DNA of 64,000 bases from Bacteroides sp. 519. Its GTDB lineage: Bacteria > Bacteroidota > Bacteroidia > Bacteroidales > Bacteroidaceae. Shown here one piece after another: positions 1 through 64,000 of the stretch. The notes beneath the pieces were generated by a model that worked only from the letters and a program-made list of their open reading frames with translations, was not told the origin of the DNA and did not search any database. The stretch's first letter is position 1. Each line of letters begins with the position of its first letter. A program made the translations under genes and the position numbers. Location of the stretch: assembly GCF_010500955.1 (NCBI RefSeq), contig NZ_QVMJ01000001.1, forward strand, positions 310,001 through 374,000. The letters are read 5' to 3'.

Positions 1-8
1 TCAGTCCG

Positions 9-368
9 TTACTTGTTCTTTCTAAGATTTCTTCTTTCCTTAACATATAGCTTATGGTTTGTTACTAAATCGTTTAAACATTCTGAATTGCTCTTAATCA
101 GTCGTTCTTCCAGCATCCGTTTTATTTCTCCGATTTTGTAGAAATATCGACCCCGAATATTGGAATAGGCGATTGTGCCTGATACCCGAAGCCTTTGTAA
201 TGTTTTGTCGCTGATTTTTAAGAATGTGCAGACTTCGTAACTATCCACCCATATTTCATCTTCGTTTATATCTTCCGATTCCTGTTTGTTAAGGATATAA
301 TCTGCAATGGCGTTAATCTTTGCTTCCAATTCCTTAAATGCTTTTGATTCTATCGTTATGACATCCAT
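9..368 (-). CDS. Helix-turn-helix excisionase-like DNA-binding protein
   Basis: A 119-residue protein of the small HTH family found in Bacteroides conjugative transposons. The N-terminal half is an alpha-helical or coiled segment (residues 1-40). The middle (about 41-90) is a MerR/excisionase-type winged HTH with the typical pattern of a TLQRLR recognition helix followed by an IRGRYFY wing. Such proteins act as directionality factors or regulators of excision genes. It lies just downstream of an rteC gene on the same strand. Proteins of the same design occur at 13.3-13.9 kb and 51.0-51.6 kb, there as pairs; a partner may lie left of the window. Its direct target is unknown. Confidence 0.8.
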   Translation of the reverse strand: MDVITIESKAFKELEAKINAIADYILNKQESEDINEDEIWVDSYEVCTFLKISDKTLQRLRVSGTIAYSNIRGRYFYKIGEIKRMLEERLIKSNSECLNDLVTNHKLYVKERRNLRKNK

Positions 369-420
369 AATTGTAACTAATTGATTTGCTGCAAAGATGA
401 AGGGATAAAATCAAATAAAA

Positions 421-444
421 ACCACAGTTTTACCCACCTGTGGT
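421..444. promoter_or_regulatory. Dyad upstream of the HTH gene
   Basis: ACCACAG and CTGTGGT form a perfect 7-bp inverted repeat with a 10-bp spacer, 53-76 bp upstream of the HTH start. It is too short of T residues to be a simple terminator and may be an operator. The leader between it and the start (CTTTGCAGCAAATCAAT read leftward) closely matches the leader of the HTH gene ending at 51636. Confidence 0.35.
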
Positions 445-464
445 GAAATTTTTATTCAATAAAG

Positions 465-491
465 AAGGCGAAACATTGATAGCTTCGCCTT
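465..491 (-). terminator. Hairpin after rteC
   Basis: AAGGCGAA and TTCGCCTT form an 8-bp stem with an 11-base loop, 39 bases past the rteC stop. Read leftward it is followed by a moderately T-rich tract, fitting a terminator for the rteC transcript. Confidence 0.5.
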
Positions 492-529
492 TGGTAACTT
501 GCCAGTACCTCGTATCGGATTGACAGTAA

Positions 530-1381
530 TTAATCCTCTTCTTCCATCCGCCGAAGAAGATTCTTTTGTAGAATATCTAAATACCTTGTTCTGTTGATTT
601 TACGTCCCTTTATCTCCATGTATATGTGATAGAAGTCCCCCAAATCTATATTGAACATCTTTTCAAAATTCACAGCTATTGTTTTTATATCAGTATTTCC
701 CTTATCGAATGCACCGCAAGTATCAAAGGCGTAAATCAGTTCAACAAGCCCACGTTTTGAGCCTGTCCAAGTCATTTGACAACAAGAACCCTGATTCCTT
801 TTCCGAAGACCTTCATTTGTTAGTTCTTTTATCCTGTTCGTGAGGTAAATTTTAATTAACTCGTTGGCTAAAATTTTTGCGACCTTGAAATCATAACTGG
901 TGGAGAACTGTGGGTCTGAATCGAAAAAAGAATTATCTATAATCAAATGTATATCTGGCTTTCCACGAAGAAAGTATTTATCGTCAAGATAACAGGCATT
1001 TGTTCGGTAGTATTGATAAAAAGTGAGATTTTGATTGAAAAAAGTAGTGAGAGAATCTAATTCTGATACATAATATTGCGTTTGAACATCATCGCTTCCG
1101 GTAGGACGTTTTAACTCAATATTGTAAATGCTATTGTAATAGATTAATTTACTACTAATTTGAGGTTTCAAGTGTTTGAAAAACAATATTTCTTCTGAAT
1201 TATCCTGAAATTTATAATTCAATACGAACGACTTTAAATCAGAAATTATATCCTGTAAGTAATTAATTACTTTTTTACACACATGGAGAAAGTCGGATTC
1301 GTTTAATTCTATTGTTTGAATTTCCGAATCCATTTCCTGTAATAGATTGCTGAAATAGTCTTTTATTGTTATTTCTCCCAT
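530..1381 (-). CDS. rteC: RteC-family regulator (copy 1)
   Basis: A 283-residue protein of the RteC family. In CTnDOT, RteC is a winged-helix activator that switches on the excision operon after tetracycline induction through RteA/RteB. The diagnostic block near residues 135-175 (YFLRG, then DPQFSTSYDFKVAK) is shared with the second copy at 54880-55725; the two are clearly homologous but diverged. No rteA, rteB or tetQ is visible in the window, so the inducing signal cannot be read here. It sits between the HTH gene and the arsenic operon, all leftward. Its presence with a second RteC supports two separate elements. Confidence 0.88.
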   Translation of the reverse strand: MGEITIKDYFSNLLQEMDSEIQTIELNESDFLHVCKKVINYLQDIISDLKSFVLNYKFQDNSEEILFFKHLKPQISSKLIYYNSIYNIELKRPTGSDDVQTQYYVSELDSLTTFFNQNLTFYQYYRTNACYLDDKYFLRGKPDIHLIIDNSFFDSDPQFSTSYDFKVAKILANELIKIYLTNRIKELTNEGLRKRNQGSCCQMTWTGSKRGLVELIYAFDTCGAFDKGNTDIKTIAVNFEKMFNIDLGDFYHIYMEIKGRKINRTRYLDILQKNLLRRMEEED

Positions 1382-1456
1382 CGTAGTTATCGTTTTGATT
1401 CCTGATGATATATTTATTTTCTCATTTTCATATATTTTTATCTGTGATAAAACAGT

Positions 1457-1494
1457 AAGAACCTGAATCCGCTAAAAAACAGTTTCAGGTTCTT
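1457..1494. terminator. Terminator of the arsenic operon
   Basis: AAGAACCTGAA and TTCAGGTTCTT form a perfect 11-bp stem with a 16-base loop that is T-rich on the minus strand. It lies just past the arsA stop and would end the leftward ars transcript before rteC. Confidence 0.7.
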
Positions 1495-1557
1495 ATCTCA
1501 AAAAGGATAACTTACATAGAGAATAAGAAAATTCCTATTCCTTCCTGTTTTGTAGCA

Positions 1558-3276
1558 TTACACCTTTTCTTTCCATTCTATAACTGCAAAGTTTCCCTCT
1601 GAAATTTCCTTTACTTTATTAATCCATTGTACTTCGCTTAGTGCTTTGGCTTTAAGGAATGGACTATTCGTTGAAGTAAGCAGCAGACTGGAATTAACTA
1701 CCCACCATTTGTTTTTAATTCCGGCACGTTGTAAATCCTGTTGCAGCCTTTGTGCTTCAAATACAGGCGTTGTTTCGGGCAGAGTTACAATAACCACCTC
1801 TGTTTCCTTCTCATTCCGTAAACGAGGCAGCAGGTTTTGAACCGCAGGAGTAATATTTCCCTGTGTCCGTTCCACTTCTTTATGATAACTTTGAGTTGAA
1901 TCCAATAATAGCAACGTGTGTCCGGTAGGGGCAGTATCTATCACTACCACTTCATTATCCGCTTTGGCAACAATTTCGGCAAAGGAATTAAAAACAGCGA
2001 TTTCCTGTGTACAGGGCGAACGCAGGTCTTCTTCGATATAGCTTAAATCGGCATCACCCATTGTTTCCCTTGCTTTATCCAATACGTTTTTCTGATAAGC
2101 GGCAAGCACCGCTTTTTCGTCTATATGACTTACTGTAATACCATCTAATTTCGTTTCGATGAAGGACAGGTGATTGGCTGGGTCAGTTGTAGTCAAATGC
2201 ACTTTTACGCCTTTTTTAGCCAACCCACGAGCAATATTCCCGGCAATAGTAGTTTTGCCGACACCACCTTTACCCATCGTAAAAATTACACGCTTACCCG
2301 ATTGGTAGAGGTCTTCAATAACGCTGTCAATCGTATTGAAATCATCTTTTTCAATATGCGCTACATCGTTCTTTATGGTTACATCTGCATTCAGCATATT
2401 ACGGATATTATCAATACCCGTCATATTATAAGAACGAAGCGGAACTATGTATGTATTCAGTTTTAACAAGGCTGACGAACGGTTATTGAGTGCATTTTGT
2501 TGGCGTTCGTAAATCTGTTTGGAAATACTGTCGTTTGCATCGTAGTTTTCTAAAACTCCATTTATAATTAGATGCTGTGTTTCAATGCCTAAATCCAGCA
2601 GCTCATTAGATGAACGTTCGACCTCTTTCAAAGGACTTTCTTCCGGTCTGCTGACAAGGAAAAGTGTAGTTTGGGTTTTATCTGTCAGGGTAGCAACAGC
2701 ATTCTTATATACTTCTTTACGGTCTTCCAGTCCCGAAAGCTGTCCTAAACAAGATGCTCCGGTTGTATTTTCGGCAATAAAAGTGTTCCATGCCGATGGC
2801 AGTTGAAGCATTCGCAGGGTATGTCCGGTAGGTGCAGTATCAAAGATGATATAGTCGAATCCCCTGCGCTTTTCTTCGTTGGTAATAAAGTCGGAGAACT
2901 CATTAAAAGCTGCAATTTCAACGGTACACGAACCTGAAAGCTGTTCTTCCATATTGGTAATAACACTTTCGGGTAATTTCCCACGATAAGGGGCGATAAC
3001 TGATTCCCGGTATTCGGCTGCTGCCTGTTCCGGGTCAAGATTGACTACTGTAAGGTTTGGAACTTCTTTAATAGCTGTTCCCTTATTGTCTAACGGCATA
3101 TCAAATACATCCTGTAAATTGGATGCAGGGTCGGTACTTATCAAAAGTACCTTATTACTGTTATCAGCGAGATTCACTGCCGTAGCACAGGCGATGGATG
3201 TTTTCCCAACGCCACCTTTACCCGTGAAGAATATATACTGGGTAAGTTTTTCGTTTGCCGGATTATACTTTTTCAT
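1558..3276 (-). CDS. arsA: Arsenite efflux pump ATPase ArsA
   Basis: A 572-residue cytosolic ATPase that energises arsenite export through the membrane permease. It has the two tandem nucleotide-binding halves of the family, each with a GKGGVGKT P-loop (near residues 19-26 and 335-342) and a DTAPTGHTL signature. Cysteines in SGSCTVEIAAF and SPCTQEIAVF match the metal-binding cysteines of ArsA. It is the last gene of the ars operon. Here the partner is an Acr3-type carrier rather than ArsB, so whether ArsA docks to it is inferred from operon membership. Confidence 0.96.
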   Translation of the reverse strand: MKKYNPANEKLTQYIFFTGKGGVGKTSIACATAVNLADNSNKVLLISTDPASNLQDVFDMPLDNKGTAIKEVPNLTVVNLDPEQAAAEYRESVIAPYRGKLPESVITNMEEQLSGSCTVEIAAFNEFSDFITNEEKRRGFDYIIFDTAPTGHTLRMLQLPSAWNTFIAENTTGASCLGQLSGLEDRKEVYKNAVATLTDKTQTTLFLVSRPEESPLKEVERSSNELLDLGIETQHLIINGVLENYDANDSISKQIYERQQNALNNRSSALLKLNTYIVPLRSYNMTGIDNIRNMLNADVTIKNDVAHIEKDDFNTIDSVIEDLYQSGKRVIFTMGKGGVGKTTIAGNIARGLAKKGVKVHLTTTDPANHLSFIETKLDGITVSHIDEKAVLAAYQKNVLDKARETMGDADLSYIEEDLRSPCTQEIAVFNSFAEIVAKADNEVVVIDTAPTGHTLLLLDSTQSYHKEVERTQGNITPAVQNLLPRLRNEKETEVVIVTLPETTPVFEAQRLQQDLQRAGIKNKWWVVNSSLLLTSTNSPFLKAKALSEVQWINKVKEISEGNFAVIEWKEKV

Positions 3277-3376
3277 ATCTATATCTGTTTTATGGTTACA
3301 ATCTGGGATGTAAACATCCTGTTCTACCTATTTTTACAGATAGAATAAATTGTTGTAAACCTGATTATTGTTACTG

Positions 3377-3730
3377 TTATTTCTTAACGGTCAAGTCCTC
3401 TTCGGGGACATTTAACCATTCTGCAATCTGCTTATTTGAGGGGTATTGCTTTGTCAGAACGACTTCACCGTCCAGTGTTGTGATAGGAAGCACTTCTGCC
3501 GATTCTTTCATCAGGTATTCGTTGATTTTCTTGTTATCAACATAAACCTGCGGATGGTCACGCAAATTAAAGCGTTCGATGATAACGCCTTTCTTTTTCA
3601 GGCTTTCGATAACAACTGCTATCCGCATTAATTCAGGGTCTATATTTACCCCACATAGTCCGGTAGGACAACACAATGCCGGGTCGTATATCTTTACGGC
3701 TTTCCGGGTATCTAACTTTAAATCAACCAT
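3377..3730 (-). CDS. arsD: Arsenite metallochaperone ArsD
   Basis: A 117-residue ArsD. The family hands As(III) to ArsA and weakly represses the operon. The conserved metal-binding cysteines are seen in the CCPTGLCG motif (residues 20-27 counted from this start). The C-terminal vicinal cysteine pairs of plasmid R773 ArsD are absent, as in many shorter homologues. It sits between the thioredoxin-like gene and arsA, with about 100 bp before arsA. Confidence 0.93.
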   Translation of the reverse strand: MVDLKLDTRKAVKIYDPALCCPTGLCGVNIDPELMRIAVVIESLKKKGVIIERFNLRDHPQVYVDNKKINEYLMKESAEVLPITTLDGEVVLTKQYPSNKQIAEWLNVPEEDLTVKK

Positions 3731-3741
3731 ATCATTTTTAT

Positions 3742-3975
3742 TTATTCTGTTACTAATTTCTTTATCTCTTCTTCGGATGGTACATATCCTTTTATTTTCA
3801 CTTCACCGTCCACAACGATAGCGGGTAACGACATAATGTTATACTTCACTATCTCCAGTATATCTTCTTCTTTCTTCAAAGTAGCTTTACTGTTCGTGTC
3901 GGCAATTACTTTGGCAACCCTGTTATACGTGGTTTTGCAATTTGCACATCCAGTGCCTAATACTATAATTTCCAT
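3742..3975 (-). CDS. Small thioredoxin-fold protein (ArsE-like)
   Basis: A 77-residue redox-active disulfide protein with a CANC active site at residues 10-13, a cis-proline region (MSLPAIVVDGE) and no signal peptide. It belongs to the glutaredoxin-like mini-thioredoxins that accompany ArsF and ArsG in organoarsenical operons. It probably supplies or relays electrons for arsenical reduction. Only 11 bp separate it from arsG and from arsD, so all are co-transcribed. Assigning it as ArsE is from context. Confidence 0.8.
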   Translation of the reverse strand: MEIIVLGTGCANCKTTYNRVAKVIADTNSKATLKKEEDILEIVKYNIMSLPAIVVDGEVKIKGYVPSEEEIKKLVTE

Positions 3976-3986
3976 TTTCGTTCTCT

Positions 3987-4688
3987 TTAAATATTTGTAA
4001 TGATATAATAAACACCTACGATGATAAAGATGGCAGCTACTATCCGCTTAAACCATACCTGAAAGGTTTTCATATTATTGTAGAACTTTCCGACATTCCC
4101 GATACTATATGCCAATAACCAAGCGATGATTATTACAGGTAACCCGGTGGCAATAGCAAATACCGGAGGAAGTAATAATCCTGATGGGCTGGCTATCGTC
4201 ATAGGTATAAGCACCCCGAAGTAAAGAACTCCGCTATATGGACAAAAAGCCAAAGCAAACACAACTCCCATCAAAAAGGCATTCCAGTAATTCCGTTTAT
4301 TTGGCTTATTTTCCAATCCTGATGTAAGTTTATTCATTCCATTAAACTTGAATTTTATTACATCGAGCATTAAGATTCCTACTATAACTAATGCTATCCC
4401 CAGCCAAAATCCACCGATATTTTGAAGAAACCTTGCTATCTGAAACTGACTTGCTCCGAAATAGAAGATAGTTCCAAGAGCCGTATAAGAAAACATCCTG
4501 CCAAGAGTATAGAAAACCCCGTTAAGCAATACCCGCCTTTTGTCGGCAATATCCTTGCTTAAATAAGCCGTAGCCGTAATGTTGGTAGCCAACGGACAAG
4601 GACTTATTGCAGTCATTAAGCCGAGCAAGAATGCCGTCAGTAGTGGGAAATTAGACCCATCGACAAGATTTTGTAAAAACTCCATCAT
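3987..4688 (-). CDS. arsG: ArsG-type (CcdA-like) membrane permease
   Basis: A 233-residue integral membrane protein with about six hydrophobic segments and the CcdA/DsbD-type cysteine motifs SPCPLATN (residues about 30-37) and FCPYSGVLY (about 148-156). Annotated relatives are called aromatic aminobenzylarsenical efflux permeases (ArsG). The CcdA-like cysteines also allow an electron-transfer role across the membrane to ArsF. It is flanked by arsF (5 bp gap) and the thioredoxin gene. Confidence 0.82.
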   Translation of the reverse strand: MMEFLQNLVDGSNFPLLTAFLLGLMTAISPCPLATNITATAYLSKDIADKRRVLLNGVFYTLGRMFSYTALGTIFYFGASQFQIARFLQNIGGFWLGIALVIVGILMLDVIKFKFNGMNKLTSGLENKPNKRNYWNAFLMGVVFALAFCPYSGVLYFGVLIPMTIASPSGLLLPPVFAIATGLPVIIIAWLLAYSIGNVGKFYNNMKTFQVWFKRIVAAIFIIVGVYYIITNI

Positions 4689-4693
4689 AGGTA

Positions 4694-5128
4694 TTATAGC
4701 CTTGCGTTTACTTCTTTCTTAATCAGTTCTGTAAGCACGTCAGGAGTATTGACAGCATTGGCGAAACCTTCTTTTGTCAGGTCGATATAATTATCGCCTT
4801 TTTCAATGATAAGGGCATTCCACGTAATCTCATACTTCTCTACCAGTTTAGCATTTGCTTTATCTTCCGTGTTTATCTCTACAAAACGGACTTTCTTGTT
4901 ATCAGCAAAAGCCTTTTCGATAGTTTCTTTAGTTACTTTCTCAACTGCCATACAGGTTTTACAGCGTTGCTTTCCGTGAAAATAATACACGTTTACCACA
5001 GAAGCATCTGCAACTTGTTCTTTAGCTGCCGTTTCAGATTCAGCAGCTTGTCCGTTTTTCTTTTGTGTATTACCACCACAAGCAACCAGCAATACAGCAA
5101 AAAGTCCGATTAAAATACATTTCTTCAT
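4694..5128 (-). CDS. arsF: ArsF-family thioredoxin-like lipoprotein
   Basis: A 144-residue exported protein. The signal peptide ends in a lipobox LLVACGG (Cys 17), so it is probably anchored in the envelope. The mature part has a thioredoxin-like fold start with a CKTC motif (YFHGKQRCKTC) expected of a redox active site. Relatives are named nitrophenyl compound nitroreductase subunit ArsF, from the arsEFG system that reduces nitro-aromatic arsenicals such as roxarsone. Substrate is inferred from the family name and its arsG neighbour. Confidence 0.8.
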   Translation of the reverse strand: MKKCILIGLFAVLLVACGGNTQKKNGQAAESETAAKEQVADASVVNVYYFHGKQRCKTCMAVEKVTKETIEKAFADNKKVRFVEINTEDKANAKLVEKYEITWNALIIEKGDNYIDLTKEGFANAVNTPDVLTELIKKEVNARL

Positions 5129-5158
5129 ACATTGTCTTTTTATTGGTTTGTACTATGT

Positions 5159-6193
5159 TTATTTATAATATTTCTTCCGAAGCCAAAATGCTAAGTTTAC
5201 CAACAGGATTAATACCGGGACTTCGACCAAAGGCCCGACTACTCCGGCGAAGGCTTGCCCGCTATGTAATCCGAATACACCGATTGCCACTGCGATAGCC
5301 AGTTCAAAATTGTTTCCGGTTGCAGTAAAGGCAATCGAAGCATTTTTATCATAAGAAGCCCCCATAAGCTTACCAGCGAAGAAGCTAAGCAAGAACATCA
5401 CCACAAAGTAGATAAGCAACGGTATAGCTATGCGAACAACATCCATTGGTATTTGCACAATCAGTTCACCTTTCAGGCTGAACATAAGGATGATAGTAAA
5501 CAGCAGTGCTATTAAAGTTATAGGGGATATTTTAGGGATGAACTTTTCTTTATACCATTGTTCTCCTTTTAATTTAACCAATATAAATCGGCTTAATATT
5601 CCCATCAAGAAAGGAATACCTAAGTAGATGGCAACCGTTTCGGCAATCGTACCGATAGAAATATCAACGATAGCCCCTTCAAACCCGAATAGGGGAGGAA
5701 GTTTTGTAACAAATAACCAAGCGTAGAAGCTGTAAAAGAACACTTGAAAGATACTGTTTAAGGCTACTAATCCTGCACCGTATTCCGTATTTCCTTCTGC
5801 CAAATCATTCCAAACGAGTACCATTGCTATACAGCGTGCTAATCCAATAAGAATTACACCTACCATATATTCCGGGTAATCGTGTAAGAAGATAATGGCA
5901 AGTAAAAACATTAATACTGGCCCGATAATCCAGTTCAGGATTAACGAGACGGATAATATTTTTACGTTTTTGAAAACTTTCGGTAATTGTTTGTAATCGA
6001 CTTTTGCCAATGGTGGGTACATCATTAAGATTAAACCGATAGCTAAAGGGATGTTTGTAGTTCCACTGGATAATGAATCTATCGTAGTGCTGAATGATGG
6101 GAAAAAGTAACCCAGCCCAACCCCGATAGCCATTGCCAAAAATATCCAAAGAGTGAGATTCTTATCTAAAAAACTCATTTTCTTCTTACTCAT
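5159..6193 (-). CDS. acr3: Arsenite efflux carrier Acr3
   Basis: A 344-residue, ten-helix arsenite permease of the Acr3 (BASS superfamily) type. The two residues known to be needed for transport are visible: the cysteine in ARCIAMV and the glutamate in GPLVEVPV. It exports As(III) made by ArsC. Its start overlaps the arsC stop by 8 bases, a sign of coupled translation. Confidence 0.95.
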
Positions 6194-6611
6194 TGCTTTT
6201 TATTTTTTCGATATATAGTTTGTAAAATGCTTTTTTTATTTCGTCCCTTACCCGAATAAATTCAGAGTGGATAAATTCAGGCGAACCTGTTGCTTCTGAT
6301 GGGTCTTCAAATCCTATGTGCAAACGATTCTTTACATTACCGGAAAAGGTAGGGCAACTTTCATTTGCACCACCACAAACCGTAATAACATAGTCCCATT
6401 CTTCATTCAGGTATTTATCTACATTATCGGATGTATGGTGCGAAATATCTATTCCGGCATCTTTCATAACTTCCACTGCTTGAGGATTTAATTTTCCACT
6501 TGCTTTTGTCCCTGCTGAATATACTTTCAGTGATGGGTCGAAAGACTGTAAAAAACCATGTGCCATTTGACTTCGACAACTGTTACCTGTACATAGAATC
6601 AGTATTTTCAT
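6186..6611 (-). CDS. arsC: Thioredoxin-coupled arsenate reductase
   Basis: A 141-residue reductase of the low-molecular-weight phosphatase type that turns As(V) into As(III). The P-loop CTGNSCRS (Cys 8 to Arg 14) and the later redox cysteine region [10 protein letters not shown] match the thioredoxin-linked ArsC family. It has the usual length. It precedes acr3 and follows the acetyltransferase with a 4 bp gap. Confidence 0.95.
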
Positions 6612-6615
6612 AGCT

Positions 6616-7110
6616 TCAATTATTTAGGTTTAGCAACCAATGACCGACATCCCGCCATTGATTAAATTTCCATCCTATTTCTTTCATGTGTGAAGCTTGC
6701 TTGAATCCAAATTTCTCGTGCAACTTCACACTACCTTCATTTGGAATACAAATTCCAGCAATTAACACATGGATATTTTTTTTATCTAAGTTTTGGAATA
6801 GATGGTTGTATAACACTGTTCCAAATCCTTTTCCGGTATGGTCTTTATCTAAATAAATTGTAACCTCTTTTGTAGATGAATAAGCACACCTGCCATTCCA
6901 TTTGTGGATGTAATAGTATCCTACTATATTACCATTGATTTCTCCGACATAATAGGAAAATCCGGAATCAATAATCTCACTGATACGTCCTTTCATTTCT
7001 TCTACTGAAACAGGAGCAGTTTCAAATGTTACAGCCGTATTCTCAATGTAATAGTTATATATTTCACAAATCCTACGGGCGTCTTCTAATTTTACTTTTC
7101 TAATTTTCAT
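6616..7110 (-). CDS. arsN: GNAT acetyltransferase (ArsN1-like)
   Basis: A 164-residue N-acetyltransferase closely patterned on phosphinothricin acetyltransferases, with the acetyl-CoA loop in TGKGFGTVLY and a C-terminal GWKFNQWRDVGHW block. ArsN1 enzymes acetylate the antibiotic arsinothricin or related glutamate analogues. First gene after arsR in the operon. The organoarsenical target is inferred from operon position; activity on phosphinothricin itself is an alternative. Confidence 0.8.
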   Translation of the reverse strand: MKIRKVKLEDARRICEIYNYYIENTAVTFETAPVSVEEMKGRISEIIDSGFSYYVGEINGNIVGYYYIHKWNGRCAYSSTKEVTIYLDKDHTGKGFGTVLYNHLFQNLDKKNIHVLIAGICIPNEGSVKLHEKFGFKQASHMKEIGWKFNQWRDVGHWLLNLNN

Positions 7111-7146
7111 ATCACTTTATTTATCTGAACACACCAAACGAATGTA

Positions 7147-7164
7147 GTTCGCCAAACAACGAAC
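7147..7164. promoter_or_regulatory. Second ArsR-type operator, between arsR and arsN
   Basis: GTTCG, 8 bp, CGAAC. The core TTCGCCAAACAACGAA differs at only two of 16 positions from the dyad in the arsR promoter (7531-7546). It lies in the 79-bp gap before arsN, so ArsR may bind twice, or repress an internal promoter of the downstream genes. No good promoter box is seen here. Confidence 0.6.
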
Positions 7165-7189
7165 GTCTGTCGGAAAAAATATATGCTGA

Positions 7190-7507
7190 TTAACAGCATA
7201 CATCTTTTACATATACATTAAAAAGGTCTGCAAATAACTTTCGGGCTATTTCCCAGTTCTCCTTATTGATACAATACCTCACTTTCGGGGTTTCGATTTC
7301 TCCCTGAATTAAGCCCGCATCTTTGAGTTCTTTTAAGTGCTGTGATACGGTCGCTTTAGCTATCGGAAGTTCATCGTGAATATCCCCAAAGAAACAACTT
7401 TCCTGCGATGCTAAAAATAGCAGTATCGCAATTCGAGTAGGATGTCCCATTGCTTTTGCAAAGCGGGCAACTAATTCCTGTTCTTCAATGTCATTCTTAA
7501 TCTTCAC
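7190..7507 (-). CDS. arsR: ArsR/SmtB-family arsenic-responsive repressor
   Basis: A winged-helix repressor with the recognition helix [11 protein letters not shown] place the start at the GTG at 7507 rather than the upstream in-frame start at 7561: a strong ribosome site AAAGGAGATA lies just before it, and the upstream residues would come from the operator-promoter. Possible arsenite ligands are Cys in QESCFFGD and the C-terminal Cys pair (DVCC); the classic ELCVCDL motif is not present. First gene of the leftward operon and probably autoregulated. Confidence 0.93.
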
Positions 7508-7534
7508 AATTCTATCTCCTTTATTTGTTGTTCG

Positions 7535-7566
7535 CAAAACTACGAACAATATTTCAAACAAACAAA
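7535..7566 (-). promoter_or_regulatory. arsR promoter with embedded operator
   Basis: Leftward promoter of Bacteroides type: TTTG (7566-7563), a 20-bp spacer, and TAGTTTTG (7542-7535). The dyad TTGTTCG / CGAACAA (7528-7549) covers the -7 box, so ArsR bound here would block RNA polymerase directly. Confidence 0.75.
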
Positions 7567-7580
7567 TTTTTCTGCATTTT

Positions 7581-7630
7581 TTAGTGCAAGGTGCAAGTAT
7601 CTATATAGATAGGCTTGCACCTTGCACTAA
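7581..7630. repeat. Long perfect inverted repeat
   Basis: TTAGTGCAAGGTGCAAG (7581-7597) and its exact complement (7614-7630) form 17-bp arms. Each arm contains a direct duplication of GTGCAAG. The 16-bp centre holds a further palindrome, ATCTATATAGAT. It lies upstream of the arsR promoter and before the putative small RNA. It could insulate the operon as a terminator, bind a protein, or mark an element end. Confidence 0.8.
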
Positions 7631-7655
7631 CGCTAAAGCATTGAGGACTAAATAA

Positions 7656-7686
7656 TTTGCAAATATGAAATTTATATGTATCTTTG
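7656..7686 (+). promoter_or_regulatory. Bacteroides-type promoter, rightward
   Basis: TTTG (7656-7659), a 19-bp spacer and TATCTTTG (7679-7686) match the consensus exactly. No open reading frame of useful length starts before the terminator at 7877, so the transcript is probably non-coding. Confidence 0.7.
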
Positions 7687-7826
7687 AACCCATGATATAT
7701 GCAGAAGAGCATAGGTCAAAGGTGGACAAATAAGGCTATTTAATTTGTGCCTATTTCGTTACCGATTACAAGTTTGGAAAAATAAAAGCATTGACTTTTA
7801 AGCATATAAGGGGGAAGGTTCACCGA

Positions 7827-7839
7827 CCTCTCTCTCCGC
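7827..7839 (+). other. tRNA-Ser 3'-end-like block, candidate attachment core
   Basis: CCTCTCTCTCCGC resembles the acceptor-stem end of Bacteroidales tRNA-Ser. From memory it differs at one position from the 13-bp core used by the mobilizable unit NBU2. There is no matching 5' half of a tRNA upstream, so this is not a tRNA gene. It stands about 270 bp before a tandem integrase pair, where an att site is expected. I did not find a second copy in the window. Confidence 0.4.
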
Positions 7840-7876
7840 TGGAAGGCTAAGCCAAGAGCAGCCAAAAAGCAGACAA

Positions 7877-7909
7877 GTCCTACAAATCAATGATTTGTGG
7901 GACTTTTTT
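7877..7909 (+). terminator. Strong intrinsic terminator
   Basis: GTCCTACAAATCA pairs with TGATTTGTGGGAC (13 bp with one T-G pair), followed by six T residues. It closes the putative small RNA and isolates the integrase region from upstream transcription. Confidence 0.8.
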
Positions 7910-7944
7910 CGTTTAAGAGTGTCTGGGTGTAAAGCCATAAAAAA

Positions 7945-8049
7945 GCCAATTTTGGACATAGTTGCGTAACCAATTCGTAACCTATTCCCAAAAATCCAAA
8001 ATAGGTTACGAATTGTCCGAAATTGGCACAGTGTTGTCCATTATTGGCA
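7945..8049. promoter_or_regulatory. Integrase-upstream nested repeats
   Basis: A perfect 15-bp dyad (7972-7986 with 8000-8014, AATTCGTAACCTATT) is enclosed by a second inverted pair, GCCAATTTTGGACA (7945-7958) and its near-complement at 8014-8027. The right unit recurs as a direct repeat: TTGTCCGAAATTGGCA (8013-8028) and TTGTCCATTATTGGCA (8034-8049), exactly 21 bp apart, two helical turns. This arrangement suits arm-type integrase or excisionase sites, or an operator for the integrase genes. Confidence 0.6.
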
Positions 8050-8108
8050 GTCTGTACTTATCTCATTATTTGATTGTTAAAAGTAATTTTGAAATTAAAT
8101 TTTGAGTT

Positions 8109-9332
8109 ATGCAAAAGAGTACATTCAACATCCTTTTCTATGTAAAAAGGAATGCAGTAAAAGCAAACGGCAAGATGCCGATTATGGGACGGATTACCGT
8201 TAATGGAGAAGCTGTTCAGTTTGGAGCAAAAACAGAAGTCAATCCTAAAATCTGGGATACGAAATCAGGAAAAGCTGTCGGCAAAACGCAGGAAGTAATT
8301 GATGTTAATGGTATCCTTGAAAGCATTAAGGCTACCATGACAAAAATTTACCATGATTTACAAGAGCAGGAAACCACCGTAACTCCCGAACGGATTAAAA
8401 ACATCTTCTTTGGTGTTGAAATTAGGCAACAGATGTTTTTGGAACACTTTCAACGCCACAATGATGATGTTGAACGATTGATAGGTATTAGCAAATCTAA
8501 AGCGACTTATCAAAAATATGAAGTAACAAGAAAGCACCTTGCCGACTTTATTAAAGAGAAATATAATTTGAGCGATATTTCCTTTAAAGAAATCAATCAC
8601 CTCTTTCTTACCGATTTTGAAGTCTATCTTTTAACTTCTTGCGGCTGTAATCCAAATACGACAGCTAAGTTCATGCAGTTCTTCAAACGGATTGTTATCA
8701 TAGCCAAGAATAACGGTTGGATTAAAGCTGATCCATTCGCCAATTACAAAATCCGCCTAAAAAAAGTGGATAGAGGCTATTTGACACAAGAAGAAGTTGA
8801 AGCTATTATGGCTAAGAAGTTTTCAACAAAACGATTGGAACAGGTACGAGATATTTTTGTATTTTCGTGTTTTTGCGGATTAGCATATATAGATGTAAAG
8901 AAATTGCGCAAAGAAAATATCCGCACGTCTTTTGACGGTAATCTATGGATTATGGGGAAAAGAGAGAAGACCGATGTTACATTCTCTATTCCATTACTTG
9001 ATATACCGAAAAAGATATTAGAAAAGTATGAAGGTGCTTTACCTGATAATCGTATATTGCCTGTTCCAAGTAATCAAAAGATGAATGCATACCTGAAGGA
9101 AATCGGAGATTTGTGTGAAATCAACAAGGAAATCTCATTTCATATGGGGCGGCACTCGTTTTCCAGCCTGATTACGCTTGAAGGCGGCGTCCCCATAGAA
9201 ACCGTTTCCAAGATGCTCGGTCATAGTGATATAAAGACCACTCAAATTTATGCCCGTGTTACCCCGAAAAAACTCTTTGAGGATATGGACAAATACATCG
9301 AGGCAAGCAAAGATTTAAAATTAGTTCTATAA
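8109..9332 (+). CDS. Tyrosine recombinase / integrase 1
   Basis: A 407-residue integrase of the Bacteroides element type: N-terminal arm-binding domain (1-95), SAM-like core-binding domain (about 110-215) and C-terminal catalytic domain. The HxxR box is HMGRHSF near residue 343 and the nucleophile is in TTQIYARV near residue 381. The block that normally carries Arg I reads CFCGLAYIDVKKLR, without the usual arginine, as in IntDOT. It stands directly after the repeat region and 21 bp before a second integrase, so the two are probably expressed together. Confidence 0.95.
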   Translation: MQKSTFNILFYVKRNAVKANGKMPIMGRITVNGEAVQFGAKTEVNPKIWDTKSGKAVGKTQEVIDVNGILESIKATMTKIYHDLQEQETTVTPERIKNIFFGVEIRQQMFLEHFQRHNDDVERLIGISKSKATYQKYEVTRKHLADFIKEKYNLSDISFKEINHLFLTDFEVYLLTSCGCNPNTTAKFMQFFKRIVIIAKNNGWIKADPFANYKIRLKKVDRGYLTQEEVEAIMAKKFSTKRLEQVRDIFVFSCFCGLAYIDVKKLRKENIRTSFDGNLWIMGKREKTDVTFSIPLLDIPKKILEKYEGALPDNRILPVPSNQKMNAYLKEIGDLCEINKEISFHMGRHSFSSLITLEGGVPIETVSKMLGHSDIKTTQIYARVTPKKLFEDMDKYIEASKDLKLVL

Positions 9333-9353
9333 CAAATCAAAAACAATAAAATC

Positions 9354-10541
9354 ATGCGATCTACATTTAAAATATTATTCTACATAAACCGGGGTAAAGT
9401 AAAAAAAGACGGTACAACCGCCATATTTTGCCGCATTACTGTTGATGGCGAACAAACCGTAATCACAACAGGTATTTTTTGTAATCCTAACGATTGGAAA
9501 AGTAAAAAGGGAGAAGTCAAAGACGAAAAGGCAAACAGTCAGCTAAAATCATTTCGTCTGCGTATTGAACAGACCTATGAGAACACGCTAAAAAAATATG
9601 GTGTTGTCAGTGTGGACTTACTTAAAAATGCAATTCTCGAAATACATACTGTCCCCACTATGTTATTATTGGCGGGCGAGGCGGAACGTGAACGGCTAAG
9701 GGTACGTTCCTTGGAAATAAACTCTACCTCTACCTACCGCCAGTCTAAGATTTCTCAAAATAACTTACGGGAATATCTTCTTGCCTTGAAAATGAAAGAC
9801 ATTGCCTTTACTGATATTACCGAAGAGTTCGGCGAAGGCTATAAACTGTTTCTAAAAGGCAAAGAATATAAGTCGGGACATATTAACCATTGTTTTACAT
9901 GGCTGAACCGATTGATTTACATTGCCGTTGACCAAGGGATTCTCCGGTTTAATCCGATTGCTGATGTGAAGTATGAAAAGAAAGAACCGCCCAAATTGCA
10001 GCACATAAGCAGGAATGAATTGAAGCTGATTATGGAAAAGCCGATGCCCAATAAGTTTCAGGAGTTGATTCGCCGAGCCTTTATCTTTTCTGCGTTTACG
10101 GCACTTGCCTATGTGGACGTAAAAGGACTGTACCCCCGCCATATCGGACGAACGGCAGAAGGCAAACCCTTTATCAGAATCCATCGGAAAAAGACACAGG
10201 TTGAAGCCTACGTCCCTTTACATCCGGTTGCCGAACAAATCCTGGCGCTCTATAATACGGAAGACGATACGAAGCCTGTATTCCCATTGCCTAACCGCGA
10301 CCAGATATGGTATTGCATTACTGAAATCGGCTTTCTTGCAGGTGTCAAGGGTAATATGAGCTATCATCAGAGCCGCCACACATTCGGAACACTCTTACTT
10401 TCAGAGGGTATTCCCATAGAAAGTATCAGCAAGATGATGGGACATACCAATATTTCTACAACTCAGGTCTATGCTAAGGTTACAGACCAGAAAATATCCG
10501 AGGATATGGATAAGCTGATGGAACGGCGAAAGGTTGAGTAA
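9354..10541 (+). CDS. Tyrosine recombinase / integrase 2
   Basis: A 395-residue paralogue of the preceding integrase with the same three domains; HQSRHTFG near residue 338 and TTQVYAKV near residue 373 give the HxxR and tyrosine motifs. Tandem pairs of this kind are common in Bacteroidales elements and may act together. Its 3' end (bases 10516-10531) is repeated exactly at 13172-13187 after the next gene. That suggests the last codons were altered by insertion of the AAA-HEPN segment. Confidence 0.95.
   Translation: MRSTFKILFYINRGKVKKDGTTAIFCRITVDGEQTVITTGIFCNPNDWKSKKGEVKDEKANSQLKSFRLRIEQTYENTLKKYGVVSVDLLKNAILEIHTVPTMLLLAGEAERERLRVRSLEINSTSTYRQSKISQNNLREYLLALKMKDIAFTDITEEFGEGYKLFLKGKEYKSGHINHCFTWLNRLIYIAVDQGILRFNPIADVKYEKKEPPKLQHISRNELKLIMEKPMPNKFQELIRRAFIFSAFTALAYVDVKGLYPRHIGRTAEGKPFIRIHRKKTQVEAYVPLHPVAEQILALYNTEDDTKPVFPLPNRDQIWYCITEIGFLAGVKGNMSYHQSRHTFGTLLLSEGIPIESISKMMGHTNISTTQVYAKVTDQKISEDMDKLMERRKVE
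10516..10531 (+). repeat. Left copy of insertion-flanking direct repeat
   Basis: TGATGGAACGGCGAAA, inside the last codons of integrase 2, recurs exactly at 13172-13187. The two copies bracket the terminator and the AAA-HEPN gene. Confidence 0.8.
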
Positions 10542-10546
10542 GGATC

Positions 10547-10594
10547 TTTAATATTAAGCCCCGAAATTGCTTGACTCCGGGGCTTAATATTAAA
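10547..10594 (+). terminator. Terminator after integrase 2
   Basis: TTTAATATTAAGCCCCG (10547-10563) and its exact complement (10578-10594) form a 17-bp stem with a 14-base loop, ending in A/T. It should stop transcription from the integrases and probably came with the inserted gene. The remaining 235 bp to the next start hold no gene; I see no perfect promoter there. Confidence 0.75.
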
Positions 10595-10829
10595 TAGGCA
10601 AAATGGGCTGGCAACAGGTTAATCCCATGCTTTGCGGGAGTTCTTTTTGCGGTAGAATAAAGGTTTCAAGACAGGAATACGACTGGTTCGCAAGTATTTA
10701 GTACTTTTATGGGCGCTAAGGATTATTGGCATAATAAATTATTCTTTTACACACTTCGTGCTTCGGGTAATTATTACGGCAATATTTAAGTTCTATATGT
10801 TATTTAATAAATAAAAAATTGATCTATTT

Positions 10830-13148
10830 ATGAAACCAATTGAGATTATTGGAATAAAAAATTTCAGAATCTTTGATGATGAAAAGGGAATGTTTGAGGA
10901 GATCGCTGCCATAAATATACTTACAGGAGCAAATAATGCCGGAAAAAGTACAATCATTAAATTTCTCCAGATGCTCAAAGACAGCATACAAGGAAATGAG
11001 TATCCTTTTGATTTGGATTTAACAGCTCAAGAACATTTATTAGGCGATTTTGATAATGTACTATTTAATAAGGAAAACAGAGAAGTTGTTATTCATTTAC
11101 CTTTTATCTTCTTAGGAATTAAAAACTTTTATATTTCTCTTAAATTCCTCGTGCCCTCCTCTAACAATGTCTACTATGCAAAATTAAGAGAGATTGAGGT
11201 TATAGATAAAAGTGATTATTCAGAAATATTCTCTTTTAAATATAGGGAAGCGACTGATTCAGAAAAAGAAATTTACAAGGAAGAATTCAAAAATGAGCAG
11301 GAAGAATATAAAAAAAAGAAAAAAGAAAAAGATAAAACAGATATTTCTTCATTTTATTTCCTTTTTCCACCCACAGAAAATCCTTTAGTTGCTTACATAG
11401 AATGGAATATTAGATTGGATAACCTCAAAAAATACTTTGACGACCTATTGAAAGTTTATAATCTATATTTAGAAAATAAAAAAAACTCGAAATGGCTTGA
11501 AAATGCGGATGAATCTCTTGAAGATAGCTGGTTGATTCCTTCAGAATTTATTAACTCCTTCAAGGATGAAATTGATATTGATATATGGAATGATTTTATA
11601 AATAATGAGGTTGATAAGAAAGGCGCAATAAGTGGGAAAGAACATATCGGAGAAAGCGATTTCCAATCTGAAGATTATTTCTCTCCACCTCCGGAAGTAG
11701 AAGAACTGGTGTATTATAACGCCTTGAAAATTTTAAAAGAAAAAGTAAATTGGAATAATCCTAAAATTGGAGATAGTAATTTTTCAGTTCTTGAAACGTG
11801 TTTTGATTTCAGTTGGAAGAAATTAATTCAAAGAATAAATTCTATAAGCTATTTATCAACCATAAGAGAAGAGAATTCAAGGATTTATATTTCCAAAAAT
11901 AACACCCCATTTATTAAATTATTAAAAGATTATGATTCGAGCGGATTTCAAAATTCGAGATTCATCAATAAATATCTAAAAGCGTTTAAAATAGGAAAGA
12001 GGATTAATGTTAATTACATACAAAAGCATCAGCTCATTACCGTCTCTGTTACTACTTTAAATGATATAGAACGAGACTTAGTTGATTTTGGATATGGCAT
12101 AAAACAACTTATATTAATTCTGATTCAAATTAGTGTATTAGCAGAAAAAAACAGAAGAACGGTTGAGGATTATGATGATGAAGGTGAATATATGCATGAT
12201 ATATATATTCCAAGTATGTTACTGGTTGAAGAACCTGAAACAAATCTTCATCCAAAGTGGCAATCTTTATTAGCAGAAATGTTTGTTGAAGCAAACAATC
12301 AATTTAATATTCAGTTTGTAATTGAAACTCACAGTGAATATATGATAAGAAAGCTTCAAACCTTAGTGGCAAATAATAAGATAAGCGGAGAGAAAATTAA
12401 AATATTCTATGTAAGGCATCCGGAAGATGTAAGTCAAGATAAAAAACAGATTTCCAACATTAATATACAGCCAGACGGTAGTATTGATTATCGAATTTTT
12501 GATAAGGGTTTTTTTGACGAAAATGATAATCTTGAATTAAGTTTATTGAATATTCAAAGAGATAAATTTTTGCACGATTTTGAAGAACTAAAAAGAACAA
12601 AAGAAGAAAATGAAAATAAACTATCTGAATTAGAGCAAAAAATTGATGACTATACAAAAAAACTTGACATAAGTGTTTATCGACAAATAATAACTCAACG
12701 CTTTGACATCTCAAAACTCTCATCAATTAGTGTCAAGTATCTAATATCAGGGCAGTTCCTATTAAAAAACATTGATACAAGCAGTGATTTCTCCCCGGTT
12801 ATAATACAATACGGGCGTGCCGTTGAAAACGAGTTAAAAGAAATATTCCTAAGCATAGATAATTCAAAAAAATGGATGTTAGGTAAAATGCAAGGTTCGT
12901 TAGAGAAATTTAAAAATGGCACAACGACATTACCTCAATGCAATGCCAGAGAGTATGCACAACTCCAAATCGAATTAGCAAACAGATTTAATACGCCATC
13001 AGACTTAAAAATAAATTTAATTGATGACATACGTGAAATAAGAAACTTAGCAGGCCATTCAGGGCAAACAAACAGCAAACAGGATGCCTTGGATTACATA
13101 TTAAAGATTAATGAATTTATAGACAAATGGATAGCTGAAAAAAAGTAA
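10830..13148 (+). CDS. AAA ATPase with C-terminal HEPN-like domain; candidate defence gene
   Basis: A 772-residue protein. The N-terminal ABC/OLD-type ATPase has Walker A GANNAGKST (residues 33-41), a long insert with charged helices (about 150-300), a signature-like segment, Walker B MLLVEEPETNLHP (about 463-475) and an H-loop ETHSEYM (about 498). No TOPRIM domain is seen. Residues about 585-625 are a coiled coil. The last 120 residues look HEPN-like and end with RNLAGH at 738-743, which fits the RX4H RNase motif. It is visibly A/T-rich compared with the integrases and sits alone between direct repeats. Phage defence by RNA cleavage is inference. Confidence 0.8.
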   Translation: MKPIEIIGIKNFRIFDDEKGMFEEIAAINILTGANNAGKSTIIKFLQMLKDSIQGNEYPFDLDLTAQEHLLGDFDNVLFNKENREVVIHLPFIFLGIKNFYISLKFLVPSSNNVYYAKLREIEVIDKSDYSEIFSFKYREATDSEKEIYKEEFKNEQEEYKKKKKEKDKTDISSFYFLFPPTENPLVAYIEWNIRLDNLKKYFDDLLKVYNLYLENKKNSKWLENADESLEDSWLIPSEFINSFKDEIDIDIWNDFINNEVDKKGAISGKEHIGESDFQSEDYFSPPPEVEELVYYNALKILKEKVNWNNPKIGDSNFSVLETCFDFSWKKLIQRINSISYLSTIREENSRIYISKNNTPFIKLLKDYDSSGFQNSRFINKYLKAFKIGKRINVNYIQKHQLITVSVTTLNDIERDLVDFGYGIKQLILILIQISVLAEKNRRTVEDYDDEGEYMHDIYIPSMLLVEEPETNLHPKWQSLLAEMFVEANNQFNIQFVIETHSEYMIRKLQTLVANNKISGEKIKIFYVRHPEDVSQDKKQISNINIQPDGSIDYRIFDKGFFDENDNLELSLLNIQRDKFLHDFEELKRTKEENENKLSELEQKIDDYTKKLDISVYRQIITQRFDISKLSSISVKYLISGQFLLKNIDTSSDFSPVIIQYGRAVENELKEIFLSIDNSKKWMLGKMQGSLEKFKNGTTTLPQCNAREYAQLQIELANRFNTPSDLKINLIDDIREIRNLAGHSGQTNSKQDALDYILKINEFIDKWIAEKK

Positions 13149-13171
13149 CAGCAGTTCAAATATAGAAAGGT

Positions 13172-13187
13172 TGATGGAACGGCGAAA
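13172..13187 (+). repeat. Right copy of insertion-flanking direct repeat
   Basis: Exact copy of 10516-10531. Reading on from it gives a short alternative integrase tail (MERRKTMLQTT, then stop), likely the original 3' end of integrase 2, followed by a terminator. Confidence 0.75.
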
Positions 13188-13205
13188 AACAATGTTGCAA
13201 ACTAC

Positions 13206-13245
13206 TTAAAAGGGCTACCGGAAATTACTCTGGTAGCCCTTTTAA
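13206..13245. terminator. Bidirectional terminator
   Basis: TTAAAAGGGCTACC (13206-13219) and GGTAGCCCTTTTAA (13232-13245) form a perfect 14-bp stem with flanking A and T runs. It can end the rightward AAA-HEPN/integrase transcript and the leftward HTH transcript. Confidence 0.85.
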
Positions 13246-13273
13246 ATTAAATCGAGCGTTTTCGGTCGGGTTA

Positions 13274-13570
13274 TTATTCCCATGCCTCACGATAGTTCTG
13301 TTCCAACAACTTTTGAATATCCGATTCTCTGTATAAGGTTTTACCCCCCAATTGAAGGTAAGGGATCTTGCCTTTGGTTCGGTATTCCTGTAATGCCCTC
13401 CGGCTGATTTTCAACCTGTCCGATACTTGCGCAACGGTCAAAAACCGTTCTCCGTTCAAAGACGGCTCATACCCTGTCATTACGATTTCGATTCTATCTA
13501 ACAATCTATCGAGCGAACAGAATAAAGATTTTATCCGCTCATTATCTTTAGTTACAAGCTCTGTACTCAT
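13274..13570 (-). CDS. Excisionase-like HTH protein
   Basis: A 98-residue protein with a helical N-terminal part and an HTH_17/excisionase-type DNA-binding domain (about residues 45-90; VSDRLKISRRALQEYR recognition segment, then the wing LGGKTLYR). It forms a two-gene operon with the HTH gene just upstream (2 bp gap). By analogy with Xis2c/Xis2d of CTnDOT the pair probably controls excision. Confidence 0.82.
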   Translation of the reverse strand: MSTELVTKDNERIKSLFCSLDRLLDRIEIVMTGYEPSLNGERFLTVAQVSDRLKISRRALQEYRTKGKIPYLQLGGKTLYRESDIQKLLEQNYREAWE

Positions 13571-13572
13571 AA

Positions 13573-13851
13573 TTACTCCGATTTCAGATTGTTGATGAAC
13601 CGCTCCACATCTTCGGGCTTATAGTACATCTTTCGATTAAACTTCGTATAAGCCAGCTTTCTTTTATCTCGCAAATACTGTAATGTATTAGGGTTGACAT
13701 TCAGAATAAGACAGACATCCTGATTATCCAACCAACCGTCAAGCTCTTTGTTTTTGTTCCGTTCAATCAGTTTTTCGGCTTTCTGAACAAACGATTCAAA
13801 ACGCCCCAGCATAGCCTCAAAAGTACGGGCTTCTATATTTATTATCTCCAT
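13573..13851 (-). CDS. Excisionase-like HTH protein
   Basis: A 92-residue partner of the previous protein with the same layout: helical N-terminus and a winged HTH (VCLILNVNPNTLQYLR, then KFNRKMYY). Read leftward, the upstream region carries TACCTTTG (13905-13898), a good -7 box, but no clear -33 element. Confidence 0.82.
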   Translation of the reverse strand: MEIINIEARTFEAMLGRFESFVQKAEKLIERNKNKELDGWLDNQDVCLILNVNPNTLQYLRDKRKLAYTKFNRKMYYKPEDVERFINNLKSE

Positions 13852-13922
13852 AGTAATTTACCTTTTATCGTTAATACTATGATTACGGGAAAACAAAGGT
13901 AAGTCATTAAAATACACCACAT

Positions 13923-13971
13923 ACCAGTCCTTTACGGGCTGGTAGCTTTCGTCCGCACTTGTCTATACCTA
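13923..13971. other. Hairpin plus dispersed 31-bp motif (possible oriT-like site)
   Basis: An imperfect inverted repeat (ACCAGTCC / GGGCTGGT, 13923-13943) runs into a motif at 13941-13971 whose core GGTAGCTTTCGTCCGC plus TTGTCTATACCTA matches about 24 of 31 positions of the motif in the tra/mob divergent region (36877-36907). A hairpin next to a conserved word is what a nick region looks like, but the relaxase site is unproven. The rest of the 490-bp gap (13852-14342) holds no clear gene. A short open frame ending at 14260 lacks a convincing start. Confidence 0.4.
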
Positions 13972-14342
13972 AAGTGCAAACTGATTCCGGCGGCGATTAA
14001 AATATGCCGTTTTTTTGTACTCCCTGTTCGGGCTATCCGGGAGTAAAGGGGGGATTTTTTCTACTGCCCGTATCTTATAACTTCTTCCTCTTTTAGCGGG
14101 AATGCCGACTTAGCCGATGAAGTGTTCGATTTCATGCTCGAAAGTATTTCCGTGTTCTTCACGCCGAAGCAAGTTCAAGCCTCAGAGCGGTTTCGTGAAA
14201 AATCTTCCTCTTTCCGTTCCGGCGAGCGTATTTATTCCCGAAAAACTTGCATCGGCTAAACACTACCTTTCTCTGCCCCTGAAACTCGATCACTCATAAC
14301 CGGCTCCGATACGGCATAGCGTTCTAAAAAAAAGTCAGAATT

Positions 14343-14582
14343 ATGATACGAACAGCAGAAAAAAACAGGAAACAACGATTCTCAAACCTTCCAATCAGCA
14401 TAGGTTGGTTTTTGAAAATATCCTTTGCGATAGCAGGTTTTGCCCTCTGGGGTTGGTCGTTCGTGGCAGTTGTCGCAGGGATTTATTTAGCGTGGGCAAT
14501 CATTAAAGGCATTTTGTCCTGCCTTATTCTTCTTGCCGTTATCGTTGGCTTTATCCTCCTTTTGATAGTATTAATTTTCTAA
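14343..14582 (+). CDS. Small two-helix membrane protein
   Basis: A 79-residue protein with a basic N-terminus (about 20 residues) and two hydrophobic segments (about 21-52 and 56-79). Not recognised. It is the first gene of a tight rightward operon that ends at 18160 and includes a ParB-like protein; such operons are conserved in Bacteroides conjugative elements. Confidence 0.6.
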   Translation: MIRTAEKNRKQRFSNLPISIGWFLKISFAIAGFALWGWSFVAVVAGIYLAWAIIKGILSCLILLAVIVGFILLLIVLIF

Positions 14583-14593
14583 AATATAAAGAC

Positions 14594-14806
14594 ATGAAAC
14601 CAAAGTATTTCAATTCGTTAGGCTCGTTAAACGAGTATGCAAACAACTATCCGAACAATAGTTTTTCGTTTGAACACAATCCCCGAAAATGCGGATGCGA
14701 CAGCGTTAGATGCAGTTTCGATGTAACCGACAAAGAGGATAATGACATTTTGGAAATCCTTGTTATCTGCCCCATTTGTGCCAATAACCCTAAAAACAGA
14801 CAGTAA
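14594..14806 (+). CDS. Small cysteine-rich hypothetical protein
   Basis: A 70-residue protein with CGCDSVRC and CPIC, probably one structural zinc site. It follows the membrane gene by 11 bp. No function can be named. Confidence 0.6.
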   Translation: MKPKYFNSLGSLNEYANNYPNNSFSFEHNPRKCGCDSVRCSFDVTDKEDNDILEILVICPICANNPKNRQ

Positions 14807-14807
14807 T

Positions 14808-15035
14808 ATGACACAGCCTAAAATGAACCTGCACGGAGTATCAATATGCCCCGCAGGAGAAGAAAGTTACGAGCGTTACAAGGACTTTCGCGGGAAATGG
14901 CTTTACCAGTACGATTATAGAGATACGGACGGCGAACTGTTCAGCGTAGTAATGCCGACCCTTACCGAGTGCCGAATGAGGCGGGATAAATGGTTATCCG
15001 AAAAAATAGCAAATAGTAATCCTTTAAATAGTTAA
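14808..15035 (+). CDS. Small hypothetical protein
   Basis: About 75 residues from the ATG at 14808, one base after the preceding stop; an upstream in-frame start at 14742 would overlap the previous gene and is less likely. Rich in Tyr, Arg and acidic residues, soluble, not recognised. Confidence 0.6.
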   Translation: MTQPKMNLHGVSICPAGEESYERYKDFRGKWLYQYDYRDTDGELFSVVMPTLTECRMRRDKWLSEKIANSNPLNS

Positions 15036-15039
15036 GAGT

Positions 15040-15519
15040 ATGAAAACGAACGAAGTAAACGACAGCATAATAGGGAAACGTTGCAAATCCGTATTCACAG
15101 GTTTAATGGTTGCGGGAACGATTGAAGCCATAAATATAACCGAGTATTCCGCAGAGGTAAAAGTCCGTTTTGATGAACTGCATAATTGGGGAAATGACAT
15201 ATACGAATACGATTGGTCGTATGCCCGACTTGCAGACGAGTTCGGCTCGTTACATCATTTGCAAATCATCGACGATAAATACAAAGCTATCAAGGTTACA
15301 TTTTCGCAGTCCATAAAGGAGATTAGCCGAATGTTTACCAGTGATTATACGAATTGGCAAACGGTCAATCTGAAAGAATGGATTGATAATTACGAAAGTT
15401 CCCGATTTACCCCAATAGACGAACGTAGAGCCATTATTACCTCCGAATACAATATGGAGCATATTAAGGAATGGCTATCAAAGAACACCCCTGTAAAGGC
15501 AATCGAAACATTAATCTGA
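15040..15519 (+). CDS. Hypothetical protein of the ParB operon
   Basis: A 159-residue soluble protein. The first 70 residues read like a small beta domain (GKRCKSVFTGLMVAGTIEAI and VKVRFDELHNW), the rest is helical. It follows the preceding gene by 4 bp. Not recognised. Confidence 0.6.
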   Translation: MKTNEVNDSIIGKRCKSVFTGLMVAGTIEAINITEYSAEVKVRFDELHNWGNDIYEYDWSYARLADEFGSLHHLQIIDDKYKAIKVTFSQSIKEISRMFTSDYTNWQTVNLKEWIDNYESSRFTPIDERRAIITSEYNMEHIKEWLSKNTPVKAIETLI

Positions 15520-15564
15520 AATTCAAAAACAGCAATTTTAATAATCATTCAAATACTTACAATT

Positions 15565-17550
15565 ATGACAGCAATTAAGAACAACGGCACAGCCGTAGCA
15601 GTAACAGAGAAAACAAACGAAGTAGTAACCGCAGTAGTGGTTAGCAAACCCGACAACGGCGAACGTAAAGCCGTAAACATCGCATCGGACTTGATAGAGC
15701 CGAGCAATTACAACGCCCGAAAAACATTCGATGCCGATGCGCTCAAAGAATTGGCGCAAAGCATCTCCGTTCATGGACTGATACAGCCTATCACAGTACG
15801 GCGCAAGGGCGAAAAAGGCGAACATTACGAAATCATTTGCGGGGAACGCCGTTTTAGGGCGTGCCGTATGCTCAAACTTTCCGAAATTCCCTGTATTGTT
15901 CGGGAAGTAACCGATGAACAGGCGTATGACCTTTCAATCTCCGAGAACTTACAGCGTGAGGACGTGCCACCAATGGAGGCGGCAGAGGCTTACAAACGCC
16001 TTATCGACACAAAGCGGTACGACATCGCAAGCCTCGCCGTAGCATACGGCAAGAGCGAAAAGCATATCTATCAAATGCTGAAACTTTGCGACCTTATCAA
16101 AGGAATTGCCAACCTCGTAAAAGAGGGTAAACTGACCGCATCGGCAGGGATAGTTATTAGCAAGTACGACAAGAAGATACAGGAGGAGATTTTGAACGAC
16201 CGCTTAGGCAAGGATGGCGCAGACGAATGGTGTAATATCTCTGCAAATGCGTTGGAGGGCAAGATACGGAACTGTTATACGAACAACCTTGATAATTACA
16301 GTTTCGACAAAACGGGGTGTCTGAAATGTATTCACAATTCGAGCAATTTCGACCTGTTCGCCGAGGTTGGAGGTTGTGGCAAGTGTACCAATAAAAAATG
16401 TTTGTCGGACAAACAAACGGCATACCTTGTAGAACAGGCGCAAGCCGTAGCCCTTGCCGACCCGAAACTCGTCTTTGTCGGCGAACAGTACAGCCACGAC
16501 AACGAGGCAACCCAAATAATCAAAAAGGGCGGTTATGAGTTTAAGAACGTGCAAACGTATAACCTTAATTCATACCCCACAACCCCGACCGAACCGCAAG
16601 CCTCCGAGTATAAAAAGCCCGAAGATTACAATAAGGCGCAGGAGAAATACGGCAAAGAACAGGAAAGGTACACCAAGCAAACGGCGCATCTCGAAGAACT
16701 GAAAGAGCAGGGCAAAATCCGTGTGTATGCTAAAATCGGCGATAGTAACGTAAGAATGTACTACAAAGAGGTAGCCACTAAAGACACCAAGACCAACGAG
16801 CAGTTAATCGCCGACCTTACCGCCAAGAAAAAGCGTAACAACGAACTGGCGGACGAAAAGACCGCCGAGGGCTTAAAAGAACTTTTGCGCACGGAACAGC
16901 TACCGCAGTCGGCATTTACCGCCGATGAAGAAACGGCAATGTATTTCTTTATGCTGTCTAAATTACGCCGTCATAACTACAAAGCCGTAGGATTGAAAGA
17001 AAACGACTATTACGGCTATCTGACGGATGATAAGAAACTCAAAATTGCATCTTCGCTGACCGAAGAACAGAAAACCGTTGTACGCCGTGATTACCTGTAT
17101 AGCCACCTTACGGACAGCACAAGAACCGTAGGCGATGAAAAAGGCGGTATGCTGTTGGCATTTTCAAAACAGCATCTACCCGAAAAAACAGAGGAAATTG
17201 TAAGCACTCATAAAGAGGATTACGGCAAGAAAAACGCCCGGTTGGACGAGCGTATCGCAGGGCTGAAAGAGGCTGAAAAGAAAGCGAAAGCCGATGCCAA
17301 AGCGAAAAAGGCAGAGCAGACCGCCAAGACGGAGAAAGCCCCTAAAACGGACGGAAAAACGGCAGTACAAGCAAAGAAAACCGACAAGCCGACCGCACCC
17401 AAAGCGGAAAGTACCAAGCCGAAAGGTAAGGAACAGCCCAAAGCGACCCAATCCGAAAAGAAAGAGGCGAAACCGACCCCGCAAGCGGATAAAGTGCTGA
17501 TTGTTACCGTACCCAAAGCACAACCTAAAGCAGAGGCGGTAGCAGTATAA
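15565..17550 (+). CDS. Large ParB/Spo0J-family protein
   Basis: A 661-residue protein. Residues about 35-130 form the ParB N-terminal domain (GLIQPITVRR; CGERRFRACRML; SENLQREDVPPMEAAEAYKRL), now known as a CTP-binding fold. Residues about 130-200 are its HTH (KSEKHIYQMLKL). A cysteine cluster (CLKCIHN and CGKCTNKKC, about 250-280) may bind zinc. The middle is helical and the last 110 residues are a Lys/Ala/Pro/Gln tail. It may bind element DNA for maintenance or transfer; ParA partners are encoded at 35.7-36.5 kb and 62.5-63.3 kb. The exact role in these elements is not established. Confidence 0.85.
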   Translation: MTAIKNNGTAVAVTEKTNEVVTAVVVSKPDNGERKAVNIASDLIEPSNYNARKTFDADALKELAQSISVHGLIQPITVRRKGEKGEHYEIICGERRFRACRMLKLSEIPCIVREVTDEQAYDLSISENLQREDVPPMEAAEAYKRLIDTKRYDIASLAVAYGKSEKHIYQMLKLCDLIKGIANLVKEGKLTASAGIVISKYDKKIQEEILNDRLGKDGADEWCNISANALEGKIRNCYTNNLDNYSFDKTGCLKCIHNSSNFDLFAEVGGCGKCTNKKCLSDKQTAYLVEQAQAVALADPKLVFVGEQYSHDNEATQIIKKGGYEFKNVQTYNLNSYPTTPTEPQASEYKKPEDYNKAQEKYGKEQERYTKQTAHLEELKEQGKIRVYAKIGDSNVRMYYKEVATKDTKTNEQLIADLTAKKKRNNELADEKTAEGLKELLRTEQLPQSAFTADEETAMYFFMLSKLRRHNYKAVGLKENDYYGYLTDDKKLKIASSLTEEQKTVVRRDYLYSHLTDSTRTVGDEKGGMLLAFSKQHLPEKTEEIVSTHKEDYGKKNARLDERIAGLKEAEKKAKADAKAKKAEQTAKTEKAPKTDGKTAVQAKKTDKPTAPKAESTKPKGKEQPKATQSEKKEAKPTPQADKVLIVTVPKAQPKAEAVAV

Positions 17551-17601
17551 ACCGAGTATTAACAGGGGCGGGAGAAATCCCGCTCCATAAATAGCCCAAT
17601 T

Positions 17602-17781
17602 ATGACAGTATTTATATTATTCCAAACAGATATTCACAGGACAAGGGCAAGCCGTGTATTTTTCGGCGTGTTCACCTCCGAGGCGTTGGCGATAGATCAC
17701 GCCAAAGAAAACGGCTTATATACCCACGATGCAGAAGTAGAAATAATTGAATGTGAAACGGATAAATTCGGGGAAGTATGA
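17602..17781 (+). CDS. Small hypothetical protein, 59 aa
   Basis: ATG at 17602 opens a 59-codon frame (MTVFILFQTDIHRTR at the start). It ends in an ATGA overlap with the next gene, which supports both being real. Not recognised. Confidence 0.55.
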   Translation: MTVFILFQTDIHRTRASRVFFGVFTSEALAIDHAKENGLYTHDAEVEIIECETDKFGEV

Positions 17782-17936
17782 AAACGCACCGAATATGCCG
17801 AAATTGCGGAAAACCTGTAAGGAAAGAAACGAAGTTAGATTATCCCTTTTATTGTCCGCATTGTGATGAAAACCTTTACAGGTTTGAAACCATCCACAAA
17901 AGGAAAATCAAACATAAAAGACGAAACATAGTATGA
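17778..17936 (+). CDS. Tiny zinc-ribbon protein, 52 aa
   Basis: ATG at 17778 overlaps the previous stop by four bases. Two CxxC pairs (CRNC and CPHC) 21 residues apart give a zinc ribbon, followed by a very basic tail (HKRKIKHKRR). It ends in another ATGA overlap with the next gene. Nucleic-acid binding is plausible. Confidence 0.6.
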   Translation: MKTHRICRNCGKPVRKETKLDYPFYCPHCDENLYRFETIHKRKIKHKRRNIV

Positions 17937-18160
17937 GGATAGACGTATATATCGGCAATCCTATTATTGCCACACAGCAGGATTATTACGAACTGGAGGA
18001 ACTTTTGCACGAGGTGGAACCCGACTGCCACAGCGTACAACTCCGACAGGAGCGGTTAATCATTGAGAATTTAAGCTGTAGGACGTTCCATTATCCACGC
18101 AATCCCACAATTCAATGGGTGGCTGACCGACTGCGCAATATGGTTGAAAACGGGCTATAA
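17933..18160 (+). CDS. Small hypothetical protein, 75 aa
   Basis: Last gene of the operon, overlapping the zinc-ribbon gene by four bases. Acidic and soluble with a Cys-containing centre; not recognised. A terminator follows. Confidence 0.55.
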   Translation: MRIDVYIGNPIIATQQDYYELEELLHEVEPDCHSVQLRQERLIIENLSCRTFHYPRNPTIQWVADRLRNMVENGL

Positions 18161-18194
18161 ATGCCTTTGAAAATGATTTTAAGAACTTATATCC

Positions 18195-18221
18195 GGGCAG
18201 GGGGAACTTTGCCCGGACTTC
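18195..18221 (+). terminator. Terminator of the ParB operon
   Basis: CCGGGCA and TGCCCGG form a 7-bp G/C stem around a GGGGGAACTT loop, followed by a pyrimidine and T tract (ACTTCTTTTT). Confidence 0.75.
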
Positions 18222-18280
18222 TTTTTCCATGAGCCATTAACAAGGCTTTATGCGGGAGAAAAAGAAGCAAAAAGCCGATA

Positions 18281-18310
18281 TATTCCTATACCAAATATTT
18301 ATTAGGAATA
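18281..18310 (-). terminator. Weak hairpin after plsC
   Basis: TATTCCTA (18281-18288) and TAGGAATA (18303-18310) form an 8-bp A/T-rich stem about 40 bases past the plsC stop. It is a possible end of the leftward cassette. Confidence 0.35.
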
Positions 18311-18349
18311 AATAACAAACAGGAGATAAGTGATAATGGGGAAGTATAT

Positions 18350-19087
18350 TCACGGAAGGATCGCTTTGATTATAGTTTGCTCTGTTTTTTCAAAAATCTC
18401 CTGTAAAGAATATTCCTTTACGGGTATGGGATCATGAATAGTAAATATAATTTTATTGCCTATACCTAAAGGAAAAGACCCCCACTTTGTCATTTTCCAC
18501 GAATTATTTATTGTAATTGGAACTACATAAGCAGAAGGAGCAAATTCACAAAGAATTTTCAGTCCTTTTCCTTTAAATGGTTTTGTTTTACTTGTTGTAT
18601 TGCTTCTCGTTCCTTCCGGAAATATAACCACAGGTAGTTTGTTTGCCTCTATATGTTGAGCAACTTTCTTTAAAGCCGGTAAAGATTGTGCTGGATTTTT
18701 TCTATCAATAAGTTCCCCTCCGCCATGAGTTAAAAAATATGAAATGCCAGCCCAACCTTTACGTAGTTCAATTTTGCCGATAAATAGGGGGTGTATTTTA
18801 CGAAAAAACCAGCCGAAAGTAGTAAAATCATACATACTCTGATGATTTGCCACAATAATTAGAGGTACGTCCGTTGGAAGTTTATGTCGATTTTCAATTT
18901 TATATCGTGTACCCAAAATGTATGTATTAAATACTAAAAAGAAAAACATAGCATCTACACTTTTCCTGTGAGCCTTATATCCAAATAAGTTGAAACAGAA
19001 CCATTGTATCGCTTGAAAAACAATCAATGTCGTTTTATGCAGTAAATAATAAATAACAGATAAAGGATATGATATCAACTTTCCCAT
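18350..19087 (-). CDS. PlsC-family lysophospholipid acyltransferase
   Basis: A 245-residue membrane-associated acyltransferase. The catalytic HX4D box is NHQSMYD (residues about 82-88), the substrate-binding box is FPEGTRS (about 154-160), and an N-terminal hydrophobic segment is present. The family places the second acyl chain on lysophosphatidate. It is the last gene of a five-gene leftward cassette, after plsY. A housekeeping copy would be expected elsewhere in the chromosome, so this mobile copy probably serves the cassette, perhaps by remodelling membrane lipid. That purpose is inference. Confidence 0.88.
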   Translation of the reverse strand: MGKLISYPLSVIYYLLHKTTLIVFQAIQWFCFNLFGYKAHRKSVDAMFFFLVFNTYILGTRYKIENRHKLPTDVPLIIVANHQSMYDFTTFGWFFRKIHPLFIGKIELRKGWAGISYFLTHGGGELIDRKNPAQSLPALKKVAQHIEANKLPVVIFPEGTRSNTTSKTKPFKGKGLKILCEFAPSAYVVPITINNSWKMTKWGSFPLGIGNKIIFTIHDPIPVKEYSLQEIFEKTEQTIIKAILP

Positions 19088-19099
19088 TTATATATTTCT

Positions 19100-19711
19100 T
19101 TAAAATAACTTTTTCTCCTCTTTTTTTATTAATCTTTCGATATTCTTCCTGTGTGTAACAATAATCAAAAAGCAAGAAAGAACAGAGAAAACAGTAAGTG
19201 TAATTGATTGTGAATAACTTGAGGTATAAATTAGAATTGGATATACAATAGCAGAACAAATGCTTGATAAAGAAATAATCCTTGTTAGAAAGATAAGAAT
19301 TATAAAAACAGCAAATGCGATAAGCCCCATAAATGGAGTAAGCCCAAAGAATATTCCAAACATTGAGGCGACTCCTTTACCTCCTTTAAAACTACTATAA
19401 ATCGGGAAAATATGTCCGACCACGGCACAAATGCCAAATAAAATCTTTATTTGAAAATAAGCCTCTGAATCAATTATAATATTGGGGACAAAATATATCA
19501 ATTGTACTGCAATAAATGATTTCATTGCATCCAATGTGAAAGCAAGTATGCCGATCTTGAATCCTACAATCCTACAGGCATTTGTTGCACCTGCATTTTT
19601 ACTTCCAAACTGTCGTATATCAATATTCTTGAACCATTTGCCAAACCAAAAAGCGGAGCTAAAGGAGCCTATCAAATATGATATTATTGAAAAAAAAACT
19701 ATTAAACACAT
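19100..19711 (-). CDS. PlsY-family glycerol-3-phosphate acyltransferase
   Basis: About 203 residues from the ATG at 19711 (a TTG two codons earlier is less likely). The polytopic membrane protein carries all three PlsY motifs: GSFSSAFWFG near the N-terminus, GSKNAGATNA (about 37-46) and GHIFPIYSSFKGGKGVA (about 98-114). PlsY uses acyl-phosphate to make lysophosphatidate from glycerol-3-phosphate. The start directly follows the cytidylyltransferase stop. Together with PlsC it could make phosphatidate independently of the host enzymes. Confidence 0.9.
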   Translation of the reverse strand: MCLIVFFSIISYLIGSFSSAFWFGKWFKNIDIRQFGSKNAGATNACRIVGFKIGILAFTLDAMKSFIAVQLIYFVPNIIIDSEAYFQIKILFGICAVVGHIFPIYSSFKGGKGVASMFGIFFGLTPFMGLIAFAVFIILIFLTRIISLSSICSAIVYPILIYTSSYSQSITLTVFSVLSCFLIIVTHRKNIERLIKKEEKKLF

Positions 19712-19717
19712 AAGCAA

Positions 19718-20236
19718 CTATGCATCAGTATTAAGAATTTTCGCGACTATTTTACTTGTTGATTGTCGGTCAAAATAAGGAACTACAATTATTTGAAAAT
19801 TTTCATCACTAAAGAATCTTTTCATTGCAGGAGTCATTACAAAATCGCTTGAAATGGCAACATATTTTGGGGTCAAAAGCGATAGCGGATACATACAATT
19901 TTCCCAAATAATAGTTTCTTTATCATTGAAATTATATTTTTTTTTAAGAGTTGTAACATCACCTGCTCTCTGTATAAAAACATAATCTACATATCTTACA
20001 GCGTCAAGCATAACAGAACGTTCTTCTTCTGGTATTATAGGTCTGTTTACACCTTTCAATTTTTGCACAGCTTCATCATTGGCTACAGCTACAATTAAAG
20101 TTGAAACTATATTTTTCAGATTTTCAAACATTGAAATATGTCCTATATGTATCAAATCAAAACAACCAAAACATATAATCATATTTTGTTTAACACTTGT
20201 AGTGAAATCATTTATCTGATGCTGTTCTATAATCAT
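19718..20236 (-). CDS. Cytidylyltransferase-like nucleotidyltransferase
   Basis: A 172-residue protein of the HIGH superfamily, nearest in pattern to TagD / RfaE-C type cytidylyltransferases. It has GCFDLIHIGHISM (HxGH at about residues 30-33), the RPIIPEEER loop and RQSTSKIV, the RTxGISTT-like signature. Expected reaction: CTP plus a phospho-alcohol to a CDP-alcohol and PPi. The substrate (glycerol-3-phosphate, phosphoethanolamine or another) cannot be read. It stands between the NACHT gene (11 bp) and plsY (abutting), so a joint lipid-headgroup function is likely. Confidence 0.85.
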   Translation of the reverse strand: MIIEQHQINDFTTSVKQNMIICFGCFDLIHIGHISMFENLKNIVSTLIVAVANDEAVQKLKGVNRPIIPEEERSVMLDAVRYVDYVFIQRAGDVTTLKKKYNFNDKETIIWENCMYPLSLLTPKYVAISSDFVMTPAMKRFFSDENFQIIVVPYFDRQSTSKIVAKILNTDA

Positions 20237-20247
20237 AATTATTAATC

Positions 20248-22206
20248 TTAAAAATCGTCATTAGTTATTGGATACTTATTTATAGTTTCAATCAGTAGGT
20301 CATATTCTGCCTTGACTTTTAGTCCAAAGGTTGAATTATCACTTTCAACATATGGCAGAAGTGATTTGCAAGAATCTGCTACCTTTCGGGGTACCACTTT
20401 CCTTTTTTCTAATAGAGTCTTCATTGTTAACGTATTGTGCCTTCGAGCAATATAATAATGATTTATGGTGTCAGATTTTTTAAAGTGCCTTGTATAAGCA
20501 TGTAAAATACCTTTGTATGTAATTTTCCCATCATCATAATGCGGCAATCGAAGTTCTAATTCATCATTGTAATACAATAGTGTCATTCCTATATGCCTTG
20601 CCAAGAATCCCTCATCTGTAACCAATTTTTGAAAAAAGCATTCCTCATCTTCTTCTTTTAATCCTCCTGCCACTTTGGAATGTAAAAGCAAAGCCTCAAC
20701 ATAAGGTTTAAATGTTTCTCCTGAATGCAGAAGTTTTTTTGCAAAATTATAAACACCAATGTATTCTCCTGTTCGCTGCATATGCATAATCAACAAATGT
20801 AGTTTACCATAGTAATTTTGCTCCTCTGGGTTGTCCATCACAGATATTTTGTTTAAGCATTTTCGACATAATTGTCTCAATGTTTTATATATCTCTTCTG
20901 GCTCGTCATCACGCATCAAATCGGATAGCAATGCATTAATGTCTATAGAGAAATTATAACTCATATATTTGTTAAGACTTCTCTTTTTTTTTATTGCAAT
21001 GAAAGTTGCTTTTGCAACGAAAAAATCATAAAACTGGGAATGAATAAATCGGTATGTTTTTGTATTGCCATTTTTAGCAACAAAAATATTTATCACTCGT
21101 TCTACAATTTCCGAATCAATTTGAGTCATTTTATCCTTTACTCTTTTATTCATTATGCTAAATGAATAAGTTTGCCCTTTTTGCTGTCTTTCATAAGTAA
21201 ATAGAGCCACTGTTTCAACAATTTCACAACCAACTTCAGCTGAAATATTTAATTTGTTTTTCTTGATTTCTCGCTTTATTGTTGCTGTTATAATGGAGTC
21301 AATAACTGTTCCTCTCCTTTTATCGAATTGCAAAATGTAGTCTGGCGATTCTTTGATGTGCATCGCTAACAATGTTAGCATAAGAATATTTGAAAAAATA
21401 CTCCCATCTTGCTGAGAATCAGACAGAACGTTTGATACTTGTTTGATTTTTTCATCTACTTGAGGATCATCTGCGAAAAAATTGTTGAAATATGCAATAC
21501 GCAGCTTTGCATCAATTGGTCTAAACTCAAATAGAGAATTGATGCCATCCACTTTTAGTTGACGATACAAATTTATTCTGGACGAAATAATAAATGTTCC
21601 ATTTGCTCGCTGTGCAAGCGCATTTTCAATATCTATTGATTTTAATTTCGTACTTTTCTCATCTAATCCATCAAGCAGAAATACAAACTTATAATCTTTA
21701 TGTAACGCCCGGAGTGCTCCGTCTCCTGCTTTGATTTTATATCGAGAAAGAATCATACGCACCAACTTAGTTCTGTCACAGGTAAACTTTGTTGCGTTAT
21801 TAAGATTTAAGTATATAGGAAGTAGGTTATTATCAGAATTAGACAAAAAAATAGATAAGTCTAAGAAAGTCTTAATTAACAGAGTTGATTTTCCGCAACC
21901 TGAATCTCCAATACAAAATATGAGATTTTTATTGTTTTCCTGAGACTTATTGAGGATAAAAGGAGTAAAATCATCATTGAACGGGATGCCGTTTCTTAAT
22001 AATGGAATATTAGCATAGTAGTTGTCAATATGTTCTACAATTGACTTATTTATAATAGAAGATGTTGACATTTCCTCAAGCTCCCAACGCTGCATATCAA
22101 CAATAAGACTCACCAACGATTGCACGTTGGCGGCTGTCTTTTTTTTAGAAAACACATCTTCTCTTGTTAATTGAGAATAAATAATATTAGTAATAACAAC
22201 AGGCAT
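20248..22206 (-). CDS. NACHT-type STAND NTPase
   Basis: A 652-residue protein. A helical N-terminal region of about 95 residues precedes the NTPase. Walker A is GDSGCGKST (100-108), Walker B is FVFLLDGLDE (174-183) with the small residue and acidic pair usual for NACHT, and a sensor segment is TFIISSRINLYRQL (about 209-222). The C-terminal 350 residues are helical with no recognised effector. Bacterial NACHT proteins are known phage sensors. Its ATG overlaps the stop of the upstream membrane gene (TAATG), indicating coupled translation. Confidence 0.85.
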   Translation of the reverse strand: MPVVITNIIYSQLTREDVFSKKKTAANVQSLVSLIVDMQRWELEEMSTSSIINKSIVEHIDNYYANIPLLRNGIPFNDDFTPFILNKSQENNKNLIFCIGDSGCGKSTLLIKTFLDLSIFLSNSDNNLLPIYLNLNNATKFTCDRTKLVRMILSRYKIKAGDGALRALHKDYKFVFLLDGLDEKSTKLKSIDIENALAQRANGTFIISSRINLYRQLKVDGINSLFEFRPIDAKLRIAYFNNFFADDPQVDEKIKQVSNVLSDSQQDGSIFSNILMLTLLAMHIKESPDYILQFDKRRGTVIDSIITATIKREIKKNKLNISAEVGCEIVETVALFTYERQQKGQTYSFSIMNKRVKDKMTQIDSEIVERVINIFVAKNGNTKTYRFIHSQFYDFFVAKATFIAIKKKRSLNKYMSYNFSIDINALLSDLMRDDEPEEIYKTLRQLCRKCLNKISVMDNPEEQNYYGKLHLLIMHMQRTGEYIGVYNFAKKLLHSGETFKPYVEALLLHSKVAGGLKEEDEECFFQKLVTDEGFLARHIGMTLLYYNDELELRLPHYDDGKITYKGILHAYTRHFKKSDTINHYYIARRHNTLTMKTLLEKRKVVPRKVADSCKSLLPYVESDNSTFGLKVKAEYDLLIETINKYPITNDDF

Positions 22207-22808
22207 TATGTTTTATCGTTTATTAGTTCAACTAGTACCGAATCAATCTTTTCACATAGATTATATATTTCTCTTAATTTCTCTTCCGTTATCGTATCAA
22301 TACTTATTTTAGTGTTAACTAACCTCGCAATCATAAGATTGTTCTCAATATTATTAAGAGTTTTAATCTTTGCCGCCAATTCGCATATGTCGTCAAAAAA
22401 CGTTTCTTTGTTAAATAAATTTACTTCTCCAGAAGAAACCATTGCTTCCCAAATAGGAAGTTCAAAATAAAAAGATTTTCCTTGCAATGATTGAAAAATA
22501 ATTACTCCAGAAGTATCCTTTTGTGTGATTGTATTGAGACTGTCTTTTATTTTGCTAATATCGCGTGATAAACTTAATATATAATTATTTTTGGTTTCAA
22601 TAGTCTTCCTATTTTCGTTATATCTATCAAGCCATAGTGCAGTTACAAAACCCAGAAAAGCACCTATAACTGTAATTATCAGATTGATAAATATATTAGC
22701 CCATTCATGTAAATCACACTGAGCATAAAACCATCCTGTTGCTGCTAAAGCGGCAACAACCACAATAAATATTGACCATATAAGCCATAGAAACCATGTT
22801 TTTTTCAT
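22206..22808 (-). CDS. Two-helix membrane protein with coiled coil
   Basis: A 200-residue protein, first gene of the NACHT cassette. Two hydrophobic helices (about 5-28 and 38-60) are followed by a charged, coiled-coil-like cytosolic region of about 135 residues. I do not recognise a family. Translational coupling to the NACHT gene makes it a likely membrane anchor, effector or regulator of that protein. Confidence 0.75.
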   Translation of the reverse strand: MKKTWFLWLIWSIFIVVVAALAATGWFYAQCDLHEWANIFINLIITVIGAFLGFVTALWLDRYNENRKTIETKNNYILSLSRDISKIKDSLNTITQKDTSGVIIFQSLQGKSFYFELPIWEAMVSSGEVNLFNKETFFDDICELAAKIKTLNNIENNLMIARLVNTKISIDTITEEKLREIYNLCEKIDSVLVELINDKT

Positions 22809-22854
22809 TTTATTACTTTTGAAAAATTAATCAAGTATAGGTTGCTGTCGTCTG

Positions 22855-22885
22855 CAAAAATACTCATAAAAAAACACCTGACAAA
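22855..22885 (-). promoter_or_regulatory. Promoter of the NACHT-lipid cassette
   Basis: Leftward TTTG (22885-22882), a 19-bp spacer and TATTTTTG (22862-22855) match the Bacteroides consensus exactly, 47 bp upstream of the first gene. The -33 box lies inside a hairpin (AAACAC / GTGTTT, about 22871-22905) that probably ends the upstream bPH transcript. Confidence 0.75.
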
Positions 22886-22953
22886 ACTGCTTGCCAAGTG
22901 TTTTTCAATAACTTATCTAAAGTCGCTTATCATCAACCCCTTCATGCTTTCAC

Positions 22954-23406
22954 TTATCCTATCTGTGTATTTATCTCCCTCCGGAACGCCAGCGGATCGG
23001 CAATAAACGGATATGAACTTGTAACGCCTCCGGTAGTAACCGTAATCGTTCCGAAGTTGAACATCCTGCCTAAAATACTTTGCTTAATATGCAAGCCTTC
23101 ACACTTTGCCAGTACCAAATCTATTGCACGGCGGCTAATAACACCAGTTTTCAATACCACCCTCTTATTGGTTACAGCATAAGCCGAACCTATTTTTACA
23201 AGTAGCCTTTGCACAAGCGACACACTCCCGAAAAACAGAATAAGTAACCCTGCATAGTGGGTCATAGCTGATATTTCTTTAGGACTTGATGCAAGTAAAG
23301 CACCGATAAGCAGTAATATTATCGGTTGTGCGAACAGGAAGAAGTGCAGCTTTGCAACATATTTTATCTCTTCTCCGGGTTGTAAATTTGATTCGATATA
23401 GTTCAT
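22954..23406 (-). CDS. bPH-domain membrane protein
   Basis: A 150-residue protein with two close hydrophobic helices (about 26-42 and 50-70) and a bacterial PH-like (bPH_2) domain behind them (AYAVTNKRVVLKTGVISRRAIDL). It sits downstream of the M23 gene on the same strand. Function unknown; such proteins are typical small membrane accessories. Confidence 0.75.
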   Translation of the reverse strand: MNYIESNLQPGEEIKYVAKLHFFLFAQPIILLLIGALLASSPKEISAMTHYAGLLILFFGSVSLVQRLLVKIGSAYAVTNKRVVLKTGVISRRAIDLVLAKCEGLHIKQSILGRMFNFGTITVTTGGVTSSYPFIADPLAFRREINTQIG

Positions 23407-23472
23407 AATGACCTGATTTTTATTTAAGAACGTCCGTAAATATACATATTTTCAAAGCAGTACAAAGTATAA

Positions 23473-24072
23473 TCACTTGTTTTTCAATATTTCAAACAGT
23501 AGGTAGCACCATCCGGTCGGATTCAGGTAGCGTTTCCCTTTCCTTACTTCATAATGTAGATGGCTGCCCGTTGCTGTCCCTGTACTACCCACGCAAGCAA
23601 TTTGCCGGGCTATCTCTACCGAATCCCCTACATTTACCATTGTCCGGCTTAAATGCGCGTAAAATGAACGGAAACCGCCTGCGTGTTTGATTTCAATAAA
23701 ATTTCCATATCCCGAACAATACCCCTTACGAACTATTATTCCGTTACCTGTGGCATATACCGGAGTGCCTTTTACGCCTGAAATATCAATCCCTGTATGG
23801 AATTTCCACACTCTGTAAATCGGATGATACCGCACCCCGAAGCCCGATGAAATACGCTGTGGCTTCTTAATCGGAAAAATCACGGGATAGTCGCATAGCT
23901 CACTGGTAGATAGGTTCAGCGAATCGGCTATCTGCTGAAATTCTGATACGGAATAAATCTGTTCTGTATATTTTTCTATCTCCGGTTTCCTGTTTAGAGA
24001 ATCGCCCGTCTGCCCTGATGCGGGCAAATACGACAAGGCGATGAAGAGCATTAGTATATATTTCATAGCCAA
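23473..24072 (-). CDS. M23-family peptidoglycan endopeptidase
   Basis: A 199-residue secreted protein with a signal peptide (cleaved after about ASGQ, residue 21). The LytM/M23 zinc site is seen as HTGID (about residue 92) and HLHYEV (about 168). In Bacteroides conjugative elements a cell-wall hydrolase follows the tra genes and is thought to open peptidoglycan for the mating channel. All catalytic zinc ligands appear present. Confidence 0.88.
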   Translation of the reverse strand: MAMKYILMLFIALSYLPASGQTGDSLNRKPEIEKYTEQIYSVSEFQQIADSLNLSTSELCDYPVIFPIKKPQRISSGFGVRYHPIYRVWKFHTGIDISGVKGTPVYATGNGIIVRKGYCSGYGNFIEIKHAGGFRSFYAHLSRTMVNVGDSVEIARQIACVGSTGTATGSHLHYEVRKGKRYLNPTGWCYLLFEILKNK

Positions 24073-24117
24073 TTTATGAATAAAGTAAGCACCCGAAATA
24101 CTCCGGGTGCTTTCCTG

Positions 24118-24234
24118 TTAGTCTATTTCCTCTCCCCACAGCTCTATGTCTGTCGGGGCATTCATCAACGACCGGGCTATACATAGCCAGCACAGGGCAT
24201 TGAACACGATATAACTACCTATTATCATCGCCAT
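24118..24234 (-). CDS. Small membrane protein, 38 aa
   Basis: From the ATG at 24234 (another at 24228) a 38-codon frame reads MAMIIGSYIVFNALCWLCIA and then an acidic tail. It overlaps the end of traQ by about 20 bases, as in coupled operon genes. A longer in-frame start at 24321 would lie deep in traQ and is unlikely. One transmembrane helix; function unknown. Confidence 0.45.
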   Translation of the reverse strand: MAMIIGSYIVFNALCWLCIARSLMNAPTDIELWGEEID

Positions 24235-24673
24235 CTTCCGTTTCGTCCTCTCCTTTGTCATTCTGAAACGAGAAAGTCTTTTGCACCACCTGTCCGTGAT
24301 TATCTTCGATATACACGTCAATTACTTGCTGGTCTGTACAATGCGAAGTGTAATACATTCGGAACGTTTCTTTTTCCAACGGATAGAGGTCGTTTGGCAA
24401 CAATGCCCGTCCATCGTCCAGTCGAAGTTCGCCCACTCCGTCAGGCTGGAAATAACGGATGAAAAACTTCGTGTCCTGATAATCTCCTTCCTTTACTAAT
24501 TGGCAACGGATTTCCGCCACCTCGCCCTGAACGATTTTTTTCTGAACCGGCATACAAACCAGATCAAATGCGTAAACCTTATTAATATCCATATCGTCGT
24601 TACAGGCTAAGGCCAGTAGCATTATCGCTACCAGCCACGCTGTTATCCCGAAAAAACTCTTTATTTTTTTCAT
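24215..24673 (-). CDS. traQ: Conjugal transfer protein TraQ (DUF3872)
   Basis: About 152 residues from ATG 24673 (the start at 24703 adds ten poorly supported residues). Signal peptide with lipobox LLALAC (about residue 24), so a lipoprotein. The mature part matches the TraQ/DUF3872 type. Downstream of traO in the tra operon, but separated from it by an oppositely oriented gene. Confidence 0.82.
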   Translation of the reverse strand: MKKIKSFFGITAWLVAIMLLALACNDDMDINKVYAFDLVCMPVQKKIVQGEVAEIRCQLVKEGDYQDTKFFIRYFQPDGVGELRLDDGRALLPNDLYPLEKETFRMYYTSHCTDQQVIDVYIEDNHGQVVQKTFSFQNDKGEDETEDGDDNR

Positions 24674-24690
24674 CTTTTTTACTGATTTAG

Positions 24691-24698
24691 TACCTTTG
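24691..24698 (+). promoter_or_regulatory. -7 box before the yciI-like gene
   Basis: TACCTTTG fits TAnnTTTG, 21 bp before the ATG at 24720. Upstream the -33 position shows only a T-rich tract. Confidence 0.5.
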
Positions 24699-24719
24699 TA
24701 CATCTAAAAAACAAAGGCT

Positions 24720-25004
24720 ATGTTTATAATTATATTGACCTATCAAAAGGAAATTACCGAAGTAGAAAAGCATTTAGAAGCTCATCGGGAATACTTGGAT
24801 TCAAATTATAAATCGGGTAATTTTATTGCATCCGGCAGACAGGAACCTCGTGTTGGAGGGATTATTTTATGCCGTGCCGATAACAAACAAGATGTACAGT
24901 TATTAATACAATCAGACCCATTTTATATAAATGAAGTAGCCAAATACGATATTATTCAATTTGAGCCTACCAAGTATGTTTCCGGCTTCGAGAAATTTCT
25001 CTAA
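24720..25004 (+). CDS. YciI-like protein
   Basis: A 94-residue dimeric alpha-beta barrel protein of the YciI family (FIIILTYQKEITEVEKHLEAHREYL; later DPFYINEVAKYDIIQFEP). The conserved acidic and His residues of the family (H in EAHREYL, D in SDPF) are present. The enzymatic role of this family is largely unknown. It is the only rightward gene within the tra operon, overlapping the traO stop by four bases on the opposite strand, with its own promoter. It appears to be a later insertion where traP would be expected. Confidence 0.82.
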   Translation: MFIIILTYQKEITEVEKHLEAHREYLDSNYKSGNFIASGRQEPRVGGIILCRADNKQDVQLLIQSDPFYINEVAKYDIIQFEPTKYVSGFEKFL

Positions 25005-25585
25005 TTGATTATAAATTTCAGCCCGATGCCGAACTGTGTATGAAAATGTCCCGTAGAGTTGCCCCAAAGGATGCGTTCACGTCCTGTCAGGAGCAACACA
25101 ACACGGTCGGACAGGTAGGTTTCCAGTTCCAGCGTGATAGCCCCGCCATAGATAAATGCGTCTTTGTGCCGGAGCGTAGAACCATCGTACAGGGTCTTTT
25201 CGCCCCAATTCGATGTTTCATACCCCGCAAGGGCAGAGCCACCCAACGAGAGTAAAAAAGTCTTTGACGGGTCGGACAGGATTTTCAGGTAGTAACCGCC
25301 TTCAGCGGTAAACTGTGAAACCGGAATGCGGATCGTCCGGTACGGGTAATACCGTTCCATAAACTCCGCACCGAACACCCACTTATTCCCTTTTTTAGCA
25401 TAGGTTGCCATAGCCGCGCCGAAATAATATCCGGCTTCGTTATCCAATGCGGACGAGTATATACCATCCACCATTCCGCCTGTTACCTGTATGCCTTGCA
25501 TACCCGGTAGCTGACGTTGTGCGTGTACCTGGTCTTTACAGAGCAGGCACAGCACAATCGCCATGATAAAAGATAACCGCTTCAT
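25001..25585 (-). CDS. traO: Conjugal transfer protein TraO
   Basis: A 194-residue outer-membrane-type protein with a signal peptide ending near VHAQ (residue 23) and alternating beta-strand pattern to the C-terminal phenylalanine-containing strand. Matches TraO of CTnDOT by position and character; it is likely part of the outer-membrane portion of the mating channel. The start lies 2 bp after the traN stop. Confidence 0.85.
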   Translation of the reverse strand: MKRLSFIMAIVLCLLCKDQVHAQRQLPGMQGIQVTGGMVDGIYSSALDNEAGYYFGAAMATYAKKGNKWVFGAEFMERYYPYRTIRIPVSQFTAEGGYYLKILSDPSKTFLLSLGGSALAGYETSNWGEKTLYDGSTLRHKDAFIYGGAITLELETYLSDRVVLLLTGRERILWGNSTGHFHTQFGIGLKFIIN

Positions 25586-25587
25586 GG

Positions 25588-26550
25588 TTATTTCGCTTTC
25601 AGTTCGTTAATAACCTTTGCCCGCATCAAATCGGCATTATCGACCGTGAAACGCTGATGTCTGCCGCCCTCTTGCTCATTCAGTTCGATAACAAGCATTT
25701 TATCATCGGGTATCGTAAACTTCGGCAGGGTAAAAATCATTCGCTCTGTGCGCTTACCGCCTATCAGCATAAGATTGTTATAGGCGCGTAGCGGCCAGAT
25801 TACCTGTTCCTGAATAGCGGTGCGCTTGGCTACTTTCTTATCCACGATTTTGAACGTGATAAAATCTATATTGAACGGTACGTTGGACGAGTTTTTCAGT
25901 TGCAGATGGAAATACAACAGCCCGTTATGGGTATAAATGCCCTTTAGTGTATGTTGGATGCCGAAACGCTTACTGCCTAAATGTTTGATTTCCCTGTCAT
26001 TGTTTTTATAGATGGACTGCATAATCAGCTTGACAAGCAGCGGCGATTCCTGCCCCAATTCCTGCATATAGACCGCAAGGGCATTGTTCGGTCGATTTAC
26101 CGCCTCCCCATCGTGCAGGAAGTCGGTCATTTCAACGGACAGCTTTACAGGTTCGTCCGCATATTTTACATTGAACGTATAGTAATTCCCATCTTCGGTA
26201 ATGACGGACAGATTACTCTCCCGGCTGAAATCCCGCAAAGCTGCTTTCACTCTCAATACGTTTTCTGTTCCATCCGCTTTCGCCGCGAGAAGATCTGCCG
26301 ACCCTAAATCGACATACCTGATCGGTGCAGGAAAAATAACGTGAACAGTCTTATTAAATGTAACCTCCAACGCATAAGGCGGTATCATTCTATCGAACGT
26401 CAGCGGACGGGTAAAGCCTTGATAGTAGTCACCCGTTGTGGGCTTAGTCTGTATTACGGTAGCCGTTTCTTCGGTTACTGTCTGTACTTCCTGCGCGTTG
26501 GCTGCAAATACGCTCACCGCAAGGGTAAGCATCAAAAAGATTCGTTTCAT
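25588..26550 (-). CDS. traN: Conjugal transfer protein TraN (DUF4138)
   Basis: About 320 residues from the ATG at 26550, which begins a clear signal peptide (MKRIFLMLTLAVSVFAANAQ). An upstream start at 26577 would fall next to the dispersed motif and lacks support. Matches the TraN/DUF4138 family, a VirB9-like component of the outer-membrane core complex. The motif at 26573-26592 lies 22 bp upstream. Confidence 0.88.
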   Translation of the reverse strand: MKRIFLMLTLAVSVFAANAQEVQTVTEETATVIQTKPTTGDYYQGFTRPLTFDRMIPPYALEVTFNKTVHVIFPAPIRYVDLGSADLLAAKADGTENVLRVKAALRDFSRESNLSVITEDGNYYTFNVKYADEPVKLSVEMTDFLHDGEAVNRPNNALAVYMQELGQESPLLVKLIMQSIYKNNDREIKHLGSKRFGIQHTLKGIYTHNGLLYFHLQLKNSSNVPFNIDFITFKIVDKKVAKRTAIQEQVIWPLRAYNNLMLIGGKRTERMIFTLPKFTIPDDKMLVIELNEQEGGRHQRFTVDNADLMRAKVINELKAK

Positions 26551-26572
26551 ACTTTTAATTCTTAATTCGTTA

Positions 26573-26592
26573 AACATTGATTTTTTAGTGGT
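26573..26592 (-). repeat. Dispersed tra/mob motif, copy a
   Basis: Read leftward it is ACCACTAAAAAATCAATGTT, preceded by a small hairpin (GGGTC / GACCC) and followed by traN. Confidence 0.7.
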
Positions 26593-26619
26593 GGGGTCGC
26601 AGACCCATTTGTTATTTTA

Positions 26620-27996
26620 TTAGTCTGTTTTGGGAAGTAGCAGTAGCTTGTGATTGGCTTTCAGCGTAACCTTAACCACACTCATTTTCTTGCTCACATA
26701 CTGCGAAGCCCCTTGAATAAGGCTTTTCCCAATATCGGCGGCAAACTGCGAACCTGCATCATCGGTAATCGTAATGCTCGACCCTGCCGATTGTGCCATC
26801 TGTGAGGCTATTTCTTTGGCGGCTCTTATCTCGTCTGAATTTGGTACGGAAATACCCCTTTGCCCGTCCGTATCGTACACATGCAGTTCAACCGGAATAA
26901 TGTTGCCTGCATACTGAATCGAACCTATTGTAACTTCCATCCGTTCGCCACCGATACGGCACGCCCCGGTAATAATCGAGTTGGCAGGGATAAGTGTATT
27001 GCCCGCTTGCATTGGTTCTAACAGGCGTATTTGCAATTCCTTTCCGCTTGTCAGCGTTACGGTCTGGTTCACACAGGCACGGATGCTGTTTTTATCTTTC
27101 ACTCCCTCGTTTCCGGCGGCAGTGAAAAATCCCATATTGCGGGGCTGGCTGAACGATTCTATAAACTCATCGTCCGACATCGGTGCAGAAAGCAGCGATA
27201 CGACATTGTGGCGCACCTGCTTTACAGGCTGAACATTTACTTTATCTTTCGTAGAAGGAACAGGATTGCTATTTTCATCTTGCCCTGCCTGTGGCGGCAT
27301 ATACCTCGCCGCCATCGCATAGGATTTTTCCAGTAGTGCAGTCTGTTCATCCTCGGCGGCTTTCCGCGCTTCGGCTTCTTCCAGCTTGCGTTCCAGTTCA
27401 TTCATGCGCTCTTCAACAGCGAGTTCCTGTGCGCTCTTTCCAGCAGGTTCTTCGTACCATTCTCCCAACTGCTTATTTATATCCTGATAGGCAGTTGCGG
27501 AGGCTTGCAGGTTATTTACAGGTTTTGATTGCCGTGCAGACGGATTTTCGTAATACTCCGGCTGATTGGATTCCTCCTGCTTTTGTTCTTCGTTTTGGTC
27601 GAACATGGTTGAAAAGTCCTGCAAAGAGCGCATCCGTTCCTGTTCCTTTTGCCTCATGGCTTCCTTCTCATAAGCATCGCGCTTATCCCCAACAATCCCC
27701 TCATCTTTGGGTACAGGTAGTTCGGCATTTAAGCCCGACAGCCCATCGACCTTTGTTTCGTCTTTGTCCGAAGGAGCGAAGATCAGCCACATCACACCGC
27801 CGAAAATCAGAAAGAACAGCGGCATTATCAGCATCTTTTTACGCTTTTGCCTCTCTGCCATCGAAAGTTCTTTTTTCGGCGGTTTTTGAGGTTTTTTTTC
27901 CGCTCCCGGCTTACTATCCGGCGCGGATGGTTGTACTTCAGGACTCGCTGCCGTTTCCGGCGGTGGCGTTCCTTTATTCAAATTCTCCTGTTCCAT
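26620..27996 (-). CDS. traM: Conjugal transfer protein TraM (VirB10-like)
   Basis: A 458-residue inner-membrane protein: proline-rich cytosolic N-terminus (1-50), one helix (about 54-72, MLIMPLFFLIFGGVMWLIF), a long periplasmic coiled and linker region (about 100-240) and a C-terminal beta domain. It spans the periplasm between inner and outer membrane as VirB10/TrbI proteins do. It overlaps traL by 23 bases. Confidence 0.9.
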   Translation of the reverse strand: MEQENLNKGTPPPETAASPEVQPSAPDSKPGAEKKPQKPPKKELSMAERQKRKKMLIMPLFFLIFGGVMWLIFAPSDKDETKVDGLSGLNAELPVPKDEGIVGDKRDAYEKEAMRQKEQERMRSLQDFSTMFDQNEEQKQEESNQPEYYENPSARQSKPVNNLQASATAYQDINKQLGEWYEEPAGKSAQELAVEERMNELERKLEEAEARKAAEDEQTALLEKSYAMAARYMPPQAGQDENSNPVPSTKDKVNVQPVKQVRHNVVSLLSAPMSDDEFIESFSQPRNMGFFTAAGNEGVKDKNSIRACVNQTVTLTSGKELQIRLLEPMQAGNTLIPANSIITGACRIGGERMEVTIGSIQYAGNIIPVELHVYDTDGQRGISVPNSDEIRAAKEIASQMAQSAGSSITITDDAGSQFAADIGKSLIQGASQYVSKKMSVVKVTLKANHKLLLLPKTD

Positions 27997-28258
27997 TATA
28001 AAAATTGTTTTGATGGTTAATACTATCCCTCTGCTGTTCCAGTTTCAGGGTTTCTATCTGTTCTATCTGCAATTCCCGTCCTTTGTCTTTACCTAAATTG
28101 TAAATCGAAGAAACAGTCATGTAGATAGATAAGCCGCTGAATACTATTAGCATCGTAACGATTACGATTACCCGTGCATCAGGGCTTAGAGGTCTGACAA
28201 GACTTCGCAAGCGGTCTTCCAACCACTCGTTTACACGTTGAATTATTTTCCGTATCAT
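27974..28258 (-). CDS. traL: Conjugal transfer protein TraL (DUF3989)
   Basis: A 94-residue single-pass membrane protein with helix about 28-50 (VIVIVTMLIVFSGLSIYMTV) and the position typical of TraL between traK and traM. Role in the channel unknown. Confidence 0.82.
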   Translation of the reverse strand: MIRKIIQRVNEWLEDRLRSLVRPLSPDARVIVIVTMLIVFSGLSIYMTVSSIYNLGKDKGRELQIEQIETLKLEQQRDSINHQNNFYNGTGEFE

Positions 28259-28265
28259 ACCACAC

Positions 28266-28889
28266 CTACCTTTCCGTTACCCGGATGTCCCGGTTTTCCA
28301 CAATCTCGAATTTCTCCATAGTAAAACCGTGAGGGTTATTGTCCGAGCGTACCGAATTAATCAGGTTGCAGCGGGTTATCAAACTTCGTTCAGTCATGTT
28401 CGACTGGCGAAGGATCATCTGCCGGGCGTATGTTACCGCCGTGTAGGGGTACACATCGAAGTTACAGGCGATACTATCCACCTGTACGATCTGGTTAATA
28501 TTGCCCGACACAATACGGTTGTAGTACCCTTTTTCCGCCATGTCCTGATAGTATTTGAAAGCACTTTTATCGACAAGGAACAATGCCCTGTTTACATTGC
28601 TTTCAATGGCTTTCTTGTCAGGCGAGAGCGTGAAGAACAGTTCATGAAACCGCTTAACGTGTTCCCGCGCTTCGACGGGGCGGTTCTGCGAAAGGTCTTG
28701 CGAGAGGGCAAGCATCAATGACTTGCCCCCGTCCAACACATAGATACGCTGGCGTTGCGCTTCGGCGAAACTGTACGCATTCCATACGGAATAACCCGTA
28801 ATTCCTGCACACAGGCAGACAAAGACAATCCCAAAAAGGCGTATCTGCTTGAATGATGTTTCTATATTCTTTAAACTTTTGAACTCCAT
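28266..28889 (-). CDS. traK: Conjugal transfer protein TraK (VirB8/TrbF-like)
   Basis: A 207-residue protein with one N-terminal helix (about 18-38) and a periplasmic domain, matching TraK of Bacteroides elements. These resemble VirB8-type assembly factors of the inner-membrane complex. Highly conserved opening MEFKSLKNIETSFKQIR. Confidence 0.9.
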   Translation of the reverse strand: MEFKSLKNIETSFKQIRLFGIVFVCLCAGITGYSVWNAYSFAEAQRQRIYVLDGGKSLMLALSQDLSQNRPVEAREHVKRFHELFFTLSPDKKAIESNVNRALFLVDKSAFKYYQDMAEKGYYNRIVSGNINQIVQVDSIACNFDVYPYTAVTYARQMILRQSNMTERSLITRCNLINSVRSDNNPHGFTMEKFEIVENRDIRVTER

Positions 28890-28913
28890 AATTTTTGAGT
28901 GTTTTTAATCGAA

Positions 28914-29915
28914 TTACTTTTTACCTAATAATCGTCCGGCTACGTTGCCCGCAGCCGCTCCCGCTACACCTCCGGCAAGGGCAGCCCCTTTACTTGCAGT
29001 CGCATTTACCCCGCGCGTACCGCTACCGCCTCCGGCTTGGATCACCCAGCCCGCAACAGTCGGTATCGAGAAGTAGCCGATAATGCCAATAATCAAAAAG
29101 ATGATATATACGCCGTTACTGCCGTCCGGCACGTAGGACGGGTCTTTCAATAGTCCTATATCCATTTGCAGCATGAGCGCCTGAATCTTAGACAATACCG
29201 CCGAAAACAAATCGGCAACGGGTAGCCACAGATACACGCTGATATACCGGGAAAGCCAACTGGTAAGCGTGGATTGGAAACCATCATACACGGAGAGGGC
29301 GAATGCCAGCGGCCCTAAGATTGACAGCACCACTAAGAAAAAGGTGCGTAACGTGTCAATCGTAAGGGCTGCGGCATTGAACAATAGCTCGAAGAAATCC
29401 CGGACTAACTGCCGGAACCACATTTTCATATCGTACCATTTGCGTTCACCCCACATACTGATAATCTCTCCCATTTCCCAGATTCCCAATTCTTCCATTT
29501 TCCGGTCGTAAACCTCGTCATCGACCAACCATGCTTTGCCCTCGCGTACCCGCGCATCATACTCCAACGCATCTTTCTCCGCCTGTAATGCCTGTACGTC
29601 CATTATCTGCGATTCCAGTATGGTATGCGTTCCTTTTACCACAGGCGACATTACGGCGTTGATTGTGCCGAGTACGATTGTGGGGAAGAACATTATGCAC
29701 AGTCCGATGGCAAAAGGTCTAAGCAAGGGATATACGTCTATCGGTTCTGCCCGTGAGAGGGCTTGCCACACGCGGGAAGCCATATAAAACAGCGCACCTA
29801 AGCCCGCTATCCCTTTGGCGACACCGATCATGTCAGCGCACAAAGGCATCATTTCCTGATACAGATTTCGTAAAATCTGATGCAGGTTCTCAAAATCTAT
29901 TGCTAACAACATCAT
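28914..29915 (-). CDS. traJ: Conjugal transfer protein TraJ (TrbL/VirB6-like)
   Basis: A 333-residue polytopic inner-membrane protein with about six hydrophobic helices (for example 70-90, 190-215, 270-295) and a glycine/alanine-rich tail. It matches TraJ and is comparable to VirB6/TrbL channel proteins. It follows traI by 3 bp. Confidence 0.88.
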   Translation of the reverse strand: MMLLAIDFENLHQILRNLYQEMMPLCADMIGVAKGIAGLGALFYMASRVWQALSRAEPIDVYPLLRPFAIGLCIMFFPTIVLGTINAVMSPVVKGTHTILESQIMDVQALQAEKDALEYDARVREGKAWLVDDEVYDRKMEELGIWEMGEIISMWGERKWYDMKMWFRQLVRDFFELLFNAAALTIDTLRTFFLVVLSILGPLAFALSVYDGFQSTLTSWLSRYISVYLWLPVADLFSAVLSKIQALMLQMDIGLLKDPSYVPDGSNGVYIIFLIIGIIGYFSIPTVAGWVIQAGGGSGTRGVNATASKGAALAGGVAGAAAGNVAGRLLGKK

Positions 29916-29918
29916 GGC

Positions 29919-30539
29919 TTACCAGTATCTTTCGGATGGATCACCATATAGGGCGCGTACATGCTCCATATCACCTTTTTCCTGACTGCGGATAAAGGAT
30001 ACGGAGATACTTTTCTTGGAAAAGTACCGCGTCAGGTTGCGATGCTCAATCATTTTCGTATGTATCTCGTCTATGATTGCCATTCGCTCGGCATCGGTCA
30101 TGGAAAGCCCGTTGGAGGCTGAAACGATATTCTTTATATCCGAAAGGAGATTGCCGCTTTCTTTCAGTAATTTGGAATATCCGTTAGATATGGCTTCCAG
30201 TTCTGCATGGGTGAAATTCTTATCCGTCAGCATTTTGTTGAAGTTGGTCGAATATATCTGCGATATTTCGCTGACCAATTCTACCGTTTCCTTTACCTTT
30301 CGGGCATCCTTGATAAGATTATGCACCGACTGTAATTTGTCGTAATACTCCTTGCCCTGACTATAAATCTTTTGCATTTCTTTGAACGAGTTGATTACAT
30401 TGGTTGCCGTTGTCGCTGTTTTGGAAACCGTCAGTATATTTTGAGCAAGGTTCGAGGGGTCGATCACCGCCCATTGTGCTTTTGCCTGATAGGTACATAG
30501 TCCCATACAGACCAAAAGGCTTAAAAGAATCTTTTTCAT
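29919..30539 (-). CDS. traI: Conjugal transfer protein TraI (DUF4141)
   Basis: A 206-residue protein with a signal peptide (cleaved after about YQAKAQ) and a long helical, coiled-coil mature part. It resembles the TrbJ/VirB5 class that builds or caps the pilus in other type IV systems. Confidence 0.88.
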   Translation of the reverse strand: MKKILLSLLVCMGLCTYQAKAQWAVIDPSNLAQNILTVSKTATTATNVINSFKEMQKIYSQGKEYYDKLQSVHNLIKDARKVKETVELVSEISQIYSTNFNKMLTDKNFTHAELEAISNGYSKLLKESGNLLSDIKNIVSASNGLSMTDAERMAIIDEIHTKMIEHRNLTRYFSKKSISVSFIRSQEKGDMEHVRALYGDPSERYW

Positions 30540-30608
30540 TGCTATAAATTTTTAATTATTATTACTTGTTTGTTTTTTACAGTCCGAGAGGCGGATAGCC
30601 CAAACGGG

Positions 30609-30923
30609 CTAATCCTCTGCCCGGACATATTCCCCGAAAGCGGAAAGCAATAGTACCTCCCGCTCCCGGTCGTAGGCAATTCCGATACGCCCGTACAGGT
30701 CTATGTAATACAGACCGAACACACAGTACATCGTACAATCGCAGACTACCTGCGGGTTGTTGTAAGTAAGACAGAGCCGGATGCCTCCCCGCTTGCGGGA
30801 AGTGTTGCGGTAAATAGTTACCGCAGGCGCACCGTCCGGGCTTACCCAACGTCCCGTAATCTCCCACAGGTGAAAATCCTGATGTGCGGCGCAAGGGTCG
30901 GCTGCATTGCATTTGCTGAACAT
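30609..30923 (-). CDS. DUF3876 (TraH-like) protein
   Basis: A 104-residue cysteine-containing protein with WEITGRWVSPDG, matching the DUF3876 family found between traG and traI. No signal peptide. A second frame through the same bases (30577-30912) is a shadow. Confidence 0.75.
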   Translation of the reverse strand: MFSKCNAADPCAAHQDFHLWEITGRWVSPDGAPAVTIYRNTSRKRGGIRLCLTYNNPQVVCDCTMYCVFGLYYIDLYGRIGIAYDREREVLLLSAFGEYVRAED

Positions 30924-30934
30924 GGCGTACCTCC

Positions 30935-31141
30935 TTACTTTTTCGCTTCCTTAGCCTCTTTTCTTAATAGGCTTGCAGGGTCAATCACAAGGATGTCAAT
31001 ATGGGTGTTACCGCCGATGACTTCCGTTTCTTCTTCGCTTTCTTCCTGCTGTTTGAGCAGGACTTCGGTAAGGACACTGTTTATTCCTACCGTGTGAAGC
31101 AGCAACTTTTCCAGTTGCCCGTTACCAAATCTTTTTAACAT
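30935..31141 (-). CDS. Small hypothetical tra-operon protein, 68 aa
   Basis: Starts inside the dispersed motif copy b (its ATG is part of the motif) and ends 11 bp before the DUF3876 gene. Soluble, acidic centre, basic end. Not recognised. Confidence 0.6.
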   Translation of the reverse strand: MLKRFGNGQLEKLLLHTVGINSVLTEVLLKQQEESEEETEVIGGNTHIDILVIDPASLLRKEAKEAKK

Positions 31142-31155
31142 GATCTTTTAGTGGT
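31137..31155 (-). repeat. Dispersed tra/mob motif, copy b
   Basis: Read leftward: ACCACTAAAAGATCATGTT, with a hairpin GGGG / CCCC (31157-31172) upstream. The ATG of the next gene (31141) is inside the motif. Confidence 0.7.
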
Positions 31156-31182
31156 TGTGGGGCTTAACACCCCGGTTGATAA

Positions 31183-33681
31183 TTACCCGCGTTTGCTTTC
31201 GGCAAGCTGTTTAATCGCCAGTTCGTAGTTCCCGCCGAGTTCGTCCGCTTTTTTGAATACTTCCACCTTTTCGGATTCCTCCGTCGTATAGGTCAGATAT
31301 TCTTCACCGCTAACTTCCGTAGCATATACCGCCGACTGAACACCGCCCAGCCCGAACCATACTTCCTTGTATTTCCGGTTCGGATGGTTCGCCATGTTGA
31401 TAGACAGGATTTGCCCTTTCTCTTTATCGGTCAGACCTAAAAGCGATTGGATCACATCGAAGCGGTTCATGAATTTTCGCTGGTCGAGAAGAATCTTGCA
31501 ATCGGAGTTATTGATGATGCTTTCCTTAACGATGGGAGAAGAAATAATATCGTCGATTTCCTGTGTAACCGTTACGATTGAGCCAAAATGCTTTCTGACG
31601 GTTTTATACATATATCTAAGATATTCAGCCATATTTGCCGAAGAAAGGGCTTTCCATGCTTCCTCGATGATTAAGAGTTTTCTTATTCCCTTTAGTCGCC
31701 TCATCTTATTGATAAAGGCTTCCATGATGATAATTGTTACCACCGGAAATAACTCTTTATTGTCCTTTATGGAATCAATTTCAAAGACAATAAAGGACTT
31801 ATGCAACAGGTCGATATTTTCCGCCGAGTTCAACAGGAAGTCGAAACGACCACCTTTGTAGTATTGCCGCAGGGTAGTAAGCATATTGTCGAGGTTAAAA
31901 TCCTCACGGCTTACCTTGATTTCCCTCTCTTCCAGTTCCCGGCGGTAGTCGCCCATTATATACTCGTAGAAGGTATTAAAGCACGGTATGATACTACGGT
32001 CAGCCCGGATGCGCTCGATATACGCCGATACCGCACTGCCGAGTTCGCCGCTTTCGGTCTTACTCACCTTTTCATCTTCCGATTTCCACAAGGTCAAAAG
32101 CAGCGTTTTAATACTGTCTTTTTTCTCCACATCGAACTTGTAATCGTCGGTGTAAAAAGGATTGAAAGAAATAGGGTTTTCTTCGGTATAAGTAAAATAG
32201 ATACCATCCTGCCCGCCCGTTTTCCGGCGTATCATTTCACAAAGCCCCTGATAGCTGTTACCTGTATCGACCAGAACGACGTGCGTATTCTGCTCCCAAT
32301 ACTGGCGTACCATATGGTTCATGAAAAAACTTTTCCCTGAACCCGATCCGCCTAAGACGAATTTATTGAGGTTGTTCGTTATGCCTCGTTTCTTCGGCTC
32401 ATCGTCTATATCCAGATGCAGCGGCTTACCGCTCACACGGTCGCACATCTTAATACCGAAAGGAGAAAGCGAACTTTTATAGTTGGTTTCCTCTGTGAAA
32501 AAGCACAGGGCGGGTTCGATGAACGTGTAGAAACTTTCCTCCGAAGGGAAGTCCCCCGCATTGCCCGGCATAGCCGCCCAATAGAGGGTAGCCGCATCCG
32601 TTGTATTGTGGCGCGGCTTACACTCCATTACTGCTAACTGGCTACCTACATCGTTACGGATGTGTTTCAGTTCCTCCGTATCTTCCGACCATGCCATTAC
32701 ATTGAAATGCGCCCGGACAGAGGTAAGCCCGAACGAATGTGCTTCGTTCAGGTACTTGTCGATCCACTCTTTATTGATTTGGTTTCCACGACTGTACCTT
32801 GAAAGCGACTGCATATTCCTTGCACTCTTTTCAAACTTCCGCAGGTTCTCCGCCGAATCGTCCAGAAATATATACTGGTTATACACATGGTCGCAGGAGA
32901 GCAATAGCCCTACGGGTGCAGCAAACGATAATCGGCAGTCGCTCCGGTCGGTGGATAGCTTTTCATACCGCATATCCGTTCCGACCGTTCCGGGCAAGTC
33001 CTCCACATCGGAAATCGTATGCAGGCATACTTTCTTTGCTCCGATGCGAAGAGAGTCCGCTCCGAGTTCCATATCCTCTAAACAGGTCGTATCATCCAGC
33101 GAGAGGGCAAAGTATTTCTCTACCAGTCCGGGTTCTTTTTCCGTTCCCGTGATCTCGTCCGAAGTCAGGCGGGTAAGAGTTATAAATCCCGAATCGTTTA
33201 CAATGCGTTCAAACTGTCCGACCGCCTCCAAAAACCGTGTAGCTGTGTCTTTGTTTACTTCTTTGGGTATGATGTTTCCCCGGCAAAGACTTGAAAAGCT
33301 GCTTTGCATACGCATACGCTCTTTTGTCGTTTTTGTCAGGTACAGGAAACAGCTATGGTTCAGATAGGGACGTTCGTTAAAGTGGCGTTCAAACGAGCGG
33401 GACAAAAAGCTCATATCCTCTTTATCCGTTTCGGGTTTGTAGGTTTCCTTTACGAACCAATCCTGTTTGTGGATAACCGAGTAATCGGGCAAAACCTTAA
33501 TTGCTTTCGCCCAAGCCGAGTGTATCGCTTCATATTCTACGGCGGTAACGGTGAACAGTTCCGGCAGATCGACACGGAAAGCTACCGTTATGTCGGCATC
33601 TTTGGATATGATGCAGCCGTGTTCCACTGCCAATAGCGGGAACTTGCTTTCGATGGTAGCCGCTTTCATTGTATTACGCAT
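31183..33681 (-). CDS. traG: Conjugal transfer ATPase TraG (VirB4-like)
   Basis: An 832-residue ATPase. Walker A is LGGSGSGKSFFMNH (about residues 445-458), Walker B is KLLIIEEAWKAL (about 667-678), followed by the conserved VTQEIDD segment. It powers assembly or substrate transfer in the mating apparatus. It overlaps traF by 8 bases. An in-frame ATG four codons later is also possible as the start. Confidence 0.93.
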   Translation of the reverse strand: MRNTMKAATIESKFPLLAVEHGCIISKDADITVAFRVDLPELFTVTAVEYEAIHSAWAKAIKVLPDYSVIHKQDWFVKETYKPETDKEDMSFLSRSFERHFNERPYLNHSCFLYLTKTTKERMRMQSSFSSLCRGNIIPKEVNKDTATRFLEAVGQFERIVNDSGFITLTRLTSDEITGTEKEPGLVEKYFALSLDDTTCLEDMELGADSLRIGAKKVCLHTISDVEDLPGTVGTDMRYEKLSTDRSDCRLSFAAPVGLLLSCDHVYNQYIFLDDSAENLRKFEKSARNMQSLSRYSRGNQINKEWIDKYLNEAHSFGLTSVRAHFNVMAWSEDTEELKHIRNDVGSQLAVMECKPRHNTTDAATLYWAAMPGNAGDFPSEESFYTFIEPALCFFTEETNYKSSLSPFGIKMCDRVSGKPLHLDIDDEPKKRGITNNLNKFVLGGSGSGKSFFMNHMVRQYWEQNTHVVLVDTGNSYQGLCEMIRRKTGGQDGIYFTYTEENPISFNPFYTDDYKFDVEKKDSIKTLLLTLWKSEDEKVSKTESGELGSAVSAYIERIRADRSIIPCFNTFYEYIMGDYRRELEEREIKVSREDFNLDNMLTTLRQYYKGGRFDFLLNSAENIDLLHKSFIVFEIDSIKDNKELFPVVTIIIMEAFINKMRRLKGIRKLLIIEEAWKALSSANMAEYLRYMYKTVRKHFGSIVTVTQEIDDIISSPIVKESIINNSDCKILLDQRKFMNRFDVIQSLLGLTDKEKGQILSINMANHPNRKYKEVWFGLGGVQSAVYATEVSGEEYLTYTTEESEKVEVFKKADELGGNYELAIKQLAESKRG

Positions 33682-34009
33682 CGCGCACCTCCTTCTTTTT
33701 TGGTCGGCTGAACAAGCGACGGGAATTTTTGCGGTTTATCAGGTAGCGCGGGTGCTGACGTTTTGCCAGCATTTTCATTAATCCATACTCCCCGTATTTC
33801 GCATTCAGGTTGAAAGTCAGCCACACCAAAGCGGATGCAGCGATAACGCCGAAGCCGATGCAGACCCACTGGTCTACACCTGCCATATACATAATCACAA
33901 AGACTACGAATACAGCCAATAGACCGCCCGCAAAGATGAATAGATACTGACTTTTCAAACCCTTAAATTCCACGCTCTTGCCAATGCCTTTATTAATATT
34001 ATGCTCCAT
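33674..34009 (-). CDS. traF: Conjugal transfer protein TraF (DUF4133, VirB3-like)
   Basis: About 111 residues from ATG 34009 (MEHNINKGIGKSVEFKG, the family start); the start at 34084 would overlap traE and is not family-like. Two hydrophobic helices (about 24-45 and 48-66), basic C-terminus. VirB3-like, next to the VirB4-like TraG as usual. Confidence 0.88.
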   Translation of the reverse strand: MEHNINKGIGKSVEFKGLKSQYLFIFAGGLLAVFVVFVIMYMAGVDQWVCIGFGVIAASALVWLTFNLNAKYGEYGLMKMLAKRQHPRYLINRKNSRRLFSRPKKKEVRDA

Positions 34010-34020
34010 AGTTTGAGCGA

Positions 34021-34323
34021 TTAAAGGAAGAAGGAACGTAGGATGGTGGCGGCGACAATCAGGAAGATACACGCGCCGAACCAAGAGGCGGCGGTTTTCG
34101 ATGTATCGGGGTCGCCCGAACTGAACTTGTTATAAACTTTGATTCCGCCGATAAGACCTACTACTGCACCGATGGCGTATATCAATTTTGTGCCGGGATC
34201 GAAATATGATGTTACCATATTGGTAGCTTCGGTAATACCTCCGATACCGTTACCTTGTGCAAAGGCGGATGATACGGCAGCGAAAATGAAGGCTGCCGAC
34301 ATAAGAATTTTTTTCTTTGTCAT
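34021..34323 (-). CDS. traE: Conjugal transfer protein TraE (DUF4134, pilin-like)
   Basis: A 100-residue protein with a cleavable signal (to about AFAQG, residue 23) and two hydrophobic helices, matching DUF4134/TraE. It corresponds to the VirB2 pilin position. First gene after a motif copy. Confidence 0.9.
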   Translation of the reverse strand: MTKKKILMSAAFIFAAVSSAFAQGNGIGGITEATNMVTSYFDPGTKLIYAIGAVVGLIGGIKVYNKFSSGDPDTSKTAASWFGACIFLIVAATILRSFFL

Positions 34324-34390
34324 ACGATTTTTTGATTAATGGTACAGGGGGTGGAATAGTCCCCTGTACCGGAAATGAATAATTCTGTTT

Positions 34391-34409
34391 AACTTGATCT
34401 TTTAGTGGT
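34391..34409 (-). repeat. Dispersed tra/mob motif, copy c
   Basis: Read leftward: ACCACTAAAAGATCAAGTT, just after a hairpin (GGTTAGC / GCTGACC, 34411-34427 region). traE begins 68 bp further on. Confidence 0.7.
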
Positions 34410-34472
34410 GGTCAGCGTAGCTAACCGTAATCCCTTTCTTTCATTTTACTTTGTTTTTTACTGTTATACATC

Positions 34473-35213
34473 TTACGCAAAGCCGCGTACATTAAAATCT
34501 TTCGGTGCTTTCACCGTTGGTTCGTCCGTTTCTCCCGCCTCCCGTTTCTTTCGGTGGAAAGCAGAGAAGTAATCGTCCATAAGTGCGGACACCACTTTCT
34601 TTTTCGGCTCATCGCCCGCTACCTGATCGAACATTTCGGTCTTTCGTATCTCGACCAGTACCCGCCCGGCTTCTTCTTTTTCTTCGGTTGTTGCGACATC
34701 GGTAGTTTCTACCGTCCGCACCATACCCGCCAGATCGTCAAAGCCAAGTCCAAGTGCCATTGAAACCCCGGCAACCCCTTCGGTATCTTCGTCCTCTGTT
34801 TCTTCTTCGTCTATATCTTCCGTGTTATCTTCCGGCTCTAATTCGGGGGGTGTGTTCTCAATTACTAAATTGATTTCGTTTGAATTTTCGTCCATCATAT
34901 TTTCACCTGATACGACTGTTTCCGATTCAACCAAAGGGGGGGGTACCGGAGCATCTTTTTTGTTTTCGTCAGCAAATATAGGCTCATTTTCAATTCGTTT
35001 TTCATTATGAATCAGCGTGGTAGCTTCTGTCCGGGATTGTCTAAGGTCAAATTTGCTTTTGCCGATTATATCTTCTTTCGGGGTGGAGCGAAACGGATTG
35101 AAACCGGATTTTTTCGCTGCATTCTTTTTGCGTTTCTGCATCCGTTCCCGGAGCAGGTAAATAGCGACAACCAATGCGTACAATACGATGGCTGAAATAA
35201 TATATCGTTCCAT
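34473..35213 (-). CDS. Membrane-anchored acidic tra-operon protein (TraD-like position)
   Basis: A 246-residue protein with one N-terminal helix (about 3-20), a basic stretch, and a very acidic, low-complexity centre (EDNTEDIDEEETEDEDTE region) before a conserved C-terminal part (SALMDDYFSAFHRKKRE). It occupies the third place after ParA and DUF3408 genes, where TraC/TraD homologues sit. Bases 35017-35043 inside it match the intergenic motif at 36875-36901 at 26 of 27 positions. Confidence 0.7.
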   Translation of the reverse strand: MERYIISAIVLYALVVAIYLLRERMQKRKKNAAKKSGFNPFRSTPKEDIIGKSKFDLRQSRTEATTLIHNEKRIENEPIFADENKKDAPVPPPLVESETVVSGENMMDENSNEINLVIENTPPELEPEDNTEDIDEEETEDEDTEGVAGVSMALGLGFDDLAGMVRTVETTDVATTEEKEEAGRVLVEIRKTEMFDQVAGDEPKKKVVSALMDDYFSAFHRKKREAGETDEPTVKAPKDFNVRGFA

Positions 35214-35216
35214 AAC

Positions 35217-35693
35217 TTAAAATATATCTTCGGGGCGGCGTTTACGGTACAGTTCCGTAATATCGTCCTGATAAGTATTAAAATGATGTTCCAGTACATT
35301 ATCTATGTAGCTGAACAGCGATACTTCATTATATCCGATGTTCTGAACTATCCGCATAATTCTGTCGTGGAACTCCTTTCGGATATAGACTGCTTTCCCG
35401 CTACGGGTGGTAGTGGGAGCGGTACGGATAAAAAGAGCTTCGTAGTCCTCCGGTTGTGCCTTGCGCTTCCGTTTATTTTCCTCGCGGGATACTTCTTTTC
35501 CTTTCACTGTTTCGGGTTCAGCCACAGGAGGTATAATTTCCTCCTGTGGTGTTTCCTCTACTGTTTCCGGCTCGGAAGTAGAAGCCGATGCGGACGGGTC
35601 GTAAGGTTTCAGGTCTTTTTCCCGATAACTCGGCTTCGCACTATTAATCACTAAATCCGGGTTTATCCCGTTTGTATCTATCCTTTTAGCCAT
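35217..35693 (-). CDS. DUF3408 conjugal transfer protein (TraB-like)
   Basis: A 158-residue protein: disordered, charged N-terminal half and a C-terminal ribbon-helix-helix-like domain (SGKAVYIRKEFHDRIMRIVQNIGYNEVSLFSYIDNVLEHHF). The same domain occurs at 62057-62521. Probably DNA-binding and linked to ParA, 7 bp upstream. Confidence 0.85.
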   Translation of the reverse strand: MAKRIDTNGINPDLVINSAKPSYREKDLKPYDPSASASTSEPETVEETPQEEIIPPVAEPETVKGKEVSREENKRKRKAQPEDYEALFIRTAPTTTRSGKAVYIRKEFHDRIMRIVQNIGYNEVSLFSYIDNVLEHHFNTYQDDITELYRKRRPEDIF

Positions 35694-35700
35694 AGCCGTA

Positions 35701-36456
35701 TTACTTTAGGATTTCCAGTAATTCGTCTGACAGTTCTTCGATGTTACTGCCTTTGATAAGGCTTTTATCCACAGGGAAAAGAGTTGAACGGAACAACGGT
35801 CGGCGGCTTTCCGATTGTTCCCGGCGGAAACGCAGGCTATTCGGGATAAAGGTTTTCAAGGTGGTAAATTCCAGTTCTTTAATTACTCCCTCGTAAACTT
35901 CGTAGAGGTCAGACTTTTCCCTGCCATCGACCATATTCCATAGCAGATACATGGCTTTGATATTTGATTTTCCCGTACCCACTATATTATCCCTTACGGA
36001 AATCATATAGTTGAGGGTACTTTCCATTACAACCCGGTCGGCGGCAATCGGAGCAATGATATAATCCATATTGGCAAGGGCTATGATTAAGTCCTTGTTA
36101 TTGAGTGTTCCGGGCAAATCGAAGAAGATATAATCGAAATCCTCTTTTTCGCATAGTTCGTCCGCATCGTTCAAAGCCTCCTGTGGGTTGCTTTCCACGA
36201 TGGGATAGAATTTCTTGCCCTCTAACCGGGTAATTTGCTCATACGCCATACCCTTATAAAATTCATCCTCATCCACCATCTTAAAATCACGCTCGCGCAT
36301 TTCAAAAATGGAGTGCTGCGGGTAGTCGCAGTCGATTACCGCTACATTCTTTCCTTTCACATAGTGCAGATAGGAAGCTATCAGCACAGTAAGGGTTGTT
36401 TTTCCGGCTCCGCCCTTCTGGGTCGAGAATGCCACATAAATCGGTTCTTTTTTCAT
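35701..36456 (-). CDS. traA: ParA-family ATPase (TraA)
   Basis: A 251-residue P-loop ATPase of the ParA/MinD type with the deviant Walker A KGGAGKTT (residues 15-22), DCDYPQHS and the DLPGT box (about 118-122). First gene of the tra operon. In ICEs such proteins are thought to position DNA or the transfer machine. A homologue with very similar sequence is at 62529-63281. Confidence 0.92.
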   Translation of the reverse strand: MKKEPIYVAFSTQKGGAGKTTLTVLIASYLHYVKGKNVAVIDCDYPQHSIFEMRERDFKMVDEDEFYKGMAYEQITRLEGKKFYPIVESNPQEALNDADELCEKEDFDYIFFDLPGTLNNKDLIIALANMDYIIAPIAADRVVMESTLNYMISVRDNIVGTGKSNIKAMYLLWNMVDGREKSDLYEVYEGVIKELEFTTLKTFIPNSLRFRREQSESRRPLFRSTLFPVDKSLIKGSNIEELSDELLEILK

Positions 36457-36479
36457 GTTCTTAATTTTTTAATTATACA

Positions 36480-36700
36480 ATCAGTTGATTTTATGTTATT
36501 GCAAATGCGCTTATGCTTGCGTAGCTGTTTGCACATTCTGTTATTTATTTGCTCACACTCTCAATCAATTATTTATTCAGTTTTACATGATTGAGCATTT
36601 ATGTGTTTAAGCGTTTAAGCACTCATGCATTTATGCGTTTGAGCATTTATATGCTTGCATTCATAATCATTTATGCAGGACTGAATTTTGTTGTTTAAGA
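36480..36700. repeat. Degenerate iteron-like tract upstream of ParA
   Basis: Runs of imperfect repeats built on GCATTTATGC and GCGTTTAAGC words (densest about 36590-36665), directly upstream of traA and before the putative oriT. A tract of similar periodicity but different words lies at 63310-63560 before the second ParA gene. It may be a partition-type binding region for ParA and a DNA-binding partner. Open frames in it are low-complexity shadows. Confidence 0.45.
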
Positions 36701-36874
36701 ATATGTATGACCTGTCATTCGTGCGTTCATTTCTATTCTTATTCATGTGTCTGTTTTTATACATCTCCATGACTAAACACGACACTGAAAAATCAAAGTT
36801 TCAACTACTCAATTATTCAAATCCGAGGGCAAATAAACGCCTTCTTTTTCATACTTGAACTATATTTTCGAGGG

Positions 36875-36907
36875 GTGGTAGCTTCTGTCCGGGGTTGTCT
36901 ACACCTA
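36875..36907 (+). repeat. Dispersed GTCCGGGGTTGTCTA motif, intergenic copy
   Basis: GTGGTAGCTTCTGTCC followed by GGGGTTGTCTACACCTA in the traA-mobA gap. Related copies: 13941-13971, 35017-35043 and, inverted, 45479-45506. The position near a mob operon suggests a transfer or recombination role. Confidence 0.6.
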
Positions 36908-36936
36908 TTGATATACAGCGTGTTATTTAATCACCG

Positions 36937-37221
36937 TAACTTTGCAGCATGAAACGTTACGGGGTATTCATGCCGATTTTTAAGACAGGCTCGGCACTCA
37001 AAAATTGCCCGGCGAAGGGCAATCTTACATCCCGAAAAGTTCGGGACGAAAAGATGCCCCTTGCGGGCAAAACGTATTTGCATTTTGGCAAATAGCAAGA
37101 TGTGTTGATTGCAGCAAACTTCGTTTTTTGCAGCACCAACCTCTTGCTCTTCCAGAGGGGATTTTCCTCTCCGAAGTCGGGAAAAATTAAGCCGGCATGA
37201 GCCGTCCGTAGCGTTCATATA
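36937..37221 (+). other. Putative oriT and mob promoter region
   Basis: TAACTTTG (36937-36944) fits a -7 box; GTAACTTTGCAGCATGAAAC is shared exactly with the second element (63713 onward). Then come inverted repeats CCCGAA / TTCGGG (37031-37045) and ATTTGC (37076-37081) / GCAAAT (37088-37093), the latter followed by AGCAAG. The last dyad, its 6-bp loop and AGCAAG are preserved at 63807-63830 while the surrounding bases diverge, as expected for a relaxase recognition site. No gene is seen in this 785-bp gap. Confidence 0.55.
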
Positions 37222-37241
37222 ACCACTAAAAGATTAATGTT
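37222..37241 (+). repeat. Dispersed tra/mob motif, copy d
   Basis: ACCACTAAAAGATTAATGTT directly abuts the mobA ATG at 37242. Confidence 0.7.
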
Positions 37242-37673
37242 ATGAACGAAGAAAGAAGAGAACCCCGCAAACGGGGAAAGGGGGGCAGACCCCCGAAGAA
37301 CGACCCGGCAAAACATCGGCTGACGGTAAACCTGACGGACACCCAGCATGCCGGATTTCTTGCCATGTTCGAGCAGTCAGGCGTAAACTCACTGTCTGCT
37401 TTTATCTCCGCCCGCATCTTTGGCGATGAGTTCCGGATAGTAAAAACGGACGCATCGGCTGTCGAATTTACCGCAAAGCTGACCGCATTGCACAGCCAGT
37501 TTCGGAGCGTGGGCGTGAATTACAACCAAATTGTGAAGGAACTCCACAGCAATTTCGGAGAGAAAAAAGCGTTGGCGTTGCTCTATAAATTGGAGAAAGC
37601 GACCGTAGAACTGGCGGGAATCGGGCGCGAAGTAATGCTGCTATGCGAGCAGTTTAAGGCGAAATACCTCTAA
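37242..37673 (+). CDS. mobA: Relaxosome accessory protein MobA
   Basis: A 143-residue protein with a basic N-terminus and a ribbon-helix-helix region (KHRLTVNLTDTQHAGFLAMFEQSGVNSLSAFI), then a helical part with NYNQIVKELH, typical of relaxosome helper proteins (MobC family of plasmids; MobA in CTn nomenclature). It would bind oriT and assist MobB, encoded 3 bp downstream. Confidence 0.88.
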   Translation: MNEERREPRKRGKGGRPPKNDPAKHRLTVNLTDTQHAGFLAMFEQSGVNSLSAFISARIFGDEFRIVKTDASAVEFTAKLTALHSQFRSVGVNYNQIVKELHSNFGEKKALALLYKLEKATVELAGIGREVMLLCEQFKAKYL

Positions 37674-37676
37674 AAA

Positions 37677-38945
37677 ATGGTGGCGAAAATCTCTCACGGG
37701 AGCAATTTGTACGGCGCACTTTCCTACAATCAGGAGAAAGTGGACGAGGGTTTGGGTAAGGTTTTAAGTACAAATTTAATACTGGAACCTGCCGACGGAG
37801 TGTTCAGTATCGGAGCAAGTATGACTGATTTTGAACGTATGATGCCCGCACACATCACTACCAAAAATCCCGCAATCCATATTTCACTGAATCCACATCC
37901 TGACGATAAGCTGACCGATCAGCAACTATCGGACATCGGGCATGAATACATGGAACGCCTCGGTTACGGCAATCAGCCTTATATAATTTTTAAGCATGAG
38001 GACATCGACCGACAGCATATTCACATTGTCGGCTCACGGGTGCAGCCTAACGGCAGACCCGTTTCTGACAAAATGGAGAAACGGCGCAGTGCGGCTATTG
38101 TAGAAGATTTGGAACGGAAATACAATCTGATTCCCGCCAAAGGTCAGAAGCAAGGCGAGGCTTGGCAGCTTGCTCCGGTAAACGTTAGCCAGGGAAACTT
38201 AAAAAAACAGGTGGCAAACGTTATCAAGCCGCTTTCCGAAATGTACCGCTTCCAAACGCTCGGCGAGTATCGCGCCCTGCTCTCATTATATAATATAGGC
38301 GTGGAGGAAATCAAAGGGGAGAATAAGGGCAATCCTTACCGGGGATTGGTTTACTCGGCATTGGATAGCGAGGGCAACCGTGTCGGTAAGCCTTTGAAAT
38401 CTTCCCTGTTCGGCACGGCTTTGGGCTTTGATGGCTTGGAAACGAAGTTTGGCACATCGAAAGAAACAATCAAGGCGGACGGTGTTACAGCCCGCACCCG
38501 CGCGGTGGTTTCCGAAGCCTTGAATAGTACCCGCACCGAAAGTGAGTTCCGGGCGGCATTACAGAAGAAAGGTATCGACTTGGTATTTCGTCGCAATGAT
38601 GAAGGGCGCATATTCGGGGCTACATTTATCGATCATAACGAGCGGGCGGTATTGAACGGTTCGCGTCTGGGTAAGGAGTTTTCGGCAAATGTCCTTAACG
38701 AACGGTTCGCAGATGATTCGCCCCGCGAGGATCTGCAAACCCAACAGCCGAAGCAGTCCGATAATCTACGTCAGACTGATAAACTCGCCACAGACAAGCA
38801 ACCGCAAGCCGGACATTTTACGGTCGATGATGCAGCGGGCAGCCTGTTATCTGTCCTTACCCCCGAAACACAGGGGCAGGACAACAACCAGCCGACTATC
38901 AAGCGTAAGAAAAAGAAGAAGCGCAGATACGGCAGGCAGCTATAA
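37677..38945 (+). CDS. mobB: Relaxase MobB
   Basis: A 422-residue relaxase/mobilization nuclease. The metal-binding histidine box is seen as HEDIDRQHIHIVGSRV (about residues 106-121), and AIHISLNPHPDD is another conserved block. It nicks oriT and stays bound to the 5' end. The last 60 residues are Gln/Lys-rich and probably disordered. Confidence 0.93.
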   Translation: MVAKISHGSNLYGALSYNQEKVDEGLGKVLSTNLILEPADGVFSIGASMTDFERMMPAHITTKNPAIHISLNPHPDDKLTDQQLSDIGHEYMERLGYGNQPYIIFKHEDIDRQHIHIVGSRVQPNGRPVSDKMEKRRSAAIVEDLERKYNLIPAKGQKQGEAWQLAPVNVSQGNLKKQVANVIKPLSEMYRFQTLGEYRALLSLYNIGVEEIKGENKGNPYRGLVYSALDSEGNRVGKPLKSSLFGTALGFDGLETKFGTSKETIKADGVTARTRAVVSEALNSTRTESEFRAALQKKGIDLVFRRNDEGRIFGATFIDHNERAVLNGSRLGKEFSANVLNERFADDSPREDLQTQQPKQSDNLRQTDKLATDKQPQAGHFTVDDAAGSLLSVLTPETQGQDNNQPTIKRKKKKKRRYGRQL

Positions 38946-38979
38946 AATTTGAAGTAATAACAATTTAATTTTTACAATT

Positions 38980-40992
38980 ATGCAAAATGAAGATGATTTG
39001 AGGGGCTTGGCTAAAGTGATGGACTTTATGCGTGCGCTCTCTATTTTATTTGTAGTGATAAATGTGTATTGGTTCTGTTACGAGGCAATGCACGAGTGGG
39101 GAATCAATATCGGGGTAGTTGATAAAATTCTGATGAATTTTAACCGTACCGCCGGATTGTTTACCTCAATCCTGTGGACGAAAATCTTTGCCGTAGTGTT
39201 TCTTGCTTTGTCCTGTCTGGGAACAAAGGGCGTGAAAGAGGAAAAAATTACATGGACGAAAATCTATGTGTGCCTCGGTATCGGTTTCGTCCTGTTCTTT
39301 TTGAACTGGTGGCTATTGGCATTACCGTTACCCAAAGTAGCCAATGCCGGATTTTATATCTTTACCATTTCGGTAGGCTACATATTGCTCCTTATGGCGG
39401 GTACATGGATAAGCCGCCTGCTCAAAAACAATATGTTTGACGATGTTTTCAACACGGAAAACGAATCGTTCATGCAGGAAACGCGCCTTATGACTAATGA
39501 ATTTTCGGTCAATCTGCCTACGAAGTTTTGGTATAAAAAGAAAATGTGGAACGGATGGGCGAATGTACTTCTCCCGCAACGTGCCTGCATTTGTTTAGGA
39601 AGTCCGGGGTCAGGAAAATCATACGCAGTCATTAATCAATTTATAAAACAACAAATCGAAAAGGGGTTTGCAATGTATGTGTATGACTTCAAGTTTCCTG
39701 ACCTCTCCACCATTGCTTATAACCACCTGTTAAACAACCGCGAAGGTTACGAGAAAGTACCGACTTTCTATGTGATTAACTTCGATGATCCTTCCCGTTC
39801 GCACCGTTGTAATCCGATTAACCCTTCATTCATGAATGATATTTCGGATGCCTACGAATCGGCGTACACGATAATGCTCAACTTGAACCGGACGTGGGTA
39901 CAGAAGCAGGGCGACTTCTTCGTGGAATCGCCGATTATTCTTTTCGCTGCTATTATATGGTACTTGCGGATTTACGAGGATGGAAAGTATTGTACTTTTC
40001 CCCATGCCATCGAGTTTCTGAATAAAAGTTACGAAGATATTTTCCCGATTCTGACCTCTTATCCCGACCTTGAAAACTACCTTTCTCCCTTTATGGATGC
40101 GTGGAAATCTGGTGCTGCCGACCAGCTTCAGGGACAGATTGCGAGTGCGAAAATACCGCTCTCCCGAATGATTTCTCCACAGCTTTATTGGGTAATGTCG
40201 GGCGATGAATTTACGCTGGATATTAATAACCCGGACGACCCTAAAATGTTGGTGGTGGGTAATAATCCTGACCGCCAGAATATCTACGGGGCGGCATTGG
40301 GATTGTATAATTCCCGTATCGTGAAGCTGATTAATAAAAAAGGGCAACTTAAAAGTTCGGTTATCATTGACGAGTTGCCGACTATTTACTTTAAGGGATT
40401 AGATAACCTGATTGCTACCGCCCGGAGCAATAAGGTATGTGTGATGCTCGGTTTTCAGGACTTTTCGCAGCTAAAGCGTGACTACGGCGATAAGGAAGCC
40501 GCCGTAGTGATGAATACCGTAGGTAATATCTTTTCCGGTCAGGTGGTCGGTGATACGGCAAAACTACTGTCCGACCGCTTCGGGAAAGTGTTACAGAAAC
40601 GCCAGTCCATGACGATAAACCGCAACGATAAATCAACCTCCATTTCTACGCAAATGGATAGCCTTATACCAGCGTCTAAAATCTCCAATCTTACGCAGGG
40701 TATGTTTGTCGGGTCGGTAGCTGATAGCTACGACCAACAGATAAAACAAAAGATTTTTCATGCCGAAATAGTAGTAGATAACGAACGGGTTGCCGCTGAA
40801 ACAAAGGCTTACAAGAAAATTCCTGTTATCACCAATTTTGTAGATGAAAACGGCGTGGATCGCATGAAGGAAATGATTAAGGAGAATTACGACCGCATCA
40901 AAGCCGAAGCCAAACAGATTGTGGCTGATGAGTTGGAGCGCATTCGTAATGATGAGAATCTGCGGCATTTGTTACCGAAAGAGGAAGAATAA
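38980..40992 (+). CDS. mobC: Type IV coupling protein MobC (VirD4/TraG-like)
   Basis: A 670-residue coupling ATPase with about four N-terminal helices (12-150), Walker A LGSPGSGKSYAV (about 206-217) and Walker B SSVIIDELPTIYF (about 461-473). It brings the relaxase-DNA complex to the mating channel. It ends the mob operon; a terminator follows. Confidence 0.95.
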   Translation: MQNEDDLRGLAKVMDFMRALSILFVVINVYWFCYEAMHEWGINIGVVDKILMNFNRTAGLFTSILWTKIFAVVFLALSCLGTKGVKEEKITWTKIYVCLGIGFVLFFLNWWLLALPLPKVANAGFYIFTISVGYILLLMAGTWISRLLKNNMFDDVFNTENESFMQETRLMTNEFSVNLPTKFWYKKKMWNGWANVLLPQRACICLGSPGSGKSYAVINQFIKQQIEKGFAMYVYDFKFPDLSTIAYNHLLNNREGYEKVPTFYVINFDDPSRSHRCNPINPSFMNDISDAYESAYTIMLNLNRTWVQKQGDFFVESPIILFAAIIWYLRIYEDGKYCTFPHAIEFLNKSYEDIFPILTSYPDLENYLSPFMDAWKSGAADQLQGQIASAKIPLSRMISPQLYWVMSGDEFTLDINNPDDPKMLVVGNNPDRQNIYGAALGLYNSRIVKLINKKGQLKSSVIIDELPTIYFKGLDNLIATARSNKVCVMLGFQDFSQLKRDYGDKEAAVVMNTVGNIFSGQVVGDTAKLLSDRFGKVLQKRQSMTINRNDKSTSISTQMDSLIPASKISNLTQGMFVGSVADSYDQQIKQKIFHAEIVVDNERVAAETKAYKKIPVITNFVDENGVDRMKEMIKENYDRIKAEAKQIVADELERIRNDENLRHLLPKEEE

Positions 40993-41002
40993 AAGCAGTT
41001 AG

Positions 41003-41029
41003 AGCCACCCATTATCCAATAGGGTGGCT
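41003..41029. terminator. Terminator after mobC
   Basis: AGCCACCC and GGGTGGCT form an 8-bp stem with an 11-base loop, followed by TTTTA. It separates mobC from the convergent AlbA-HEPN gene. Confidence 0.8.
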
Positions 41030-41036
41030 TTTACTA

Positions 41037-42110
41037 TTAAATTATTGTGGATAAACTATATTTAGCAACTGCTGCTTTATCAATTTCATCAATAATCTGT
41101 GTTAGATATTCAATTTTATCTAAAATCTCATCAATAGAAATTTGGTGTTCCGAACCCGAAGAGAATGTTGGAAAGTACTTCAAAAATTTATCATCAACTA
41201 TCCCATTTCGGTGAGAATATAAATGTCTTATTTGTAAAATCCGTTCTATCTCGTCTTGCTTCGTGTTATCAATAACCTTTAAGTCTTTAATTTGCTTATT
41301 TTCTGCTATGAAGCCTTTCACACTTCCTTTTTGTAGTTTTCCTATTTTTTGCTTAGCCCAATACATGATGAAGTCTTGTAAATCTGAACAATTGAGTACC
41401 TCTTCAACTTTTACTGTTTGTTCAGATTTCAAGGTTTCGGGTTTTGCTAAGTATATTTCAAGCAAAATGTCTGACAAATAAGTCTCAAAATTATCGACAA
41501 TAGAAGAATATAAAATACGAGATAAAACTTTCCCTTCTTTACTATTTGTTGGCTTATTGGGATTTTCCGGATACAATAGAGGTTTCAAATCGTCAATAAT
41601 TTTCAATACACTTTGATAATGTTCTAACAATTTGGTTTTAGAATCTGTACTCGAAGTTTTAAGTGTATTAAAAGTTGTATCTATTGTCGAAATTCTGTTA
41701 TAACCACCCGGTTGAAATATATTTGTAGTGGGGTTAGATAAAACGATATTCGTATTTACCCTTTTAAATATTTTTCCTTCAACCGATACTGTAACATCTG
41801 ATTTCTCAACCCTAATAGCAAAGAGATTTTTTCCGTTATGTTCTACATAGCTATAATCTACAATTGGTTTAGGTGATAATAGATCAATTGCTTTATGCGT
41901 TATGGGTGTCGCTTTAAAATCCCCACTCAGACCTGATACTTTTATTCCTCCAATTTCGGAAACACCTAAAACAAGCATCCCCCCTTCGGCATTTGCAAAA
42001 GAACAGAGAATTTGTGCAATTGACTTAGAAGGCGGTAATACAGCTTTATATTCTAATGTCAAACTTTTAGGTTGACCTATAATTTTTGATACTTCTTCTT
42101 GTAGTGTCAT
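41037..42110 (-). CDS. AlbA_2/Schlafen-type domain fused to HEPN-like domain; candidate defence effector
   Basis: A 357-residue protein. Residues about 8-125 match the AlbA_2 (Schlafen-like) domain: LTLEYKAVLPPSKSIAQILCSFANAEGG and GGMLVLGVSE, with a divergent GKIFKRVNTN end. The C-terminal 170 residues are helical and carry RHLYSH (295-300), an RX4H motif with the following RNGIVDD characteristic of RiboL-PSP/MAE-type HEPN ribonucleases. Its ATG directly follows the stop of the GHKL ATPase gene (TAAATG), so both are one unit. RNA cleavage upon phage sensing is inference. Confidence 0.78.
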   Translation of the reverse strand: MTLQEEVSKIIGQPKSLTLEYKAVLPPSKSIAQILCSFANAEGGMLVLGVSEIGGIKVSGLSGDFKATPITHKAIDLLSPKPIVDYSYVEHNGKNLFAIRVEKSDVTVSVEGKIFKRVNTNIVLSNPTTNIFQPGGYNRISTIDTTFNTLKTSSTDSKTKLLEHYQSVLKIIDDLKPLLYPENPNKPTNSKEGKVLSRILYSSIVDNFETYLSDILLEIYLAKPETLKSEQTVKVEEVLNCSDLQDFIMYWAKQKIGKLQKGSVKGFIAENKQIKDLKVIDNTKQDEIERILQIRHLYSHRNGIVDDKFLKYFPTFSSGSEHQISIDEILDKIEYLTQIIDEIDKAAVAKYSLSTII

Positions 42111-45100
42111 TTAGTCAAATTTTATAGGAATTCGGTTTATCCCTGTCGATTTTAATATTCTACCCAATGTAAGTATATGAGGGGCAGTTATTCCATTATC
42201 TACCCATAATTCGGAATCATCATTGTCTAAAGTGTCTTTCTCGGATGAATAATAAAATATAACTTCTGAATTATCCGAAGGACGAGCAACTATTTGTATG
42301 GGTATATTTTTTTTCTTTATACCAACTATTATAGTTCCTGTATCTGTCGTATCATCTTCCAAATCTTCACAGTCATAATCGTCGTGCTGTTGCAAATGGG
42401 CTATAATATTTGTCTTCGCTCTTTGAATTAATCCTTGAACATAGTCATACATTTCAATAGATGGAGTTGATGTATGGAAAAATCTGGAAGAAATGGCAGG
42501 ATCTTTAAATGCCTCATCAAATTCTTCTTGAGAGCTAATACCGAGACTTGCTAATATTTCTTTTGTAATAAAAACCTTTTCAGATTCGGAATCTCTATCG
42601 TCTTCGGTAGGGGTGTCTGCTTGAAGTTTAGATAAATGAGTTCTAAGCTCATCCATATTTTCAATATTATACTCTTTCATTATTTTATCTAACTCTGTCG
42701 CTTTCTTTATATTAGATGAAATGTCCTCGTCTTCTAAAAACAGAAATTTTGTTTCATATAAATCCGAAAAATACGTTGATGCCTTAATTTTATTTTCATC
42801 CATCCACAAATAGAATTTTCTGAGAGTATCTTTAAATTCTTTTCGTTTGTCTACATTTCGAATAATTGGTTTAATTAAAGATGATATTTCTTTTGCAACA
42901 GATTCTATGTTATAAACACGATTTTCGGGAAGCACTAAATATATAGAAGCATCTAACAGTTCTTCTCGAAAATCATAACCAAGTTCATCTGAAATATCTT
43001 TTAGTTCTTCATCAATATCTCCTGCATCCAAAAACAAATCGTCCTTGACGCAAAAAGAACCATTTTGATTCGGTAAAATTGGATTCTTTTCTCGACTTAA
43101 ATTATTAGCAAAATTTTCTTTTATTAAAAATGAAACGAACTCATTTAGCCATGCCATAAAAGATTGCTGCCCTTCAAAACCTAACCCATTATAGGCAGTT
43201 TCGACATTCTTGTAGTCAGCAATCGTCGAAACGATATAAAATATTGATTTTTTGTCTGATTCCTCCCAAATTTTATCATCATAATTTGTTATCAATCTTT
43301 TTTCTGAAAAATCGTCAGGATATACCTTTTGAGAAAAATCAAAGATGGATAGGCGTTTTTGAGAAATATTTTTCGCGGGGAATAATGATGCTAAGTAATC
43401 ACATACTTGTATTATATTCGTATGTTCTCCATCCTTGATAATATCATTAATCCTGTTAATTATATCTATCTGATTTTTTACGTAGTATTTTAACTTTGTT
43501 TCGATAGTATCATATTGGCTGTTTGTATGAGCCTGTTTATTAAGCAGATATTCTCTTGGGTCTGTATCAATTAGAGCACAGGCATTTTTTAATTCCTCAT
43601 CAACTTCCCGATCAATATACAATTCCGATCTCTTTTTAAATTCTCCAAACTGATTAGGAATAACACTGTAATCGTCTGAATAAACCTCTGCGATGTGATT
43701 TTTCTCTAAATTTAAAAGGTCATAGTAGTCATTCATATAATGAATAGCGCCATCCTCACCCGTATTAATATGACTTGCAAGATTTGTCAAACTCCCATTT
43801 TTCTCTATTTCTTTTGATAGTTCAGATATAGTAAATTTGTAACAGGATTTCCATATGATAGCGCTCCATTCATTAAAATGTTCCTTTATAGGAATATATT
43901 GAGGATATAAGGTTTTTGATAAGTCCCAAATTTTCTGGCGAACATCGTCTTTATCCGCAAAAGGAAAGAATACCTGATGTTCGTCAAATTCATCTAAGAT
44001 AGAAATTCTACTACCGTCAACAACATCAACGATAGGAGTATAAAGCAATTTCGAACGAATCGGTGAAACAACATTTTCTTTAAACCAGTCCTCATCAATC
44101 CAGTTATGTTTTTTGGGTAGTTTAATTCTTGCAAGGTTATAAAGGTTGTTCCAATTTGCAGCACTTCCAACATACGATAGAAATAGCTGGTATAACTCAA
44201 CGGCACGGAGCAATATGTCGCAATTAATTTTAGAAGTTTCATTGTCATCACCCATCAAGCTAACTCCATCTCTTGGTTCTGTGGGTTCAAATAATGGGCT
44301 ATTTACAACAAATGGCAAATTCAACTCCTCTGTTCCTATCATGGGAAAGTCTAAATGTAGGCGAGGAATATCTTTTTCCAATGGCATCGCATAATATTTG
44401 CCATTTTGATGAGAAACAGGTATTATTATACGAAGATCGGCTTCTTGGATAGTGATAAAATAAAACTTAGTACTTCGCTCGTTTTTTATTAGGTTATACA
44501 CAGCAAAGCTATTCTCGTCATAATTTAGATGTTCAAAGGTGTTTATTTTATAAATGTCAATTCCTATAATGTCTTGGTCTATGCTTACACTATTAATTTC
44601 TGGTACATTAATCAGAGTGTAAGCTATTCCTATTTCGACTTCGTTTAGGGCAGTTTCTGCTAAAGATTTCTTTCGTTCTGTCAAAGGGTAGATAAAGGAT
44701 GTTTTGAAATCTTCACTTAGGGATAAATCTTGTGAGCGTCCAATGCTTTCCTCGGCTTCATCAAAAGCATTATTTATCCCTTGTATAATCTCTTTTTCAT
44801 TTTTCCCACTTCGGTCTAAGCCAAAATCAAACTGATTAAAAGTTCCCCTCTCATTTTTATAAAAACTACTTACTTTCACTTTTTCAGAAAGTAGATGAGT
44901 GGTCATAAATCCAGTACCAAATCGTCCGGTTGTTTTGTAGATGTTCCCTTTTTCTTCTGTGTCCCTGTCCTTATCACTGGATGAATACTTTCTTATTAAT
45001 CCTCGTATATGCTCATTTGTGAAATAACCTTTGTTGTGAGAAAATACAAATTGATCTTCTTCAAGAAGAATAGAGACATCTACTTTTTCATCATTATTAT

Positions 45101-45272
45101 TACAGAGATTCGCATTATCCTTAGCGTTTTGCATCAATTCCCAAATCAATCTACGCGCTGTAAATTCCACATTTATGCTTTGTCGAATATTCATAAGTTT
45201 CTCCAAAATCGACTTTGCAGTGATCTTGTTTAATTCATCTCTTTCAAATTTAGAAAAAATACCATCAGCCAT
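42111..45272 (-). CDS. Large sacsin/HSP90-like GHKL ATPase
   Basis: About 1053 residues from ATG 45272 (MADGIFSKF); the start at 45323 lies in the leader and is less likely. The N-terminal ATP-binding fold has the N-box ELMQNAKDNA (about 47-56), the G1 region FSHNKGYF with His in place of the usual Asp, as in many sacsin-type proteins, and the G2 glycine loop TGRFGTGFMTTHLL (about 115-128). The rest is long, helical and unrecognised. Large GHKL ATPases of this kind occur in several prokaryotic defence systems. The gene is A/T-rich relative to mobC and DUF3945 on either side. Confidence 0.78.
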   Translation of the reverse strand: MADGIFSKFERDELNKITAKSILEKLMNIRQSINVEFTARRLIWELMQNAKDNANLCNNNDEKVDVSILLEEDQFVFSHNKGYFTNEHIRGLIRKYSSSDKDRDTEEKGNIYKTTGRFGTGFMTTHLLSEKVKVSSFYKNERGTFNQFDFGLDRSGKNEKEIIQGINNAFDEAEESIGRSQDLSLSEDFKTSFIYPLTERKKSLAETALNEVEIGIAYTLINVPEINSVSIDQDIIGIDIYKINTFEHLNYDENSFAVYNLIKNERSTKFYFITIQEADLRIIIPVSHQNGKYYAMPLEKDIPRLHLDFPMIGTEELNLPFVVNSPLFEPTEPRDGVSLMGDDNETSKINCDILLRAVELYQLFLSYVGSAANWNNLYNLARIKLPKKHNWIDEDWFKENVVSPIRSKLLYTPIVDVVDGSRISILDEFDEHQVFFPFADKDDVRQKIWDLSKTLYPQYIPIKEHFNEWSAIIWKSCYKFTISELSKEIEKNGSLTNLASHINTGEDGAIHYMNDYYDLLNLEKNHIAEVYSDDYSVIPNQFGEFKKRSELYIDREVDEELKNACALIDTDPREYLLNKQAHTNSQYDTIETKLKYYVKNQIDIINRINDIIKDGEHTNIIQVCDYLASLFPAKNISQKRLSIFDFSQKVYPDDFSEKRLITNYDDKIWEESDKKSIFYIVSTIADYKNVETAYNGLGFEGQQSFMAWLNEFVSFLIKENFANNLSREKNPILPNQNGSFCVKDDLFLDAGDIDEELKDISDELGYDFREELLDASIYLVLPENRVYNIESVAKEISSLIKPIIRNVDKRKEFKDTLRKFYLWMDENKIKASTYFSDLYETKFLFLEDEDISSNIKKATELDKIMKEYNIENMDELRTHLSKLQADTPTEDDRDSESEKVFITKEILASLGISSQEEFDEAFKDPAISSRFFHTSTPSIEMYDYVQGLIQRAKTNIIAHLQQHDDYDCEDLEDDTTDTGTIIVGIKKKNIPIQIVARPSDNSEVIFYYSSEKDTLDNDDSELWVDNGITAPHILTLGRILKSTGINRIPIKFD

Positions 45273-45348
45273 ATATATTATTTGAATTATTGATTTTGAA
45301 TTGATTCCAAGCTGCGTCAACATTTGTTTTCCAAATGGTTAGGCAGTG

Positions 45349-45356
45349 CAAAATTA
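45349..45356 (-). promoter_or_regulatory. -7 box of the GHKL/AlbA-HEPN unit
   Basis: Leftward TAATTTTG fits TAnnTTTG, 77 bp upstream of the ATG at 45272. At the -33 spacing (19 bp) TTTA stands for TTTG, one mismatch. Confidence 0.5.
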
Positions 45357-45478
45357 CTGCTTTTTGTTTGATGTGTAAAATTTATCTAATAGAAATTCAG
45401 TTCGGCAAGGTATAAGTCTGGTTAGATGAAATTTTCTTGATAACGGTAACTTCAATACCCCGATTTTCAAAAACACAT

Positions 45479-45506
45479 TAGACAACCCCGGACACAAGCA
45501 TCCACC
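45479..45506 (-). repeat. Dispersed GTCCGGGGTTGTCTA motif, inverted copy
   Basis: Read leftward it ends in TGTCCGGGGTTGTCTA, 16 bases of which 15 or more match the copy at 36875-36907. It lies between the defence pair and the DUF3945 gene, with no ORF over it. Confidence 0.6.
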
Positions 45507-45590
45507 GCCTTAAAACCTTGCAGTCAATCCATTACTTAGGCTTACTTTCGTTCTGCATTACTATTAATGCAGAATAAAAACATATTTATT

Positions 45591-47156
45591 ATGGACGAAA
45601 GTAAAGTAAAAAATGAAGAGCCTAAAGTCTTTCTGACACAGGGCGAAGATGGCAAACTCAAAGTCATCGCAGGAGAACAGGACGGCAAGTTGAAAACGGT
45701 CGATCCCAAGAAAGAGAGCGCCGACCAGTTTATGAAGATTGATACCAACGGTAATGCGTTGGAGAATTTCTTCAAGAAGTTTTCAGCACAGTTCAGTCAC
45801 CCATCGCATACGGGTGTGTATGCTGTTACCGCATCGGCAGTAGATAAAGTCGCTGCTTTTTTCGACAAACTTATTCGTATCGATCACAAAGACAAGGCAC
45901 TCGACCCGTACCGCGTCAAATTTGACGGTAAGATACGCATAGAGGTAGAGTTTACAGGCAAGTACCAACCTTTAGACCTGAATAAGCTCAACTGGAAAGA
46001 AGTCGAAAAGTTAGGCGTTTCCGGTGAGAATTTACAAGATGCTCTCAAAGCAATGGTTTACGGGCATAAATCGCCCGGTCTGGTCGATATTAAGCCTGCC
46101 GTTAACGGACAGGAGTTTCCCATGCAAGCCCGCTTATCGCTGGAACAGCAGCCGGACGGCAGCATCAAAATCGCTACCCATCCCAAGCAGGAGCAGCCCG
46201 ATTTTGAAAAGCCGTTCATGGGAGTTGTCTTTACCGATCAAGATAAAGAACAGTTCCAAAAAACAGGGCATGGCGGACGGGTGTTTGACCTCGAACCCGT
46301 AGCCGGAGGCGAGAAAGTTCCTTCGCTCGTTTCCCTTGACAAACTTACCAACCGCTTTGAGGCTATGGCGTTGAAGGATATTTATATTCCGCAGACCTTA
46401 AAAAACGCCCCGCTTTCCGATGAACAACAGCAAGGGCTGAAAGAAGGTAAAGCCGTTTGGATTGAGGGTATGGATAAGAAAACGAAGCAAGGCGAACAGC
46501 CCTCAAAGATTGACCGCTTCGTTCAGTATAACGCCGCAAGCAAGAACTTCGATTTTAAGTTCAGCGATGAACAACGCCAGCAGTTCAACCAAGAGCGGCG
46601 AGCCAAACAGGGCGAGGGGCAGGCAGAAGGTCAGGAACAGAAAATGCCTAAAGCCCGCAAACTCGGTGAGATTTGGGTTTACTCCAAACAGGGCGGCGTA
46701 CAACTTTCCCGCGAGGATTTCGACAAGCTGTGCAATAAAGAACCTGTTTTTGTTAAAGACATGGAATCACAAAAGCCCAAACAACAGGCGGATGCTTCGG
46801 GAGCGCAGAAAGTCGAAGCTACCGACCAGAAAGGGCAGAAGTACAATGCGTGGGTATGGATTGATGAAGATAAAGGCAAGGTTCGCCACAGTACCAAACA
46901 TCCCGATCAGGTACGGGCTATCGAGGCAAAGCAGGCGGCGCAAAATACACAGAACGTCAAACCTGCTGCCGAGAGCAAAACGCAGGTCGCCGTCAATAAC
47001 GAAGGTAAGACTAACGAAGCGACCAAACATTCCAACGAGCCGCTAAAGAAAGGTCAGTCGCAGCCCACCGAGAAACAGGCAGAGAAAAAGGAGCAGAAAC
47101 AGGAACAAAAGAAATCTCCTGATGCTCCGAAGAAAGGCAAGGGGCGCAAGATGTAA
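45591..47156 (+). CDS. DUF3945-type conjugative element protein
   Basis: About 521 residues from ATG 45591 (MDESKVKNEEPKVFLTQGEDGKLKVI, the typical start; an ATG at 45567 is also in frame). It contains an N-terminal conserved region, then DUF3945-like repeats (SDEQQQGLKEGKAVWIEGMDKKTKQG and a second round before residue 460), and a Lys/Gln/Glu-rich disordered tail. Such proteins precede topB in Bacteroides elements; biochemical role unknown. Confidence 0.82.
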   Translation: MDESKVKNEEPKVFLTQGEDGKLKVIAGEQDGKLKTVDPKKESADQFMKIDTNGNALENFFKKFSAQFSHPSHTGVYAVTASAVDKVAAFFDKLIRIDHKDKALDPYRVKFDGKIRIEVEFTGKYQPLDLNKLNWKEVEKLGVSGENLQDALKAMVYGHKSPGLVDIKPAVNGQEFPMQARLSLEQQPDGSIKIATHPKQEQPDFEKPFMGVVFTDQDKEQFQKTGHGGRVFDLEPVAGGEKVPSLVSLDKLTNRFEAMALKDIYIPQTLKNAPLSDEQQQGLKEGKAVWIEGMDKKTKQGEQPSKIDRFVQYNAASKNFDFKFSDEQRQQFNQERRAKQGEGQAEGQEQKMPKARKLGEIWVYSKQGGVQLSREDFDKLCNKEPVFVKDMESQKPKQQADASGAQKVEATDQKGQKYNAWVWIDEDKGKVRHSTKHPDQVRAIEAKQAAQNTQNVKPAAESKTQVAVNNEGKTNEATKHSNEPLKKGQSQPTEKQAEKKEQKQEQKKSPDAPKKGKGRKM

Positions 47157-47168
47157 TCCATTATTTCA

Positions 47169-47188
47169 ACCACTAAAAAATCAATGTT
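47169..47188 (+). repeat. Dispersed tra/mob motif, copy e
   Basis: ACCACTAAAAAATCAATGTT, three bases before the topB ATG (47192); identical to copy a. Confidence 0.75.
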
Positions 47189-47191
47189 AAA

Positions 47192-49300
47192 ATGAAAATT
47201 ATAATTGCAGAAAAACCGTCTGTGGCTAAGAGTATAGCAGCCATAGTCGGCGCAAACAATAAAAAAGATGGCTATATAGAGGGTAACGGATATGCCGTTA
47301 CGTGGGCTTTCGGGCATTTAGTCGGACTTGCCATGCCGGAGCATTACGGTATCGAAGGCTTTAAGCGTGAGAACCTGCCGATACTCCCGAAAGAATTTAA
47401 GCTGTTGCCCCGTCAGGTAAAAGAGGGCAAAGAGTACAAGAATGATCCCGGCGTAATGAAACAGCTTAAAGTAATCAAAGAGTTGTTTAATAGCGGGGAT
47501 GAAATAATTGTAGCCACCGATGCCGGACGTGAAGGAGAACTCATATTCCGCTATATATTTGAATATATAGGCAGTTCACTTCCGTTTCGCCGCTTGTGGA
47601 TTAGTTCATTGACTGACCGCGCCATTCGTGACGGTTTCCAAACCTTACGTCCGGGCAGTGATTATGACAACCTCTATGCTTCGGCGAAAGCCCGCAGTAC
47701 CGCAGACTGGTTAGTAGGGTTGAATGCAAGTCAGTCCCTTTCAGTTTCAGCAGGATATGGCGTTTGGTCGCTCGGCAGGGTGCAGACCCCGACACTGGCG
47801 ATTATTTGCAGCCGATACCTTGAAAACAAGGACTTCAAGCCGCAAACTTATTTCCGCCTGAAACTGCATACAGCGAAAGATGCTGTAGCTTTTCCTGCCC
47901 TTTCGGTGGATAAATTCGTTACACGAACCATTGCCGAAGAAGTAACGGCACAGGTCAAAGCTGCCGGAGCGGTTAAGGTTACAGGCGTGGAACGCAAGGA
48001 AGTCAAACAGGAACCGCCTTTGCTTTACGACCTTACCACACTTCAAAAGGAAGCTAACAGCAAACACGGCTTTTCGGCAGATAAGACCCTGACGATAGCG
48101 CAGGCATTATACGAAGCGAAGAAAATTTCATACTCCCGCACAGGCAGCCGTTATATCTCCGAAGACGTACTGGAGGAAATACCGCACCTGATTGCTACAC
48201 TTCGTTCGCATCCTCTTTTCGGGGCGTATATCGACAGCAGGTTTGACACTACGCTTAATACTCGTTCGGTGGACGATAGTAAAGTTACCGACCACCATGC
48301 GCTGATTATTACGGAAGATCCCGCTTCCGGTTTATCCAAAGATGAACAGCTTATCTACGATATGGTTGCCGGGCGTATGCTTGAAGCCTTCGGCGAACGT
48401 TGCATCAAAGAGAACACCACCGTTTCGCTTGATGCGGGCGGCGTACACTTTTCATGCAAAGGAAGCGTTACGCTCGTCCCCGGTTGGAGGTCAGTATTTA
48501 ACTCTAAAGACGAGCCAAACGATGAGGACGATACGGCTGTTTTACCCGTCCTCATTGAAGGCGACAGCCTGATTATCCGCGATTGCGAGATACAGGAGAA
48601 ACAAACCAAACCCCGACCGCTTCACACGGAAAGTTCATTGTTGGCGGCGATGGAGAGTGCAGGTAAAGAGGTAGAGAACGAAGAAGAACGCGAAGCAATG
48701 AAAGACTGCGGTATCGGAACACCCGCCACCCGTGCGGCGATTATTGAAACCTTGTTTTCCCGCGAGTATATCACCCGTGAAAAGAAATCCCTTGTCCCGA
48801 CAAACAAAGGGCTGGTGGTCTATCTGGCAATAAAGGACAAGAAGATAGCGGACGTTGCTATGACCGGGCAATGGGAACAAGCCCTGAATAAGATTGCATC
48901 GGGCGATATGGATGCCGCTACGTTCCATAAAGCGATAGAGGTTTACGCTTCACAAATAACGTCCGAATTGCTGGATATGACATTTGAACGGCAGGATAAC
49001 CGCCAGTCATGCCCTTGCCCGAAGTGCAAGAGCGGGAATGTGGTTATCTATAATAAAGTTGCCAAGTGTCAGAATGAAAGCTGCGGGCTTACCGTGTGGC
49101 GTTCCATTGCTAAAAAGGAACTGACGGACGGGCAACTGACAGACCTTTTAATGAACGGCAAGACCGCCTTTATCAAAGGTTTCGTGAGCAGTAAGACCGG
49201 AAGCACTTTCGAGGCAGCAATCAAATTCGATGCGGACTATAAAACAGTCTTTGAGTTCCCGCAGAATAAAGGAGGTAGCAAAAAACGACGTTCTAAGTAA
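47192..49300 (+). CDS. topB: Type IA DNA topoisomerase III (Exc-like)
   Basis: A 702-residue topoisomerase III. TOPRIM domain motifs are IIAEKPSVAKSIA (1-16) and ATDAGREGELIFRYIF (about 109-124). The catalytic tyrosine is in KKISYSRTGSRYI (about residue 313), where Ser and Gly replace the usual Pro and Asp of YPRTDS. A C-terminal zinc finger (CPCPKCKSG then CQNESCG) is present. Exc of CTnDOT is of this class and aids excision. The changed residues next to the tyrosine are worth noting but occur in a full-length, otherwise intact enzyme. Confidence 0.94.
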   Translation: MKIIIAEKPSVAKSIAAIVGANNKKDGYIEGNGYAVTWAFGHLVGLAMPEHYGIEGFKRENLPILPKEFKLLPRQVKEGKEYKNDPGVMKQLKVIKELFNSGDEIIVATDAGREGELIFRYIFEYIGSSLPFRRLWISSLTDRAIRDGFQTLRPGSDYDNLYASAKARSTADWLVGLNASQSLSVSAGYGVWSLGRVQTPTLAIICSRYLENKDFKPQTYFRLKLHTAKDAVAFPALSVDKFVTRTIAEEVTAQVKAAGAVKVTGVERKEVKQEPPLLYDLTTLQKEANSKHGFSADKTLTIAQALYEAKKISYSRTGSRYISEDVLEEIPHLIATLRSHPLFGAYIDSRFDTTLNTRSVDDSKVTDHHALIITEDPASGLSKDEQLIYDMVAGRMLEAFGERCIKENTTVSLDAGGVHFSCKGSVTLVPGWRSVFNSKDEPNDEDDTAVLPVLIEGDSLIIRDCEIQEKQTKPRPLHTESSLLAAMESAGKEVENEEEREAMKDCGIGTPATRAAIIETLFSREYITREKKSLVPTNKGLVVYLAIKDKKIADVAMTGQWEQALNKIASGDMDAATFHKAIEVYASQITSELLDMTFERQDNRQSCPCPKCKSGNVVIYNKVAKCQNESCGLTVWRSIAKKELTDGQLTDLLMNGKTAFIKGFVSSKTGSTFEAAIKFDADYKTVFEFPQNKGGSKKRRSK

Positions 49301-49357
49301 AATCTTCATTATCTTTGCCACTGAAAGACTTTGTTTTACGATTCGGAATAGTCGTTT

Positions 49358-49377
49358 AACATTGATCTTTTAGTGGT
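49358..49377 (-). repeat. Dispersed tra/mob motif, copy f (opposite orientation)
   Basis: Read leftward: ACCACTAAAAGATCAATGTT, preceded on that strand by the strong hairpin at 49379-49405. No leftward gene follows, so here the unit is orphaned behind topB. Confidence 0.7.
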
Positions 49378-49378
49378 G

Positions 49379-49409
49379 GGCATCCGGGGCAAGGCTTCGG
49401 ATGCCTTTT
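49379..49409 (+). terminator. Terminator after topB
   Basis: GGCATCCG (49379-49386) and CGGATGCC (49398-49405) form an 8-bp G/C-rich stem followed by TTTTTTATTTT. Confidence 0.85.
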
Positions 49410-49449
49410 TTATTTTAGTCAATATAATCGGACTATTTTATATAGAGGA

Positions 49450-49860
49450 TTACAGATTAAGTATTTCTCTATTTTCTTTTGTGTCAGGATATATGTGCCA
49501 TAAAGCAACTTTATCGTCTATAATCTCTGTAACCCAGATAGCATGAACATTATTGAGTATCTCATCAGAACAAATCGAGTAGCCTTGCATAATAACGGTA
49601 GAACCTCTTACTACGATATTTTCAAATATATTGCGATAGCCGGGATAGAGATTGAAGAATGGCTCCCATGCCTGAATCTTATTGTTATCTTTTCCCCTAA
49701 TTCGATTATTTGCAGTATCAATAAACAAATGGTCTTCTGTCATTAAATTCACCAAGCCATTCAGGTCTGCATTTGTAATACAATCATTGAATTGTAGGGC
49801 AATACTTTTAGGGTCTTTACTTGATATAGTACTCATTTCTATCTTTTCAATATTTATCAT
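49450..49860 (-). CDS. SnoaL/NTF2-like protein
   Basis: A 136-residue protein of the NTF2-like fold (FNDCITNADLNGLVNLMTEDHLFIDTANN; WEPFFNLYPGYRNIFENI; HAIWVTEIIDDKVALWHIYPD). Members bind small molecules or act as isomerases; the ligand cannot be inferred. A -7 box TATATTTG (49888-49881, leftward) lies 20 bp upstream of the ATG, pointing to its own promoter. It is cargo between topB and ardA. Confidence 0.75.
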   Translation of the reverse strand: MINIEKIEMSTISSKDPKSIALQFNDCITNADLNGLVNLMTEDHLFIDTANNRIRGKDNNKIQAWEPFFNLYPGYRNIFENIVVRGSTVIMQGYSICSDEILNNVHAIWVTEIIDDKVALWHIYPDTKENREILNL

Positions 49861-49977
49861 TGGTTCACTGTTTTATATTGCAAATATATGTCTTTTCACC
49901 CATACTGTGGGCTCGCATTTACATATAAAGCGACATTGTTTTCCCCAACAAGTCGGGTATTCCCCAATCTTATACGA

Positions 49978-50157
49978 TTAAGGGTTCTTCTTCCTATTAA
50001 AGCGACAGCCTCTTTTATCTTCCTTATCGGTTAAGGCAGGAAACCACATCATTAAATAAGAACCTCCATTCATAGGCGTAAGCATTAAAAATCCGGCTTC
50101 TTTCATTTTCCACCTTAACACATACGGCATCTGCCCCGATGGGTTATTTTCTATCAT
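49978..50157 (-). CDS. Small protein, 59 aa, before ardA
   Basis: ATG at 50157 opens a 59-codon leftward frame beginning MIENNPSGQMPYVLRWKMKE and ending in a basic tail. The frame stays open for over 40 codons upstream without an ATG (reading for example RFFREPARLVLYCPLKFRKHLC), so the gene may be longer with a rare start or may be a remnant. It fills the otherwise empty gap 49861-50339. Not recognised. Confidence 0.4.
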   Translation of the reverse strand: MIENNPSGQMPYVLRWKMKEAGFLMLTPMNGGSYLMMWFPALTDKEDKRGCRFNRKKNP

Positions 50158-50339
50158 GGCGCAAAGGTGTTTACGGAATTTTAACGGGCAGTAAAGTACA
50201 AGCCTTGCAGGTTCCCGAAAAAATCTCCACGCTTGCAGGTTGTATTTTATCCGTGAATACTTGACATCCCTAATCCCTACACCGGAAATGCACCTGAATA
50301 AAAAATCAACCCGGCAGATGCCGATTAAAAATTAAGGTT

Positions 50340-50867
50340 ATGGAAAATATATCAGATGCACGGATTTATGTAGGAACTTACGCTAAGTATAATGAAGGTT
50401 CAATAGAAGGTAAGTGGTTAGACCTTTCGGATTATTCCGATAAAGAAGAATTTTACGAGGCTTGTCGCGAGTTACACAAGGACGAACACGACCCGGAACT
50501 GATGTTTCAGGATTGGGAATATATACCCTCCGGATTAATAGGTGAAAGCTGGCTGTCCGATAACCTGTTTGAAATTATCGAAGCCATAGACGATATGGAC
50601 GATACGAAAAAAGAGGCATTCGAGGTCTGGCTGAACCACGAAAGCTACGATCTTAGCTCTAAAGATATAAACGACCTTATTTCCTCTTTCGAGGATGACT
50701 TTCAGGGCGCATATAAAGATGAAGAAGATTACGCCTACGAAGTCGTTGAAGAATGCTACGACCTGCCGGAATTTGCGAAATCTTACTTCGACTATGAAAA
50801 GTTCGCCCGCGATTTATTTATGACCGACTACTGGTTCGATAACGGTTATGTATTCCGGCACTCATAA
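50340..50867 (+). CDS. ardA: Antirestriction protein ArdA
   Basis: A 175-residue, strongly acidic protein matching ArdA: ARIYVGTYAKYNEGSIEGKWLDL at the start and the central LIGESWLSDNLFEIIEAID region. ArdA mimics DNA and blocks type I restriction enzymes, protecting the element on entry. It stands alone with its own terminator. Confidence 0.92.
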   Translation: MENISDARIYVGTYAKYNEGSIEGKWLDLSDYSDKEEFYEACRELHKDEHDPELMFQDWEYIPSGLIGESWLSDNLFEIIEAIDDMDDTKKEAFEVWLNHESYDLSSKDINDLISSFEDDFQGAYKDEEDYAYEVVEECYDLPEFAKSYFDYEKFARDLFMTDYWFDNGYVFRHS

Positions 50868-50887
50868 CTTAACCGGAAACGGCTTTA

Positions 50888-50906
50888 AGGCAATCCGCCT
50901 TTTTTA
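50888..50906 (+). terminator. Terminator after ardA
   Basis: AAGGC and GCCTT around AATCC, followed by TTTTTATT. A second dyad, ACCCCG / CGGGGT at about 50932-50961, could serve the opposite strand. Confidence 0.65.
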
Positions 50907-50986
50907 TTGTCTGTTCAGCCATAAATAAGAAACCCCGCTCTATCTCTCGACAGTACGGGGTCTTAACAATGGATAAATCAGAAAAG

Positions 50987-51325
50987 CTAACCGGATGGTT
51001 CAGGTTCAAGTTCTGTTTCGCTGTTATTATCGCCTTCGGAAAAATGGTCGCGGATAAATTTCTCTACGTTTTTCTCCGTATAAAATATCTTGTGGTGAAT
51101 GGTTATATAAGTCAATTCGCCTGCGGATCGGTAACGCTGCAACGTTCGTTTGCTCACGTTCAGCAGTTGACACAAGTCCTGATTATCCAATAGCCGTTCG
51201 CCGTTCAATACGTTATGCCGTCCGCTCATTATATCCATAAACTTATCCAATCGGTCGAAACGCCCCATGAATTGCTCGAACCATTCCCGCATCCATTCCC
51301 TTAATCCTTCATCCTCCTCACTCAT
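50987..51325 (-). CDS. Excisionase-like HTH protein
   Basis: A 112-residue protein: helical N-terminus (1-40), HTH_17-type winged HTH (about 48-92; LLNVSKRTLQRYRSAGEL, then HKIFYT) and an acidic tail. Overlaps the upstream HTH gene by four bases. Same arrangement as at 13274-13851. Confidence 0.82.
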   Translation of the reverse strand: MSEEDEGLREWMREWFEQFMGRFDRLDKFMDIMSGRHNVLNGERLLDNQDLCQLLNVSKRTLQRYRSAGELTYITIHHKIFYTEKNVEKFIRDHFSEGDNNSETELEPEPSG

Positions 51326-51636
51326 GGCTTGCCTCCTTCCTGTTTATCGTTTCTTACTACACGACCGGAGAGCAGGCGTTTAACCTCTGCCAGCGTATAC
51401 CACACTTTATTTCCCCTGATTGAATAGGTTATTTCTCCGTTACTGCGTAGCCGTTGCATAGTTCGTTTACTTACCCGCAGGATGGCGGCGGCATCTTGGT
51501 CGTTCAGCCAAACCTCCGAGGGGTTGGCTTGCAGGGTTGCATTTTCTTTTTCTCTCTTTTTTATATAGGAATAAATCCATTCGATTTTTTGCACTATCTT
51601 TTTATAGGCTTCCGATTCTATGACTATTACTTTCAT
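51322..51636 (-). CDS. Excisionase-like HTH protein
   Basis: A 104-residue partner of the above: IESEAYKKIVQKIEWIYSYIKK helix, then HTH with ILRVSKRTMQRLRSNGEI and RGNKVWY. Its opening and its leader (CTTTGCATCAAATCAATAAG) are close to those of the HTH gene at 9-368, so both belong to the same subfamily. Confidence 0.82.
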   Translation of the reverse strand: MKVIVIESEAYKKIVQKIEWIYSYIKKREKENATLQANPSEVWLNDQDAAAILRVSKRTMQRLRSNGEITYSIRGNKVWYTLAEVKRLLSGRVVRNDKQEGGKP

Positions 51637-51697
51637 ACTCGTAACTTATTGATTTGATGCAAAGGTCGGAAGTAATGAAATGTCGATTTCACAAGTT

Positions 51698-51712
51698 TAC
51701 CCAAGTTGGGTA
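51698..51712. promoter_or_regulatory. Palindrome upstream of the HTH pair
   Basis: TACCCAA-G-TTGGGTA, a perfect 15-bp odd palindrome 62 bp upstream of the start, a likely operator. The half CCCAAGTT recurs in the hairpin at 51839-51869. The rest of the gap (51637-51994) shows no gene. Confidence 0.5.
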
Positions 51713-51838
51713 CGAATTTTCTTTGATTTAACAGTAATATGCTATTGTATAAATAATTACTCTTTTTATTGTCATTTTTAGCCATCATTGCCAGTAAGAC
51801 AATCAAGCGAAAAATAGTGTAAATACCCCTAAAAAGAC

Positions 51839-51869
51839 AAACACCCAAGTTAGGTGAACTTGGATGTTT
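51839..51869. terminator. Hairpin with AAACA/TGTTT flanks
   Basis: AAACACCCAAGTT (51839-51851) and AACTTGGATGTTT (51857-51869) form a 13-bp stem with one mismatch and a 5-base loop. It has A and T flanks, so it may end transcripts from either side, but its core matches the operator at 51698. Confidence 0.5.
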
Positions 51870-51994
51870 GATATATTTATGACGTGATCAATAAAACTTG
51901 GGAATATCTATACAGAATCAATTCTTGCTTGCTATTAGAAAATAATGATCTATCTTAACTCCCGTTGTGTTCTCTATTTCATCAAAAGTCAACT

Positions 51995-52405
51995 TCATCG
52001 TTTATCTTGTTTATATGCTTTTTCCAGTATTAGTTCAACAACTAATTCCAAATCTTTGTGATACTTAGGAAGTTCCATTGCCAAAGCCTTCAATAATAAT
52101 AATTTTTCTAAAGAAATCGCAATATAGTTCTGCTCAACTACACCGTTTTCTTTCAGATAATCATAATCAAACGTGCATATTTGGTTCCACATTTCAAAAC
52201 TATATTCGCATATTCCGATATCACCACACAGATCCTTGATGTTATTTGGATATTTATTTTTTAGTGCTTCATGGTCTTCACTATGTACTACAAAATCAAT
52301 ATCTAACCCGGATTTACGCAAGCCATAATATTCCATTGCTTTTCCGCCGATCAACAAAGGTTTATGAGTGAATTTATATCCCAAAATGTTTAAGTCTATT
52401 TCCAT
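51995..52405 (-). CDS. MNT/AbiEii-like nucleotidyltransferase
   Basis: A 136-residue protein with the minimal nucleotidyltransferase pattern GGKAMEYYGLRKSGLDIDFVV (GG near 21-22, D-x-D near 34-36). Similar proteins act as aminoglycoside nucleotidyltransferases or as the toxin-modifying halves of toxin-antitoxin pairs. No antitoxin partner is evident next to it. It begins a leftward cargo block of unrelated small enzymes. Confidence 0.72.
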   Translation of the reverse strand: MEIDLNILGYKFTHKPLLIGGKAMEYYGLRKSGLDIDFVVHSEDHEALKNKYPNNIKDLCGDIGICEYSFEMWNQICTFDYDYLKENGVVEQNYIAISLEKLLLLKALAMELPKYHKDLELVVELILEKAYKQDKR

Positions 52406-52452
52406 ACTTATTCATATACAGTTTCTGCGTCTCGTTACTGTGGCTTTTGTTG

Positions 52453-52941
52453 TCATAACAACAGGTCTTTCAAGCTAATTATTTTGCAGCCTTTACTCTC
52501 GTAATAATGAAGCATCTCATCAATTTTCCTTTTGTCGTAACTCGTAATACAATCAGACAAGACATTAACCGTATAACCAGCCTTACTCATGTTATAGCAG
52601 GTTGATTTAACACAAGCAATAGCATCTGCTCCTGTTATGTAGAACTCATCTATTCCGTTTTTACTAATAAAGCCTGCGAACTCTTCACTGGTCAATGCAT
52701 TTCCTTTGTATTTAGTGAAAATATTCTCCGATACTATTTTCATATCCGGAACTAATTCAGCCCCACGTGTATTTGGTTTGAAAGTCCTTGTACCGTCTGA
52801 TAAATTTTCGTGCCTTATATAAACAACGTGAATACCATTACTGGTCGCCCAGTCGATGACTGTATTTATATTGCCGATTACTTCCTTGTAATTCTTTGTT
52901 ATATCATTTTGAATATCTATTATTACCAATGCTTTACTCAT
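52453..52941 (-). CDS. Isochorismatase-like cysteine hydrolase
   Basis: A 162-residue hydrolase with the triad pattern of the family: Asp in VIIDIQNDIT (residue 8), Lys in the central region and Cys in GADAIACVKSTCYNM (about 109). Substrates of the family include nicotinamide and isochorismate; the one here is unknown. Confidence 0.82.
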   Translation of the reverse strand: MSKALVIIDIQNDITKNYKEVIGNINTVIDWATSNGIHVVYIRHENLSDGTRTFKPNTRGAELVPDMKIVSENIFTKYKGNALTSEEFAGFISKNGIDEFYITGADAIACVKSTCYNMSKAGYTVNVLSDCITSYDKRKIDEMLHYYESKGCKIISLKDLLL

Positions 52942-53105
52942 TTTCTTATGTTTTGCGTCCTTATTGGGCGGTTTATACTTAGTTCATCCATTTCTTTTCA
53001 GGCACAAAGATATTGGTTTTATTCGACAGAAGCCTTTATCTCTGTTCCTGATTTCTCTGATATTGCCTATTAACATATTAGAAAATTTCTTTTGCATAGC
53101 TTCGT

Positions 53106-53546
53106 TTACCTTATAAAGGGAACAATGCTTTTACTAAGGGCATCATGAAGCCAGTTTTCGTTTAACTGTCCCATGTTATCAGGCAACCTATCATACTGAA
53201 AGAATCTAAGTTCTTCCGTTTCTTCATTTGAAAAATTTGACTGAATCTTTTCTGTCAACTTGGCTTCAAAATAAGACGTGATATACTGTACATTTCTTTC
53301 AGGATAGTAATAGGCTTGAGATTTTGGGCTTGAATAAATCCCAATAAGACGCTTGATAATAGCATCACAAGCAGTTTCTTCTTTAATTTCTCTTATTACG
53401 GTATTTTCAATCGTTTCTCCGTATTCTACGTGTCCGCTGATAATACACCATTTTCCTGTGTCTCTTCTCTTTTGCAAGAGAATCTCTCCTTTGTCATTGA
53501 ATATAATTACTGCAATAGCAGGTAATATATAATTATTTTGTTGCAT
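53106..53546 (-). CDS. NUDIX hydrolase
   Basis: A 146-residue protein with a NUDIX box GHVEYGETIENTVIREIKEE (about residues 39-58), followed by TACDA where the usual Gly is Ala. It should cleave a nucleoside diphosphate-linked compound. Part of the cargo block. Confidence 0.85.
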   Translation of the reverse strand: MQQNNYILPAIAVIIFNDKGEILLQKRRDTGKWCIISGHVEYGETIENTVIREIKEETACDAIIKRLIGIYSSPKSQAYYYPERNVQYITSYFEAKLTEKIQSNFSNEETEELRFFQYDRLPDNMGQLNENWLHDALSKSIVPFIR

Positions 53547-53569
53547 AGTTATTTTTCAGTGATAACTTC

Positions 53570-54043
53570 TTATATCTGTGGACGGAACAAGCTCTTTTTT
53601 AACATTACCATATCCTTTAGTTGAACGCCGTTTTCATAGATAGGAGTGTCATAAATATCCGTAAAGTAATTCTTTTTTATGTCATATTTAACAAATCCGT
53701 TCTTTTCATAAAAACGGATTTGCTTTATTCCGCAATCGGCTGTCCCGAGAATAATTTCTTTATATCCTTGTGCTTTGGCAATCTTAAATGATTCCATCAA
53801 TAATTGGCTACCTATTCCTGTATTTTGATATTGTTCGGCAACAGCAATATTCATTATTTCTATCGTATCAGTATTTATATGACGCAAGCAAAACACACCG
53901 ATAGAAATACTACTGTCAATCTGTTTCGCCACATATACCTCCGAATCGAAAAGATATTTGTTAATCCCTTCTATTGTTTCGTCCGCCAATAAAAGCAGGT
54001 CATATGGATAGTTCTCTGTTACTTTGCTTATTTTTAGATTCAT
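53570..54043 (-). CDS. GNAT N-acetyltransferase
   Basis: About 157 residues from ATG 54043 (MNLKISKV, family-like start); the upstream start at 54130 would overlap the next gene. The acetyl-CoA loop is QYQNTGIGSQLL, and FYEKNGF is the usual late motif. Target unknown; could be a drug or a metabolite. Confidence 0.82.
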   Translation of the reverse strand: MNLKISKVTENYPYDLLLLADETIEGINKYLFDSEVYVAKQIDSSISIGVFCLRHINTDTIEIMNIAVAEQYQNTGIGSQLLMESFKIAKAQGYKEIILGTADCGIKQIRFYEKNGFVKYDIKKNYFTDIYDTPIYENGVQLKDMVMLKKSLFRPQI

Positions 54044-54080
54044 ACCTCGTTTTTTTGTTTTAAAAGTGTTGAAATAGACT

Positions 54081-54608
54081 TTATGGCTTTTTATATGCCA
54101 TTTGTACAACTCCATTTTTATAACTCTCACTACTTTGCAACTCCCATTTTAATTCTTTGGACTGTCCCGGAAATAAGCGAATGCCGTTTCCGAGAACAAT
54201 AGGAATGACGGTTATTATCATCTCATCAACCAGATCCGCAGCAAGTAGCATTGAGAGCAATTCTCCGCCACCAAACAGCCAAATATCTTTTCCCGGTTCG
54301 TTACGCAGAGCAACAATACGTTCAATTACATTTCCCGTAATGAATTTTATATTGTTCTTTTCTCCCCAATCATGGCGAGAAACCACATAGACTGTTTTAT
54401 CAGCATATGTACCCATTGCATCCATGTTTGATAATTCACGCCAAGAACGACCACCCATGATAATAGTGTCAATCGAAGCCATAAATTCTTTATGACCATA
54501 ATTCATTTCTTCGGTAATAGGAAATTCCGAAAGCCATTCGATACCACCGTTCGATTCTGCAATGTACCCGTCAATGGAAGTCGCTATGTACAATTTTATT
54601 TTTTTCAT
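54081..54608 (-). CDS. Dihydrofolate reductase-family protein (RibD C-terminal type)
   Basis: About 175 residues from ATG 54608 (MKKIKLYIATSIDGYIAESNGG); a longer frame to 54737 runs through the structured RNA and is not real. Conserved blocks IIMGGRSWREL and DIWLFGGGELLSMLLAADLVDEM mark the YwjB/RibD-C-like subfamily. True DHFR activity or trimethoprim resistance should not be assumed. Confidence 0.82.
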   Translation of the reverse strand: MKKIKLYIATSIDGYIAESNGGIEWLSEFPITEEMNYGHKEFMASIDTIIMGGRSWRELSNMDAMGTYADKTVYVVSRHDWGEKNNIKFITGNVIERIVALRNEPGKDIWLFGGGELLSMLLAADLVDEMIITVIPIVLGNGIRLFPGQSKELKWELQSSESYKNGVVQMAYKKP

Positions 54609-54633
54609 GATTTTCAATGTTATACAAAATACG

Positions 54634-54864
54634 AAAAAAGCGTGGAACTCACACTGCTCAATGTAGAGGTACTGGCATACCCGACTATCGAAACAGGCAA
54701 GCCCACGCCATACTTTCGTATAGCATGAACATTGCAACTGTTGTCTCGATAGTCTTTGAAAAGTGCCAGTTTTCTACATTGAGACGTTCAGTGAACGTTA
54801 TGTTTTATATTTATGAAGTATCTGATATACTTCTAATTCTCTTTATTTTACGCATACAAAGATA
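54634..54864 (-). ncRNA. Long structured RNA downstream of rteC
   Basis: Leftward unit with a -7 box TATCTTTG (54864-54857), a palindrome ACGTTCAGTGAACGT (54784-54798), and a nested long hairpin. The paired arms are 54657-54667 with 54773-54783 (11 bp), 54671-54677 with 54764-54770 (7 bp), 54683-54691 with 54746-54754 (9 bp) and 54692-54696 with 54738-54742 (5 bp). At the tip 54710-54721 closes a GAAA tetraloop on the minus strand. It ends with a terminator (CACAC/GCGTG stem, 54640-54654, six T). In CTnDOT the small RNA RteR lies right after rteC; this may be its functional equivalent. Confidence 0.6.
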
Positions 54865-54879
54865 ATATATTTAATCGGT

Positions 54880-55725
54880 TTATCTGCTGTCTGCATCATC
54901 CATTCTCCGGGTTAACGCCTTAATCAAGCGATTGAGGTATTCCGTCCGATTGCTTTTGCGGCTTCGGATTTCTAAAAATATATGGTAAATATCGCTCAAA
55001 TCGACCTTGAAAATTCTTCCGAAAATGGTTGCCAATGCTTTAATCTCTATCATTCCTGCATTGATGCTCTTTTCCTCGTGGATTCCGTAAATTATTTCGC
55101 CAAGTGCCGTTTTTTTATCAGTCCATTTTGCAGATGGGAGTTCATCATCTATTTGATAGCCGTTTTCTTCCTGATACTTCAATTTAGACAACTCGCAATT
55201 CAGATAAGCCGCCAACATATCGTTGGCAAGTAATTTAGCGACCTTGAAATCGAAGTTGGTAGAAAATTTGGGGTCTCGTTCGAAATAGAAACTTTCCAGA
55301 TTCAAATCTATTTCGTGGCGACCTCTTAAAAAATAAACTTCGTCAAAACAACTCTGTCCTGAACGGTAATACTGAATAAATTCAGTATTCTTATTACAGA
55401 AATCGTTTATTTGGTTATGCTCTTTTTCCAGATATGTTCTTATGGTGGTATAGTTTGAAACAGGGCGATTGACCTCAAGGTAATATATCTTACGAAGATA
55501 TATCAACTTACTGAACGCTTTGGGCTTGGTTTCTTTGAAGAATGTTATTTCCTCCTGCCGGGTTGGAAACTCGTACTCCGAAACCGTTGCTTTCAGTTCT
55601 TCAAAAGTATTTTCCATCGTCAATATCATGGACGGAGTGTTTTGAACTATATCATACAATTCCAATTCTCCTACTTGAATTGAAGCACTCAACTCGCTGA
55701 CTATTTTTTCTATTTTATCTTTCAT
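54880..55725 (-). CDS. rteC: RteC-family regulator (copy 2)
   Basis: A 281-residue RteC homologue with the same signature as the copy at 530-1381 (YFLRGRHEID, ERDPKFSTNFDFKVAK). It sits between the structured RNA (downstream) and a leftward flavinylation-type operon (upstream). This mirrors the first element, where rteC stands between an HTH gene and the arsenic operon. Confidence 0.88.
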   Translation of the reverse strand: MKDKIEKIVSELSASIQVGELELYDIVQNTPSMILTMENTFEELKATVSEYEFPTRQEEITFFKETKPKAFSKLIYLRKIYYLEVNRPVSNYTTIRTYLEKEHNQINDFCNKNTEFIQYYRSGQSCFDEVYFLRGRHEIDLNLESFYFERDPKFSTNFDFKVAKLLANDMLAAYLNCELSKLKYQEENGYQIDDELPSAKWTDKKTALGEIIYGIHEEKSINAGMIEIKALATIFGRIFKVDLSDIYHIFLEIRSRKSNRTEYLNRLIKALTRRMDDADSR

Positions 55726-55759
55726 AAAAGTATCTGAATAATGAGAGCTACCTGAATAT

Positions 55760-56290
55760 TTAGAATTTCAAACCTATCTTAAAAGAAATAGAATGATGAC
55801 TTAGCTTCTCCTCAAACTCTTTCAGGAAGAAGCTATCAGTATGTTTTTTCAGCCGTTCTAATTCCTGTAACTCATAACCGACAGCCAGTTGCAGTTTCAT
55901 TTTGTTCTTTAGCGGATATTGAATCCCCACAGACTGATTCATGAAAAATCCGCCGTTGGTATTACCGGACGGGGCAAAAGAATACCCGGCAGCAGATTCG
56001 ACATAAGGTGTAAACTTTCTTTCCCTGCCGATTTGAAACCTTATATCTCCATATACGGGAATAAGCATTTTCTCATAAAAGGATAGTCCTGTTCCTGCTC
56101 CGACAGACCATCTTTCGGTCAGGTTGTAATAACCCAATACCTGCCATGTGAAAGGAGTGGAGGACGGTGTACTCATGGATAATCCCGTTCCGATAGTTGT
56201 TGCGAAAGATATTTTACTTTCGCCATTGGTTTGCGCTTTCACGCTACTAACTGCAATGCACAGAAGTATAATAAAGATAAATCGTTTCAT
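55760..56290 (-). CDS. Outer-membrane beta-barrel protein
   Basis: A 176-residue protein with a signal peptide (cleaved near VKAQ, residue 20) and alternating beta strands ending in SISFKIGLKF, the C-terminal aromatic strand of an outer-membrane barrel of OmpA/OmpW size. It is the last gene of the DUF2271/ApbE operon. Function not known. Confidence 0.75.
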   Translation of the reverse strand: MKRFIFIILLCIAVSSVKAQTNGESKISFATTIGTGLSMSTPSSTPFTWQVLGYYNLTERWSVGAGTGLSFYEKMLIPVYGDIRFQIGRERKFTPYVESAAGYSFAPSGNTNGGFFMNQSVGIQYPLKNKMKLQLAVGYELQELERLKKHTDSFFLKEFEEKLSHHSISFKIGLKF

Positions 56291-56291
56291 A

Positions 56292-57017
56292 TCATTGAAT
56301 ATTAATGGTTATTTCTTTTGCGATGTTTAATGCGGATGTCAAAGAAGATGTGTCAGAATAAATATTCCCATTGCTTCCGTCAGGACTGCTATGCCCAATG
56401 ATTGTTGCCGAATATTGCTTCTTGTTGGAATCGAGGTCTATTTCCGCCGAATAAACTACGGCGGGTTGTCCGCTACCTTCTTTACCACCTGAATAATTTG
56501 TATCCCCTTCTTTTGCATTTTTGGGGTAATTATCGTTCCAGTCCGTAGAATGGTTCAGTTCTATTTTCACAACGAATTGTTTCAAATCACCAACAGGACG
56601 CATTTTTACGTCAAAACTTCCATGTGGTGTTGCACCGGATATACCGTCAACCAAAGGTTCTGATTTTGTCGGTAAGTATAACCCGTCCGAATACTGAACC
56701 CCACGAGCGTAACACCATACCGGCAATGATTCTTTCCGTCTGTTACCCCCATTGGATTGCCACGACTCGGTTGCTATCTTGTGGCTTGCATAAATGGTTG
56801 TAAGGTAATTACCTGCCAAATCCTCCACCCATATAGCAATTTGTGGTGGATTTTTCTTGTTAATGCCCAGAAATGCGGGGAAGTCATGTAACCATTCATC
56901 GCCTTTTGTTACCAAGACTTTAATATCGTCCTCCTTGTAGGTAACTAAATCCTTGTCGCACGAAATCAGCACTCCCAGTGCTGTAATTCCTGCTACTACT
57001 AAATTTCTTGCTTTCAT
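56292..57017 (-). CDS. DUF2271 lipoprotein, paralogue 1
   Basis: A 241-residue protein with a lipobox LISCDKD (Cys 20). The body matches DUF2271, with PPQIAIWVEDLAGNYLTTIYAS and a distinctive C-terminal IGHSSPDGSNGNIYSDTS. It is strongly similar to the protein at 58066-58794. DUF2271 proteins are known to travel with ApbE and flavinylated redox proteins. It lies one base upstream of the barrel gene. Confidence 0.8.
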   Translation of the reverse strand: MKARNLVVAGITALGVLISCDKDLVTYKEDDIKVLVTKGDEWLHDFPAFLGINKKNPPQIAIWVEDLAGNYLTTIYASHKIATESWQSNGGNRRKESLPVWCYARGVQYSDGLYLPTKSEPLVDGISGATPHGSFDVKMRPVGDLKQFVVKIELNHSTDWNDNYPKNAKEGDTNYSGGKEGSGQPAVVYSAEIDLDSNKKQYSATIIGHSSPDGSNGNIYSDTSSLTSALNIAKEITINIQ

Positions 57018-57077
57018 TTTTACTTTATTTATTTGTTAATAATGTGTCCGAGTGGGTACATTGTGGATAAAAAAATA

Positions 57078-58079
57078 TCACACGTACCTATCCATGCTTT
57101 CCGACTGTTTTATAAGGTAGTTATCCTGTTCGTCCAGATAAATGATATAATACTCCATTGCTTCGTTTATTCGTAGCAATTCGTCCAGTTTGTCTGTTTC
57201 TACTGCCATAATTGCGGTAGCATATGCATCGGCGGTGGTACAATCGGAAGCAATAACCGTAGCACTTAAAATACAGTTATTCGCCGGATAACCTGTCTGC
57301 GGATTAATCGTGTGCCCATATCGCTTGCCATTTTGGGAGCGGTAGTTATTATAGTTTCCCGAAGTCGCAACCGCTGTTTTTCCCGTCAAGTGAAGGATTA
57401 TTTCAAATTCGGACGATTTATCAATTCCCAAATACTTGGGCGGTTTAATTATCCCGACAGACCAATCCGAGCCTGCACCATTTTTACCCTTTGTTACAAT
57501 CTCACCGCCAATATCAACCATGTAGTCATTTACGCCTTTGCTGTCGAGATAACGGGCGATAATGTCACATGCAAGTCCGTCCCCGATAGCGGAAAAGTTT
57601 AGTTGAATACGGGAATCTTCCTTTTCAATGGAACCATTTCTTAGAGTAACTTTGTTGTAGCCGACATACTCCATTATTTCATTTATCAAACTATCAGATG
57701 GTTCTTCCATATTCTTAAATCCAAATCCCCAAAGATTGATTAACGGAGAACAGGTAGGGTCAAATACTCCTTTTGTCTTTCCCGCAAGTTCCATCGAGCG
57801 GTTAAAGGCTTCTGTGAAAATGGCATCCAAAGCTACTTCCTCGTTATTATTTACTTTCGATAAGGTTGATTGCGGGTCGAAAGGATTGAGAGATTCGTAA
57901 AAGACATCATAAATAAACAGGATATCTTCGCTCAAATCATAAGGATAGTTGTAAGTTATCCTGTAATAAGTATGCCTTTCTCCCGTCAATACATGATATT
58001 TGCTCTTATCATCGCATCCGGTAGAACCATATAATATAAATGGGAACATAGCTAATGTAAATTGCTTATTGATTAACAT
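57078..58079 (-). CDS. apbE: FAD:protein FMN transferase (ApbE)
   Basis: About 333 residues from ATG 58079 (an alternative start lies three codons earlier). Lipobox-like end STGCDDK (about residue 22), then the ApbE fold: DPQSTLSKVN, AIGDGLACDIIARYL, DIGGEIVTKG and DCTTADAYATAIM. ApbE transfers FMN from FAD onto a Thr of exported redox proteins. It overlaps the end of the upstream DUF2271 gene by 14 bases. No clear acceptor with the DGxSGAT-like motif other than the DUF2271 proteins (DGISGATPHG, DAVTGATPKG) is present. Confidence 0.9.
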   Translation of the reverse strand: MLINKQFTLAMFPFILYGSTGCDDKSKYHVLTGERHTYYRITYNYPYDLSEDILFIYDVFYESLNPFDPQSTLSKVNNNEEVALDAIFTEAFNRSMELAGKTKGVFDPTCSPLINLWGFGFKNMEEPSDSLINEIMEYVGYNKVTLRNGSIEKEDSRIQLNFSAIGDGLACDIIARYLDSKGVNDYMVDIGGEIVTKGKNGAGSDWSVGIIKPPKYLGIDKSSEFEIILHLTGKTAVATSGNYNNYRSQNGKRYGHTINPQTGYPANNCILSATVIASDCTTADAYATAIMAVETDKLDELLRINEAMEYYIIYLDEQDNYLIKQSESMDRYV

Positions 58080-58794
58080 ATACAGCAACTCTTTTTACAA
58101 TATTCAGAGCCGTAGTCAGTTTAGAGGTGTCGGAATAAATGTTGCCATCGGAACCGTCGGGGCTGCTATGTCCGATAAGCTCTGCCTTAAATTCCCGTTG
58201 CTCATTAGTTAAATCAACCACAACCTGAAAAACGATTGCAGGTTGTCCGCTTCCCATTTTTCCACCGGAATAATTAGCATCTCCCTCTTTCGCGTCTTTA
58301 GGATAATGCTCATTGAAATCCGTTGAGTGATTAAATTCGCACTTAACAACGAACTGCTTAATATCTCCGCTCATTTGAAGGTTAGTAGCAAAACTGCCTT
58401 TGGGTGTCGCCCCGGTTACGGCATCCGGTAGCGGTTCGTTTTTAGTCGGAAGATAAAGCCCGTCAGCATACTGCTTACCTTGTGAATAACTCCAACAGGG
58501 GAGCGACTCTTTACGCCTGTTTCCTCCGGCAGCAGTCCATGACTGCTTTGCCAACTTCTCGCTAACATAGATTGTGGAAAGGAAATTTCCTTCCAAATCC
58601 TCTGTCCATATAGCTATCTGTGGGGCATTCTTCTTTTTGATAAACCAGAAGATAGGAAAGTCATGTAACCACTCGTTCCCTTGTTCTATGGCGACTTTAA
58701 TATTACCGTTGCCAAATTCCGAATGAATAGTATTCTGTCCGTTGCAACCCAATGTCGTTATTGCTAAAGCCATACTTAAAATTGCTTTTTTCAT
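58066..58794 (-). CDS. DUF2271 lipoprotein, paralogue 2
   Basis: A 242-residue paralogue of 56292-57017 with lipobox TTLGCNGQ (Cys 17) and the same blocks (NAPQIAIWTEDLEGNFLSTIYVS; IGHSSPDGSDGNIYSDTS). It contains PDAVTGATPKGSF, matching the DxxTGAT/SGAT flavinylation motif in which the last Thr receives FMN. First structural gene after the TetR regulator. Confidence 0.8.
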   Translation of the reverse strand: MKKAILSMALAITTLGCNGQNTIHSEFGNGNIKVAIEQGNEWLHDFPIFWFIKKKNAPQIAIWTEDLEGNFLSTIYVSEKLAKQSWTAAGGNRRKESLPCWSYSQGKQYADGLYLPTKNEPLPDAVTGATPKGSFATNLQMSGDIKQFVVKCEFNHSTDFNEHYPKDAKEGDANYSGGKMGSGQPAIVFQVVVDLTNEQREFKAELIGHSSPDGSDGNIYSDTSKLTTALNIVKRVAVYVNQ

Positions 58795-58800
58795 TGTTGG

Positions 58801-59394
58801 TTATTTTATCATTATATCTATCAATACATCAATTCCTTTAGCTATCTGATCCCAACCTTTATCGCTTTGAATATCAATGCCGTTATACATCTTACAGTTT
58901 TCTGCGAACATGGCTAAATAGACAATTCCTGCATCCATAAGAGCAGATATAGCTTGTAATTGCTCCTTATCTACCTTTGCGAATCCGGACATCATTTCCA
59001 TAAATTGAACTCCGTTTTTTTCTCTTTGGGCGCGGATTTCTACTACGAAATCTTTATCGGAAGAAAGTTCCCACCTTTTTAATCTTTTAAGCGCAATATT
59101 ATCCCTGTATTCAGCTATTTCCCTGCGATAAAACGTTTTCAAATAGACTTTAATATCCGAAACATCCGGTCGCTCCAATGGTGTATTAAGCCAAAAATCA
59201 TGCTTCTTCATGTAAGCATAGATTAAACCATCAAGAGATTCAAAATAGCGATAAATGAGAGTTTTGTTTACTCTCGCTTGCTCTGCCACTTTCCTGACTC
59301 CAAGCGATTCAAAGCCTTCCCCTACAATAAGTTCTCCGACCGCATTAATCAGTTTTTCTTCGGTCATATCCCGGTCTCGTTCTATTTTCGTCAT
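58801..59394 (-). CDS. TetR-family regulator
   Basis: A 197-residue repressor with an N-terminal HTH (GVRKVAEQARVNKTLIYRYFESLDGLIYAYMKKHD, residues about 37-71). First gene of the leftward DUF2271-ApbE operon (6 bp gap). The overlapping operator and promoter at 59403-59455 indicate self-repression; the ligand is unknown. Confidence 0.88.
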   Translation of the reverse strand: MTKIERDRDMTEEKLINAVGELIVGEGFESLGVRKVAEQARVNKTLIYRYFESLDGLIYAYMKKHDFWLNTPLERPDVSDIKVYLKTFYRREIAEYRDNIALKRLKRWELSSDKDFVVEIRAQREKNGVQFMEMMSGFAKVDKEQLQAISALMDAGIVYLAMFAENCKMYNGIDIQSDKGWDQIAKGIDVLIDIMIK

Positions 59395-59402
59395 TTCGAT
59401 TC

Positions 59403-59455
59403 AATTTTGTATCCAACTGGATACAAAATTAAGTAACCATTTGGACACAGCCAAA
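59403..59455 (-). promoter_or_regulatory. TetR operator and overlapping promoter
   Basis: AATTTTGTATCCA (59403-59415), 2 bp, and its exact complement (59418-59430) form a 28-bp palindrome. The leftward promoter TTTG (59455-59452), 20 bp, TAATTTTG (59431-59424) has its -7 box inside the right half of the palindrome. Confidence 0.8.
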
Positions 59456-59511
59456 TTTTTCGACAATTATTTTTAAAAATAACTTGTATTTTATTGAAAG
59501 GAGTGCTTTAT

Positions 59512-59541
59512 GGCTGATAAGCTAAAAGCATACAAATAATG
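59512..59541 (+). pseudogene. Nine-codon frame with ribosome site (remnant)
   Basis: AAAGGAG precedes ATG at 59512, but the frame stops after nine codons (MADKLKAYK). Likely the truncated start of a lost gene at the element junction. Confidence 0.25.
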
Positions 59542-59562
59542 TTTACTTCCTTTCAAATCAGA

Positions 59563-59751
59563 GTTCCGCTTTTGTTCAAGGTATTATTGTGTATGACAAA
59601 AGGATTGGAGTTTGACCAAGTAATCATCCCACAAGTAACTGACAGGAAATGCAATTCGGATATTGACCGGAGTATGTTTTATGTTTCAGCAACAAGGGCG
59701 ATGCACAAGTTGACATTGACTTTTGTTGGAATGAAAAGTAAACAGTTTTAA
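59563..59751 (+). pseudogene. UvrD/HelD-type helicase C-terminal fragment
   Basis: The frame reads TKGLEFDQVIIPQVTD and then RSMFYVSATRAMHKLTLTF, which are motifs V and VI of superfamily I helicases. Everything upstream (Walker A and the rest) is missing. It is a fragment cut by the element junction. Confidence 0.75.
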
Positions 59752-59897
59752 TGGCTTTAAATATATTTGAGAATATTGGCAATATGGGGATAATTTCGTA
59801 CTTTTGTATTCATTAAGCGTTCTTAATGTATTGTTGAAAACGAAGCTAATCAGCGAATAATGATAGCTGGTTTCTAAATCGTTACCTGTTTGTAATA

Positions 59898-60995
59898 TCA
59901 ATCTTGCAACACGCTGAAATACATTTGATTGGAAGACTTTACATGTCTTCCGCAATGATAGGTCAGCGCACCCGTCATTCCGATTAGCTGGCGTATGCTT
60001 TGGAGATTCCATTTCAGAGCGTTATATTCCATTTTAGGGAATAAGGTTTCTCTTGATAGATTCTTATACTTTTCGATTAACTCGATGGCTTCGGGAAGCA
60101 GCTTCACCCGGCACAGCTTGCCATTCTTGCCGCGTTGGTATTTGAGCCATAAGTCGCCCGCATCGTCTTTAGACAGGTTATCGTTGGTTATGGATATTAC
60201 ATCGACGTAGGCAGTCCCGGTATAGCACGCAAAAAGAAACATATCACGGGTGGTAATATGCGACCATCGGTGTTCTTCAAACTGTAAATCCCGTATCTTT
60301 TCAAATTCTTCACGGCTTAAGGTGCGCGGTGGATTAACTTTTTGCTTTAGCAAAGGATAGTTTACAAAGTAATGTCTATCGGAATGCCCCTCTTTGAACG
60401 CAATCCGGCAAATCTTCTTTAATATCGCCAAATAGTGGCGCACAGTTTCTACGCCTAAATTTCTTTCAAGAATGAGATAATCCTGAAATTCCCGGATAAA
60501 CTGTTCATTTAGCTGGCTGAATGCAAGGTCTTTGACATTGTGATTTTTGCTGACAAACTCGCCTAATCTTCTCCGAGTGTAGAGATAATTCGGGATTGTA
60601 CGGTGGGAAACATCTATTCCGACACGTGCCCTTACCTCTTCAATATGGCGGTCGAAGAGCCGGAACAGCGTCATCTGTGTAGCTATACCACCTTGAAACT
60701 GGTTCTTTACAGCTGTGGCATCGAACGGTATATTTCGTTCGGTTAGAATGCTGTAAGCCTCGTTGATACTAAGCAGTAGTTTATCTATCTTCTCGTTAAT
60801 TTCGACTGCTTCTTGGCTTTTCCCGTTCAAACGGCTGGCTCGCGGATTCCAAAGCGAGAGAGTGCAGGAGAGTTTACTACTGAACTGTGCAACAGTATCG
60901 TCGACAGTTATTCTTCCCATAATCGGGGTCTTTCTTGACTTGTCAAGAACACTCTTTTTCAGGTAGAGTAATACCTTAAATTTCTCATCTTTCAT
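59898..60995 (-). pseudogene. Truncated tyrosine recombinase
   Basis: A 365-residue frame with the arm-binding, SAM-like and most of the catalytic domain of a Bacteroides integrase, different from those at 8.1-10.5 kb. Homology runs to YHCGRH, the HxxR box near residue 350, then breaks into an unrelated tail (KSSNQMYFSVLQD). The LGH block and the catalytic tyrosine are gone, so it should be inactive. The break marks a deletion or recombination at about 59.95 kb. Confidence 0.85.
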
Positions 60996-61176
60996 ACGCT
61001 TATATTTTGTGGGTAAAGTTACCCGTTTTATAAGCGCTCTTAATCATGTAAAATGCAGCATATCAGCGCAAAAGAATAATTCTAATTACCTGTTTTCAAC
61101 TGGAAACAGACAGGCTAACGATTTGGTAACTGAAATGTAGCGCAAATCTGCTTCGGGATAAACATTTCAAATAGCT

Positions 61177-61737
61177 TTAGAATAATGCAAACCTATTTTC
61201 ATACCTCACAGTGAAAATACCGTTCTGTACATATCGTTTGGCAATCTTTCCGACAGTAGTCTTATATTTGCCAGCGAATGTCTTGTACATACTGTATTGC
61301 ATGATATATCTGTAGTGGCTCAAAATAGAACAGTTGTTCGCAATTGAGTAGTAATTGTAGAACCCTCGAATCATTGAGTTATACTTCTCAAGAATCTCTA
61401 AATCATCGTTATTTATCGACTGGCTAAAACACTTAGGTTTCCATTGCTCTTTTCCATTATGATATCTAAGTTCCATCATGTTGGAGTCAATCAATTTCTT
61501 TTTTATCGTGTCCATTGGCAGTTTTAGATATACCTTTTTGTTAAAGGCTCTAACCATACGACCTAAAGAATCCCTTTTAGTAAGGTTGGATTTACGCACA
61601 TAAATTTCATACCCAAGAAACTTGGCTGATTTTTCTGTATGGGTAATCAAAGTCTTTTCATCTGACAGTTCAAGTTTAAGGTTCTCAGAAAGGAATCTTG
61701 TTATATCCTCTTTGACCTTTTGACTTTGAAATCCGGC
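61177..61737 (-). pseudogene. Group II intron reverse transcriptase/maturase fragment
   Basis: About 185 residues homologous to the region after the catalytic YADD motif through domain X (EDITRFLSENLKLELSDEKTLITHTEKSAKFLGYEI; later YYSIANNCSILSHYRYIMQYSMYKTFAGKYK). Both ends are lost. Upstream it fuses out of frame to the tra gene at about 61737, downstream it stops soon after IFTVRYE. I see no intron domain V beside it, so the intron is not functional. Confidence 0.82.
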
Positions 61738-62038
61738 TATGGTATTTTTTGCGGATACCGACCTGTTTCCCGTTTCTTGTCGGGATGTTTGCATTTACAA
61801 GAAACCGTTTTTTATAGTCAATCATAGATTGTTCAAGAACTGTTTCTTTGTTTGGAACAACGATCATTTGTACTTCCTGTTCTTCTTCCTGAACAGTTTC
61901 TTCACACTTGCTTTCTCTTATTCGTTTTCTGTGGCGCATTGCTTTGGGTATCATTACCACTGCAAGCACGACAAGGCAGCATACGATAAGACCTATCATT
62001 ATCGTATTGTCATTGAAAAAAATCGGATTGGGTATCAT
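61738..62038 (-). pseudogene. Truncated membrane-anchored DUF3408-like tra gene
   Basis: The first 100 residues are intact: one helix (about 13-30), acidic linker, then RNGKQVGIRKKYH, the start of a DUF3408-like domain. The rest was replaced by group II intron sequence at about 61737. It corresponds in position to 34473-35213 of the complete operon. Confidence 0.75.
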
Positions 62039-62056
62039 ACTCTTGTTTTTTATGGG

Positions 62057-62521
62057 TTAAAAAATACTACCGTTATTCTTATTGTATAGTTCGGTTATCT
62101 CATCCTGATAAGTGGCAAAATGTTGGGTAAGCACATTGTCGATGTAGCTGAACAAAGACACCTGATTTTTACCGATAACCTGAACAATCTTCATTATCTT
62201 TTCATGATGTTCTTTGCGGATGTAAACAGATTTTCCGGTACGTGCCGTAATTCCGACCTCCTGAATGAACAGGCTTTCGTAATCAGGCGATTTACCCCGC
62301 TTGCGCTTCGTCTCTTCACGGGGAGTTTCTTCCTGAACAGTCGCAACGGGTTGTATCGTTTCTTCGGGTTCTGTATTCTGTTCCTGTTTCTTTTCATACT
62401 CAGGAACTAATGCTCTGGGTATGGAACTCGGATTGTTCCGCCGTTCCTTGTTTTTGAATGAGGATATGACAAAACTTGCATCAATCTCATTCAGGTTCAC
62501 GTCTTCTTTCTTTTTAGCCAT
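62057..62521 (-). CDS. DUF3408 conjugal transfer protein (second element)
   Basis: A 154-residue homologue of 35217-35693: disordered charged N-terminal half and the conserved C-terminal domain (TGKSVYIRKEHHEKIMKIVQ; NQVSLFSYIDNVLTQHF). Intact, 7 bp downstream of its ParA gene. Confidence 0.85.
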   Translation of the reverse strand: MAKKKEDVNLNEIDASFVISSFKNKERRNNPSSIPRALVPEYEKKQEQNTEPEETIQPVATVQEETPREETKRKRGKSPDYESLFIQEVGITARTGKSVYIRKEHHEKIMKIVQVIGKNQVSLFSYIDNVLTQHFATYQDEITELYNKNNGSIF

Positions 62522-62528
62522 GACTTGA

Positions 62529-63281
62529 TTATTTTAGGGTTTCCAACATTTCATCTATCAGGGTATCGAGGTTACTGCCCCTTACCAGTGCTTTATCCGC
62601 AGGGAACAGCGTAGATCGGAACAGGGCTTTGTGATTTACCGATTGTTCACGACGGAATCGCTTACTGTCGGGAAGGAATGTTTTGAAAAGCGGGAACCCC
62701 AGTTTGTCAATCACATCCTCATACACTTCGTAGAGTTCGGTTTTCTCCCGTCCATCGACGAGATTCCAAAGTAGAAACAGCCCCTTGATTTTCGCTTTGC
62801 CGGGCGTAATCAGGGCATCATTGACGGTAATTACATATTGCAGGGTACTTTCCAGTACCAGTCGGTCGGCACTTATCGGAGCAATTATGTAGTCCATAAG
62901 AGAAAGCGTGTGTACTACTGCCGGATTGTTGATAGTTCCCGGCAGGTCGAAGAATACGAAGTCAGGCTTCAATTCTTCTATTACATCCTGCGCATCTTCC
63001 ATTGCGTTTTCAGGACTGCTTTCGATAACTTCATAAGCCTTTTTCCCCAGTGCGGAAAATTGCTCGTAAGCCATGAGCTTGTAATGATCGTCTTCCATCG
63101 ACATTTTTATATCACGCTCTCGCATTTCCGCAATCGAGTGTTGCGGAAAGTCGCAGTCAATCACGGCCACATTATAGCCTTTCACATAATGCAGATAAGA
63201 AGCTACCAACACAGTCAGGGTTGTTTTTCCGGCTCCACCCTTTTGGGTGCTAAAAGCCACGTTCAAAGTTTTCTTTTTCAT
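62529..63281 (-). CDS. traA: ParA-family ATPase (TraA, second element)
   Basis: A 250-residue homologue of 35701-36456 with the same motifs (KGGAGKTT at 15-22; DCDFPQHS; DLPGT) and long identical stretches. It starts the tra operon of a third element whose remaining tra genes were lost or moved beyond the intron remnant. Confidence 0.9.
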   Translation of the reverse strand: MKKKTLNVAFSTQKGGAGKTTLTVLVASYLHYVKGYNVAVIDCDFPQHSIAEMRERDIKMSMEDDHYKLMAYEQFSALGKKAYEVIESSPENAMEDAQDVIEELKPDFVFFDLPGTINNPAVVHTLSLMDYIIAPISADRLVLESTLQYVITVNDALITPGKAKIKGLFLLWNLVDGREKTELYEVYEDVIDKLGFPLFKTFLPDSKRFRREQSVNHKALFRSTLFPADKALVRGSNLDTLIDEMLETLK

Positions 63282-63309
63282 TGTCTGAATTTTTTAATTA
63301 TTGTACATC

Positions 63310-63560
63310 GTTTGTATTTCTGTCCGGCTAAACAACTATCTGTCTGTTTAGCCATTCGTTTGATTATTTGTCTATCCGTCTATCTGTCCGCACATCCGTT
63401 TGTTTGACCGTTTGGCTATTTGGCTGTTTGTCCGTCCGTCTGTTTAGTCATTGGAACGTTTAGCCGTTTAGCCAGTCATTTGTTTATTCAGTCATTCGTT
63501 TGGCTGTATCTCCATATAGCCAACTGTATATTTTTATATCCGTACAGCTATCCTTTTAAC
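63310..63560. repeat. Degenerate iteron-like tract, second element
   Basis: Imperfect repeats of words such as CCGTTTGTTTG, GTCTGTTTAGCC and TGTCCGTC, upstream of the ParA gene. Words differ from those at 36480-36700 but the placement is the same. Open frames through it are low-complexity. Confidence 0.45.
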
Positions 63561-63642
63561 TGTCCGTCTGTCTGTACATACAGCCGTTTTCCTCTGCAAA
63601 TAAAAACCTAAAATTTATCCTGCACACTACTTTTTCACGAGG

Positions 63643-63681
63643 TGGCAGCAAGTGGCTTCGGTATGGCAGCAAGTGGCTTCG
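63643..63681 (+). repeat. Tandem 18-bp repeat
   Basis: TGGCAGCAAGTGGCTTCG occurs at 63643-63660 and 63664-63681, exactly 21 bp apart. It occupies the place taken by the dispersed GTCCGGGGTTGTCTA motif in the other element. Confidence 0.7.
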
Positions 63682-63713
63682 ATGCTTATAATACAGCACG
63701 TTACTTTAGCCTG

Positions 63714-63974
63714 TAACTTTGCAGCATGAAACGTCGGGAGGTGTCCGACCGCCATTTTTGCTCGCTGCCCTCGCTTTCATATCTGTCCCTGTTCAGGACA
63801 GATTTTATTTGCGACATGGCAAATAGCAAGCTGTATTTTTTGCTGCACGGAAACCGTTTTGCTGCAAAAAATGCTTGCCCCGCAAGGGGGACGCAAACCC
63901 TCCGAAGTCGGGTTGCTTATGGAATCATTTCGGGCAATGATTGATTGGCGGCGGATGCCGGAACGACGGATTGT
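63714..63974 (+). other. Putative oriT and mob promoter region, second element
   Basis: Equivalent of 36937-37221: -7 box TAACTTTG (63714-63721) in the shared block GTAACTTTGCAGCATGAAAC. Then CTGTCC / GGACAG, and the conserved dyad ATTTGC (63807-63812), 6-bp loop, GCAAAT (63819-63824) followed by AGCAAG. CTCCGAAGTCGGG is also shared. Motif copy g (63975-63993) and an ATG at 63995, the expected mobA start, follow at the window edge. Confidence 0.5.
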
Positions 63975-63993
63975 ACCACTAAAAAATCCGACG
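63975..63993 (+). repeat. Dispersed tra/mob motif, copy g
   Basis: ACCACTAAAAAATCCGACG, diverged in its last bases, two bases before the ATG at 63995. Confidence 0.6.
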
Positions 63994-64000
63994 TATGAAT

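Follow-up and report, generated by a model that had tools for sequence, protein, structure and literature searches.

P4-like satellites carry a variable, defence-rich hotspot between psu and int, according to the part of that study accessible to us (PMC9122126). As far as that text goes, the locus described here is similar in that its slot lies beside an integrase gene and is filled differently from one related element to the next, but it differs in belonging to a Bacteroidales ICE, in lying between a converging integrase gene and an excisionase-like gene, and in showing local direct duplications around some of its cargos. The Bacteroidales ICEs GA1 and GA2 undergo cargo replacement, with T6SS cargo and integrase swaps, again as given in partial text (PMC8102008). 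This second case shares with ours the bacterial order, the class of mobile element and the pattern of one ICE backbone with different cargo; unlike the T6SS cargo and integrase swaps of the accessible account, the slot here sits at the 3' end of an integrase gene. In the literature that we searched (abstracts and partial text) we found no description of this slot, which we call the int2-HTHa slot after its bordering genes. To our knowledge, little is understood of the ways in which mobile-element hotspots gain and lose their defence genes.

The window is a stretch of 64,000 nucleotides from Bacteroides sp. 519, and its relevant features are collected in Table 1. The element that carries the slot matches the profiles TraG P-loop (2e-200), YWFCY (9.6e-51), DUF4138, DUF4141 and RteC (3.7e-73) and, with Bacteroidetes-type tra genes and RteC, is best read from its gene content as a CTnDOT-like Bacteroidales ICE. 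Upstream of the slot, the DNA of the hybrid gene int1 resembles related elements (L043/L044) from 9140 onward only, and the protein encoded by int2 is 97% identical in amino acids to those of L043, L044 and L045. On the other side lies HTHa, which is convergent with int2 and scores just under the cut-off of the TIGR01764 excise model (1.6e-6, 28.4 bits; cut-off 28.8); the slot is the interval between these two genes. No tRNA was found in the window, and Rfam at gathering scores gave no match in positions 8000-15000 or in L056, L057, L080, L091, L102 and L117.

Table 1. Features of the int2-HTHa slot and its surroundings (positions in the window)
Feature	Position	Strand	Remarks
int1, tyrosine recombinase, hybrid gene	8109..9332	+	Phage_integrase 1.9e-16
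int2, tyrosine recombinase, upstream slot border	9354..10541	+	Phage_integrase 2.9e-15, Arm-DNA-bind_5
Left repeat copy, functional int2 end	10504..10531 (exact core 10516-10531)	+	
Terminator-like hairpin type A	10548..10593	+	-22.4 kcal/mol, z -4.4; as in empty L049, L050 by alignment
HTHa 3'-end remnant, left part of duplicated segment	10619..10648	-	Alignment with L050, L049
Cargo gene, OLD-like ATPase, 772 aa, probable C-terminal HEPN domain	10830..13148	+	AAA_15 1.2e-18, AAA_21 2.9e-18
RNLAGH, candidate HEPN catalytic motif (R738, H743)	13041..13058	+	
Right repeat copy, dead int2 end	13160..13187 (exact core 13172-13187)	+	
Terminator-like hairpin type B	13206..13245	+	-27.4 kcal/mol, z -8.9; as in empty L044, L045 by alignment
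HTHa, excisionase-like gene, downstream slot border	13274..13570	-	HTH_17 4e-13
HTHb, second small HTH_17 gene	13573..13851	-	HTH_17 4.6e-11

The first-pass annotation proposed that 2.65 kb carrying the cargo gene (which we call the AAA-HEPN gene) had been inserted at the int2 3' end. Related elements bear this out. In the Dysgonomonas loci L044 and L045, whose int2 is 97% identical, the match to the window stops at 10531 and restarts at 13160/13172, ahead of the terminator and the excisionase-like HTHa; L046, L047, L049 and L050 are likewise empty sites. Among the named loci, eight have int2 at full length and at least 75% identity: these six, L043, which carries the AAA-HEPN gene (86% amino acid identity), and L048, with other cargo; the opposing picture, in which all relatives would carry the gene and none would be empty, is thus not what we see. 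The IMG/VR match L136 is identical in sequence to L043 and was left uncounted. The genome that contains the window has another such element (L090), whose slot is empty and 77 bp long. The annotation had also expected empty sites to read through into the LQTT tail; the empty sites exist, but in the closest of them, L044 and L045, int2 ends in MERRKAM and a stop, and the LQTT extension is confined to the dead copy in the window, which has TTG in place of their TAG stop.

The AAA-HEPN gene is flanked, as first noted, by an exact 16-bp direct repeat: TGATGGAACGGCGAAA is found in two exact copies in the 64 kb, and the right copy, read in frame, gives another integrase tail, IERLMERRKTMLQTT followed by a stop. 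With up to 3 mismatches allowed, the 64 kb contain no sites beyond these two; since shuffles also give loose sites (mean 0.67; at least 2 sites in 20 of 100), this count carries no weight and the exact pair alone counts. Compared with the region 3' of the cargo, the int2 end has no exact match longer than these 16 bases, against a maximum of 11 in 300 shuffles, and when stretches at the same distance in the window are paired, 3 of 240 pairs share at least 12 bases (16 in the repeat pair, 12 and 13 in the others). A mismatch-tolerant search extends the repeat to 28 bp with 24 identical positions, which 0 of 200 dinucleotide shuffles equal.

The duplication reaches beyond these bases. A hairpin lies 3' of each repeat copy; a consensus terminator scan that requires a T-run found no terminator. 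L049 and L050 match the window without interruption up to 10647, and to the left of the cargo there is more than the int2 end, namely what is left of the 3' end of an HTHa gene running towards int2. We identified this remnant, and the copy of the int2 tail in L043, by multiple alignment with empty sites; in pairwise tests 5/100 and 15/100 shuffles were as good for the window remnant, and the int2 tail alone as query missed the L043 copy (12/100 and 19/100 shuffles as good). The L043 duplication as a whole is identical in 74 of 86 ungapped columns and differs in 12, with 0/200 shuffles as good. As read from these alignments, a longer duplication once took in the int2 end, terminator and HTHa end, a convergent intergenic stretch; it has since decayed, with the 16-mer as its intact core, and is not a 16-bp target-site duplication.

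Nor can the insertion be recent, as had been suggested, because the duplication has decayed beyond its 16-bp core; the divergence of the L043 repeat copies and of the cargo gene leads us to reject that idea. Comparison of the window with L043 gives Ks values of 0.46 in the cargo gene, 0.23 in int2 and 0.22 in HTHa, where a higher value for the cargo is the expectation if cargo and backbone have different histories. Along the cargo gene Ks runs from 0.20 to 0.76, so that the cargo has a mosaic history, a point that counts against the reading favoured below.

How general is the slot? The interval between int2 and HTHa could be measured in 53 of 68 non-redundant loci, and is shorter than 100 bp in 10, 459-760 bp in 23 and longer than 1 kb in 20. 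The 68 loci were picked by int2 similarity, so that other ICE families lie outside the sample; duplicates were removed before counting (L087, L115 and L116, equal to L057, L044 and L051), L062 and L129-L133 had no int2 at the threshold, and seven further int2 places were set aside as contig ends, truncated or of about 50% identity. The suggestion that the int2 3' end is a recurrent cargo slot is upheld, since related elements are empty or carry other genes there: QatA/QatC, Drt3a/b, AbiL (AbiLi/AbiLii) with HerA, AbiU, and type I and IIG restriction genes. At a PADLOC threshold of 1e-30, 8 of the 15 slots scanned gave matches, or 11 of 20 proteins, against 3 of 10 ORFs in a small control from outside the slot, a difference that does not prove enrichment in defence genes; the scan covered 15 of 18 other-cargo slots and 10 of 15 candidate control ORFs. 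From L091 and L120 one cargo protein each was scanned, and neither has a PADLOC match at 1e-8. In L121, L123 and L128 the slot holds ORFs that we take to be transposase-like. Across nine related loci, mean conservation falls from 0.97 to 0.52 at the left border and rises from 0.53 to 0.95 at the right (random 0.46); such sharp borders could be explained by selection on the gene ends together with high turnover, with no special entry mechanism.

Repeats at the slot borders also occur around other cargos. In L052, 35 of 39 positions are identical and both copies align to a single 39-base stretch of the empty relative L061; in L080, 87 of 99 are identical, and L063 and L126 each have a single stretch to which both copies align (0/200 shuffles in each case). 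The slot is variable, and in four loci (the window, L043, L052 and L080) local sequence is duplicated on the two sides of its contents. Testing the 20 long slots, each judged singly against 200 shuffles and uncorrected for multiple testing, gave no border repeat that passed in 16; as the window and L043 have one cargo in common, the border repeats represent 3 of 19 cargos. An 18-bp AT-rich match in L120 beat its 200 shuffles, at a position away from the borders, and L051, with 9/200 shuffles as good, is not counted among the repeat-flanked slots. Set beside L061, the right border of L051 looks as if the end of the upstream gene were repeated there.

On balance we favour, as probable, the reading that the int2-HTHa stretch serves a family of CTnDOT-like ICEs as a defence slot next to the integrase gene, filled by insertion-duplication. 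The incoming DNA would bring, along with the cargo, its own version of the convergent intergenic segment, from the int2 end through the terminator to the HTHa end. A single recombination between this version and the resident one would give a complete int2 and a shortened HTHa end to the left of the cargo, and a shortened int2 end and a complete HTHa to its right. The window has its two segment copies in this predicted layout. As the left terminator is of type A and the right one of type B, the exchange in the window, or a later one, would be placed where the two int2 ends are identical over 16 bases. Entry 3' of two convergent genes would harm neither of them and would keep the cargo between terminators. 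Cargo may also enter by routes other than duplication.

A different and rather unlikely account is that double homologous exchange in the int2 and HTHa flanks swaps cargo between ICEs, the repeat being the leftover of an old tandem intergenic duplication. It is consistent with the 88-99% identity that flanks of the L057-type group show although their cargos are unrelated, with the lack of border repeats in most long slots, and with terminators in the window that resemble L044 on the right and L049/L050 on the left. It does not explain, however, the first entry of each cargo or the repeats of local sequence around the other cargos of L052 and L080. That the slot is a place of ordinary neutral accretion and the AAA-HEPN gene no defence gene is an unlikely reading: the PADLOC control is not clean and some slots, those of L048 and L052 among them, hold presumably non-defence genes, but slots hold recognised systems with their genes adjoining, namely QatA+QatC, Drt3a+Drt3b and AbiLi+AbiLii.

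We give little credence to an integron-like process in which Int1/Int2 insert circular cassettes and the int2 3' end is the resident attachment site. In nine loci the left borders do lie within almost identical codons of int2, directly after ATATGGATAA, where the dead copy in the window also starts, and a conserved hairpin lies at the slot in 15 loci. This hairpin is part of the flank and not of the cargo, however; no conserved cassette end was seen, inspection of nine loci by eye revealed no core shared by both ends, and the duplications vary in length (28, 87, 39 and 99 bp) and place. It would be surprising if the int2 3' end were a dedicated loading dock at which the element's own paired recombinases insert, next to the integrase gene, defence cassettes that circulate as circles bearing an int2 end and terminator; if it were, this would be an integron-like immune locus of Bacteroidales ICEs whose cargo turns over independently of whole-element transfer. 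Insertion of a transposon or satellite with a 16-bp target-site duplication, which the exact repeat and the empty sites might suggest, is highly improbable and we discard it, as the cargo in the window has no transposase or integrase (nor did we see any other notable gene there), the L043 repeat extends into the terminator and HTHa end, and the slots show duplications of a variable 28-99 bp instead of a short fixed one.

What, then, does the cargo encode? The annotation described an OLD-like ATPase lacking TOPRIM and ending in RNLAGH, and this is confirmed: AAA_15 and AAA_21 match above their cut-offs, Toprim models give no match at E <= 0.1, and RNLAGH occupies residues 738-743. The protein shares its ABC/OLD-type ATPase core with the OLD family and with AriA of PARIS. 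Unlike the OLD family it has a helical C-terminal domain with RNxxxH instead of Toprim, and unlike PARIS it has no AriB (DUF4435/Toprim) neighbour in the cargo, and no such domain in the protein itself at E <= 0.1. Its best PADLOC matches are the ATPases NsnB (1.6e-39) and PDC-M55A (1.2e-34), in two stretches of which the best (residues 367-567) is limited to the ATPase core; the C-terminal domain, left unmatched, sets the protein apart from them. AriA (1.2e-18) and Old (1e-14) follow. Among 301 genomes of the family (E <= 1e-30) the gene is full-length in its own genome only, five others matching the ATPase core alone, and 395 genomes of the phylum (E <= 1e-25) hold one further full-length homologue (G782, 49%), whose neighbours we take to be a defence island. 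Phage records gave no match, and none of the 20 matching plasmid records covers 80% of the protein.

The RNLAGH sequence fits the HEPN catalytic motif Rx4-6H (R738-N739...H743), and R738, N739 and H743 are invariant in four sequences (the window, L043, the homologue in G782 and a paralogue of that homologue). The full-length model was too poor to use (pLDDT 56.6; weak fold matches to 8v45 and 6p74, in line with an ABC/OLD-type ATPase core), and the C-terminal 152 residues gave a modest, all-helical model (pLDDT 64, pTM 0.60). Its VIA Z scores are 10.5 with LsoA, 10.1 with AF0298 and 10.0 with RnlA, on a scale where helical bundles score high by chance. With this model Foldseek by itself returned nothing at E <= 0.001, profile searching against the sequences in PDB brought up no HEPN, and Pfam HEPN_RiboL-PSP stays below cut-off (0.0055 in G782, 0.061 in the window). 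The best alignment of the model and the Rx4H motif suggest a likeness to the RnlA/LsoA HEPN ribonuclease toxins; unlike these, the HEPN candidate is fused to an OLD-like ATPase, has no sequence-level match to them, and has no separate antitoxin-like gene that we could see in the cargo. The cargo protein is an OLD-like ATPase with a probable RnlA/LsoA-like HEPN end replacing Toprim. We infer an antiphage role, in which the ATPase would sense infection and the HEPN domain would cut RNA.

If so, the AAA-HEPN protein would join an OLD-like sensor to an RnlA-like effector. The slot exists side by side in empty form, with this cargo and with other cargo, and some of these versions have duplicated borders that hint at an entry reaction that can be tested. 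A bacterial mobile element of gut type has a swappable site for probable antiviral genes 3' of its integrase gene, and this slot is a hunting ground for unknown antiphage genes in Bacteroidales.

Two empty Dysgonomonas loci (L044 and L045, 97% at the amino acid level) align with the window as far as 10531, then again from 13160 or 13172, with the intervening DNA absent; their int2 ends in MERRKAM and a stop, followed by a terminator and then by HTHa, the excisionase-like gene. The proposal of the first-pass annotation, that the AAA-HEPN gene was inserted at the end of the recombinase gene int2, is true. A protein search of the named genomes with int2 gave 22 loci. L046, L047, L049 and L050 are also empty, as is a second element of the same kind in the window's own genome (L090, interval 77 bp), and L043 of Bacteroides sp. 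224 carries the same cargo gene (86% amino acid identity).

The cargo is bracketed by an exact 16-mer, one copy in the last int2 codons and one behind the AAA-HEPN gene (table). The longest match from shuffled flanks is 11 bases (300 shuffles), and of 240 pairs of stretches lying equally far apart in the window, none but this one shares more than 13. With mismatches allowed, the window repeat covers 28 bp with 24 identical, and that of L043 87 bp (74 identities, 12 mismatches, 3 gap positions), each equalled by 0 of 200 shuffles; an alignment of the L043 repeat extended to the HTHa end counts 114 identical, 24 mismatched and 22 gapped positions. Alignment of the two junctions of each locus, window and L043, with empty sites gives a left side made up of the int2 end, a type A terminator (one of two hairpin kinds) and roughly 30 bp from the end of HTHa, and a right side made up of the int2 end, a terminator and full HTHa. 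L043 has type A at both terminators, the right terminator of the window is of the other kind (type B), like those of L044 and L045, and a strong hairpin is predicted for either type. Pairwise tests give the window's HTHa remnant no significance by itself (5/100 and 15/100 shuffles as good); its support comes from L049 and L050, which align to the window unbroken to 10647. The left copy is complete on its int2 side and cut on its HTHa side, and the right copy is the opposite; such a layout would result if a molecule with an internal piece of the resident region had recombined with that region by one crossover.

Of 86 ungapped positions, 12 differ between the two repeat copies of L043. Ks values for the window against L043 are 0.22 (HTHa), 0.23 (int2), 0.28 (the small HTH_17 gene HTHb), 0.34 (ParB) and 0.46 (the cargo gene, along which Ks runs from 0.20 to 0.76). 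Judged by this divergence, the insertion is not recent, and the histories of cargo and backbone seem partly separate.

The guess that the int2 3' end is a recurrent cargo slot was also correct. From 301 family genomes, 393 order genomes and the named set we collected 68 loci after removing redundancy, each with an int2 end of ≥50% identity, leaving out seven listed places. HTHa follows int2 in 53 (some of the 15 without it owe this to contig ends), and the interval is <100 bp in 10, 459-760 bp in 23 and >1 kb in 20, window and L043 included, with diverse cargos. A small gene of about 100-130 aa lies in the gap of L051, L052, L059, L061, L064, L081, L095-L098, L100, L110-L113 and L124; it would not fit into intervals of 70-80 bp such as those of the closest relatives of the window. 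A conserved flank stretch in 15 loci folds into a long predicted hairpin (42 pairs, -48 kcal/mol; 4 pairs changed on both sides); whether cargo sits between this hairpin and int2 or between it and HTHa varies among elements.

Nine loci with flanks 88-99% identical (L056, L057, L091, L094, L119-L123) delimit the slot. Within some 20 bases of the end of int2, conservation drops from 0.97 to 0.52; on the right, it climbs from 0.53 to 0.95 at a single point (0.46 expected at random). Each of the nine has a different int2 C-terminal tail, and by eye the sequence of L063, L102, L108, L117 and L126 changes at the last HTHa codons. Sharp borders of this kind are compatible with two readings: recurrent entry at a single site, or rapid turnover in which selection on the gene ends did the trimming. 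Flanking repeats of local sequence near the borders (0/200 shuffles) occur in 4 of the 20 long slots: the window, L043, L052 (39 bp, the terminator, single copy in L061) and L080 (99 bp). An 18-bp AT-rich match in L120 lies away from the borders, and the remaining 15, among them the borderline L051 (9/200), have no flanking repeat.

PADLOC was run on 20 proteins from 15 of the 18 long slots other than the window and L043; eight slots have a match at 1e-30 or better (table), five a weaker one and two none. The mad3-matching protein we take to be a UvrA-like ABC protein. The slot houses known defence systems, as predicted from these matches; enrichment is not proven, because 3 of 10 control ORFs from outside slots (out of 15 candidates) also reach 1e-30 or better (two, from L094 and L121, are methylases that resemble each other), with 2 weaker and 5 without a match.

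Features of the window and related loci, with slot contents matched by PADLOC
Locus	Feature	Coordinates	Match at 1e-30 or better
Window	int1	8109-9332	
Window	16-mer, left copy	10516-10531	
Window	HTHa remnant	10619-10648	
Window	16-mer, right copy	13172-13187	
Window	inverted int1 start	59955-61197 (region 59898-61197)	
Window	type II intron maturase fragment	61180-61794	
L056	flank hairpin stretch (example)	9502-9661	
L137 (G782)	cargo homologue region	4181-16755	
L051	type IIG enzyme		clear
L080	type I methylase		clear
L094	QatA + QatC		clear
L108	Drt3a + Drt3b		clear
L117	AbiLi, AbiLii + HerA		clear
L121	AbiU		clear
L102	PrimPol		doubtful
L052	mad3		doubtful

Residues 1-575 of the cargo protein form an OLD-like ABC ATPase in which the Walker A and EPE/THSEY positions stay the same across 6 of 6 aligned sequences, down to 26% identity; no Toprim model matches the protein, and PADLOC scores it highest against NsnB and PDC-M55A, with the strongest stretch at residues 367-567. 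A model of the last 152 residues built from four sequences is all helix (pLDDT 64, pTM 0.60). Ranked by VIA-align among Foldseek's own candidates, the top entries are LsoA (Z 10.5, rmsd 3.4, 130 aligned), AF0298 (Z 10.1) and RnlA (Z 10.0), and HEPN appears in the titles of 11 of the top 26 rows, including RnlA's own HEPN domain. R738, N739 and H743 are invariant. Helical bundles often reach high scores by chance, and neither the Foldseek search nor the sequence profile search was significant for this domain, so a HEPN fold for the modelled C-terminus is probable rather than proven. The best full-length homologue outside (49%, genome G782) adjoins an operon with nucleotidyltransferase-like, E1/E2-like and JAB-like genes, presumably a type II CBASS, and nearby lies a 956-aa paralogue with RNCAGH close to its C-terminus. 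For the AAA-HEPN gene as an immune gene, the mode of action is one that we infer.

The window is part of a CTnDOT-type ICE, with TraG, a YWFCY coupling protein, DUF4138 and DUF4141 proteins, a topoisomerase, RteC and two tandem tyrosine recombinases. The first of these, int1, is a hybrid that matches the DNA of related elements only from 9140 on, and the matching start lies inverted at 59955-61197. It looks as though two integrase genes recombined at their conserved catalytic box and so inverted the body of the element. The maturase fragment (Intron_maturas2, 1.6e-17) lies at the right end of the element. In 13 of the 22 named loci (L043-L052, L056, L057 and L060) a minus-strand fragment of another integrase, at 157-314 bp upstream of int1, ends shortly before that gene, covering query residues ~335-392 (from 302 in L056 and L057), as if these elements inserted into integrase genes at that box.

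A defence slot of a CTnDOT-like ICE, filled by insertion-duplication, is the explanation we moderately favour, with confidence slightly lowered because border repeats accompany 3 of 19 cargos, the window and L043 sharing one. The locus is best regarded as one more case of a defence hotspot beside an integrase gene, and it preserves unusual traces of the way in which cargo may come in.
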